Shown: positions 1 to 37,821 of the stretch, one piece after another
Numbering within the stretch: position 1 is the first letter of the stretch
Layout: every line of letters starts with the position of its first letter
Origin: an uncultured Bacteroidales bacterium
GTDB lineage: Bacteria; Bacteroidota; Bacteroidia; Bacteroidales; Muribaculaceae
DNA length: 37,821 nt
Assembly: GCA_947072905.1 (NCBI GenBank)
Contig: CAMTKF010000027.1
Span: 1 to 37,821, forward strand
Direction of reading: 5' to 3'
The notes under the pieces: model-generated
What the model saw: only the letters and a program-made list of their open reading frames with translations
The model's database searches: none
Told to the model about the DNA's origin: nothing
Position numbers and translations under genes: made by a program

Positions 1-10
1 AACCCTTACA

Positions 11-46
11 AAAATAGCCGCCCAAAATCCGGACGGCTATTTTTTT
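11..46 (+). terminator. intrinsic terminator of an upstream gene outside the window
   Basis: Perfect 10-bp stem (11-20 with 34-43) followed directly by a T run. It would end a plus-strand gene lying left of the window. Read from sequence only. Confidence 0.7.
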
Positions 47-48
47 AA

Positions 49-231
49 GCTATACCTGCTATCGCGGACGGTTGTACGACACAAAACGGAAAACTCGACA
101 CCCTGAATCTGGCACTTGTGAACTTCTCTTCGCCTATCAGTCAGTCTAAAAAAGAAGAATTGTCAAAGTATCTTGGCGCACGACTGAGATTGAAAGACGT
201 GCAGATCATAAGCCTTAAATCCAAGGAATAA
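49..231 (+). pseudogene. short open frame without a start codon, possible gene remnant
   Basis: An open frame of about 60 codons runs from just after a stop at 46-48 to TAA at 229-231. It has no ATG, and no ribosome binding site is visible before its internal GTG or TTG codons. The translation ends in a charged stretch (KKEELSKYLGARLRLKDVQI). I recognise no family. Lying directly behind a terminator and in front of another one, it may be the 3' remnant of a decayed gene, or chance. Confidence 0.2.
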
Positions 232-244
232 AGGCCTGTACCAT

Positions 245-295
245 AAAAAGCCGCAGCCCGAAAGTCGGATAAACAACTTTCGGGCTGCGGTTTTT
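245..295. terminator. bidirectional intrinsic terminator
   Basis: A long GC-rich stem (roughly 251-265 with 276-290, one bulge) is flanked by an A run on the left and a T run on the right, so it can work in both directions. On the minus strand it lies just past the lipoprotein gene that ends at 310 and is the probable end of the RSH-lipoprotein transcript. Confidence 0.85.
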
Positions 296-309
296 ATTAT
301 GACGCTCAG

Positions 310-1137
310 TTACTCAACCGAGTCTACGGGCAGCTGATTCGCCATGTTATCGTTGAGCTTGGCGAGCTGTCGTTCAAGCTTTTCGGCTGTTATATTAAGG
401 CTGCGATTCTTTTGAAGCGCATCGGCATATTCACGTGTGGCGCGGATAGCTTCCAGCCCCTTGGCATCAATCTTCACGGCAGTCTTGCCTTGCGCACCTT
501 GCAATGTCACGTTTGCAGGCGCTGTAGCGTTGCACAGAGCGTCAACAAACTCGCGTGTGGATTCCTGCGAGAGCGACATAATCTCAGAGCCTTCGATTGC
601 CACCGATTCACCGTGTGCTGTAGACACGCCGTTAAATTCCAATGAATTCAATCCTATTTTCTTACCGGCGACATTGGCCACAATAAAGAAATATCCACCA
701 TCATCTACACGCGGTTGAATACAGGTGCGGTTCATCTCGCTGCCGGTATATGCAGGTGCATATACAAAGAAGCCGTCTGTGCCGGTCATCTCAATCTTTT
801 TGAACTTGGGATTCAATTCGTCAAGGCGGGCTTTAAGCTCGCGAAGCTGCAATTCGGCCGAAGCAAGACTGTCGCGCGACAGATCGGCCAGGGCACGCAG
901 ACGTACTGTAGTTCCGGCTTTTCTCTGTTCCAGACAATCGCGGTACGAGCGGTCGAGAGTGTCGAGCAGAACCATTGCAGAATCATAATTATGGGCACTT
1001 ACAAGGTTTTCGGCTCTTGTGAGCAGATCCTGAGCCGCCTCGGCCCGTTCTTTCTTGGTATTGTCGCAGGAGACCGTCGCCGATGCTACAGCTGCTGATG
1101 CCAATATGGCAATGATTGATTTACGAACGTTGAACAT
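310..1137 (-). CDS. putative lipoprotein with coiled-coil segment, function unknown
   Basis: A 275-residue protein I cannot assign to a named family. The N-terminus has a basic n-region (MFNVRK), a hydrophobic stretch and a Cys at residue 24 preceded by TVS, a plausible lipobox, so it is probably a lipid-anchored envelope protein. Residues about 30-110 are charged and helical (coiled-coil-like, rich in Leu, Arg and Glu), followed by a globular part and a second charged helix near the C-terminus. The start overlaps the end of the upstream RSH gene by 17 bp, which implies translational coupling and one transcript. No own promoter is visible. The link to stringent-response control is by position only; nothing in the sequence suggests a nucleotide-related activity. 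Confidence 0.8.
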   Translation of the reverse strand: MFNVRKSIIAILASAAVASATVSCDNTKKERAEAAQDLLTRAENLVSAHNYDSAMVLLDTLDRSYRDCLEQRKAGTTVRLRALADLSRDSLASAELQLRELKARLDELNPKFKKIEMTGTDGFFVYAPAYTGSEMNRTCIQPRVDDGGYFFIVANVAGKKIGLNSLEFNGVSTAHGESVAIEGSEIMSLSQESTREFVDALCNATAPANVTLQGAQGKTAVKIDAKGLEAIRATREYADALQKNRSLNITAEKLERQLAKLNDNMANQLPVDSVE

Positions 1138-3352
1138 CTTTAACGCCTTTTACTGTTTTAAGTTTTTTAATTAATTGGTTGAGTGAGCTTTGGCTGCTGA
1201 CACCCACAACAATGTATCCCTGGAAGATACCATCGTGGCTCTCGATTGATATGTTGCGGAGCGAGGTGCTCTTTTCCTTGTTGATAATCGACGTTATGTT
1301 TGTCACAATGCCTATATCGTCGCGGCCCACAATGCGCAGAGTAGCACCGAACTGGTCGCCGAGTTTACCGCTCCAGCGAGTCTTGATCAACCGGTAGGGA
1401 TAGCGCTCACGTATATGGGCGGCATTAGGACAATCGTGGCGATGAATCTTGATGACGCCTTCGGCTGATATGAAACCGAACACATCATCACCGTAGATAG
1501 GATTGCAACAACGGGCCAGACGATAATTTATGCCCTTGATGCCCTCGCCTATGATTACAACGTCGGGAGCTTCGCCATTGCCGGTGTGTCCACCAGAAGT
1601 ACCTTCCTCCGAAGGCTGATTCTGTAGTACATAAGTTTCAGCCGATATACGCTCGGCGCTCTCGTTGGCGCGACGTTCCATGTCGAGGAAGGCCTCTATT
1701 ACATCGTTCACCTCGAGCTTCTCGGTTGATATATCGGTATAGAATTCGGTAATGGTCTTGTAGCCGAGTTTCTTCACTATTCGCGACAGCGAAGCTTCGT
1801 CGATTTCAATCTTTCGGTTTTTGCATCTGCGCTGCAACATCTCGCGTCCGAGGTCGCCGGCACGGCTCTCAATTTCCTTTATTGTAGCCTTGATTTTATT
1901 ACGTGCCTTGGCAGTCTTTACGAATGTGAGCCAGTCCTGCTTGGGCTGCTGCTGGGGAGATGTGAGTATTTCTACAGTGTCGCCACTGGCCAACCGATAA
2001 TTGATTTTCTGATTCTTGCCGTTTACACGACCACCTGTACAGTGCGAGCCTATATTTGTGTGGATCAAGAATGCAAAATCAAGCAAGGTGGCGCCGAGAG
2101 GCAAGTTGTACAAATCGCCCTTGGGCGTGAATACAAACACCTCCTTGTCGTAAACGTCCATACGCATATTGCGCATGAGCTGAAGGGGGCCGTCTGAATC
2201 AGCCGTCTCAAGTATGTCCCTCACATTGTTCATCCACGCATCAAGGTCGCCCTCGCTTTTGATACCCTTGTATTTCCAATGCGCCGCAAGACCTTTTTCT
2301 GCAATAAGGTCCATGCGCTTGGTGCGTATCTGTACCTCCACCCATTTGTTCTCGGGGCCATAGACTGTAATGTGCAGACTTTCATAGCCATTGCTTTTGG
2401 GTATGGAAATCCAGTCCTTCATACGCGAAGGATTGGGAGTGAACATATCTGTTATAAGCGAGTATGCCAGCCAGCATTCGCTCTTCTCGCGCTCGCGTTC
2501 TGAGTCGAGCACTATGCGGATGGCAAAAAGGTCGTATATGCCGTCGATATCATTCTTCTGTTTCTTCATCTTGTTCCAGATAGAATAAATCGACTTGGTA
2601 CGTCCTTTGATTTCAAATTTAAGGCCTGCTTCCTCGAGCTTGTTCTTCACAGGTGCTATGAAGTCGGCGATATACGCATCGCGCTTCACCTTTGTCTCGT
2701 TAAGTCGTCGTGCTATACGGCTGTAAATGTCGCGTCGTGTATATTTGAGCGACATGTCTTCAAGCGCGCTCTTTATGGTGTACAGACCAAGCCTGTGAGC
2801 AAGCGGGGCATAGAGGTAGTTGGCCTCAAGGGCCACTTCGTTCACATGCTGCACATCAGGATGATGATTTATGGCGCGCATAAGCACGTATCGGTCCACA
2901 ATCATCAGGATTATAACCCTGATATCCTGGGCGAAGGTAAGCAAAAGGTTGCGGAAATTCTCGCTCTGCACACTCGGTGCCTTGGCATACAGTTCGCTTA
3001 TCTTGATCAATCCGCCTACCATGCGTGCCACATCCTCGCCCCAGTCTTCTTCAATTGTCTTGAGGTCTTTAAAGCCGTGGCGACATGGGTTGAAAAGCAT
3101 CATTGCTACAGTCATGTCGCGGTCGGGCGCAATTTGTTCGCAAAGCGCCAAGGCCGTATCTATGCCGCGGCATATAGGGTTGAAACCAAATCGGTCGCGA
3201 TGATAGAAACCGTTTTCAGCGGCTTCGGTCATGGTCTTGTGCAGACGTTCAAGATCATTTGGACTGATGGTGTCACCCAACTGACGGGCAAGGGCATGAT
3301 AGCCATCCAATATGTGTGTCCGCTCTTCGGCGGTAAAAGACAACTGATTCAT
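1121..3352 (-). CDS. relA: RelA/SpoT-family (p)ppGpp synthetase, hydrolase site degenerate
   Basis: 743 residues with the full long-RSH layout: N-terminal HD-type region (about 30-200), synthetase domain (about 245-362), TGS domain (about 400-462), Cys/His region with CC at 615-616, and a C-terminal ACT domain (about 665-743). The synthetase keeps its hallmark residues: GRTKSIYSIWNKM at 250-262, YDLFAIRI at 273-280, NGYESLH at 321-327 and VEVQIRT at 338-344. In the hydrolase region the family's HD pair within HDVVEDT is replaced by FNPCRHG (87-93) and the upstream metal-binding His is also absent, so (p)ppGpp hydrolysis is unlikely. It should make (p)ppGpp from ATP and GDP/GTP in the cytoplasm, and a second, hydrolysing RSH is expected elsewhere in the genome. 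It has its own promoter and a downstream lipoprotein gene overlapping by 17 bp. Confidence 0.95.
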   Translation of the reverse strand: MNQLSFTAEERTHILDGYHALARQLGDTISPNDLERLHKTMTEAAENGFYHRDRFGFNPICRGIDTALALCEQIAPDRDMTVAMMLFNPCRHGFKDLKTIEEDWGEDVARMVGGLIKISELYAKAPSVQSENFRNLLLTFAQDIRVIILMIVDRYVLMRAINHHPDVQHVNEVALEANYLYAPLAHRLGLYTIKSALEDMSLKYTRRDIYSRIARRLNETKVKRDAYIADFIAPVKNKLEEAGLKFEIKGRTKSIYSIWNKMKKQKNDIDGIYDLFAIRIVLDSEREREKSECWLAYSLITDMFTPNPSRMKDWISIPKSNGYESLHITVYGPENKWVEVQIRTKRMDLIAEKGLAAHWKYKGIKSEGDLDAWMNNVRDILETADSDGPLQLMRNMRMDVYDKEVFVFTPKGDLYNLPLGATLLDFAFLIHTNIGSHCTGGRVNGKNQKINYRLASGDTVEILTSPQQQPKQDWLTFVKTAKARNKIKATIKEIESRAGDLGREMLQRRCKNRKIEIDEASLSRIVKKLGYKTITEFYTDISTEKLEVNDVIEAFLDMERRANESAERISAETYVLQNQPSEEGTSGGHTGNGEAPDVVIIGEGIKGINYRLARCCNPIYGDDVFGFISAEGVIKIHRHDCPNAAHIRERYPYRLIKTRWSGKLGDQFGATLRIVGRDDIGIVTNITSIINKEKSTSLRNISIESHDGIFQGYIVVGVSSQSSLNQLIKKLKTVKGVKDVQRS

Positions 3353-3377
3353 ACTTCATAAATTTGGAAACCAATGG

Positions 3378-3408
3378 CAAAGATAAGAAATACACTATAA
3401 TTATGCAA
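3378..3408 (-). promoter_or_regulatory. Bacteroidota promoter for the RSH-lipoprotein operon
   Basis: On the minus strand, TATCTTTG (3385-3378) matches the -7 consensus TAnnTTTG, with TTG (3408-3406) 20 bp upstream as the -33 element. It lies between the A2M terminator and the RSH start at 3352. Confidence 0.7.
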
Positions 3409-3416
3409 GAGCCAAT

Positions 3417-3452
3417 AAAAAAATGGGCAAAATTAAATTTGCCCATTTTTTT
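3417..3452 (-). terminator. intrinsic terminator after the A2M gene
   Basis: A 15-bp stem (3417-3431 with 3438-3452) with ATGGGC/GCCCAT core, 6-nt loop and A/T runs on both sides. It separates the A2M gene from the RSH promoter. Confidence 0.85.
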
Positions 3453-3470
3453 ATTTATTCTTGATTTTAT

Positions 3471-6400
3471 TTATCTTTCATCAATTACAACCGTGGCCAC
3501 TGCCGAGCGGGCGGTGAGTTCGGGTGCATATTGGCTCTGAAGTATTGCCGCTCCTGATGCCACAGTACCTGAGTAAGCAGCTGTCATGTCGTAGGTGTAG
3601 TAGTACGTACCCTTGGGCAGATAGTTGATGAAAAGACGTGTACGGTTATCTGAATTCTCACGATAAGCCGCCGGATTTCCACCGTTGTAAATCCAACCGG
3701 GCAGCTGGTCTACGGGTTCGAATGACGAAGGACGGTCGTCGTTTACGGTCACATACTCCATATTGCGCGGAGTCTTTATCATAAGCTGCTCTCTCACGCG
3801 GTCGCCGAGCTTAAATGTTGAAGTCTCCACCCATTTGCCATTTTTCTCAACGAGGAAACGTTTTGTAATTGAGATTCCGTCGCAGTCGCGGGCTTTTATC
3901 TCCGAAAGCGGGCGTGTGGCTACAGTCACCAGCGAGCCGTATGCCACGGGTGATTCGCCCGTGCGGACTACTGTCAATGTACGTGCTGCGGTTGAAGCGG
4001 GCAAGAGCTGAGTGAATGCGCCGGTAGCCGATTCAACCTTAGACAATTTCAAGGGTGTGCCGTCAACCGTTACATTAGCTGTGGCACCCGATGGAATTGA
4101 ACACCAGTCGGTACCTGTAGCCAGAATTGCGCTCACCAGAGTTGTGGGATCCCATGCAAACAGATCATCATTTGCCTGAGTCTGCAGCACGAGCCATTGG
4201 CGCATTCCGTCGATGAGGTCTTTGTCTGAAGGATTGATACGGGCAAATGCCTCAAGCAAGGTAGCGTATGAATCCATGCTCATCACCGAGCCGAAAGAGA
4301 CTCCCTTGTTGCCCCTGTTCTGAGCAAATTGTTTAACAGAATTCATTATCTGCGCAGCAACAGCCTTGTTTCCGAGCGAATTGAGGATAAGCGCATCTGA
4401 TGCTTTTGCAGCAGTGGTCGATTTCTTCCAGTTTGCCACTATCTGCTGTTTTACCTTGCTTATAGCCTGAGTGCCTTTCAAAGTAGAGGGCTTCCTGTCG
4501 GGGTAAAGACTATAGAGGCGGGTATAACCATAGTCGTTCTCATCCACATGGTTGTCAACATAGTTGAATGCCTTGTCAATAACATTCTGCAACTTTGAAT
4601 CGCCAATGGCAAAGCCAAGACGTTCAAGTCGGCCAACGGTTAAAAGTACCGAACGTGTTGCCCATGACGAAGACTCGTTGCTCCATGTGCCCCATGCGAA
4701 ACCGCCGTCGGCACGCTGCAGAGCCACCAGCTTCTTGACTGCGGTAGCGAGCACTTTGTTGATTGTATTCTCATCAAATGTAAGGGCAAGACGATTGAGT
4801 TGGTCGTTCATTGCATTGGCTGACCCTACAAACGGAGTTTGGCTCAACAGAGCGAGCTTAAGCTCTTCGTTCTTCTGCAGTTTGCTTGTGAAAGCAGAAT
4901 CGGCCGGGTTGGCCTGCCATATATCAAGCACCTCGCGTATCTGCGGGAACTTCACAAGCAGCCCCTTGGCCACAAGTGCGGCGTATGCCGAAGATGCGGC
5001 AGCAGATACAGTCTTGGGTTCAACGTCATACAGACCGGGCAGTGTGCGTACAACGTCCCACACGGGATTCTGGCAGTACTGCACAGCCACGATACCGTCG
5101 CCTGAAACATCTGCCGGAATCTTGGTTGTAAATTCCGGGTCAGACGGGGTGAGATAGAACAATTCGCTGTCTATAGCAGTGGTAGTGGCATCGAGGACAG
5201 GTATAAGAACCTGTTCACCGTCGGTGAAGCTGCCGTTTGTTGATTTTACCCTGTAGCCAATCTGAGAAAGGTTAACAGGTGCTTCAACCTTGCAGGGCAC
5301 GATTGCCTGACCTTTGCCTGTGATTGACGATTTAACTTCTGTCTGCGAAAGCACTGTGCCATCAGCCGGATTGAATATTTCGACTACTGTTGAAATTTCG
5401 GCGGCTGAGTCAGTATTGTTGATCACAGTGGCAAGAACTGTAAGGCTGTCGCCGCGGCGCATGAAGCGCGGCACCGAGGGCTGCACCATCACAGGCTTCG
5501 ACGCAGTTAGAGTGGCTATCATAGACGCGGCTTTGCAATCGGCAGTCCATGCTGTGGCACGGAAGCTCCATGCTCCTATAGCATTGGGTACAATAAAGTC
5601 GAGTGTGGCAATGCCATTGTCGTCAACCTTGATATCCGGCATCCAGAACGCCTGCAAAGTCTCGGCATCGCGGAAGTTGAATGTTTCTTCAGTTTCTTGA
5701 AGCGAGCCATTGTCAGCCGAGGCCTCTTCTTCTGCTTCGGCTGATTCTTCCTTTACAGCATCAGCAGCTCCGGCAGTAGCCATTGCCGACATCTTCATGT
5801 TTACGGCCATGTCTTCCATAACCACTCCTCCGTAAGACCGGCGTGTTCCACGGATATAAACGGGGCTACCGAAGAAATTGTCATTAAACATGAACGAAGG
5901 TTCTTCAACTGAGAAATATACAACTCTTCTTAGCCTTGTATTTACAAAAATCGGCATTACACCAACATTTACATAATCAAGGCTCAATGAATTATACTTC
6001 TTTCCTGAGCCAATGAGGTCTTGCAGACTTCCGGGCCAGCTCAAAGTGCTGAGCGCGTCAAGGGCATGGTTGTAAAGAGTAGCCACCATAGCACCGCCAT
6101 ACAGGCGACCGTTGTCAGAAGATAGTTTCAGATGCCATTGCTCGGCAGAACCGGGAACAAGCTTGTCACGCCAGCTTTCACCCACAAGAGTAAGCTTACC
6201 GGTAGGAATGTCTCGCTTTATCGATACTTCCTTGCTCTGATATACCCTGCCATTCTTTATGGTAAGGATATTGTAGGCTGCGGTTGTTTCTGATTCGGGA
6301 ATAGAAAGAGTTACCTTATTGAATCCGGGGTTCAATCTCTTCAGCATTACCTCTACATTGCCATCCTTTCCGGTGGTGACAAAGTAAACGTAGCTGTCTG

Positions 6401-8870
6401 ACGAGACACCGACATTAACCTCCGCTTTGGTTTCTTTTCTTGAAACAGTATAAGATGTTTCAGGAACTATAAGCTTAAGATTGTCGGGAATAAGGTTGCG
6501 ATTGACACTGTAAAGAGTTACCGAGCCTGCATCGAGGGCATTAAACATGGCTTCGTCAGTGGGGAGAATTGTCAGTTTGTAGTCGCCCACCGGAACAGCA
6601 GCAAAGTCAATTACCGTTCCAAGGCTGTCGATGTTACAATCGCCTTGACCGACTACAGCGCCGGCATCGTTTTTCAGATTCCATTTTGCCTTAACTGCTG
6701 CGAGCTTAAGGTCGCTGCCGAAAGCAAAGATATCGAGCTTGACCGGTGTATCAATATTTACAGAGATGTCACCTGAGCTACCGGTAAGCAGATAGGGTTT
6801 ACCTGCTCTGAAGTATGTGGTTGCTTCGGCAGTTTCGGCCGCTACACTTGTAACTATCAGCTTACATTTGTAATTTTCATTTTTGAGGGTATCTGCAGGA
6901 ATGACTATCCTGAAGCTGCCATCATCTGCTGTAACACCTGTAAAGCTTGCTTCATTCTCGTCCCAATTATAAATGCGGAATCCCCAGTATGGAGTTGAAG
7001 AAAGCTCCACCTTTACTTCTGCACCTGCCACATAAGCACCTGAATAACGTATGGCCTCGCCCTTGACAACATAATCGTTGCCGTCGCGCTCTACGCTCAC
7101 ATTCTTCAATTCAAATACCGGAGCTTTAAAATCGCTCACCATTGCAGATGCCGACACATTGAAGTTCTTGCCTTTGGCTACAATGGTGTATCGGCCGGTA
7201 AGCAGATCTTCGGGAATGGAGAATTTGCCGGCTGCACGGCCATATTCATCGGTATTGACAGTCATGGTGTCAACCGCTGTATAATTGGCGTCATAAAGAA
7301 TGACATCGACTTTCATATCCTTGCAAAGGTTGCTCTGCATCTCGCGCGGATGTTTTGCAGCAGCCACCACAGCCCAGCCAATGCTGTCGCCGGGATGGTA
7401 AACCGGACGATCAAGGAATAATGCACCGCTCAGTATCTCAGCCGGTTGTTCATACGAGCTGCCTGAAACAGCCACATCATAGCCGAAATACACCGAGCCG
7501 GCTTTACCGGTGAGGCGCAGAGGCGAGCGACGGTAAGTATTCTTCTCGGCAGTGACATCAATCTTGAGCAGACCTTTTGAATCTGTCTTGCCTACATTGA
7601 CGAATGCACCTTTGCTGTTCTGCTTTTCAACCAAAATTCCTTCAACGGGTGTTCCGGTTTCAAAATTGGTGACAGCAAGCATATTCTTGCCGTTATTTGA
7701 AATAAGCACAGGCATCCAGGGCGTAAAAGTCACAATATTGCCCTGACGGTTCTGCACCCCGTCGCATACGGCCTCCACGTAGTAACGGCCGGGTTTGTCC
7801 ACCGATACATAAATTGTATCTGAGGCTTTAAGCAGAGCCTTGTCGGTATTTTTCAAGAAATTCTTATAGAAAACCGATTTGTCGGCATTATTGCTTGTCT
7901 GAGGCGAAAGATATGATACTTTAACACCGATTTTTGAGGTATTTCCGTACGTACAAGGTATGGCAAGTTTCTTGCCTGCACAGGCATAAGCAGGCATATC
8001 GAGCCTTAATGCCGGCTTTGTCAACGACTCGAGCTGTGTGTTGAGCGCGGGAGTCATCACATTGGCAGGCTCGCTCTTGATATAGTCTTCAATCATTTTT
8101 ACGAGTGAAGAAATATCATCGGCAAAACGGTCGCCTTCTCTTTGCGAAACGGTTTTCCACAACAGGTATGCTCCACACAGGCCGGTGTGGATTTTATCAT
8201 ACATTTTTTTCAGATCGGCATAATCATAAACATTTACCGTATTCCATATAGCCCATTCAGCCGAGCCGGGAGCGCTCAGCTCCTGCGCCAGACTTATGTA
8301 TTTATTATCCTGTGTATATTTGTTGGCCTGCAAGAAAAAGAAGTCTCTGAGGTACGGATAAAACTGTTCGGCAACATCATCAAAAGCAATGACATCGCTA
8401 TAGTTCCTTACAGGATTCTTGTAGTAAGGTTTGAGCAAAGACGCAGCACTGTCTACCGCTTCTGCAATCTGCTGTTTGAACTGCAATCCGCTCCATTGCG
8501 CCAAATCGGCAGGTACCGGTGTGGCAGGCGCATCAACCCGGTCGTATTTCCATCGGTTGCGGTTGTATATCCGATTGAGTATATTTGCTTTATACAGCAT
8601 CATAAGACCTTTCACTTCCCTGTTATCTTCCACCCGGGCATAGCCGGTGATAAATGAAGGCATGGCAAGAAGCGAATCGGGGTCAATCGACGATTTGGCC
8701 ACAGTGACTTCCATCACAGCCTTGAGCCTGTCGAGCCCTTTGGCTGTCTTAAGGTGTGATTCAGCTTCTTCAATCACAGTCTGCGGATATGCAAAATCCG
8801 GGGATGAAAAATCGGCCTTGGCCGCAAAATAGCAACTCATCAAGATTACAAAAAGTATTATCTTTCTCAT
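3471..8870 (-). CDS. alpha-2-macroglobulin family protein lacking the thioester motif
   Basis: A 1799-residue secreted protein. The N-terminus (MRKIILFVILMSCYFAAKA) is a signal sequence. Cleavage after AKA or lipidation at Cys13 (LMSC) are both possible. The family is shown by an MG2 macroglobulin domain with LDRPVYHPGDSIGW (around residue 485), then the A2M-domain segment WMPDIKVDDNGIATLDF and GAWSFRATAWT (around 1100), then an alpha/alpha-toroid region with LQRADGGFAWG. Where thioester-containing relatives carry CxEQ, this protein has AVQYCQNPVWDVV and then no CxEQ, so it probably traps or binds without a covalent thioester. Proteobacterial homologues act as periplasmic protease inhibitors next to a PBP1c gene; no penicillin-binding protein gene is adjacent here. 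A terminator follows it. Single-gene transcript. Confidence 0.9.
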   Translation of the reverse strand: MRKIILFVILMSCYFAAKADFSSPDFAYPQTVIEEAESHLKTAKGLDRLKAVMEVTVAKSSIDPDSLLAMPSFITGYARVEDNREVKGLMMLYKANILNRIYNRNRWKYDRVDAPATPVPADLAQWSGLQFKQQIAEAVDSAASLLKPYYKNPVRNYSDVIAFDDVAEQFYPYLRDFFFLQANKYTQDNKYISLAQELSAPGSAEWAIWNTVNVYDYADLKKMYDKIHTGLCGAYLLWKTVSQREGDRFADDISSLVKMIEDYIKSEPANVMTPALNTQLESLTKPALRLDMPAYACAGKKLAIPCTYGNTSKIGVKVSYLSPQTSNNADKSVFYKNFLKNTDKALLKASDTIYVSVDKPGRYYVEAVCDGVQNRQGNIVTFTPWMPVLISNNGKNMLAVTNFETGTPVEGILVEKQNSKGAFVNVGKTDSKGLLKIDVTAEKNTYRRSPLRLTGKAGSVYFGYDVAVSGSSYEQPAEILSGALFLDRPVYHPGDSIGWAVVAAAKHPREMQSNLCKDMKVDVILYDANYTAVDTMTVNTDEYGRAAGKFSIPEDLLTGRYTIVAKGKNFNVSASAMVSDFKAPVFELKNVSVERDGNDYVVKGEAIRYSGAYVAGAEVKVELSSTPYWGFRIYNWDENEASFTGVTADDGSFRIVIPADTLKNENYKCKLIVTSVAAETAEATTYFRAGKPYLLTGSSGDISVNIDTPVKLDIFAFGSDLKLAAVKAKWNLKNDAGAVVGQGDCNIDSLGTVIDFAAVPVGDYKLTILPTDEAMFNALDAGSVTLYSVNRNLIPDNLKLIVPETSYTVSRKETKAEVNVGVSSDSYVYFVTTGKDGNVEVMLKRLNPGFNKVTLSIPESETTAAYNILTIKNGRVYQSKEVSIKRDIPTGKLTLVGESWRDKLVPGSAEQWHLKLSSDNGRLYGGAMVATLYNHALDALSTLSWPGSLQDLIGSGKKYNSLSLDYVNVGVMPIFVNTRLRRVVYFSVEEPSFMFNDNFFGSPVYIRGTRRSYGGVVMEDMAVNMKMSAMATAGAADAVKEESAEAEEEASADNGSLQETEETFNFRDAETLQAFWMPDIKVDDNGIATLDFIVPNAIGAWSFRATAWTADCKAASMIATLTASKPVMVQPSVPRFMRRGDSLTVLATVINNTDSAAEISTVVEIFNPADGTVLSQTEVKSSITGKGQAIVPCKVEAPVNLSQIGYRVKSTNGSFTDGEQVLIPVLDATTTAIDSELFYLTPSDPEFTTKIPADVSGDGIVAVQYCQNPVWDVVRTLPGLYDVEPKTVSAAASSAYAALVAKGLLVKFPQIREVLDIWQANPADSAFTSKLQKNEELKLALLSQTPFVGSANAMNDQLNRLALTFDENTINKVLATAVKKLVALQRADGGFAWGTWSNESSSWATRSVLLTVGRLERLGFAIGDSKLQNVIDKAFNYVDNHVDENDYGYTRLYSLYPDRKPSTLKGTQAISKVKQQIVANWKKSTTAAKASDALILNSLGNKAVAAQIMNSVKQFAQNRGNKGVSFGSVMSMDSYATLLEAFARINPSDKDLIDGMRQWLVLQTQANDDLFAWDPTTLVSAILATGTDWCSIPSGATANVTVDGTPLKLSKVESATGAFTQLLPASTAARTLTVVRTGESPVAYGSLVTVATRPLSEIKARDCDGISITKRFLVEKNGKWVETSTFKLGDRVREQLMIKTPRNMEYVTVNDDRPSSFEPVDQLPGWIYNGGNPAAYRENSDNRTRLFINYLPKGTYYYTYDMTAAYSGTVASGAAILQSQYAPELTARSAVATVVIDER

Positions 8871-8887
8871 AATAAAACATTATATTG

Positions 8888-9101
8888 TTTAAGAGCGTAT
8901 TTACTTTTAACACACAATTTAAGTTATAATTAAAGAATGTATCTATTTCAAAAGTTTCGCATTAATCCTGAGGTCTTTTTTGATGCTTTTCGCCAAGTTT
9001 CATCAGTCACATAGCTCGCTATGCTCCTTCTTCAACTTGCGAAAATCATTCAAAAAATACTCTCAGCCTTAACGCGAGTTAAAAGTAAACACGCTCTTAA
9101 A
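8888..9101. repeat. long imperfect palindromic repeat, copy 1 (214 bp)
   Basis: Terminal 24-bp inverted repeats (8888-8911 and 9078-9101) match at 23 of 24 positions. Between them, further arms pair imperfectly towards a central hairpin with stem CATAGC/GCTATG (9010-9015 with 9018-9023). It resembles copy 2 (9183-9354) around the core (GTCACrTAGC...GCTAyGCTCC). It has no ORF of note. The shape suggests a REP- or MITE-like non-coding repeat. Confidence 0.75.
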
Positions 9102-9146
9102 TATGACTGATATACATCAAAAAAGTTTAAGAAGATACAGAATTTT

Positions 9147-9176
9147 TTGCCATATCGCACGTATTTTGTAACTTTG
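9147..9176 (+). promoter_or_regulatory. promoter of uvrB (and ygiQ)
   Basis: TAACTTTG at 9169-9176 fits the -7 consensus, and TTG at 9147-9149 lies at the usual spacing. It predicts a start near 9184 and a leader of about 185 nt that contains the whole second palindromic repeat. No LexA-like box was recognised. Confidence 0.65.
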
Positions 9177-9182
9177 TATGAT

Positions 9183-9354
9183 ATAAGCAATCAATGAAAA
9201 ATAGTTTAAATCATCTGCTTGCCTTATGAACGCATCTTCAACCCTCTTCATCGGTCACGTAGCTACGGCTACGCTCCCTCTTCATCGTATTGAATCAGCT
9301 GTCCATAAGTCGGCACATATAATATATAATATAAACTATTTTCCAATGCTTACT
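9183..9354. repeat. long imperfect palindromic repeat, copy 2, in the uvrB leader
   Basis: Outer arms (about 9183-9207 and 9332-9354) share AAAATAGTTTA/TAAACTATTTT and TAAGCA/TGCTTA. Inner arms include CTTATG/CATAAG, and the core is CGTAGC TACG GCTACG (9258-9273). The core and its flank GTCAC...GCTCCCTCTTC match copy 1. In RNA it would form one large hairpin just before the uvrB start codon. Confidence 0.7.
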
Positions 9355-9367
9355 TAATAAATTCAAT

Positions 9368-11494
9368 ATGGATTTTCGTCTTAACTCTGAATATCATCCT
9401 ACCGGCGACCAACCTCAGGCCATCGAACAGCTGGCGCAGGGAGTGGCTGACGGCTCTGACGCACAAGTACTCCTCGGCGTAACGGGCTCGGGTAAAACCT
9501 TCACTATGGCAAATGTTATAGAGAAAGTGCAACGCCCTACCCTGATTCTAAGCCACAACAAGACTCTTGCGGCTCAGCTGTACAGTGAGTTCAAACAGTT
9601 CTTCCCTGACAATGCCGTTGAATATTTCGTATCGTACTACGATTATTATCAACCCGAGGCTTACATACCCTCGGTTGACAAGTATATCGAAAAAGACCTT
9701 ATGATCAACGACGAAATCGACCGTCTGCGACTTGCCACGACTTCGGCTCTGCTGTCGGGGCGCCGCGATGTCATAGTTGTATCGTCGGTTTCGTGCTTGT
9801 ACGGCATGGGAAATCCTGAGGAATTCAATTCGGGTGTGGTAAGCATACATGTGGGTATGAAAATCACACGCAATGCTTTTCTGCGCCAACTTGTCAACTC
9901 GCTGTATTCACGCAACGAGGTTGAAGACCGCCGCGGCACTTTCCGTGTAAAAGGCGATACCATAGACATACGTCTGGCATACGAGGAGATTGTGCTGCGT
10001 GTGGTATTCTGGGGTGATGAAATAGAATCAATTCAGACATTGCACGCGCTCGACCTTGACCCGCTGGGCGCTCACGACGAATTCAAAATTTATCCTGCAA
10101 ACATCTTCGTCACCTCTCCCGCCCGCCAACAAAGTGCGGTAGCTCAGATTCAGCTCGATCTGGGCGAACAGGTTGATGCTTTCCACCGCGAGGGCAAACC
10201 CCTGGAGGCCCAAAGGCTTGAAGAAAGGGTTACGTATGACGTGGAGATGATAAAAGAACTGGGATATTGCTCGGGTATCGAGAACTACTCACGATACTTC
10301 GACGGACGTCAGCCGGGACAGCGACCTTTCTGCCTGCTCGATTATTTCCCGAAAGATTATCTGACTATCATTGATGAAAGTCATGTGACGATACCGCAGA
10401 TACGAGCTATGTTTGGCGGCGACCTTTCGCGAAAGACCAATCTCGTAAACTACGGTTTCAGACTCGCAGCCGCGCTTGACAACCGCCCCCTCACATTCGA
10501 TGAGTTTGAACAAATGTCTAACCAGACCATATACGTATCGGCCACCCCGGCTGATTATGAACTGCAAAAAAGCGAAGGCGTGGTAGTGGAACAGGTGATA
10601 CGTCCTACCGGACTGCTTGACCCGGCCATAACCGTGCGACCATCGGCCGGACAGATCGACGACCTGATGGAAGAGATAGCCCGACGTGTTGAGAAAGGCG
10701 AGAGAACTTTGGTCACTACCCTCACCAAACGTATGGCCGAGGAGCTCAACGACTTTCTGCTCAAAGCTAAATTCAAGACAGCCTACATACACTCTGATGT
10801 AGAGACAATGGACCGCATAAAGATTCTTGACGACCTGCGTCAGGGTGTGTTTGACGTACTGATAGGTGTGAATCTGCTGCGCGAGGGTCTTGACCTGCCC
10901 GAAGTGAGCCTTGTTGCCATACTTGATGCCGACAAAGAGGGTTTCCTGCGCTCGCGACGCTCGTTGGTGCAGACCGTTGGACGCGCGGCCCGTAACATCA
11001 ACGGTACCGTGATAATGTACGCCGACAAGATTACAGACTCCATGCAGCAGACCATCGACGAGACCGAACGCCGACGCTCGATACAGTTGAAGTATAACGA
11101 AGAACATGGCATAACACCAACTGCCATTGTGAAATCGCGCATGGCCATAGTGGGTCGTGAAAGTACCGACACCGATGCAGCCTCAGACGCAGCGGCAGCA
11201 GCCATTGCCAAAGGCAAGCCACTCAACGCCCGCGAGAAACGTTCTATACGCGAGAAAGGTGCCAAGGCTGTCAAGAATTCCAACTATCTGTACGAATTCG
11301 ACAACACGCATGTCGACATAGCCGCCGACCCCGTAGTGCCTTATATGAATGCAGAAGAGATGCAGCGATTTATCGACTCGCAAAGGCAGAAGATGCTCGA
11401 AGCGGCCCGCGAAATGGAATTCATCGAAGCCGCCCGTATTCGTGATGAAATCATCAAGCTCGAAGACCGTCTCGCACAAATTCAGAAATCATGA
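9368..11494 (+). CDS. uvrB: excinuclease ABC subunit B
   Basis: 708 residues, normal length for UvrB. It is the DNA-damage recognition helicase of nucleotide excision repair, loaded by UvrA and then recruiting UvrC. Walker A GVTGSGKT is at 37-44. The damage-probing beta-hairpin region ([13 protein letters not shown]) is near 90. The DESH-type Walker B ([11 protein letters not shown]) is near 340, helicase motifs V-VI ([23 protein letters not shown]) lie between about 495 and 545, and a C-terminal UVR motif ([20 protein letters not shown]) is the UvrC contact. The start ATG at 9368 opens the canonical [19 protein letters not shown]. The ygiQ gene overlaps its stop by 4 bp. Confidence 0.98.
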
Positions 11495-13335
11495 AGGATA
11501 TAGACTATAACAATCTTCGGCTCACAGATTGGCTTCCGACTTCGGTTAAGGAGATGAAAGCCCGCGGTTGGGATTATGTGGATGTTGTGCTGTTCAGCGG
11601 CGATGCGTATGTAGACCATCCCTCATTTGGCTCGGCCGTAATTGGCCGCGTGCTTGAAGCTGCCGGTTACAGAGTTGCAATCGTACCTCAGCCCAACTGG
11701 CAGGATGACTTGCGCGACTTCAAAAAATTCGGTGCACCGAGATTATTTTTCGGAGTTTCAGCCGGAGCCATGGACTCTATGGTCAACCACTACACCGCGG
11801 CACGCAGGCGCCGCAGCGATGATGCCTACACGCCCGACGGACGGCATGGCATGCGCCCTGATTATCCTACAATCGTATATTCAGAGATTCTGCGCAAGCT
11901 GTTTCCCGACACTCCTATAGCTGTAGGCGGCATAGAGGCGTCGCTGCGCCGTGTGTCGCACTACGACTATTGGCAAGACCGCCTTAGACCTTCGATATTG
12001 CTCGATGCCCCTGCCGACATACTTCTTTACGGTATGGGCGAGCACAATGTAGTGATGTTGGCACAACGGCTTGCCGCAGGAGAAAAGATTTCAGATATAA
12101 CCGACCTGCCCCAGAGTGCCGTGATTCAGCCTATTGAGGCTATGCCCGATAGCAGCGACACAAATAACATCATACTGAATTCGTGGGAAACCGTAAGCCG
12201 CAATCCAAAGGCTCAGAGCAGCAACTTCAAGCACATAGAACAACAGAGCAACACCATGGATGGCGGTGCGGTACTGTGGCAGGCTTACGGCAAGCGTGTT
12301 GTAAAAATGAATCCTATGCTGCCGGCTATGTCGACCGGTGAGATCGATGCAGCATTCGATCTGCCGTTTACCCGTCTGCCCCATCCACGTTACAAGAACA
12401 AACGCATACCTGCATACGAGATGATACGCCACTCGGTGAACCTGCATCGCGGATGTTTCGGCGGGTGCGCGTTCTGCACCATCTCGGCTCATCAAGGCAA
12501 GTTCATAGCATCGCGCTCCAAAGCTTCGATTCTGAGAGAAGCCCGGCAGGTAACTTCAATGCCCGATTTCAAGGGGTATATCTCCGATCTTGGCGGCCCA
12601 TCGGCAAATATGTATTCGATGGGAGGCAAGGACAAGAGCATCTGCGCCAAATGCAAAAAGCCCTCGTGCCTGCATCCTGTGGTATGCCCGAATCTCAACA
12701 CCGATCATCGCCCGCTGCTCGACATCTATCATGCTGTAGACGCCCTGTCCGGTGTAAAAAAGTCGTTTATAGGCTCTGGTGTGCGTTATGATCTGTCGAT
12801 GCACACATGCGGTGATGCCAAATTAGACAAGGCTTCGCGCCAATACAATGAGGAGCTTATCAGAAACCATGTATCGGGCAGGCTCAAAGTGGCGCCTGAA
12901 CATACCGAGGACTCGGTACTCAACATCATGCGTAAGCCGTCGTTTGAACTGTTCTATCGGTTCAAAGAGATTTTTGACAGAGTAAACGCCCGCGATGGCC
13001 TGCGCCAGCAGCTCATTCCCTACTTCATATCGTCGCATCCGGGCTGCACCGAGATTGACATGGCCGAGCTGGCCGTAAAGACCAAAGCTCTCAACTTTCA
13101 TCTCGAACAAGTTCAGGACTTCACGCCTACCCCGATGACAGTGGCCACAGAAATCTACTACAGCGGTTTTCATCCATATACCGGAGAAAAGATTTTCACG
13201 GCAGTACGGCCTGAGCAGAAGCTCGCCCAACGCAAGTACTTTTTTTGGTACGACAGAACTTACCGAATGGATATCGAACGCTCGCTGCGACGGCTGCACA
13301 GACCGGACCTCATCAAAAGACTGTTCGGGAAATAG
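11491..13335 (+). CDS. ygiQ: YgiQ family radical SAM protein
   Basis: 614 residues. The radical-SAM [4Fe-4S] motif CxxxCxxC is present as GCFGGCAFC (Cys 322, 326, 329), following a long N-terminal domain (about 1-300) typical of YgiQ. A Cys-rich segment [17 protein letters not shown] (around 390) may hold a second metal site, and [14 protein letters not shown] is a conserved YgiQ signature. The reaction of this family is not known to me. ATGA overlap with uvrB (11491-11494) indicates coupled translation. No terminator is seen before the tdk promoter. Confidence 0.93.
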
Positions 13336-13413
13336 TGCATGAGCAACCAAAATTTCTAATCAATTGTTTATATTTTTTAATACAAAATATAGCATGGATT
13401 GGATTTTGTTTGC

Positions 13414-13421
13414 TACCTTTG
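13414..13421 (+). promoter_or_regulatory. -7 element of the tdk promoter
   Basis: TACCTTTG matches TAnnTTTG 27 bp before the tdk ATG. No TTG lies at ideal -33 spacing (nearest TTG at 13399). It places the transcript start downstream of the ATGs at 13364 and 13394 and so supports the start at 13448. Confidence 0.5.
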
Positions 13422-13447
13422 AAGCGTCAATACAGAAATATTCAACA

Positions 13448-14098
13448 ATGTACCGAAAAGGCAAACTATACTTCCGCTATGGAACAATGGGGTCGGCAAA
13501 AACCGCCCTGCTGCTGACCACAGCTTATAACTTCGAAGAGCGAAAAATGGACTATATGTGCATGAAACCCATCGTGGACACACGCGAGGCTCGCAATATA
13601 ATCCACTCACGCATAGGCATAGAACGTGAATGTACATGGATCTATGCCAATACCGACCTATACAAAGTGGCTCTCAACCTATATGAGAAAGAACAACGTA
13701 TAGTGGATTGGTATCTGATAGACGAAGCTCAGTTCCTCACAGAGCGCCAGGTTGACCAACTGTCGAGGATAGTGGACGACTTCGGCTCTAACGTTATATG
13801 CTATGGATTGCGCACCGACTTCAAGACCCGCCTGTTTGAAGGCTCAAGACGCCTGTTTGAAATAGCCGATACCATAGACGAGATAAAGTCGACATGCAAC
13901 TGTGGTCACAAAACCATTGTCAATGCCCGCATAGACTCAAACGGCGACTTTGTGGAAGAGGGTGCCCAGGTAGAAATAGGCGGTGATGACCGCTACGTGG
14001 CCGTGTGCCGCAAATGCTGGCGCAACAAACACATAGAGCAATCATCGCGCTCGCAACTGCCTTTTGACCTTCGTCCGGCCGATGTCGACGAAGAATAG
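13448..14098 (+). CDS. tdk: thymidine kinase (type II)
   Basis: 216 residues from the ATG at 13448. An in-frame upstream ATG (13364) would add 28 unrelated residues and precedes the promoter. It phosphorylates thymidine to dTMP in the salvage pathway. The P-loop is YGTMGSAKT, with Ala in place of the usual Gly before Lys-Thr, followed by the DEAQF motif (YLIDEAQFL) and the lasso/zinc region with four Cys (TCNCGH and CRKCW). The rest follows the type II TK fold (LRTDFKTRLFEGSRRLFEIAD). Probably monocistronic or leading into the YhcH gene 38 bp downstream. Confidence 0.93.
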   Translation: MYRKGKLYFRYGTMGSAKTALLLTTAYNFEERKMDYMCMKPIVDTREARNIIHSRIGIERECTWIYANTDLYKVALNLYEKEQRIVDWYLIDEAQFLTERQVDQLSRIVDDFGSNVICYGLRTDFKTRLFEGSRRLFEIADTIDEIKSTCNCGHKTIVNARIDSNGDFVEEGAQVEIGGDDRYVAVCRKCWRNKHIEQSSRSQLPFDLRPADVDEE

Positions 14099-14136
14099 CA
14101 ATTATAAGAGACTTTAACATTTATCACAATACCATT

Positions 14137-14586
14137 ATGATCTTAAGTACAATCAAAGATGGAGGAACCTACTCCGCTATCTCGCCCCTGATCAAAGAGG
14201 CTATCGAATGGCTTCAGAACTGGAATGAAGCCGACTTCAAACCCGGCAAGCTTGAATTGCCCGGCGGAATCGTAGTCAAATTTCAAGAACCCGCACTCGT
14301 ACCTGCCGAAAAAGCACGCTTTGAGGCTCACAAACGCTTCATTGACATACAGGTACCTCTAAAGGGCGTTGAAATTATGGGCTGGGCTCCCATTGACGAC
14401 CTTAAAAATGTAATCGAACCCTATAACGAGGATAAAGATGTAGTATTTTTAGGCGACTCTACCCAGAACCTGATCAACGTTTATCCCGGCCAGATGGCTA
14501 TCTTCTTCCCCGAAGATGCGCATGCCCCTAACATCGGAATCGGCAACCACCGTAAACTTTGTATCAAGATTCCGGTTATTAAATAA
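14137..14586 (+). CDS. YhcH/YjgK/YiaL family protein (DUF386 beta-barrel)
   Basis: 149 residues, the full length of this family of small cupin-like proteins. Family hallmarks are EAHKRFIDIQVPLKGVE (about 67-83) and FFPEDAHAP (about 127-135), which supply the His/Glu residues of the metal site. E. coli relatives are linked with sugar acid or sialic acid metabolism (YhcH) but the reaction is not settled, and no sugar-acid genes are adjacent here. It is 38 bp after tdk on the same strand. Confidence 0.88.
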   Translation: MILSTIKDGGTYSAISPLIKEAIEWLQNWNEADFKPGKLELPGGIVVKFQEPALVPAEKARFEAHKRFIDIQVPLKGVEIMGWAPIDDLKNVIEPYNEDKDVVFLGDSTQNLINVYPGQMAIFFPEDAHAPNIGIGNHRKLCIKIPVIK

Positions 14587-14594
14587 GGACTGTT

Positions 14595-14635
14595 TTTTCA
14601 CGTTCCGGTCATAAAGCCCGACCGGAATGTGAAAA
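14595..14635. repeat. inverted repeat between the YhcH and DUF3108 genes
   Basis: A 16-bp stem (14595-14610 with 14620-14635, one G-T pair). A T run precedes and an A run follows it, the reverse of an intrinsic terminator on either strand, so its role is open (mRNA processing or pausing hairpin). Confidence 0.45.
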
Positions 14636-14679
14636 CCGGCCGACCGAAAGTCTTGTCAAACGTTACTACTATTTATCCG

Positions 14680-15435
14680 ATGAAAAAATTCATTCTGCTA
14701 TTATGCTTGTTTTTGAGCACTTACCTATGTGTTTCGGCTCTTCAACCTCTTAAGAACGAAACAATAAAATACCGCATCATGTATAAATGGGGTATGATCA
14801 ACAAACAGGCAGGAACAGCAACCATAACCCTGCGCGACCAAGGCGACCGTTATGTATCGCAGCTGGTTGGCCACTCGGCTCCTTGGGCCGACAAATTCTT
14901 CATGGTGCGCGATACTCTCAACGGAGTAATGGATAAACAAGGCTACAAACCACACTTCTACGAAAAAATTGCTCATGAAGGGGATGACCATAAGCACGAT
15001 ATCGTATGCTTCACATACAACGGTAACTCGGTGACCGGCGAATGTACCCGAAAAACCGTTAAAAAAGGCCAGCCAAAACCCGACCGCAATATCACCCTGA
15101 CAGCCGAAGGAAAAACAGTGGATATGCTGTCGTCTTTCTACTTCATGCGCACACTTCCCTTCGAAAAATGGAAACCCGGTCAGAAAGAGACCGTGACCAT
15201 ATTCTCCGGAAAACAAAAAGAAACGCTGTCGTTTGAATATAAAGGCATTGAATTCGTGCAGATTGACGGCAAACGATACCAATGCTTCCACGTAACATTC
15301 ATTTTCACGGGAAAAGGAGGTAAGAAAACCTCCGACAATATGGATGCCTGGATTACCACCGGCAGCCAGCGCACCCCCGTGCAGCTCGAAGGAAAGCTCC
15401 CCGTGGGCAAAGTAAAATGTGAAATCATTAACTGA
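14680..15435 (+). CDS. DUF3108 domain-containing secreted protein
   Basis: 251 residues. I chose the ATG at 14680 because it opens a clean signal peptide (MKKFILLLCLFLSTYLCVSA); the in-frame ATG at 14629 would put a charged 17-residue extension before it and falls in the inverted repeat. The mature part starts LQPLKNETIKYRIMYKWGMINKQAGTAT, the typical opening of DUF3108 proteins (beta-rich, periplasmic or envelope). It ends with PVQLEGKLPVGKVKCEI, the family's C-terminal strand pair. Function is not known. It is 9 bp from the YihY-type gene downstream, so co-transcription is likely. Confidence 0.85.
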   Translation: MKKFILLLCLFLSTYLCVSALQPLKNETIKYRIMYKWGMINKQAGTATITLRDQGDRYVSQLVGHSAPWADKFFMVRDTLNGVMDKQGYKPHFYEKIAHEGDDHKHDIVCFTYNGNSVTGECTRKTVKKGQPKPDRNITLTAEGKTVDMLSSFYFMRTLPFEKWKPGQKETVTIFSGKQKETLSFEYKGIEFVQIDGKRYQCFHVTFIFTGKGGKKTSDNMDAWITTGSQRTPVQLEGKLPVGKVKCEIIN

Positions 15436-15444
15436 TAGCCCGCC

Positions 15445-16818
15445 ATGTCAACGCAGAATCAACCGACCGCAAAGCCCTCATGGTTCACCAAAACCATCGA
15501 CAAGGGCATGGATATATGGAAATATGTATCGGTGGGTGTATGGCACGACCAACGAAATGTATGGTACGTCAACACTCTGAAAACATTGAACCTTTCTCTG
15601 AAATCTTTTTTCAATTCTGACATTCAGACTCAGGCATGCGCGATGACCTTCCGCACTCTGCTGGCAATTGTTCCTGCTCTGGCACTGCTTTTTGCAATCG
15701 CCGGCGGATTTGGATTCAAGAACACTCTGCAGGCCGAGCTTTTTGATATATTCCCGGCTCAAAAGACAGCCATATCATACGCCCTCGGATTCATTGACTC
15801 ATATCTGTCGAGCTACTCCGAAGGGCTGTTTGTGGGTGTAGGCGTGGTATTCCTGCTGTGGACCCTTATATCTCTGCTGGGTAATATTGAAGATACATTC
15901 AACCTGATATGGGGATTGAAAGAAGGACGGTCGTTTGGTCGGAAAATAGTGGATTACACGGCCATGCTGATGATTCTGCCCATAGTGATGCTGTGTGCCA
16001 GCGGTCTTTCGCTTCTGCTGAGTTCCACACTCCAGACATGGTTTCACTGGAACTTCATGTCGCCGTTTATCAAGATAATTCTCGAAGGCCTGTCGTGGGT
16101 GCTTACTTGGTTGTTTTTCGGGCTGCTGTACCTGCTGATGCCCAATACCAAAGTTAAGTTTGCCAACGCATTCATGGCCGGGGCTTTTGCCGGAACCGGA
16201 TTCTTGGTGCTCCAATGGTTATTCATTACCGGTCAGTTATACGTAGCCCGCTATAATGCCATATACGGATCGTTCTCGTTCCTTCCGCTCATGTTGCTAT
16301 GGACACAGCTCACATGGGTGATTATATTTGCTGGAGGCGTGGTATGCTATTCTTCACAGAATATATACATGTATAACTTCAACGATGCCATAGAGAACAT
16401 TTCATCGCGCTATTACTCACACCTCATCCTTGCCATCTGTGCAGTTGTGGTACAACGGTTCATAGCCGATGAAGGAGCTACATCGCCGGCGCATCTGGTA
16501 AAAGATTACAAACTGCCCCCGCGACTCGGCACAATGATCTGCGACAAACTGGTAGCGGCGGGTATACTGTCGATAGTACTCATCGACTCAAAACATAATG
16601 CCCGAGGATATCTGCCGGCTCTGAGACCGGATAAAATCACCGTAGCCGAAATTTACAACCGCCTTGACTCTATAGGCTCATCAGACTTCATACCCGACTT
16701 TGACAAAAACTTCCCCGGAGTAATAACCGCCTTTGGCGACATACTCGAAAATGAAGAAAAAATCACTTCACAGATACTTGTATCAGAACTTAAAATCAAA
16801 CATATAACTAATAAGTAA
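15445..16818 (+). CDS. YihY/BrkB family inner-membrane protein
   Basis: 457 residues. After a soluble N-terminus of about 60 residues comes the YihY signature AMTFRTLLAIVPALALLFAI (about 68-87), then five further hydrophobic segments, for example GLFVGVGVVFLLWTLISLLG, LMILPIVMLCASGLSLLLS and LMLLWTQLTWVIIFAGGVVC. The last 130 residues are soluble and resemble a winged-helix-like tail often seen in Bacteroidota members. The family was once called ribonuclease BN in error. Its transport role is unclear. Confidence 0.88.
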   Translation: MSTQNQPTAKPSWFTKTIDKGMDIWKYVSVGVWHDQRNVWYVNTLKTLNLSLKSFFNSDIQTQACAMTFRTLLAIVPALALLFAIAGGFGFKNTLQAELFDIFPAQKTAISYALGFIDSYLSSYSEGLFVGVGVVFLLWTLISLLGNIEDTFNLIWGLKEGRSFGRKIVDYTAMLMILPIVMLCASGLSLLLSSTLQTWFHWNFMSPFIKIILEGLSWVLTWLFFGLLYLLMPNTKVKFANAFMAGAFAGTGFLVLQWLFITGQLYVARYNAIYGSFSFLPLMLLWTQLTWVIIFAGGVVCYSSQNIYMYNFNDAIENISSRYYSHLILAICAVVVQRFIADEGATSPAHLVKDYKLPPRLGTMICDKLVAAGILSIVLIDSKHNARGYLPALRPDKITVAEIYNRLDSIGSSDFIPDFDKNFPGVITAFGDILENEEKITSQILVSELKIKHITNK

Positions 16819-16848
16819 TTATCTAATCCTTAAAAAATCTAAGAGAAA

Positions 16849-17223
16849 ATGAAAAAAGTTATTGCAACCCTCAACGCCCCCGGCGCAATCGGCCCCTACA
16901 ACCAGGCCATCGACACAGGTGCTTTCGTATTCGCATCAGGTCAAATTCCAATCAACCCTGCCGACGGCTCAATCCCTCACGGTATCAAAGCTCAGACCCA
17001 GCAGGCCATCTCAAACGTTGTGGCTATCCTCAACGAAGCCGGCCTTACACTCGAAAACGTAGTGAAGACCACCGTTTACCTTCACGACATGGGTGACTTC
17101 CAGGCCATGAACGAAGTATACGGAGAATCTTTCCCCGCACCCTACCCCGCACGTTCAGCCGTCGCTGTGAAAGAACTTCCTAAAAAAGTTCTCGTAGAAA
17201 TCGAAGTAATCGCCGCCCGCTGA
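16849..17223 (+). CDS. ridA: RidA family enamine/imine deaminase
   Basis: 124 residues, standard length. It hydrolyses reactive 2-aminoacrylate-type enamines and imines released by PLP enzymes, acting as a cytoplasmic trimer. Sequence marks are GAIGPYNQAI (about 12-21), FASGQIPINP (about 28-37), and the active-site Arg in YPARSAVAVKELPK (about 102-115). AGAGAAA-like purines (taagagaaa) precede the ATG. A strong terminator follows at 17243, closing this run of plus-strand genes. Confidence 0.96.
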   Translation: MKKVIATLNAPGAIGPYNQAIDTGAFVFASGQIPINPADGSIPHGIKAQTQQAISNVVAILNEAGLTLENVVKTTVYLHDMGDFQAMNEVYGESFPAPYPARSAVAVKELPKKVLVEIEVIAAR

Positions 17224-17242
17224 TAAACAGTATATAAAATGT

Positions 17243-17289
17243 GTAGCCCCTGCATCAGCCATTGATACAGGGGCTACGAATATTTTTAT
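17243..17289. terminator. bidirectional terminator between ridA and nadC
   Basis: A 15-bp stem (17243-17257 with 17263-17277) with a 5-nt loop and one wobble pair. TATTTTTATA follows on the plus strand and TTTTATA on the minus strand. It serves the convergent ridA and nadC genes. Confidence 0.85.
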
Positions 17290-17300
17290 AATTACAGATG

Positions 17301-18158
17301 TCACTTCACAGCCTTGAAGCTCATGTCGAGGCCTTTGACACTGTGGGTCAAAGCGCCCACACTTATAAAGTCAACACCGGCTTCGCCATAAGCACGCAGA
17401 GTATCGAGAGTGATGCCACCCGAAGATTCAATTTCTACATCCTTATTACGCTCGCGGATGTATGAAACAGCCTCGGCTGTACGCTCGGGCGTGAAATTAT
17501 CCAGCATTATTCTGTCGACACCGGCAGCAAGCGCCTGATTTATTTCATCAGTATCACGCACTTCTACCTCTATCTTGAGATCTTTACCATTTGCCTTGCA
17601 CCATTCCTTGGCTCGGGCCACAGAATTGGCAATACCTCCGGCAAAATCATTATGGTTGTCCTTGATGAGTATCATGTCAAACAGACCGATACGATGGTTT
17701 TCACCACCGCCAATCTTAACAGCCATTTTTTCGAGTATTCGCATGCCGGGAGTAGTCTTGCGAGTATCTAGGACCTTGGTTTTCAAACCATCCAGACGGC
17801 TCTGATATTTGGCAGTCATAGTAGCTATACCGCTCATGCGCTGCATGATGTTGAGCATGACACGCTCGGTTTGAAGCAACGAACGCACGGGGCCTTCTAC
17901 CTCAAACACTATATCGCCGGGCTTCACATGCGCACCGTCGTTGATATGAATGGTCATGCGCAGCGACGGATCGAGCTTATCAAAAACCCTGCGGGCTATC
18001 TCAACACCGGCAAGTATACCTTCCTCCTTTATAATAAGGCGCTGGCGACCCATGGCATCGGCAGGAATGGTACTTAATGTAGTAGCATCCCCATCGCCTA
18101 CATCTTCGGCAAATGCCAATACGAGCAAATCATCAATTAATTCATCAGGCGTTTTCAT
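17301..18158 (-). CDS. nadC: nicotinate-nucleotide pyrophosphorylase (quinolinate phosphoribosyltransferase)
   Basis: 285 residues from ATG 18158; a longer frame to 18290 runs through the divergent rlmH gene and is not used. It converts quinolinate and PRPP to nicotinate mononucleotide, CO2 and PPi in de novo NAD synthesis. Signatures: LLQTERVMLNIMQRMSGIAT, VLDTRKTTPGMRILEKMAVKIGGGENHRIGLFDMILIKDNH, and the C-terminal SSGGITLDTLRAYGEAGVDFISVGALTHS. nadA and nadB are not in the window. It is transcribed from a promoter that overlaps that of rlmH. Confidence 0.96.
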   Translation of the reverse strand: MKTPDELIDDLLVLAFAEDVGDGDATTLSTIPADAMGRQRLIIKEEGILAGVEIARRVFDKLDPSLRMTIHINDGAHVKPGDIVFEVEGPVRSLLQTERVMLNIMQRMSGIATMTAKYQSRLDGLKTKVLDTRKTTPGMRILEKMAVKIGGGENHRIGLFDMILIKDNHNDFAGGIANSVARAKEWCKANGKDLKIEVEVRDTDEINQALAAGVDRIMLDNFTPERTAEAVSYIRERNKDVEIESSGGITLDTLRAYGEAGVDFISVGALTHSVKGLDMSFKAVK

Positions 18159-18175
18159 TTTCTTTCGATTTTTGT

Positions 18176-18193
18176 TACTTTTGCGCAAATTTA
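18176..18193. promoter_or_regulatory. overlapping divergent promoters of rlmH and nadC
   Basis: On the plus strand TACTTTTG (18176-18183) and on the minus strand TAAATTTG (18193-18186) both match TAnnTTTG and are 2 bp apart, joined by the 10-bp palindrome TTTGCGCAAA (18180-18189). Each predicts a leader of about 20 nt for its gene. Polymerase could not occupy both at once. No good -33 TTG is seen on either side. Confidence 0.55.
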
Positions 18194-18210
18194 ATAAAAA
18201 AGAACTGATT

Positions 18211-18684
18211 ATGAAAATTAATATTGTGTGCGTTGGAAACATGCACGACAAGAACCTTGCCCCTCTCGTAGATATGTATATGAAACGCATAAACTTCTAC
18301 ATGCCGGCACAACTGACAATAATACCCGACATTGCTGCCTCAAAAACTATGCCCAAGGCTCAACAATGTATCAAAGAAGGCGAACTGATATTGGCAAAGA
18401 CAACCCCGGCCGACTTCATAGTGCTGCTCGACGAACGCGGAAAAGAATTGACATCAAACGAATTTGCTCAATTTATACAAAAAAAAGCCTCAACACTGTC
18501 GCGAAACCTTATTTTTGTAATAGGTGGACCCTTCGGATTCTCGCAGGCTGTGTACGACAGAGCAGATTACAAGATGGCACTCTCAAAAATGACCTTCACA
18601 CACGAAATGGCGCGCGTTCTCGCTACCGAGCAGATTTACAGAGCATTATCAATTTTAAACGGATCATCATATCATCACGACTGA
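18211..18684 (+). CDS. rlmH: 23S rRNA (pseudouridine-1915-N3)-methyltransferase
   Basis: 157 residues, the family's standard size. A SPOUT-fold enzyme that methylates pseudouridine 1915 in helix 69 of 23S rRNA. Sequence marks are the SAM-binding loop VIGGPFGFS, the following ALSKMTFTHEMARVLATEQIYRA and the C-terminal SYHHD. ATG 18211 is chosen since MKINIVCVGN is the normal N-terminus and the promoter lies at 18176-18183; the longer frame from 17950 passes antisense through nadC. Confidence 0.96.
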   Translation: MKINIVCVGNMHDKNLAPLVDMYMKRINFYMPAQLTIIPDIAASKTMPKAQQCIKEGELILAKTTPADFIVLLDERGKELTSNEFAQFIQKKASTLSRNLIFVIGGPFGFSQAVYDRADYKMALSKMTFTHEMARVLATEQIYRALSILNGSSYHHD

Positions 18685-18709
18685 AAAAAAGTTTAATTTT
18701 TTTCAAAAA
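18682..18709 (+). terminator. weak A/T hairpin after rlmH
   Basis: TGAAAAAAA (18682-18690) pairs with TTTTTTTCA (18697-18705) over the rlmH stop. All A-T, so it is at most a weak terminator. Confidence 0.3.
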
Positions 18710-18723
18710 AAATGCTCAAAAAT

Positions 18724-18754
18724 TTTGCAGATTAAAAAAAAGTCCCTAACTTTG
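18724..18754 (+). promoter_or_regulatory. promoter of tRNA-Gln
   Basis: -33 TTTG (18724-18727) and -7 TAACTTTG (18747-18754) at standard spacing, 42 bp before the tRNA. Confidence 0.75.
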
Positions 18755-18795
18755 CACCCGTAAAACAAAGACACCTACTAAGAAAAACAAAAAAT

Positions 18796-18866
18796 TGCCT
18801 TGTGGTGTAATGGTAGCACGTCGGATTCTGGTTCCGCCTGTGAGGGTTCGAATCCTTCCAAGGCAA
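18796..18866 (+). tRNA. tRNA-Gln (anticodon CTG)
   Basis: Cloverleaf by eye: acceptor stem TGCCTTG/CAAGGCA (18796-18802 with 18859-18865), D arm with GGTGTAATGGTAGCAC, anticodon loop TTCTGGT giving CTG, T arm AGGGTTCGAATCCTT. Discriminator A at 18866; CCA is not encoded. Its last 13 bases form the left end of the integrated element's 15-bp repeat, so the gene stays intact after insertion. Confidence 0.93.
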
Positions 18867-18868
18867 CA
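18854..18868 (+). repeat. attL direct repeat
   Basis: CCTTCCAAGGCAACA, covering the T-arm end and acceptor 3' strand of tRNA-Gln plus 2 bases. Identical to 37414-37428; neighbouring bases on both sides differ. Confidence 0.88.
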
Positions 18869-18873
18869 CAAAT

Positions 18874-18914
18874 AAAGAGCTAAGTCGCTAAGATTTAGCT
18901 CTTTCTTTATTTTT
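18874..18914 (+). terminator. terminator for tRNA-Gln supplied by the element
   Basis: Stem AAAGAGCTAA/TTAGCTCTTT (18874-18883 with 18895-18904) followed by CTTTATTTTTATT. It lies just inside attL and replaces the displaced chromosomal terminator. Confidence 0.75.
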
Positions 18915-18945
18915 ATTCCGCCGCAAAATGTTAAAAATTGTATTT

Positions 18946-18965
18946 TTGATACAATTTTGATACAA
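18946..18965 (+). repeat. left-end tandem TTGATACAA repeats, candidate integrase arm sites
   Basis: TTGATACAA at 18946-18954 and 18957-18965, an 11-bp period. The same doublet with the same period is at the right end (37280-37299). An inverted half-site pair TTGATA/TATCAA follows at 18993-19008. Confidence 0.6.
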
Positions 18966-19142
18966 TTGTCCATAATGTATGGTTTGTAGAGATTGATAAT
19001 CGTATCAAAAATAGATATGCGAACTATCATTGGGTATCGCGTGTTTATGTTATCGAGTGCTAAAATTTAACAAAGATTCAACAAGTCTGTTTGAGTTTGA
19101 TTGGCTCTCACCATTAATAACACTCTAACGTAACACCCGCAA

Positions 19143-20270
19143 ATGCCAAACCCTACGACATTACGAGATGTTGTGCCAATTTTGGAAGACCTCAGGCAGC
19201 TTATAAAAGTTCCGCTGGTAGCCAAACAGGATACAATTTTATACAAGCGAATAGCCGAAGCCACCAGTAAACTTTGCTCTATCGACATCGAAAATGCTAT
19301 TATCGAATCTCACGCCTCCGGAGAAATCGGAAAGGTGCAAGCTAACCAGACCAGAAATTACTGTGCTGAGATTGCGACAAGAATAGATACATTCCAAAAT
19401 GTATTCTATAAATTGGACAAAGATCGTAAAAATAAATCCAAGGCAGACATGATAGACGGCTACGAAAGCAACCACTTCCTTAAAGAAGTGGAGATGTTCT
19501 ATATGATTGCCGCTCATTATGAGTACGCGCTAAAGGCTTGTCGCAAAATCCCGGTGCCTGATGATTGGACGATAGATAAGTACAAACAGGAAATCGAGTT
19601 ATTCCATATGGCCGAAACCCGTGAAGGATGGCTTGAAAAGAAACGGGAATTTCTTAAGAAATTGCAGGAAAGCGTTGAATATGATGAATTTCTGTTGAAA
19701 CCTTCATTCGATGTGTACCATGACTTGCGAAATGTCTGTCGCAAAATTTTTATCACGGTGGAAAGATACTTTCCGCCATGTGAAATTCAGTTACATCCGA
19801 AATGCAGGGAAACCTTTATACAAAAGATGCAGGTTCATAATGGTAGTTATCCCACGCCTGAACAACCTGTAAAACAGAATCAGACCAATACGAAATCATG
19901 CCGCCAATGGGAAGGGGAACTGTTCCCGATGATTCTTGTGTCGGAATTATATGAAATCTGCTCTGATGTTTTCGATAGTACCGAGACTCAGTTCCATTCA
20001 TCGCTCAATCTCCATGGTAAGCATGAACCTATAAAGATACGACCAAAACAGAAAATCAAGGCGTGCTATCTCATATCGAAATTATATGAGATTGTTCCGG
20101 CCAAACACAAAGCGGCGTGGCGCGAGGATATTCTCGCTCATCTTGATATTCAGTGGAGCTACTATGAAAAGAAGTATTGTCATCCACGCGGAGATGATGC
20201 CAGTGCATCAAGTAGAGAATATGCTGATGAGATTGACAGAATCTTCAAAAACCATAAAAAACGAGCATGA
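19143..20270 (+). CDS. hypothetical protein next to attL
   Basis: 375 residues. I do not recognise a family. No signal peptide or membrane segment is visible. The protein looks mostly helical and charged, with many Lys/Glu pairs (GWLEKKREFLKKLQES), an N-terminal half rich in Ile/Lys/Glu, a middle Gln/Asn-rich linker (PEQPVKQNQTNTK) and a C-terminal helical part (CYLISKLYEIVPAKHKAAWR). It contains scattered Cys (for example CRKIFITVERYFPPC) but no clear zinc pattern. It stands alone between the left end and a terminator at 20346, transcribed towards the mobilization genes. A role in excision control or as accessory cargo is possible from position only. Confidence 0.75.
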   Translation: MPNPTTLRDVVPILEDLRQLIKVPLVAKQDTILYKRIAEATSKLCSIDIENAIIESHASGEIGKVQANQTRNYCAEIATRIDTFQNVFYKLDKDRKNKSKADMIDGYESNHFLKEVEMFYMIAAHYEYALKACRKIPVPDDWTIDKYKQEIELFHMAETREGWLEKKREFLKKLQESVEYDEFLLKPSFDVYHDLRNVCRKIFITVERYFPPCEIQLHPKCRETFIQKMQVHNGSYPTPEQPVKQNQTNTKSCRQWEGELFPMILVSELYEICSDVFDSTETQFHSSLNLHGKHEPIKIRPKQKIKACYLISKLYEIVPAKHKAAWREDILAHLDIQWSYYEKKYCHPRGDDASASSREYADEIDRIFKNHKKRA

Positions 20271-20345
20271 GAGTTTGTGCGACTTAAAGATACCACTCGC
20301 GCACCACTTTCACCACTCATATTTCCACTTTTGAAACCTTATGAT

Positions 20346-20384
20346 ACTACCCGTCAGAGCCTGATACTCTGATGGGTAGTTCTA
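20346..20384 (+). terminator. terminator after the hypothetical gene
   Basis: Stem of 14 bp with one wobble pair (20346-20359 with 20367-20380), 7-nt loop, followed by TCTATT, a weak T tract. Confidence 0.65.
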
Positions 20385-20431
20385 TTAAGTGGATAAGATG
20401 AAACCACATACACCCCACCCATAACCGGTTG

Positions 20432-20439
20432 TAATTTTG
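20432..20439 (+). promoter_or_regulatory. -7 element before the replication/mobilization operon
   Basis: TAATTTTG matches TAnnTTTG about 70 bp before the DUF3853 start. No TTG is found at -33. The stretch 20440-20507 holds a small hairpin-prone sequence (GCTCTCTCAGAGGGC, 20465-20479) of unclear role. Confidence 0.45.
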
Positions 20440-20507
20440 CAGTGTCCGGGAGATACTCGGATACGCTCTCTCAGAGGGCGGAAGTATAATTCAAACCCAC
20501 ACTGCGT

Positions 20508-20828
20508 ATGACAAAAGACCAGTTACTCAAACTTCCTCTCTGGCAGTATACCGGAGAACAACTTTTAGAATTACTTGATTCCCGTAATGTCAAGGATAAC
20601 ATCGAACCAGACGGTGCAGCTATCACAGCAAAGCGATGGCTCGTCTATGGAATTGAAGGTCTCTGCGAACTTCTCCAGTGCAGCAAAGCAACTGCACACC
20701 GTATCAAGAACAGTGGCGTAATCAAAGATGCCATTACTCAAACGGGTAGAAAAATCGTTATCGACGCACAACTTGCGCTCGATCTTATCCAGTCATCAAA
20801 GAAGGGAGGTCGCCGATGCAAGAAGTGA
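20508..20828 (+). CDS. DUF3853 family helix-turn-helix protein
   Basis: 106 residues. The C-terminal half (YGIEGLCELLQCSKATAHRIKNSGVIKDA, about 48-76, then GRKIVIDAQLAL) is a MerR/excisionase-like winged helix: a helix-turn-helix followed by a wing. This family is common in Bacteroidota mobile elements directly ahead of a RepA-like ATPase gene, as here. It probably binds DNA at the element's origin or ends; excisionase or replication initiator roles are both possible. It overlaps the next gene by 13 bp. Confidence 0.8.
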   Translation: MTKDQLLKLPLWQYTGEQLLELLDSRNVKDNIEPDGAAITAKRWLVYGIEGLCELLQCSKATAHRIKNSGVIKDAITQTGRKIVIDAQLALDLIQSSKKGGRRCKK

Positions 20829-21859
20829 AAGAGGACATCCTCCGACTTTGGGAGGAAAAGCAGTTGAGAATCACGGATGAGATTCAGACTGCGCCGGAGG
20901 TGCTGTACGCCAACGGCAGCGTTATCGGAACACTCGGCAACTTCTCGGCTTCGACCGGCAAAGCCAAGAGCAAAAAGACATTCAATGTCGCCGCGATTGT
21001 CGGGGCATCACTCGTCAACGGCAAAGTATTGGGCTACACCGCAGAGTTCCCCGATGACAAGCGCACAATCCTCTATTTTGACACCGAGCAAAGTCCGTAT
21101 CACTGTCAGAAAGTTATGGAACGTGCGTTGCGCCTGGCGAAACTCCCGACCGACACCCATCCGGAACATTTGAAGTTCGCCGCTCTGCGCCAGCTAACAC
21201 CCACATTGCGCCTTGAAGTAATCGAACAGGCGATAATCAACACTCCCGGTGTCGGACTTGTAATCATCGACGGTGTGCGCGACCTTATGTACGACATCAA
21301 CTGCGCCAAGGAATCGACCGACCTTATCGGCAAGCTGATGGAATGGACAGACAAGTTCCAGATTCATATCCACACCGTCCTGCATCTCAACAAGAGCGAC
21401 GACAACGCCCGTGGTCATGTCGGCACCGAGCTGAACAACAAGGCAGAGACAATCCTCCAAATTAGCCGCAGCAAAACCGATGATACCGTGTCGGAGGTCT
21501 GCGCCGCCATGATCCGCGCCGCCGAGTTCGATCCATTTGCCTTCCGCGTCAATGACTATGGACTCCCTGAGATTGCAAGCGGGTATGTGTTCTCCGAGCC
21601 GGGCAAGAAAGCCAAAGACCCTTATCCATACAAGGAGTTGACCGAGGAACAGCATCGCGAGGCATTAGGCGTAATCTTCGCCAACGGTCCGATAAAAGGT
21701 TGCCGGAACTTCGAGGCTGCACTCAAAAGCGGATATGCCGCCTGTGGTCATTCCTATTCCAACAACAAGGTAAAGGGCTTGAAGACCTTTCTTGACAACA
21801 AAGGTATGATTCGTTACGAGAACCGCGAGTATATCTACAATCCTGATTTCTACTATTGA
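20816..21859 (+). CDS. RepA-like RecA-fold ATPase (AAA_25), element replication helicase
   Basis: 347 residues. RecA-fold core: Walker A region GKAKSKKTF (about 42-50), in which the usual second Gly before Lys-Thr is a Lys; an acidic strand TILYFDTEQ (Asp-Glu as in RepA/DnaB relatives); Walker B VGLVIIDGVRDL; and a sensor loop LHLNKSDDNARGHVGTELNNKAET. The C-terminal 100 residues are a small helical, probably DNA-binding domain. Such proteins unwind the element's DNA for replication after excision or transfer. It starts inside the DUF3853 gene and is followed after 86 bp by the primase-like gene. Confidence 0.82.
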   Translation: MQEVKEDILRLWEEKQLRITDEIQTAPEVLYANGSVIGTLGNFSASTGKAKSKKTFNVAAIVGASLVNGKVLGYTAEFPDDKRTILYFDTEQSPYHCQKVMERALRLAKLPTDTHPEHLKFAALRQLTPTLRLEVIEQAIINTPGVGLVIIDGVRDLMYDINCAKESTDLIGKLMEWTDKFQIHIHTVLHLNKSDDNARGHVGTELNNKAETILQISRSKTDDTVSEVCAAMIRAAEFDPFAFRVNDYGLPEIASGYVFSEPGKKAKDPYPYKELTEEQHREALGVIFANGPIKGCRNFEAALKSGYAACGHSYSNNKVKGLKTFLDNKGMIRYENREYIYNPDFYY

Positions 21860-21872
21860 GAAACACCAAATT

Positions 21873-21920
21873 GGTTTGGTTTAGAAAAGGGCATATATAA
21901 TAGGCGCTAAACCAAGAACC
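21873..21920. repeat. GGTTTGG palindrome, copy A
   Basis: Left arm GGTTTGGTTTAG (21873-21884), right arm CTAAACCAAGAACC (21907-21920), AT-rich centre with GGGCATATATAA. Related to copies B (33873-33917) and C (35748-35790). It lies inside the ATPase-primase gap. Confidence 0.6.
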
Positions 21921-21945
21921 ATCTCACCCAAACATTTTAGAACCC

Positions 21946-22833
21946 ATGATCAAAGAGATTAAATCAATCCCTTTAGCCTCCTTCATGTCCCGAATCGGAC
22001 ATGAGCCTACGGCGAGAAAAGGAACAAGGCTCTGGTATAAGTCGCCTTTGCGACAGGAACATACGCCGTCATTCAAGGTCGAGACTGCGCTCAACTGCTG
22101 GTATGATTTCGGACTTGGCAGAGGCGGCAACATCATCGACCTTGCAGCCGAGTTGTATCAGACAACAGACCTGCGCCATATACTGCGTTGCATCGCTGAC
22201 AGCTACCCGGTACCATCGGTGCCGACAATCGCTTCCTCTTTTGCTCCGCGACACTCAGCACCGAGTATGGAGCGGTTTGAGGTCGTGCCACTGGAACACC
22301 GCGCACTTGTCGCATACCTCCAAGAGCGTGGCATCCCGGCACACATCGCCACGGCGAACTGCAAGGAGGCTCAATACAGCGTCAACGGCAAGTTTTATTT
22401 TGCCGTGGCATTTGAGAACGTCAGCGGAGGCTGGGAACTGCGCAACCGATATTTCAAAGGTTGCCGTAGACGCAAGGACATCTCATATTTGCCGTGGGCG
22501 AGAGATGGCCCGTCAGCAGAGTGTGCCGTGTTCGAGGGATTTATAGATTATCTCTCGGCACTCACACTCGGCATCATCAGTGGAGCCGACACAATCATAC
22601 TCAACTCGGTTGTCAATGTCAACAAGGCTGTGCCTTTTCTCAAAGGTTACACTACTATCAACTGCTACCTTGACAACGACAATGCCGGGAAAACAGCACT
22701 CGCCGAGTTGACCGCCATTTATGGCTCAACAATGATTGACCGCTCCACGCTCTACTCCGAGTTCAACGACTTGAATGATTTTCTTATCAATCGAAGTTTC
22801 ACCAAAAACACACTTTCCAATGAAAACAAATAA
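21946..22833 (+). CDS. primase-like protein with TOPRIM domain, zinc site lost
   Basis: 295 residues. N-terminal part resembles a CHC2 primase zinc domain (SPLRQEHTPSFKV about 27-39, then WYDFGLGRGGNIIDLA), but the metal-binding Cys/His pattern is missing, leaving only the fold signature. A TOPRIM domain follows, with VFEGFIDYLSAL (catalytic Glu, about 196-207) and CYLDNDNAGK (Asp-x-Asp, about 244-253). It likely primes element DNA together with the ATPase upstream. The DUF3408 gene starts 14 bp before its stop. Present in this order in many Bacteroidales mobilizable elements. Confidence 0.82.
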   Translation: MIKEIKSIPLASFMSRIGHEPTARKGTRLWYKSPLRQEHTPSFKVETALNCWYDFGLGRGGNIIDLAAELYQTTDLRHILRCIADSYPVPSVPTIASSFAPRHSAPSMERFEVVPLEHRALVAYLQERGIPAHIATANCKEAQYSVNGKFYFAVAFENVSGGWELRNRYFKGCRRRKDISYLPWARDGPSAECAVFEGFIDYLSALTLGIISGADTIILNSVVNVNKAVPFLKGYTTINCYLDNDNAGKTALAELTAIYGSTMIDRSTLYSEFNDLNDFLINRSFTKNTLSNENK

Positions 22834-23299
22834 ACCCACCGCATCCAAGTCAACCGAGTTGACCGATGCAACCAAATCCAAAGTATCGACCCTTAACCCC
22901 GAAGTCACAATGAAATCAGATAACTCCACCAACCCTAATCCCGCAGTCAACAGCGATAACACTGTTAACAGCACCACACCTGCCAACGCTGACAATCTGT
23001 TTGACAACGAACAGCCAGTAACCGAGGCAACTGCCGTAACCGAGCCACCGAAGCAACAGCGCATCGGCAGGCAGCAGCGCAAATCGGATTTCGCCGAGTT
23101 CAAGGCAACGTTCCTCACTCCTGCAAAGCTGGTGAACCGCCATGCCCTGAACATCGAAGGCGACCTATGGGACCAGCTTGAGCGCGTTTCCAGAATCCTC
23201 GGTGGCCGTGGCACTACCGTCAGCAGTTACGCCAACGCAATCCTCGCCGAGCATCTGAAACAGTATGCCGAAGACATCGAAATCTGGCGCAAACTCTGA
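22820..23299 (+). CDS. DUF3408 domain-containing protein
   Basis: 159 residues from ATG 22820, which overlaps the primase stop. A frame start at 22775 lies deeper in that gene and is less likely. The N-terminal 75 residues are low-complexity Thr/Asn/Ser/Pro-rich. The C-terminal part (ALNIEGDLWDQLERVSRI, then SYANAILAEHLKQYAEDIE) matches the DUF3408 pattern of Bacteroidota conjugative and mobilizable elements, and is predicted to be ribbon-helix-helix-like. It may bind the nearby oriT or take part in partition. Function unproven. Confidence 0.78.
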   Translation: MKTNKPTASKSTELTDATKSKVSTLNPEVTMKSDNSTNPNPAVNSDNTVNSTTPANADNLFDNEQPVTEATAVTEPPKQQRIGRQQRKSDFAEFKATFLTPAKLVNRHALNIEGDLWDQLERVSRILGGRGTTVSSYANAILAEHLKQYAEDIEIWRKL

Positions 23300-23341
23300 G
23301 CGCGTGATTGCAACTACATTTTGACCGCTAAATAGTCCTCG

Positions 23342-23448
23342 TAGTTTCGTGCACCTCGAAACTATCGTAGGGGTTCGGAATCGGAGGGAGCGAGTTTATG
23401 TTTTCGTATTACAAGTAATCCTCAAACGACTCGCTCCCCTCCGCTCCC
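23342..23448 (+). other. candidate origin of transfer (oriT)
   Basis: A 179-bp gap before mobA holds nested inverted repeats: TAGTTTCG/CGAAACTA (23342-23349 with 23357-23364), and a longer GC-rich pair around GGAGGGAGCGAGT (23377-23395 with 23429-23448, one extra C). Inside the longer loop is ATTAC/GTAAT (23408-23419). Position directly upstream of MobA/MobB fits an oriT. No nick site could be identified from sequence alone. Confidence 0.6.
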
Positions 23449-23478
23449 GATGGTCACAAACCTCAAACAGAATTTCCA

Positions 23479-23874
23479 ATGAAGAAATCCAATTTACGTC
23501 CCGCTAAAGGGCGTCCCAAGCTCCCGGCTGATGAACGAAAGTCCATCATGGTGCCGGTGAAATTCGACATAGACCAATATCAGGTAATGATGGACAAAGC
23601 TCTCACGGCAGGGCTCAACCGCTCGGAATATATCCGGCAGTCGGCACTGCACTGTAAAGTCGTGGAAAGGCTCACGCCAAGAGATGTCAAGGCAATCCGC
23701 GACCTTCAGGGAATCGCTGAAAATCTCAACCGCACGGCAAAATTTGTCGGTGCCATTCTAAAAGGTGGTGCCTCTGAGGAACAGATTGTCCGCACATACA
23801 GAGAGATAATTCAGTGCAAGGATTTTGTCCTTTCACTGATAAAAAACTATCGTAATACACCGGACAGCGTATGA
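23479..23874 (+). CDS. mobA: mobilization accessory protein (MobA/MobC-like)
   Basis: 131 residues. A basic N-terminus (KGRPKLPADERK) is followed by a ribbon-helix-helix motif (MVPVKFDIDQYQVMMDKA, then GLNRSEYIRQSAL) and the MobC-type helix (LQGIAENLNRTAKFV). It should bind oriT and help the relaxase form the relaxosome. It overlaps the relaxase gene by 4 bp (ATGA), so the two are coupled. In Bacteroides naming this is MobA, the small partner. Confidence 0.87.
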   Translation: MKKSNLRPAKGRPKLPADERKSIMVPVKFDIDQYQVMMDKALTAGLNRSEYIRQSALHCKVVERLTPRDVKAIRDLQGIAENLNRTAKFVGAILKGGASEEQIVRTYREIIQCKDFVLSLIKNYRNTPDSV

Positions 23875-25079
23875 TGGGCAAGATAACAAAAGGCGGCAGT
23901 TTCGGCGGTTGTGTCGATTACGTCACTCGTCGAAAGAAGGATAATCCCGACGGCACGCCCTGTAATGAATGGCGTCTTATAGACTGCAAAGATGTATCTA
24001 TGATGGAAGGGAGAAATGGAATTATCGCTTCTTTTGAAGATAATCTCGCCTTGAATCCGGACTTGAAAAATCCGGTCGGGCATATTTCCCTGAACTTTCA
24101 TGCCAACGACAAGGATAAAGTTGATGACCGGATTATGGTAGAGATTGCCCAAAAATATATGAAGAAAATGGGCATCATGGATACTCCATACATCATTGTC
24201 CGGCATCTCGACAAAGATTATCCACACTGTCATATCGTGTTCAGCCGAATAGATAACCACGCCGAAACCATTTCCGATAAGAATGATTTCAGTCGCAACA
24301 AGGCAGCCTGTCTTGACTTGACAAAGGAATATGGACTGCACATTTCCGAGGGTAAAAAGCAGACTAATGTCAATAAATTGCGTGGCACGGAAAAGATACG
24401 ATATGAGATTTTCAATGCCGTTGACGCTGTATGGAACGATAAATCAGTCCATACTTTCGAGCAATTCGAGACTCGCTTAAAGGCGGCTGGTGTCGGCATA
24501 GAATACAAATACAAGCGTGGCACCAGCGAATTGCAGGGTCTATGGTACACCAGAAAAGGCAAGCGTTTCGCTGCATCAAAGATTGACCGGCGATTCAGTC
24601 TGGGCAATATATCCAAGCATCTGGCTAACAACAAACCGCTACATTCTCAGTCTCAATGGATGTATGCAGATGGCTCCATCGTGCCTATCGCATCATACAA
24701 AGGTGTGCGGCTTACGACACAACAAATGAATGATTACGTTGCGGGGAAAGCTATCCGAGTTGACGGATGTCAGGGAGATATGCCTACTGTGTGGATAAAA
24801 TTCAACCCACAGCGCATGACTCCGGGAGTCTATTCATCGAATCCGGATTTAGTCGGCCAATCCGCATCCCAGTCGCAAAACTATGGCACTCGGTTATCCC
24901 AAGTTCCATCCTCAGGAACCTCGCAGATGCAAGAAGGTTTTGCTAATGGAGGCGTTTTACCCGATGATTTCAAACTGTGGATGAGCCGCCATCCCGGACT
25001 TACCATTGAAGAGGCCCTTCATCGCTATCGTGAAGAACAAAAAGCCAAACGCCGCCGACAAGGGCCCAAACTACACTAA
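23871..25079 (+). CDS. mobB: relaxase (MobB, PF03432 type)
   Basis: 402 residues. Relaxase motif I has the probable catalytic Tyr17 in GGCVDYVTR, motif II GHISLNFHANDK (70-81), and motif III the metal-binding HxH, PHCHIVFSRID (118-128). It nicks oriT and pilots the strand into a recipient. The last 100 residues are a low-complexity tail with no clear domain. There is no coupling protein (TraG/VirD4) or type IV secretion gene here, so these must come from a helper. A GC-rich hairpin closes the operon. Confidence 0.93.
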   Translation: MMGKITKGGSFGGCVDYVTRRKKDNPDGTPCNEWRLIDCKDVSMMEGRNGIIASFEDNLALNPDLKNPVGHISLNFHANDKDKVDDRIMVEIAQKYMKKMGIMDTPYIIVRHLDKDYPHCHIVFSRIDNHAETISDKNDFSRNKAACLDLTKEYGLHISEGKKQTNVNKLRGTEKIRYEIFNAVDAVWNDKSVHTFEQFETRLKAAGVGIEYKYKRGTSELQGLWYTRKGKRFAASKIDRRFSLGNISKHLANNKPLHSQSQWMYADGSIVPIASYKGVRLTTQQMNDYVAGKAIRVDGCQGDMPTVWIKFNPQRMTPGVYSSNPDLVGQSASQSQNYGTRLSQVPSSGTSQMQEGFANGGVLPDDFKLWMSRHPGLTIEEALHRYREEQKAKRRRQGPKLH

Positions 25080-25084
25080 ACCCA

Positions 25085-25120
25085 ACGCCGCCGAGGGAAG
25101 CAGACCTCGGCGGCGTCTCT
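25085..25120 (+). terminator. GC-rich hairpin at the end of the mobilization operon
   Basis: Perfect 12-bp stem ACGCCGCCGAGG/CCTCGGCGGCGT (25085-25096 with 25105-25116), loop of 8. Only CTCTCAT follows, so termination without a good T run is less certain. Confidence 0.7.
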
Positions 25121-25192
25121 CATCTAATCTCCTTAATGGACTCAGAGATGGATGAGTATAGCTGTATCGTATATGTTTATCAGCATATTCAA

Positions 25193-25222
25193 TTGCCATC
25201 TCAGAAATTTTCGCTAATTTTG
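25193..25222 (+). promoter_or_regulatory. promoter of the hsdRMS operon
   Basis: -33 TTG (25193-25195) and -7 TAATTTTG (25215-25222), near-ideal spacing. It predicts a start near 25229 and a leader of about 150 nt before hsdR. Confidence 0.7.
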
Positions 25223-25249
25223 CAATATAGTAACCTTAAACTTCTGAAG

Positions 25250-25376
25250 ATGGCCGAAACGGTTTAATCCCAAAGGCAGCGATGCCGCCAAAACCAACCA
25301 TATTTTAAAACTCCAATGCAGTCGTTACAGGTTCGGTCAACCTTTCAGAAAACTGCAAACGGAGTTTTTGTTTTTA
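25250..25376 (+). promoter_or_regulatory. hsdR leader: five-codon ORF plus terminator-like hairpin
   Basis: ATG GCC GAA ACG GTT TAA (25250-25267) could encode MAETV. Its stop overlaps the left arm of hairpin 1 (GGTTT 25261-25265 with AAACC 25291-25295; inner GGCA/TGCC with a GCGA loop). Hairpin 2 pairs AAAACTCC (25307-25314) with GGAGTTTT (25361-25368), with inner GCAGT/ACTGC and AGGTT/AACCT stems, and runs straight into TTTTTGTTTTT. Hairpin 2 has the form of an intrinsic terminator ending 3 bases before the hsdR ATG. Candidate attenuator; no mechanism shown. Confidence 0.5.
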
Positions 25377-25379
25377 TAA

Positions 25380-28199
25380 ATGGCACTTACTCAAAGCGAA
25401 GATGCACTGGAAAAAGGTTTGATAAAGACTCTCACGGATATGGCGTATGAATACGTTGAAATCCATGAGGAGACTAACCTTATATCAAATTTCAAACGAC
25501 AGTTGGAAAAACACAATGCCAAGGAACTTGCGCAACATGGCAGAACGGAACTTACGGACAATGAGTTCAATAAGGTCATGCTCTATCTTGAAGGTGGCAC
25601 CACGTTTGAGAAAGCCAAAAAACTGCGGGATTTGCTTCCTTTGGAACTTGACAACGGACAGCGCGTATGGCTTGAATTTCTTAATCGTCATAAATGGTGT
25701 CAGAATGAATTTCAAGTTTCCAACCAGATAACTTTAGAAGGCCGTCGTCAGTGCCGTTATGATGTTACCATTCTGATTAACGGTCTGCCATTGGTGCAGA
25801 TTGAGTTGAAGAAACGTGGTGTTGAATTAAAACAAGCATACAATCAGGTTCAACGCTACCACAAGACATCATTCCACGGTCTGTTCAACTATATTCAGAT
25901 TTTCGTGATTTCCAACGGCGTGAACACCCGCTATTTTGCCAATAACCCTAATAGTGGTTACAAGTTCACGTTTAACTGGACTGATCGGAAGAACAATCCG
26001 TTCAACCAACTAAGTCTTTTCGCGGCTGAATTCTTCGACCCATGCACACTCGGCAAAATTATCAGCAAGTACATCGTACTTCACGAAGGCGATAAATGTA
26101 TGATGGTTTTGCGCCCATATCAATATTATGCCGTTGAGGAAATCCTCAACCGTGTGGTCAACAGCAATGATAACGGCTATATCTGGCACACAACCGGAGC
26201 GGGAAAGACGTTAACCTCATTCAAAGCCGCACAGCTTGTTTCTGAAATTGATGAAATAGACAAGGTGCTTTTTGTCGTTGACAGGCACGACCTCGACACT
26301 CAGACACAGGCGGAATATGAAGCCTTTGAGCCGGGAGCTGTGGATGGCACTGACAGTACTAAGGAACTTATACAGCGTCTCGGAAGTGATAAGAAGATAA
26401 TAATCACCACTATTCAAAAGCTGAATTGCGCAGTCACCAAAGACTATTACAACCGTCATCTTCAAGATGTGCGCGATAAAAAGGTCGTGATGATTTTTGA
26501 TGAGTGCCACCGAAGCCATTTTGGAGAAAGTCACAAAAATATTGTCCACTTCTTTAACAACCTTCAGATATTCGGCTTCACCGGCACTCCGATATTCGTC
26601 GAAAACTCAAAGAATGACCGCACAACCAAAGAAATCTTCGGTAATTGCCTGCACAAGTATCTGATTAAAGATGCTATCGCCGATGACAATGTACTGGGCT
26701 TTCTCGTTGAATATTACACCGGCAACGCAGACCTTGATCTTGAAAGCGATAGCCGTATGCGCGAAGTCGCACGGTTTATCCTCAACAACTTCAATAAGTC
26801 CACTTTTGATGGCGAGTACAACGCTCTGTTTGCCGTTCAGTCAGTGCCGATGCTTTTGCGTTACTACAAGATTTTTAAGGGATTGAATCCAGACATCAAA
26901 ATCGGTGCGATATTCACTTACGCAGCAAACGGCAGTCAGGATGATGAAGCCACCGGCATGAACCGGGGTTTCGCAAATCCGAAAGTCGCCGCCGATGAGA
27001 TGCAGGAAATCATAGATGACTACAACAAAACCTTCGGCACATCCCATTCGGTAGAAAACTTCGGACTCTACTATGACGACATCAACAAGAGAATGAAAAA
27101 GAAAGACCCGAAGATGAAGCCTTTGGACTTGTTGCTCGTCGTCGGGATGTTCCTTACGGGTTTCGATGCCAAGAAGCTCAACACTCTCTATGTTGATAAA
27201 AATCTTGAATATCATGGTCTGTTGCAGGCTTTCAGTCGCACGAATCGTGTACTGAACGAGAAAAAGAGATTCGGAAAGGTGATCTGCTTCCGCGACCTCA
27301 AAAGCAACGTGGATGCGTCTATAAAGCTGTTCTCCGACAATAATCCTATTGAAGATATAGTGCGTCCGCCGTTCAAGGATGTCAAGCGCGAGTACATTGA
27401 AAAAACCGAACAGTTCCTGTCTAAGTATCCGAATGTTGATGAGATAGACAATCTTGAAAGTGAGAACGACAAAGTGGCGTTTGTCCTTGCTTTCCGCGAC
27501 ATAATCAAGAAACACGCTGAAATGCAGATTTATGAGGAATATTCGCCTTCGGATATATCTTTCATAATGACTGAGCAGGAGTTTCAGGACTTCCGCAGCA
27601 AGTATCTTGACATAGCACAGAATTTCGGTTCAAAACCGGCAAAGGTTGCCGCCGAACCCGCTGCCGCTTATGGCGCCGAACCGGAAACGACACTTGAAGA
27701 TATTGACTTTTGTCTTGAACTGCTACACAGCGACGTAATCAACGTGGCATACATCCTCGCGCTGATTCACGACCTTGACCCGGCAAGCGATGATTACTCT
27801 GAAAAACGCCGTGAGATTCTTGACACGATGATTCGTGATGCCGAGATGCGCAGCAAGGCTGAGCTTATCGACGGTTTCATCAGCGAGAATGTCGATGCCA
27901 ATCAGGATGAGTTCCGGCGGTCTAAGGCTGACGGCACAATAGATCTTGAATCACGACTGGTGGATTATGTACGCAGAGCAAAAGACCGTGCCGTAGAGCA
28001 ACTTGCTGCGGAGGAAGAAATCGACCAGACGGCACTTCATAAGTTCATGGAGGAATACGACTATCTCCACCGTGAGAAGGACGAGATACTTCAGGATGCC
28101 ATAAAGAAAAAGAAACTCGGTCTGAAACAACGCCGCAGCGTATTCAACCGTATTCTTCAAAAACTTCGTAAAATAATAGAAATCTACAACTGGGAATAA
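25380..28199 (+). CDS. hsdR: type I restriction endonuclease, R subunit
   Basis: 939 residues. It forms an R2M2S complex that translocates DNA with ATP and cuts unmodified DNA away from the recognition site. The nuclease domain has the PD-(D/E)xK pattern: Asp128 in CRYDVTILINGL, Glu142-x-Lys144 in QIELKKRG. The helicase motor has Walker A TTGAGKT (271-277) and DECH box IFDECHRSHFG (372-382), then GFTGTPIF and later VGMFLTGFDAKKL, with FSRTNRVLNEKK as motif VI. The C-terminal 200 residues are helical and would contact the MTase. hsdM starts 3 bp after the stop. Confidence 0.96.
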   Translation: MALTQSEDALEKGLIKTLTDMAYEYVEIHEETNLISNFKRQLEKHNAKELAQHGRTELTDNEFNKVMLYLEGGTTFEKAKKLRDLLPLELDNGQRVWLEFLNRHKWCQNEFQVSNQITLEGRRQCRYDVTILINGLPLVQIELKKRGVELKQAYNQVQRYHKTSFHGLFNYIQIFVISNGVNTRYFANNPNSGYKFTFNWTDRKNNPFNQLSLFAAEFFDPCTLGKIISKYIVLHEGDKCMMVLRPYQYYAVEEILNRVVNSNDNGYIWHTTGAGKTLTSFKAAQLVSEIDEIDKVLFVVDRHDLDTQTQAEYEAFEPGAVDGTDSTKELIQRLGSDKKIIITTIQKLNCAVTKDYYNRHLQDVRDKKVVMIFDECHRSHFGESHKNIVHFFNNLQIFGFTGTPIFVENSKNDRTTKEIFGNCLHKYLIKDAIADDNVLGFLVEYYTGNADLDLESDSRMREVARFILNNFNKSTFDGEYNALFAVQSVPMLLRYYKIFKGLNPDIKIGAIFTYAANGSQDDEATGMNRGFANPKVAADEMQEIIDDYNKTFGTSHSVENFGLYYDDINKRMKKKDPKMKPLDLLLVVGMFLTGFDAKKLNTLYVDKNLEYHGLLQAFSRTNRVLNEKKRFGKVICFRDLKSNVDASIKLFSDNNPIEDIVRPPFKDVKREYIEKTEQFLSKYPNVDEIDNLESENDKVAFVLAFRDIIKKHAEMQIYEEYSPSDISFIMTEQEFQDFRSKYLDIAQNFGSKPAKVAAEPAAAYGAEPETTLEDIDFCLELLHSDVINVAYILALIHDLDPASDDYSEKRREILDTMIRDAEMRSKAELIDGFISENVDANQDEFRRSKADGTIDLESRLVDYVRRAKDRAVEQLAAEEEIDQTALHKFMEEYDYLHREKDEILQDAIKKKKLGLKQRRSVFNRILQKLRKIIEIYNWE

Positions 28200-28202
28200 T
28201 AT

Positions 28203-29747
28203 ATGAGCGAGGAACTCCAGCAGCAGCTTCGCAGTCAGCTTTGGACTGTGGCAAACAACCTTCGCGGCAATATGTCGGCGAGCGACTTTATGTATTTCAC
28301 CCTCGGATTCATATTCTACAAATACTTGTCCGAGAAGATTGAGATGTATGCCGATGACATATTGTCGGAGGACGGTGTTACATTCAAGAATGCTTGGGCA
28401 AGCGACGATGCCGAGTTGAAAGCCGACATAAAAGACGAGTGTCTAAGCAACCTCGGATACTTCCTTGAGCCGGAGTTCCTTTTCTCAAGCATTATCGAGG
28501 CGGTTGACCGCAGAGAGAACATCCTGCCTCAACTTGAACGCTCGCTGAAGAAAATAGAGGACAGCACCGTAGGTCAGGACAGCAATGAGGATTTTGGCGG
28601 TCTTTTCTCCGACATTGACCTCGCTTCGCCTAAGTTGGGAAAGTCTGCCGATGATAAGAATACACTAATTTCCAACGTGCTTGTAGCCCTCAACGGCATA
28701 GACTTCGGACTTAACGAGGCTTCCGACATCGACATTCTCGGCGATGCATACGAGTATATGATCGGTCAGTTTGCTGCCGGTGCCGGTAAAAAAGCCGGTG
28801 AGTTTTACACTCCTCAGGAGGTTAGTCAGATTCTCGCCGAGGTAGTGACCACTGGAAAGACACGTCTGCGCGATGTATATGACCCTACTTGCGGTTCCGG
28901 CTCCCTTCTTCTGCGCACAGCACGCAACGGCAATGCCGACACCATTTATGGACAAGAGAAAAACCCCACCACATTCAATCTTGCCCGTATGAATATGCTC
29001 CTTCATGGTGTCAAGTACAAGGATTTCACCATAGAAAACGGTGACACCCTCGAAGCTGATGCTTTCCCCGACAGAGAGTTTGATGCCGTGGTTGCAAATC
29101 CTCCTTTCTCGGCACAATGGAGCGCGGCGGAGAAATTCAACTCTGACGACCGTTTCAGCAAGGCAGGGGCATTGGCTCCGAAATCGAAAGCGGACTACGC
29201 TTTCATCCTGCACATGATTCATCATCTCAATGAGGGCGGTACACTCGCCTGTGTAGCTCCCCACGGCGTACTATTCCGTGGTAATGCCGAGGGTAAGATA
29301 CGCCGTTATCTCATTGAGAACAAGAACTACATTGACGCTATTATCGGTTTGCCACCAAACATCTTCTACGGCACGGGAATACCAACCTGCATCATCGTAG
29401 CCAAGAAATGCCGCAAGGAGGATGACTCCATTCTCTTTATTGATGCAAGCCGGGAGTTTGAGAAGGTTAAGACGCAAAACAAACTGCGCCCCGAACACAT
29501 ACAGAAGATTGTAGATACCTATCGCAATCGTACTGAAATCGAAAAATACAGCCATCTGGCTTCGCTTAAGGAGATAGCCGACAACGATTATAACCTCAAC
29601 ATTCCCCGCTATGTAGATACATTCGAGGAAGAGGAAGAAATCGACATCAAGGCAGTAATGGCAGACATCAAAGAGCTTGAAGCGAAACGCTCTGAACTCG
29701 ACGCGCAAATCGAAGTGTATCTCCGCGAACTTGGAATCGTGGAATAA
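28203..29747 (+). CDS. hsdM: type I DNA methyltransferase, M subunit
   Basis: 514 residues. The N-terminal HsdM helical domain (LRSQLWTVANNLRGNMSASD, about 9-28) precedes a gamma-class N6-adenine methyltransferase: SAM motif I DPTCGSGS (227-234), TPQE before it, and catalytic NPPF (299-302) followed by SAQW. The C-terminus is a charged helix (DIKELEAKRSELDAQIEVYL) that packs against HsdS. It methylates adenines in the host's copy of the target sequence chosen by HsdS. Confidence 0.96.
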   Translation: MSEELQQQLRSQLWTVANNLRGNMSASDFMYFTLGFIFYKYLSEKIEMYADDILSEDGVTFKNAWASDDAELKADIKDECLSNLGYFLEPEFLFSSIIEAVDRRENILPQLERSLKKIEDSTVGQDSNEDFGGLFSDIDLASPKLGKSADDKNTLISNVLVALNGIDFGLNEASDIDILGDAYEYMIGQFAAGAGKKAGEFYTPQEVSQILAEVVTTGKTRLRDVYDPTCGSGSLLLRTARNGNADTIYGQEKNPTTFNLARMNMLLHGVKYKDFTIENGDTLEADAFPDREFDAVVANPPFSAQWSAAEKFNSDDRFSKAGALAPKSKADYAFILHMIHHLNEGGTLACVAPHGVLFRGNAEGKIRRYLIENKNYIDAIIGLPPNIFYGTGIPTCIIVAKKCRKEDDSILFIDASREFEKVKTQNKLRPEHIQKIVDTYRNRTEIEKYSHLASLKEIADNDYNLNIPRYVDTFEEEEEIDIKAVMADIKELEAKRSELDAQIEVYLRELGIVE

Positions 29748-29785
29748 GAATCCTTAATGTTGAACAGTAAAGATTGAAAATCCCG

Positions 29786-31021
29786 ATGACTGACACTGAA
29801 AACAATAAAAACTCCAATTCGCCCGTTTTGCGCTTCCCCGGCTTCACCGAGCCGTGGAAAAAGTGTCGACTGGGTGACTATATACGCATTTTTAGCGGAG
29901 AAAGCCCCAATTGTGTTAGTTCAAAATTTGGAATAATACCATATTACAAGGTTGAACAACTAAATTGGTGTGAGAAATATTTAGGAGAAACTCCATATCT
30001 GAGCCAACGAGGAAAGAATATTTTACCAGAAGGCTGTGTCGTTTTCTCTAAAAGAGGTGCCGCAATCCTAACCAACAAGGTCAGAATGAATCTCTTCCCG
30101 ATTAATATTGATACCAATTTGATGGGAATTAAAGCAGATAATTCGTTTATCTCAGATCAATATTTGTTTTATTTCATTCTCCGAGCAAGATTAAGTCGAA
30201 TTGCGGATACCTCAACTATTCCTCAAATCAATAATATTCATATTAATCCCATCACTATACATGTTCCATCTTTAGAAGAGCAAGAAAAAATAACTCGGTC
30301 CTTGGGACTACTCGATGAGCGCATAGCTACCCAAAGGAGGCTGATTGAGGATTTGGAAAAACTAAAGTCCTCAATTGTTGAAGAAGTATACTGCTCACCA
30401 AGAGAAAATGTCCCTCGTCAGAGAATCAATAAGAAATATGTTGATAACTGGTCAGTATGTCAACTTGGTGATATTTGCACACGCATAACAAGGAGAAATA
30501 CCACTATTGAATCAAACCGTATTCTTACAATCGCAGCTCAATATGGACTGATTGATCAATGTTCATTCTTCAACAAAGTAGTTGCAAGTGAGAATCTAAG
30601 CAATTATTATATTCTTAAAAAGGGCGATTTCGCATACAATAAAAGTTATTCAGGTGATTATATTTGGGGCGCAGTAAAAAGGTTGGACAAATATGAATCA
30701 GGTGTATTGTCTCCCCTCTATATCTGCTTCCAGCCAAAAGAAAAACTCATTGACTCAGATTATCTTTTGTTTTACTTTGAGTCAAAGAAATGGCACAAAG
30801 ATATTGCAGAAATTGTTGTTGAAGGAGCAAGAAATCACGGACTGCTGAATGTCTCGATAAAAGATTTCTTTAATATGCTAATACCTTTGCCATCGCTTGA
30901 TGAGCAAAGAGATATAGCAGCCACTATTAGAGCCGTTTTGATAAAGATAGAATGCGAGAGAACAATATTACAAAGATATGAAAGTCAGAAAGGCTACCTT
31001 CTATCAAAGATGCTCATATAA
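29786..31021 (+). CDS. hsdS: type I specificity subunit S, expressed copy (TRD1a-TRD2a)
   Basis: 411 residues from ATG 29786; the TTG at 29774 would add four residues and is less likely. It sets the DNA target of the complex through two recognition domains: TRD1 (about 15-165) and TRD2 (about 215-365). These are separated by the coiled conserved region SLGLLDERIATQRRLIED (about 172-189) and closed by a second one ending YLLSKMLI. DNA at the 5' end and at the central region is repeated inverted in the silent copies downstream, so this gene is the expression locus of an inversion system. Its 3' end overlaps the convergent silent cassette by 8 bp. Confidence 0.93.
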   Translation: MTDTENNKNSNSPVLRFPGFTEPWKKCRLGDYIRIFSGESPNCVSSKFGIIPYYKVEQLNWCEKYLGETPYLSQRGKNILPEGCVVFSKRGAAILTNKVRMNLFPINIDTNLMGIKADNSFISDQYLFYFILRARLSRIADTSTIPQINNIHINPITIHVPSLEEQEKITRSLGLLDERIATQRRLIEDLEKLKSSIVEEVYCSPRENVPRQRINKKYVDNWSVCQLGDICTRITRRNTTIESNRILTIAAQYGLIDQCSFFNKVVASENLSNYYILKKGDFAYNKSYSGDYIWGAVKRLDKYESGVLSPLYICFQPKEKLIDSDYLLFYFESKKWHKDIAEIVVEGARNHGLLNVSIKDFFNMLIPLPSLDEQRDIAATIRAVLIKIECERTILQRYESQKGYLLSKMLI

Positions 31022-31034
31022 ACATCTTCGATAG
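31001..31034. repeat. inverted repeat at the convergent hsdS ends
   Basis: CTATCAAAGATG (31001-31012) and CATCTTCGATAG (31023-31034) match at 11 of 12 positions. They encode the shared C-terminus LLSKM on opposite strands and could also act as a hairpin between the convergent genes or as a further recombination site. Confidence 0.55.
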
Positions 31035-31637
31035 CAGATAGATTCTCTGTTGAATATATCTGTTATGCAATTCTATTTCTGTCGATATTTTGTCGGTTAA
31101 CAACTGGAGAGTATTGAAGATCTTTATTTGATATTCTTTTGCGGGAAGTGAGAATTTTATATTCATCAACGATGGCTTATGTAAATTGAAGCGAGTGCTG
31201 CCTTGTGCATAGGGGATTATCTTCCTACGGAAATAAGTCGTTGAAGTAAAGTATCCCATATAAGGGGGATACACCATTTCAGACTCTTGAATATGTATGC
31301 CAAAACAAAAACTATTCAAGTATAGTTCTTTAGCATTCCCCATATATACAGCGGAATAGCCAATTTCTTCGGGCGTTTCCGACGACAGGGTAAACAGTAA
31401 ATCGCCCGTGCGTACCTTATTCTGATTCTCTCCGTCTCTAATCTCCACATTATCAAAATTGTAATCGGTTATCACTTGATTCTGATATACGTTCAGATAT
31501 GAGATAAAAGGCTTTCCATAGCCAAAATCTTCAGCGGATTTCCCGGTCAAACCTCCATAATCAATGCCAATTTCATTGAATGACGTTTTGCAATCCGTGG
31601 TCAATGTTTCATATAGCGTTTCATTTATTGAGGACAT
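31014..31637 (-). CDS. silent hsdS half-gene (TRD2c cassette)
   Basis: 207 residues from its internal ATG. The frame continues upstream to 31658, where IEDIFQS matches the central region of hsdS (IEDLEKL), and a stop lies just before that. It therefore carries only a second recognition domain plus the C-terminal conserved helix ending YLLSKMFI. No promoter or ribosome binding site is visible, and the stop of the neighbouring silent copy is only 23 bp from the first homologous codon. It is best read as a storage cassette whose module can be joined to the expressed hsdS by inversion. The repeat it shares with hsdS is only 10 bp perfect, so its use is less certain than that of TRD2b. Confidence 0.8.
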   Translation of the reverse strand: MSSINETLYETLTTDCKTSFNEIGIDYGGLTGKSAEDFGYGKPFISYLNVYQNQVITDYNFDNVEIRDGENQNKVRTGDLLFTLSSETPEEIGYSAVYMGNAKELYLNSFCFGIHIQESEMVYPPYMGYFTSTTYFRRKIIPYAQGSTRFNLHKPSLMNIKFSLPAKEYQIKIFNTLQLLTDKISTEIELHNRYIQQRIYLLSKMFI

Positions 31638-31663
31638 TGATTGAAATATATCCTCAATCTATG

Positions 31664-32884
31664 TCACACGAACATCTTGGATAACAAATATTCTCGTTGC
31701 TCTGTGTAATGGGTCAATATGGACTTTTCAAGAATAATCTTGTCGCTAATTGTATCCAAGCATTTAGCGAGGGTTAATGCCTCGCTTTCATCGGTTGGCA
31801 GAGGGACGCTGTTTGCTAAGAATCCACTGTTTGTGATGTTGATTGTGTTTTTCGCACCTTTCTGAATTATAGGATGAAGATAGTTAAAAGTATTTACCTC
31901 GCTCTCAAAGTAGTAACCCAGCAATATACCAATCCAATCATATTTAGGAACAAATACCCCATATAATGGGGAAATAGCTGCCGGTAATTTCTGAGTGTTG
32001 CGTTTGACTATTCCATAAGGGAAACTCCCGGTCGGGCTTTTGGTATATATAATATCCCCATAGCGAGCAACATTATAATGTCCTGTCTCTTTTGCAGCAA
32101 ATGAGCGACCAAGATATTCTATCTGATTTACAACTCCCTCAGAAACCGATACCGAGCAAACATTGTATCCCGCAGAGTTTTTTTCGCCGCGCTCGGTCAG
32201 AATGTCACTTAATGAGGTCAACTTCCACGACTTCTTGGATAAGCCTCTTGATATTGCGTTTTGTAGTAATGCTCTACGCAAAGATATAAAATCCTCAATC
32301 AGCCTCCTTTGAGTTGCAATGCGCTCGTCAAGGAGTTGTAAAAAATATGCGATTTTTGATTGTTCATCAATTGAAGGAATAGAGACCACGAGCGATTTCA
32401 AGGATTCTTTATAGAGATGGACAACGGAAACACCTTGGGCTAATTTGGCGATCTCCCGCTTGCGTACCCCATTTAGTTGATAGCACAAAAAAGAACCACT
32501 ATCATTATTCAATCGAATAATATTTAAGTCTCCCCCTAAGAAAACATCATTTTTGAGGACACATCGTGCAGTGGCAATATCTTCGGCAGTTTCGCCTGAG
32601 GATGGGATTATGACATCATTTGCCACACTTTTAATCAGGCTGTCTTCTGGTAAATTCGTCCTACTGATAACGTTTGTGATATTTGTGGCAGTATACGTGG
32701 TATATAGTTCTCCATATAGAATGCATGGTTTCCCGTTCTCATTCCTTTGGTCTTTAGATATACCTGCACCTTTACTGAATGTCGCGATTTTCCCTAATCG
32801 AATTCTTCTCCACGGTTCGGTGAATCCGGGGAAGCGCAGGGAGGGTGCGGATGTGGAAACGGGCGAATTGATGCGATATTTTCT
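31664..32884 (-). CDS. silent hsdS copy (TRD1b-TRD2b), no start codon
   Basis: An open frame of 406 codons between stops, the length of a full hsdS, but it has no ATG in its N-terminal part; the first usable start (GTG near 32626) would lose most of TRD1. The translation begins INSPVSTSAPSLRFPGFTEP, matching the expressed gene's NSNSPVLRFPGFTEPW. It continues with a different TRD1, the central LLDERIATQRRLIED, a different TRD2 and the end YLLSKMFV. It is thus complete except for the first ten or so codons and promoter, which inversion at CAATTCGCCCGTTT would supply in frame. Confidence 0.85.
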   Translation of the reverse strand, partial: RKYRINSPVSTSAPSLRFPGFTEPWRRIRLGKIATFSKGAGISKDQRNENGKPCILYGELYTTYTATNITNVISRTNLPEDSLIKSVANDVIIPSSGETAEDIATARCVLKNDVFLGGDLNIIRLNNDSGSFLCYQLNGVRKREIAKLAQGVSVVHLYKESLKSLVVSIPSIDEQSKIAYFLQLLDERIATQRRLIEDFISLRRALLQNAISRGLSKKSWKLTSLSDILTERGEKNSAGYNVCSVSVSEGVVNQIEYLGRSFAAKETGHYNVARYGDIIYTKSPTGSFPYGIVKRNTQKLPAAISPLYGVFVPKYDWIGILLGYYFESEVNTFNYLHPIIQKGAKNTINITNSGFLANSVPLPTDESEALTLAKCLDTISDKIILEKSILTHYTEQREYLLSKMFV

Positions 32885-32916
32885 TTAATTATCCTAATCA
32901 ATTCATTTCAACGAAT

Positions 32917-33846
32917 ATGGAAAAAGAAAAAATCACAATCAAAGATCTCGCTGTCCTTTGGAAAAAGGACAAGCGACAGTATGTGAAGCAATCCACATAC
33001 TCAGCCTACGCCCTAATCGTAGAGAATCAAATAATCCCGACATTCGGGAATCTTTACGCCTTGACCGAAGCGGATGTGCAGTCGTTTGTAATCGACCGAC
33101 TTAACTCCGGTCTGAGTCAGAAGTACGTCAAGGACATACTCATAGTCCTGAAAATGATAGTTCGCTTCGGCGAAAAGCACGGCTATCTCCAACACTGCGA
33201 GTGGGACATCAAATATCCGACCGCTCCCGAAAAGCAAGGCTTAGAAGTCCTGACAGCCGCAAACCACCGCAAAATTCTGGACTACATCAGCCAGAACTTC
33301 ACATTCCGCAATCTCGGCATATACGTCTGCCTTACGACCGGGCTACGCATCGGGGAGGTATGCGGCTTGAAATGGTGCGATCTCGACATTGAACGCTCAA
33401 TGCTGACTGTGCAACGCACGGTGGAGAGAATCTATGTTCTCGAAGATGACGGCACCAAACACACTCAAATCGTCGTCAATACTCCCAAGACCGCAAACTC
33501 CGCCCGCGAAATACCGCTCAACAAGCCCCTGATGACAATGATACGACCCTTTAAGAAGGTCGTCAACAACGAATACTACGTCATAAGCAACGAGCCGCAG
33601 CCCATTGAGCCGCGTACCTACCGCAACTACTACATGAAGCTGATGAAACAGCTCGGCATACCCCCGCTGAAATTTCACGGACTACGCCATAGTTTCGCCA
33701 CACGCTGCATCGAAAGCAACTGCGATTACAAAACGGTCAGCGTCATACTCGGCCATGCCGACATCGCCACAACTCTCAACCTTTACGTCCATCCGGGCGC
33801 TGAGCAAAAGAAAAAGTGCATCGACAAAATGCTCCGCTCCCTCTGA
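32917..33846 (+). CDS. tyrosine recombinase, probable hsdS invertase
   Basis: 309 residues. N-terminal core-binding (SAM-like) domain at about 1-105, catalytic domain after it. Catalytic set: Arg144 (TTGLRIGEVCGL), His254-x-x-Arg257 (FHGLRHSF), His280 (ILGHADI) and Tyr290 (LNLYVHP). Located 47 bp beyond the last hsdS inverted repeat and separate from the element's own integrase, it is the natural candidate for hsdS inversion, an arrangement known for Bacteroidota type I systems. It lacks the arm-binding domain that the element integrase has. Confidence 0.93.
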   Translation: MEKEKITIKDLAVLWKKDKRQYVKQSTYSAYALIVENQIIPTFGNLYALTEADVQSFVIDRLNSGLSQKYVKDILIVLKMIVRFGEKHGYLQHCEWDIKYPTAPEKQGLEVLTAANHRKILDYISQNFTFRNLGIYVCLTTGLRIGEVCGLKWCDLDIERSMLTVQRTVERIYVLEDDGTKHTQIVVNTPKTANSAREIPLNKPLMTMIRPFKKVVNNEYYVISNEPQPIEPRTYRNYYMKLMKQLGIPPLKFHGLRHSFATRCIESNCDYKTVSVILGHADIATTLNLYVHPGAEQKKKCIDKMLRSL

Positions 33847-33872
33847 CGCGGAGAAACATCCCCGCTACAATA

Positions 33873-33917
33873 GTTTGGTTTGGTTCGGGCTTTATATATG
33901 CCCAACCAAACCTAAAC
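33873..33917. repeat. GGTTTGG palindrome, copy B
   Basis: Arms GTTTGGTTTGGTTCGGGC (33873-33890) and GCCCAACCAAACCTAAAC (33900-33917), loop TTTATATAT. It lies between the convergent recombinase and AbiEii genes, where it may serve as a terminator. See copies A and C. Confidence 0.7.
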
Positions 33918-33975
33918 TTATATGGAAATACTCAGCAAAAAGAAGGTTGGGTGTGAGTGTTGTTGTCCTCATAGG

Positions 33976-35001
33976 TTACATGGGCATTGAGCGGAAACGA
34001 TTTTCCAATTGTTCGAGCCGGTCAATTAGTGCATCAAACGACAGCTTCTCCCCGTAAATCATGGAGGTTTTCATTGTTTCGTAGTCAAGGCGCATTTTGT
34101 CGCGCAATTCGCCAGTCGGACAGAATGCGATGGTTGACGGATGGTTAAGCTCGTAGTTTACACCGCCGACATGATAGAATCGTTGGCGATGGGCGATGAT
34201 TTCCTGATATAATTCCATGTCGGAGAGTGCGGCTTCTGCAAAAGCAGTGTCCATCAGTCGCTCCAAATCATAAAGATGGCGGCTCATGCGGTCGGAGCGA
34301 GGTGAACGACGCTGGTATTCCTCATTGAGCAGAAAGGCTTTTTCAAGGAATGTGCGTGTCGGTGTTATGGTCGGTATTTCGGCAAATGTCTCACCGTCAA
34401 TCTCCGGGAAAGCATTGCCAACGAGTGATGATATGCGCTTGACTTCAAACGGTTCTTTCATCGAAAGACAACTTATCTCAATCTTGACTACGGGACGCAC
34501 ATACGCATCAGAGTCAACTTTGACCGGATAGTGAATCTCTATGATTACCGGATCGCTGTCGTGGTCGATTGGCGAACCGTCCTTCTTTGTGGTTATCGGT
34601 ACTACCTTGCATTCGCCTAAACCGGATTCTATAAGTTTCGATTCCAATTCCTTTGCGAACTCGCCAAGTATATAATCACGATTGACAATGCGGAGATTCT
34701 TCACCTGATTGTTAGTTGCAGCTTTAGCGCAATCCTTACCAAGTTCATTGAGATAGAAATCACGATAGAGGGCTATGTCGATGTCTTCCGAAAAGCGGTC
34801 AATCAGGTTCCAGCCTTTGCTGAGACTTGTTCCACCTTTGAAGAACATATACTTTGCCGGGGAAAGGGAAAACAGAACCTTCAAAATGGCAGTAACCCAC
34901 CAGTCCTTTTCAACCGCACCCACGCTGATGTTCTTTTCATTTGCTATAATATATGCCGACTGTTGACGGTCAGCATCCGAGGCATCAATCCATCTGCTCA
35001 T
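33976..35001 (-). CDS. AbiEii-family nucleotidyltransferase toxin
   Basis: 341 residues from the ATG at 35001, which overlaps the antitoxin stop by 17 bp; the further upstream frame to 35058 lies within the antitoxin gene. The DUF1814 nucleotidyltransferase core shows FKGGTSLSK (54-62) and SEDIDIAL (71-78), the GS-x-DxD type active site of the pol-beta fold. A conserved Lys/Asp region (TPTRTFLEKAFLLNEE, RHLYDLERL) follows. AbiE systems abort phage infection; related toxins add nucleotides to RNA such as tRNA. Paired with AbiEi in an operon. Confidence 0.9.
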   Translation of the reverse strand: MSRWIDASDADRQQSAYIIANEKNISVGAVEKDWWVTAILKVLFSLSPAKYMFFKGGTSLSKGWNLIDRFSEDIDIALYRDFYLNELGKDCAKAATNNQVKNLRIVNRDYILGEFAKELESKLIESGLGECKVVPITTKKDGSPIDHDSDPVIIEIHYPVKVDSDAYVRPVVKIEISCLSMKEPFEVKRISSLVGNAFPEIDGETFAEIPTITPTRTFLEKAFLLNEEYQRRSPRSDRMSRHLYDLERLMDTAFAEAALSDMELYQEIIAHRQRFYHVGGVNYELNHPSTIAFCPTGELRDKMRLDYETMKTSMIYGEKLSFDALIDRLEQLENRFRSMPM

Positions 35002-35596
35002 TTCGTTTGATTTTATCCTTTGTTTCGATAATAATTTTTCTAATCCAGCGCGGAGCACGAGCTATATCTTCTTGCCATGTCTCTTCCTCCGGGCTTTCTT
35101 TCAACACGCCATAAACTACGTCAAGAGTATTATCATCAACATTATATTGCTTGATAGACTTTAGCGCAAGCACTAATATCGGCATAATCTTGCCCTTATA
35201 TGCAAATGTCGATGGCACACTATGTTTAAGAGTCAGAGTACGTTTGCCAATCTTTATTTTACGTGGTGTTCCTGATGTAAGATACACGGAGTTCATTGGA
35301 ACTTGTGTTGAAAAACCGAGATAATTCTCAGCAGTCGCTCCGGTTGGCAACAGTTGCGCATCATCACGTTTTGCTATGGTCTGTGCTATTTCTCCTATCG
35401 TCGGAATAACGGGCCCAAATCGTGATTCTTTTGGCTTAACGTATATCCCTGTGGCAACTCTGACAAGCTTCCCTTCATTGCATAGTTCTGACAATATGTT
35501 GGAGGCGTAGTGAGTATCAATAGGCAAAAAGCTATCCGGCAAGAAGATGGTGCCCTTCTTGCTGCGATTGACCTTTGAGATAATTGTTTGTTTCAT
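34985..35596 (-). CDS. AbiEi-like antitoxin (DUF6088), transcriptional autorepressor
   Basis: 203 residues. An N-terminal winged-helix domain (about 1-55, TIFLPDSFLPIDTHYASNIL, then LCNEGKLVRVATGIYVKP) is followed by the antitoxin domain (TGATAENYLGFSTQVPMN, VYLTSGTPRKIKIGKRTL). In characterised AbiE pairs the antitoxin represses its own promoter and neutralises the toxin without stable complex formation (type IV). Here the pair has its own promoter with a spaced repeat, and the toxin ATG overlaps this gene by 17 bp. Confidence 0.88.
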   Translation of the reverse strand: MKQTIISKVNRSKKGTIFLPDSFLPIDTHYASNILSELCNEGKLVRVATGIYVKPKESRFGPVIPTIGEIAQTIAKRDDAQLLPTGATAENYLGFSTQVPMNSVYLTSGTPRKIKIGKRTLTLKHSVPSTFAYKGKIMPILVLALKSIKQYNVDDNTLDVVYGVLKESPEEETWQEDIARAPRWIRKIIIETKDKIKRNEQMD

Positions 35597-35650
35597 ATCG
35601 CGATGAGTAAAAAAGGAAAATAAACGCTTAATTGTCCTTTCTCAGCAGTG

Positions 35651-35698
35651 CAAAGTTAGTGTTTTATTTCCAATTACACAAAACATTACATCCAATTA
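35651..35698 (-). promoter_or_regulatory. abiE operon promoter with possible operator
   Basis: On the minus strand -7 TAACTTTG (35658-35651) and -33 TTTG (35682-35679), 20 bp apart. Two copies of CCAATTA (35670-35676, 35692-35698) lie in direct orientation 22 bp apart, about two helical turns, over the -33 region: a candidate AbiEi operator. Confidence 0.6.
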
Positions 35699-35747
35699 AA
35701 TAGGATTTTACATCAGCCGCAAATCATAGGTGTGGTATGATATGTCA

Positions 35748-35790
35748 GTTTGGTTTAGTCCGGGTAATATATACCCGACTTAAACCAAAC
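35748..35790. repeat. GGTTTGG palindrome, copy C
   Basis: Arms of 18 bp (35748-35765 with 35773-35790), loop AATATAT; near-perfect. It is just past the integrase stop and may terminate its transcript. Related to copies A and B. Confidence 0.7.
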
Positions 35791-35840
35791 CAACATATAG
35801 ATAGGGCTGGTGAAAAGAAAAATTATTCTTTTGCATAGTT

Positions 35841-37226
35841 CTACTTTAGACGTGAGGCACGAGTAAGACGGTCTTCCTTGATGTAGCGGCTGAGTGATGC
35901 TTCGGTGGTGTGGCCCGTGGCTGCACAGATTACATCTCGGTCATTACCTCGTAGTCGCATATTAGTGGCGAATGAGCGGCGCCCGGTGTGGCAGCTCACC
36001 ATCTGCCATCGCTGGTATATGTCGGTTTTGCGTCCGGCTCTGCCATTGCCTACGTCGGCGGTATATGCCTTGGTAACATATCCGGCTAATGTACTTTCCG
36101 GATTTGCCTCATATACAGCTTTCATTATTTCTTTCAGCGCATCGTTGAACTTCTGGTTGCTGATTACACGTGGCATCGCCTTTCCGTCATCGTATAAGTC
36201 GAGGATTGCTTGAGTTTCGGGCAAAATCTTTACCACCGATACCTTATCGGTCTTTTTTGCTTTATATTGGATATATCGTTCTCCATCCTCTGTTACATGA
36301 ATGGAGTTGTAATTGAGTTGTTCGAGGTCGGAGTGTCTGGCTCCTGTCCAGCACATCAATATGAACTGATTGCGCACGGTTCTGAGGTGTTCGGTTGGCA
36401 ACTCTTGTTTTGCTATCAGATCAATCTCACTTTCGAGCAGAGCGATACTTTCCGACTCCTCTTTCAGCTTTTCACATCTAAGGAAATCTTCTGCCATACA
36501 TTGTATGCGCATCGGTTGGTCGCGGATAACGGTCTTGATTACCTTGATATGGTCGCCGATAGTATTTAGCTTTAATCCCTCTCCATAGGCAAAGGATAGA
36601 TAATCGGAATAAAACGACTTATTGAGTTCGTCAAACCGAATATCGGTGATATGCTTCTTCTTCATAAAGTCGCGGATATAGCGGCGAAGATGCTTGTAGT
36701 GCTGTATCGTTTTCAGTCCAATTGGTTTGCCGTGCCATGTTCGAGCCGGGGCAGCATCAATAAAGACATCAAGAGCCACAATGAAGGATTCTTCACGCTG
36801 TCGGAGCATCGCTTCAAGTTCTTCTTTTTTGCGCCGCTGTTCAGCCTCACGTTGAGCTTTCTTACGCTCTTGTGCTTCTTCCTGTGCTTTCCGTTGTGCC
36901 TCCTGAAACTCGCGTTGCTCTTTATGGGCGAATTCATCTATCGCCTTATCAAGTTTCGTTCTTGAACCTTTAGGGTCGTTGATTATAGTATCAATCAGAG
37001 CCGACATTTCATCAAGCTTGTCGCAGAGTTCCTTCCCTGGACCGGCACGAAATGTATTCCACCGTCCGGGAGTGGAAATGGCGTCATTCCAAGTCTTGAT
37101 GTCAACTTCAATTCGAGAGTGGAGCATAAGATTGGAGTTGAAGCCAACGCGACGGGTATAAAGAGGCGCAACGCCGGTTTTCTTGGTGGTTCGCAGTACG
37201 AATTTAGTATATGCTGATTTAGCCAT
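35841..37226 (-). CDS. int: tyrosine integrase of the element
   Basis: 461 residues from ATG 37226; the longer frame to 37304 runs into the promoter and repeats. N-terminal arm-binding domain (SAYTKFVLRTTKKTGVAPLY, about 4-23), then an unusually long charged helix rich in Gln, Glu, Lys and Arg (about 92-148), a core-binding domain and the catalytic domain: Arg297 (TGARHSDL), His413-x-x-Arg416 (HTGRRSF), His439 (GHTTEAS), Tyr448 (LSRYIKE). It sits next to attR, reads inward and should integrate the element at the tRNA-Gln end. The promoter overlaps the TTGATACAA repeats, so autoregulation by Int binding is plausible. Confidence 0.95.
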   Translation of the reverse strand: MAKSAYTKFVLRTTKKTGVAPLYTRRVGFNSNLMLHSRIEVDIKTWNDAISTPGRWNTFRAGPGKELCDKLDEMSALIDTIINDPKGSRTKLDKAIDEFAHKEQREFQEAQRKAQEEAQERKKAQREAEQRRKKEELEAMLRQREESFIVALDVFIDAAPARTWHGKPIGLKTIQHYKHLRRYIRDFMKKKHITDIRFDELNKSFYSDYLSFAYGEGLKLNTIGDHIKVIKTVIRDQPMRIQCMAEDFLRCEKLKEESESIALLESEIDLIAKQELPTEHLRTVRNQFILMCWTGARHSDLEQLNYNSIHVTEDGERYIQYKAKKTDKVSVVKILPETQAILDLYDDGKAMPRVISNQKFNDALKEIMKAVYEANPESTLAGYVTKAYTADVGNGRAGRKTDIYQRWQMVSCHTGRRSFATNMRLRGNDRDVICAATGHTTEASLSRYIKEDRLTRASRLK

Positions 37227-37253
37227 ATTCGATAAGTGTTTATCTAATAACGG

Positions 37254-37261
37254 CAAAGGTA
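37254..37261 (-). promoter_or_regulatory. -7 element of the integrase promoter
   Basis: TACCTTTG on the minus strand (37261-37254), 28 bp before ATG 37226. The TTGATACAA doublet occupies the -33 region immediately upstream. Confidence 0.55.
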
Positions 37262-37279
37262 TATGATATAGTTCAAAAG

Positions 37280-37299
37280 TTGATACAAAGTTGATACAA
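37280..37299 (+). repeat. right-end tandem TTGATACAA repeats, candidate integrase arm sites
   Basis: TTGATACAA at 37280-37288 and 37291-37299, period 11 bp, the same unit and period as at 18946-18965. The rest of the gap to attR (37300-37413) is AT-rich with no ORF. Confidence 0.6.
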
Positions 37300-37413
37300 A
37301 TCAAAGCGACATTATGATGCTTTTTGCGACTTTATGAAATTGTTAAAATGTATAACCATTTAATATTGGCATATTTACAAAATCGAAGTTTCACGAAATA
37401 TCACAAAAGTTGC

Positions 37414-37428
37414 CCTTCCAAGGCAACA
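37414..37428 (+). repeat. attR direct repeat
   Basis: CCTTCCAAGGCAACA, identical to attL. With the preceding GTTGCC it forms a small palindrome (GTTGCC/GGCAAC). Confidence 0.88.
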
Positions 37429-37432
37429 AAGC

Positions 37433-37475
37433 AAAATTGCAGTCAGCTGATTATCAGTTGACTGCAATTTTCTTT
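37433..37475 (+). terminator. original tRNA-Gln terminator, now beyond attR
   Basis: A 19-bp, near-perfect stem (37433-37451 with 37453-37471) ending in TTTTCTTTT, 5 bp after attR. In the unoccupied site it would lie directly behind tRNA-Gln. Confidence 0.75.
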
Positions 37476-37763
37476 TGCCAAATTCGCACAACATTTGCAC
37501 AACAGAATCTGAAAATTCGGCTCAAAATTCATTGTCGTTCACCCTTATTCAACGACAAAATTAGATTTCACAATTTTTAACGCCACATCATTTACTGAAC
37601 AGTGAACAAAGAGAGGCGGAAGTCAGTTGTAGATGTTGTGGAAACATTTCTCACGACCATAGCGGAGCGGAGGCTCTGCCGGGACGGTTGTGTAAGCGTA
37701 AGCCGCATTAAGCTCACAAAGGGCATTTTTAACATTTGACTTCTGATTCGGGGTCGAAATACT
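37476..37763. other. right flank, non-coding
   Basis: No convincing ORF. It contains GC-rich stretches (around 37661-37695) in an otherwise AT-rich spacer; nothing recognised. Confidence 0.4.
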
Positions 37764-37764
37764 A

Positions 37765-37795
37765 TTGCATAGCCCTAAAAGTGTACCTAACTTTG
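37765..37795 (+). promoter_or_regulatory. promoter reading out of the window
   Basis: -33 TTG (37765-37767) and -7 TAACTTTG (37788-37795), 20 bp apart. The predicted transcript begins near 37803 and opens with a small hairpin GATGC GAAG GCATC (37807-37820). The product lies outside the window. Confidence 0.65.
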
Positions 37796-37821
37796 CAGCC
37801 GGAAAAGATGCGAAGGCATCG

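Follow-up and report, generated by a model that had tools for sequence, protein, structure and literature searches.

Does an hsdS locus with silent copies, inverted repeats and a recombinase of its own switch its specificity, at which repeats does it do so, and how many specificities are within its reach? The question arises from a stretch of 37,821 nucleotides of an uncultured Muribaculaceae bacterium (hereafter the window), for which an earlier note, made from the sequence alone, had proposed a two-level switch carried by an integrative mobilizable element.

Layout of the hsd locus

Repeats, reading frames and Pfam families verify the layout described there, in which an expressed hsdS (TRD1a-TRD2a) lies opposite a start-less silent copy (TRD1b-TRD2b) and a half cassette (TRD2c):

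25380..28199, + strand: hsdR, type I restriction subunit (Pfam; NCBIfam TIGR00348 over cut-off)
28203..29747, + strand: hsdM, type I methyltransferase subunit (Pfam; NCBIfam TIGR00497 over cut-off)
29786..31021, + strand: expressed hsdS, TRD1a-TRD2a, 411 aa (two Methylase_S stretches; translation)
29815..29828, + strand: 5' recombination repeat, expressed arm, 14 bp (site of the G476 crossover)
30332..30354, + strand: central recombination repeat, expressed arm, 23 bp (site of the G102 crossover)
31014..31658, - strand: half cassette TRD2c (frame opening at the GATTGAGGAT tract, 31659-31650, right past the TRD2b stop; ORF 31014-31637)
31664..32886, - strand: silent full-length hsdS copy, TRD1b-TRD2b (frame open, start codon lacking)
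32289..32311, - strand: central recombination repeat, silent arm, 23 bp (repeat search; G102 crossover)
32857..32870, - strand: 5' recombination repeat, silent arm, 14 bp (repeat search; G476 crossover)
32917..33846, + strand: tyrosine recombinase beside the switch, 309 aa (Pfam Phage_integrase; RIGEVCGL, HGLRHSFAT, LGHAD...Y)

With hsdR, hsdM and hsdS all present the type I gene set is complete, and more than one hsdS (or part of one) is combined with inverted repeats at the 5' end and at the centre, which is the mark of an inverting type I system. The expressed gene most likely starts at the ATG at 29786, the program-made list of open reading frames giving a TTG at 29774. The frame of the silent copy runs uninterrupted from about 32886 to 31664, and no ATG, GTG or TTG stands ahead of TRD1b.

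Inverted repeats

Both repeat pairs were found at the positions given for them. The central 23-bp pair is perfect and sits within 48-nt arms (30307-30354 and 32289-32336) that are 88% complementary. The 5' pair, CAATTCGCCCGTTT, is likewise perfect over its 14 bp and is accompanied by neighbouring arms of 80% (29829-29874 and 32793-32838), a short additional stretch separating the 14-mer from the second arm on the silent side. When 29748-32916 was shuffled 300 times with dinucleotides preserved, an inverted 16-mer pair appeared in 0 of 300 shuffles, compared with eight overlapping pairs in the real sequence, all of them within the 23-bp repeat. Inverted 14-mer pairs appeared in 6 of 300 shuffles, compared with 11 in the real sequence, 10 of which are due to the 23-bp repeat. 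Taken alone, the 14-bp pair thus exceeds chance only moderately, and we accept it as real because of its exact placement at both gene starts and because an inversion maps to it in G476, described below. Both levels, at 13 bp or more, are retained in nine of the ten uncut loci of relatives.

Alternative states on one mobilizable element

The switch was said to lie on an integrative mobilizable element, and this is confirmed by a relaxase, an integrase and 15-bp att repeats at a tRNA-Gln gene:

18854..18868, + strand: attL, 15-bp direct repeat CCTTCCAAGGCAACA (3' end of tRNA-Gln, 18796-18867)
from 19143, + strand: element front with an unassigned ORF (19143-20270), DUF3853, AAA_25, Toprim/zinc-ribbon primase-like protein, DUF3408 and NikA-like mobilization protein (Pfam; NCBIfam below cut-offs)
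23871..25079, + strand: MobA/VirD2-type relaxase, end of the front part 19143..25079 (Pfam; NCBIfam below cut-offs)
33976..35596, - strand: AbiEii/AbiEi pair, second defence module of the element (Pfam; PADLOC)
35841..37304, - strand: element integrase, tyrosine recombinase, Phage_int_SAM_5 (Pfam)
37414..37428, + strand: attR, 15-bp direct repeat CCTTCCAAGGCAACA (repeat comparison with attL)

No mating-pore family was detected among the ORFs scanned by Pfam, short ORFs being scanned in part. Searched for further copies of the locus, the genome of the window yielded nothing beyond the window itself and the repeats within it.

Near-identical copies of the element bear out both inversions that had been predicted. 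G102, a genome of another genus, contains the full 18.6-kb element (window 18785-37430), with the same att repeats at the tRNA-Gln 3' end and with 5 SNPs between them. Its segment 30332-32311 is inverted relative to the window, so that TRD1a-TRD2b is expressed and TRD2 alone has been exchanged. No SNP falls within this segment, and all 12 differences between the arms remain with the outer flanks; the crossover therefore took place inside the 23-bp repeat. On an IMG/VR contig (G476, locus L136) both pairs are inverted relative to the window, giving an expressed TRD1b-TRD2a, with 4 SNPs over the compared part (19146-37413) and none in the flipped segments. Set against G102, this contig shows exactly one inversion, of 3056 bp and 100% identical, whose ends are the 14-bp repeats, as expected if the 5' pair exchanges both modules. 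The expressed hsdS frame is open in all three states (411, 397 and 425 aa for window, G102 and G476). Hence three of the four combinations of TRD1a/b with TRD2a/b are found among natural copies of a single mobilizable element that was transferred recently, each read from the assembly of a separate genome or contig. As the flipped segments contain no SNPs and the rest of the element 4-5, both inversions are recent. A more distant relative (G083, 89-92% DNA identity outside the TRDs) also carries a TRD2b-like domain (86% aa) at the expressed position.

The copies of the element are 99.95% identical with differing host flanks: two genera carry it, the flanks of a third contig differ again, and the host genes of window and G102 share a DNA identity of only 64-74%; these comparisons indicate that the element moves between hosts. 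Beyond the element, the flank of the third copy (G476) gives patchy matches of 66-99% to several genera. The relaxase family PF03432 was matched in 11 of the 20 genomes searched, and apart from window and G102 a match lies on the contig of the hsdM locus in three cases alone: at a nearest distance of about 13 kb in G219:C7, of about 52 kb in G083:C11 and of about 85 kb in G468:C22. This hsd module is therefore not generally carried by such an element. The switch is also dispensable, because G477, a relative at 96% in the element front, has just one hsdS and a search for the recombinase found none there.

Seven of the 20 hsdM-bearing contigs of relatives stop at most 740 bp past hsdM (L116, L117, L124, L127, L129, L130 and L131), a pattern that flipping would produce by breaking assemblies in this region. 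Such breaks count as a supporting point and not as proof of switching, as repeats alone can break assemblies.

The adjacent recombinase and the proposed mechanism

A tyrosine recombinase does follow the last repeat, at a distance of 46 nt (ATG at 32917) instead of the 47 given before. Its reading frame is open and its residues contain the three motifs listed above, which we take to be tyrosine recombinase motifs. The gene comes after the silent hsdS copy in all ten uncut loci of relatives, nine of them retrieved by hsdM DNA and one (L039) by the recombinase; in L121 it is cut short. A motif CAAA-N8-AT occurs on the antisense strand in 16 of 20 5' arms (other strand 0/20); of 22 central arms, 21 have it on the gene strand and 1 has it on the other strand. 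These counts are not independent, as the loci are related and the motif was spotted by eye in part of the counted sequences. It is missing from the 5' silent arms of the window and G083 and from both 5' arms of L125.

Among 24 loci with relatives of the recombinase, HsdS similarity adjoins it in nine (L036, with a fragment only, L037, L039, L041, L043, L046, L049 and L050, as well as L055 by Pfam). Eight adjoin other genes, namely efflux genes (L038, L044, L052), a TonB receptor (L051), a regulator (L042), a C5 methylase with a MutH-like protein (L053), a histidine kinase (L056) and an HNH gene (L058). Two have no family beside the recombinase (L054, L059), and five offer too little upstream sequence (L040, L045, L047, L048, L057); in L054 and L056-L059 only part of the recombinase was matched. 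The idea that all these relatives belong to hsdS switches was consequently rejected. Plasmid records returned five distant recombinases (32-63%) and no close copy.

Given the two repeat levels, the exact crossovers, the three natural states with open frames and the near-identity of the element across genera, we consider it very probable that the locus is a two-level inversion switch. Inversion between the two 14-bp repeats would trade the hsdS coding part whole with the silent copy, and inversion between the two 23-bp repeats would exchange TRD2 alone. The expressed gene could thereby take on any combination of TRD1a/1b with TRD2a/2b and send the HsdR-HsdM complex to a different bipartite target, each state presumably having its own methylation motif. 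The adjacent recombinase may catalyse both levels at related CAAA-N8-AT sites, lying on opposite strands for the two levels, and the differing 8-bp cores would stop the levels from recombining with each other.

The inversions might instead be produced by general homologous recombination, by the element integrase or by a host enzyme, the adjacent recombinase being idle or serving another role. Excerpts of the pneumococcal literature describe some inversions at longer repeats as independent of PsrA (PMC7096588) and spnIII recombination as independent of the known pneumococcal site-specific recombinases (PMC6620402), and recombinases 61-64% identical (L038, L044, L052) have an outer-membrane efflux gene alongside instead of hsdS. 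Against this stands the constant place of the recombinase after the silent copy in the uncut loci, and RecA-type exchange would normally need repeats longer than 14 and 23 bp. In SsuCC20p, also with 14-bp repeats, inversion depends on the system's own xerD according to the part of that report used here (PMC10790761). We regard this explanation as improbable.

The inverted states could also be historical or assembly differences at a locus that no longer switches, given that each genome shows one state and that the close relative G477 has a locked single hsdS. The recent date of the inversions and the G102 genome of just three contigs speak against this, and a false join is unlikely because a single read spans repeats of 14-23 bp, making this reading very unlikely. 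Least probable of all is that contamination or misbinning mimics transfer between genera. The window's genome does consist of 94 contigs, with only about 390 bp of right flank before the contig end, but the window contig itself links 18.8 kb of host genes to the element, and in G102 the element lies within a 3.3-Mb contig between other host flanks with the same 15-bp att repeats.

Number of specificities

For the two-level inversion switch, up to six specificities (2 x 3) had been predicted. This number is an upper bound only, because TRD2c has just 10 bp, GATTGAGGAT, in common with the central repeat and because none of the four alleles (window, G102, G476, G083) expresses it; four specificities are supported, and three of these are seen. 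A true six-state switch, in which TRD2c is joined to TRD1 via the 10-bp tract, appears rather doubtful to us. In its favour, G083 has kept the tract together with the sequence around it, and B. fragilis Q1F2 (L039) has a TRD2c-like domain (51% aa) fused to a TRD1 within its silent copy. Opposed to this are the expressed alleles just mentioned and the missing CAAA half of the site in TRD2c. A search of IMG/VR for TRD1-TRD2c junction DNA gave 0 matches, a weak test, as IMG/VR is a poor place for such elements.

Comparison with known systems

The following comparisons refer to excerpts of the cited papers. One close system is the B. fragilis hsdS shufflon BB (NCTC 9343 BF1839-1842) with BF638R_1146-1149, type I loci in which hsdS TRDs are rearranged site-specifically at inverted repeats beside tyrosine integrase genes, and whose quoted repeat resembles the central arm of the window (PMC3090145). 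For BB, four repeat sets and eight combinations have been reported and a chromosomal island is given as its location, whereas the present switch has two levels and three states seen, and is found on a defined mobilizable element in different hosts. In our own comparison, B. fragilis Q1F2 (L039) has a recombinase 62% identical and both repeat levels. We use the term shufflon loosely, as the B. fragilis papers do; in the strict R64 sense it denotes an Rci-family recombinase acting on pilV-type segments.

The pneumococcal SpnIII/cod locus likewise combines an expressed hsdS and silent copies with inverted repeats and a locus-borne tyrosine recombinase, PsrA, which works on several repeat pairs via IR1-like sequences (PMC4190663, PMC7096588, PMC7394358). 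Its short repeat class measures 15 bp, compared with 14 bp here; it has longer repeats of 85 and about 300 bp and six reported states, compared with three seen here, and the excerpts do not describe it as element-borne, unlike the present switch. SsuCC20p of Streptococcus suis is a phase-variable, recombinase-dependent type I system with 14-bp repeats on a mobile region, a prophage, in several species; it differs in its two identical repeat sets, its host phylum and its vehicle (PMC10790761). In the hCom2 gut community, inverton group 145 comprises hsdS-overlapping invertons in Bacteroidota and Firmicutes_A that are enriched for tyrosine recombinase, relaxase and MobC genes, and spread by transfer has been proposed; the excerpted account follows no single element, unlike the work presented here (PMC11892184). 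The novelty seen in an hsdS switch on a mobile element is accordingly weaker than claimed, the kind being known from B. fragilis BB, SpnIII/cod and the relaxase/MobC-linked invertons, and the present locus is a well-resolved further case.

What this case provides is one mobile element found in different hosts in three states a few SNPs apart, with crossovers narrowed to 14-bp and 23-bp repeats, so that the loosely framed idea of mobile elements spreading hsdS switches can be tested on a defined one. Tentatively, such an element may re-set its own epigenetic identity while spreading: one recombinase would act on two site classes that share an outer motif on opposite strands and have different 8-bp cores, the levels would flip independently, and each new host lineage would receive a different specificity, aiding passage past the restriction of carrier hosts and shutting out rival elements. 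It may now be asked whether an arriving copy is already mixed, whether its state affects establishment, and whether a resident copy in one state excludes an incoming copy in another. As the element also brings HsdR and the AbiE pair, its arrival could change both the methylome of a new host and its barrier to DNA entry.

Architecture of the element and its hsdS switch

Host genes fill the window up to a tRNA-Gln gene, where the element begins. Behind its mobilization genes follow hsdR, hsdM, the hsdS region, a tyrosine recombinase, an AbiEi/AbiEii pair and, in last position, the element integrase. Because it carries a relaxase and no mating-pore families were seen among the ORFs scanned in it, the element is, by gene content, best called an integrative mobilizable element.

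Features of the element and its switch (window positions)
18796-18867: tRNA-Gln
18854-18868 and 37414-37428: 15-bp direct repeat, the 3' end of tRNA-Gln, bounding the element
19143-25079: mobilization genes, the last encoding a MobA/VirD2-type relaxase
29786-31021: expressed hsdS (TRD1a and TRD2a), from its ATG
29815-29828 / 32857-32870: 5' inverted pair, 14 bp
30332-30354 / 32289-32311: central inverted pair, 23 bp, perfect
31014-31637: ORF of half cassette TRD2c, facing the expressed hsdS; frame open to 31658
31664 to about 32886: full-length copy TRD1b-TRD2b, facing the expressed hsdS; frame open, without start codon
33976-35596: AbiEii/AbiEi pair, second defence module of the element

Of 300 dinucleotide shuffles, 6 contained an inverted 14-mer pair and none an inverted 16-mer pair. 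At the tail-to-tail meeting points of convergent hsdS copies, or at a copy end, we also observed a palindrome, ATGTTTATATAAACAT, made of the shared C-terminal ...MFI-stop codons of the copies; it measures 16 bp in L120, L121, L122 and L049, 14 bp in L134/L037 and 46 bp in L128 (all relatives' loci), is imperfect in the window (31010-31024), and might either terminate transcription in both directions or be left over from hsdS copy duplication.

A terminator-like hairpin lies at the left end of the element (18854-18947), so that insertion would supply the tRNA gene with a substitute terminator. It is about 80% similar to C1:1901192-1901278 of G102, a genome of another genus, which is native G102 DNA covering attR and the stretch behind it, and may hint at an earlier host. 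Hairpin repeats that resemble each other (AGTTTGGTTTGG...) are found behind the recombinase (33872-33900) and beside the AbiE genes (35740-35798); as near-identical pieces of the former occur elsewhere in G102, G083 and G050, this type is probably a dispersed terminator-like repeat.

Inversion at two levels

A recombinase search of 196 genomes, the window's own included, returned one identical protein elsewhere, in G102, whose genome is in 3 contigs. From the tRNA on, its element copy is 99.95% identical to the window's, with window 30307-32336 aligning in reverse. Compared base by base between the att repeats, the two copies show 5 differences outside the inverted part (24201, 27350, 27698, 33952, 36455); within it they differ only at 12 arm positions that already separate both arms in the window, and these remain with the outer flanks in G102, which places the crossover inside the 23-bp repeat. 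The expressed hsdS of G102 is TRD1a-TRD2b, as expected from the earlier note's proposal that inversion at the central pair swaps TRD2 alone.

The second proposed level, a swap of both modules at the 5' pair, is borne out by the IMG/VR contig IMGVR_UViG_2837218921_000006 (G476, locus L136), whose number looks like that of a genome in IMG, not of a metagenome. Within the switch, a single 3056-bp inversion, 100% identical and ending in the 14-bp repeats, separates G476 from G102, and both inversions separate it from the window. It expresses TRD1b-TRD2a, an hsdS of 425 aa that contains STSAPS, the additional stretch marking the silent arm in the window. Elsewhere, 4 differences separate it from the window over 19146-37413 (19551, 27350, 27653, 33952). 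In G476, mobA and hsdR are additionally separated by a transposase insertion of 1.37 kb with a 9-bp target duplication (L136 975-2201; window position 25220-25228), which may alter hsdRMS expression.

Three of the four TRD1a/b x TRD2a/b states are thus seen, on three contigs with differing flanks. The up to 6 specificities (2 x 3) predicted earlier hold as an upper bound, of which four are supported, because TRD2c lacks the CAAA half of the candidate site described below and occupies the expressed place in none of four alleles (window, G102, G476 and the relative G083). TRD2c opens precisely with GATTGAGGAT, a 10-bp piece of the central repeat, directly after the TRD2b stop, a join also present in G083; a TRD2c-like domain (51%) is joined to a TRD1 in the silent copy of B. 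fragilis Q1F2.

The recombinase and its candidate site

Arm alignment yielded a candidate site motif common to the arms, CAAA-N8-AT, expected about 0.03 times per 60-base strand window. On the antisense strand it is present in 9/10 expressed and 7/10 silent 5' arms, and on the gene strand of the central arms in 11/11 and 10/11, respectively, compared with 0/20 5' arms and 1/22 central arms on the opposite strand, counts that come from related loci and a motif picked after part of the same data had been seen. Neither 5' arm of L125 has it, nor does the silent 5' arm in G083 or in the window. The central tract also codes for protein and is conserved, but the 5' tract belongs to a different coding stretch and shows the motif on its opposite strand, so that one coding constraint is unlikely to account for both. 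Wherever both levels yielded an 8-bp core, the two cores are unlike; in the window they read ACGGGCGA and GGAGGCTG. Since tyrosine recombinases require matching cores, this difference would keep the two levels apart by stopping 5' and central sites from recombining with each other.

Two-level site-specific inversion of hsdS, in which we infer the role of the adjacent recombinase, is very probably the best explanation. That homologous recombination, the element integrase or a host enzyme makes the inversions, leaving the adjacent recombinase idle or serving something else, appears improbable, and it gains slightly at the expense of the preferred explanation from a recombinase family that is not hsdS-specific: the neighbours in 24 recombinase loci show HsdS similarity in 9, are other genes in 8, belong to no family in 2 and leave too little sequence in 5. 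Three of the 8 loci with other genes have an outer-membrane efflux gene directly upstream of a 61-64% identical recombinase (L038 1721-3142, L044 8581-10001, L052 8579-10001), and records bearing Firmicutes names contain relatives at 56-61% (L044-L050). With relatives beside such varied genes, it is adjacency, not family, that ties the recombinase to the hsdS switch. Some relatives contain an in-frame stop inside the matched stretch (G003:C8, G040:C175, G068:C40), suggesting decay of the gene in places.

Distribution among relatives

DNA from hsdM to the recombinase matched 30 of 397 genomes, the window's own included (family search, E 1e-30 or better), and all 20 hsdM-bearing contigs apart from the window's were fetched. 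Ten stop before any recombinase, ending at most 740 bp past hsdM in seven (L116, L117, L124, L127, L129, L130, L131), inside hsdM in two (L119, L133) and later in one (L132). Nine others, together with L039 (B. fragilis Q1F2), one of the 24 recombinase loci above, gave ten uncut loci, with G102 (L135) kept separate; both repeat levels of at least 13 bp are present in nine (L118, L120, L121, L122, L123, L125, L128, L134, L039), the recombinase of L121 being cut short, and L126 misses the 5' pair. Among five cut or more distant recombinase loci scanned (L041, L043, L046, L049, L050), a long central pair was found in L049 only. Contigs end less than 700 bp upstream in 7 of the 24 recombinase loci (L036, L040, L043, L045, L046, L047, L048), three of them with HsdS similarity in the remaining sequence (L036, L043, L046); L057, broken inside the recombinase gene, is an eighth, and none of the 24 has a contig end that close on the downstream side. 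These breaks fit mixed populations, and the repeats alone could also cause them.

G477 (L138 7488-15261) encodes a relaxase 100% identical in amino acids and matches window 22436-29860 at about 96% DNA identity. It has a single hsdS carrying both recombination sites, and the stretch read gave no match to silent copies or recombinase; as a locked relative of the element front, it marks the switch as a separable part. Behind this hsdS lie a Mom-family gene and a possible diversity-generating retroelement, represented by a reverse transcriptase and a bAvd-like protein.

Known systems and mobility between hosts

The kind of system is already known. According to excerpts of the respective papers, the hsdS shufflon of B. 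fragilis NCTC 9343 allows eight combinations, 638R has a related one, and tyrosine integrases lie immediately adjacent (PMC3090145); 638R gained a type I shufflon via large chromosomal transfer (PMC5729914); inverted hsdS copies occur in 3.9% of REBASE type I systems (PMC7394358); PsrA flipped three repeat classes in vitro (PMC7096588); SsuCC20p is located on a prophage region (PMC10790761); and inverton group 145, overlapping hsdS, is enriched for relaxase and MobC (PMC11892184). In the open-licence literature, covered mostly by listing, we came across no study that tracks a single mobilizable element, in differing states, from host to host, and the present case is unusually clean.

Compared with G102, six of eight pieces of the host DNA at 9368-18867 match at 64-74% DNA identity, scattered over the G102 chromosome, and the remaining two (78%, 80%) end in the tRNA, whereas the near-identical element occupies the same tRNA gene between differing flanks. 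On the right, G476 is flanked by DNA unlike the window's, of which about 150 bases can be aligned with lower identity, and this flank gave no match to that of G102; left of window position 19146, its 1,365 bases up to the contig end do not match the window. That the switch travels on an integrative mobilizable element, as the earlier note held, agrees with these copies: the switch is real, was recently active at both levels, is borne by the element and has moved recently between genera.
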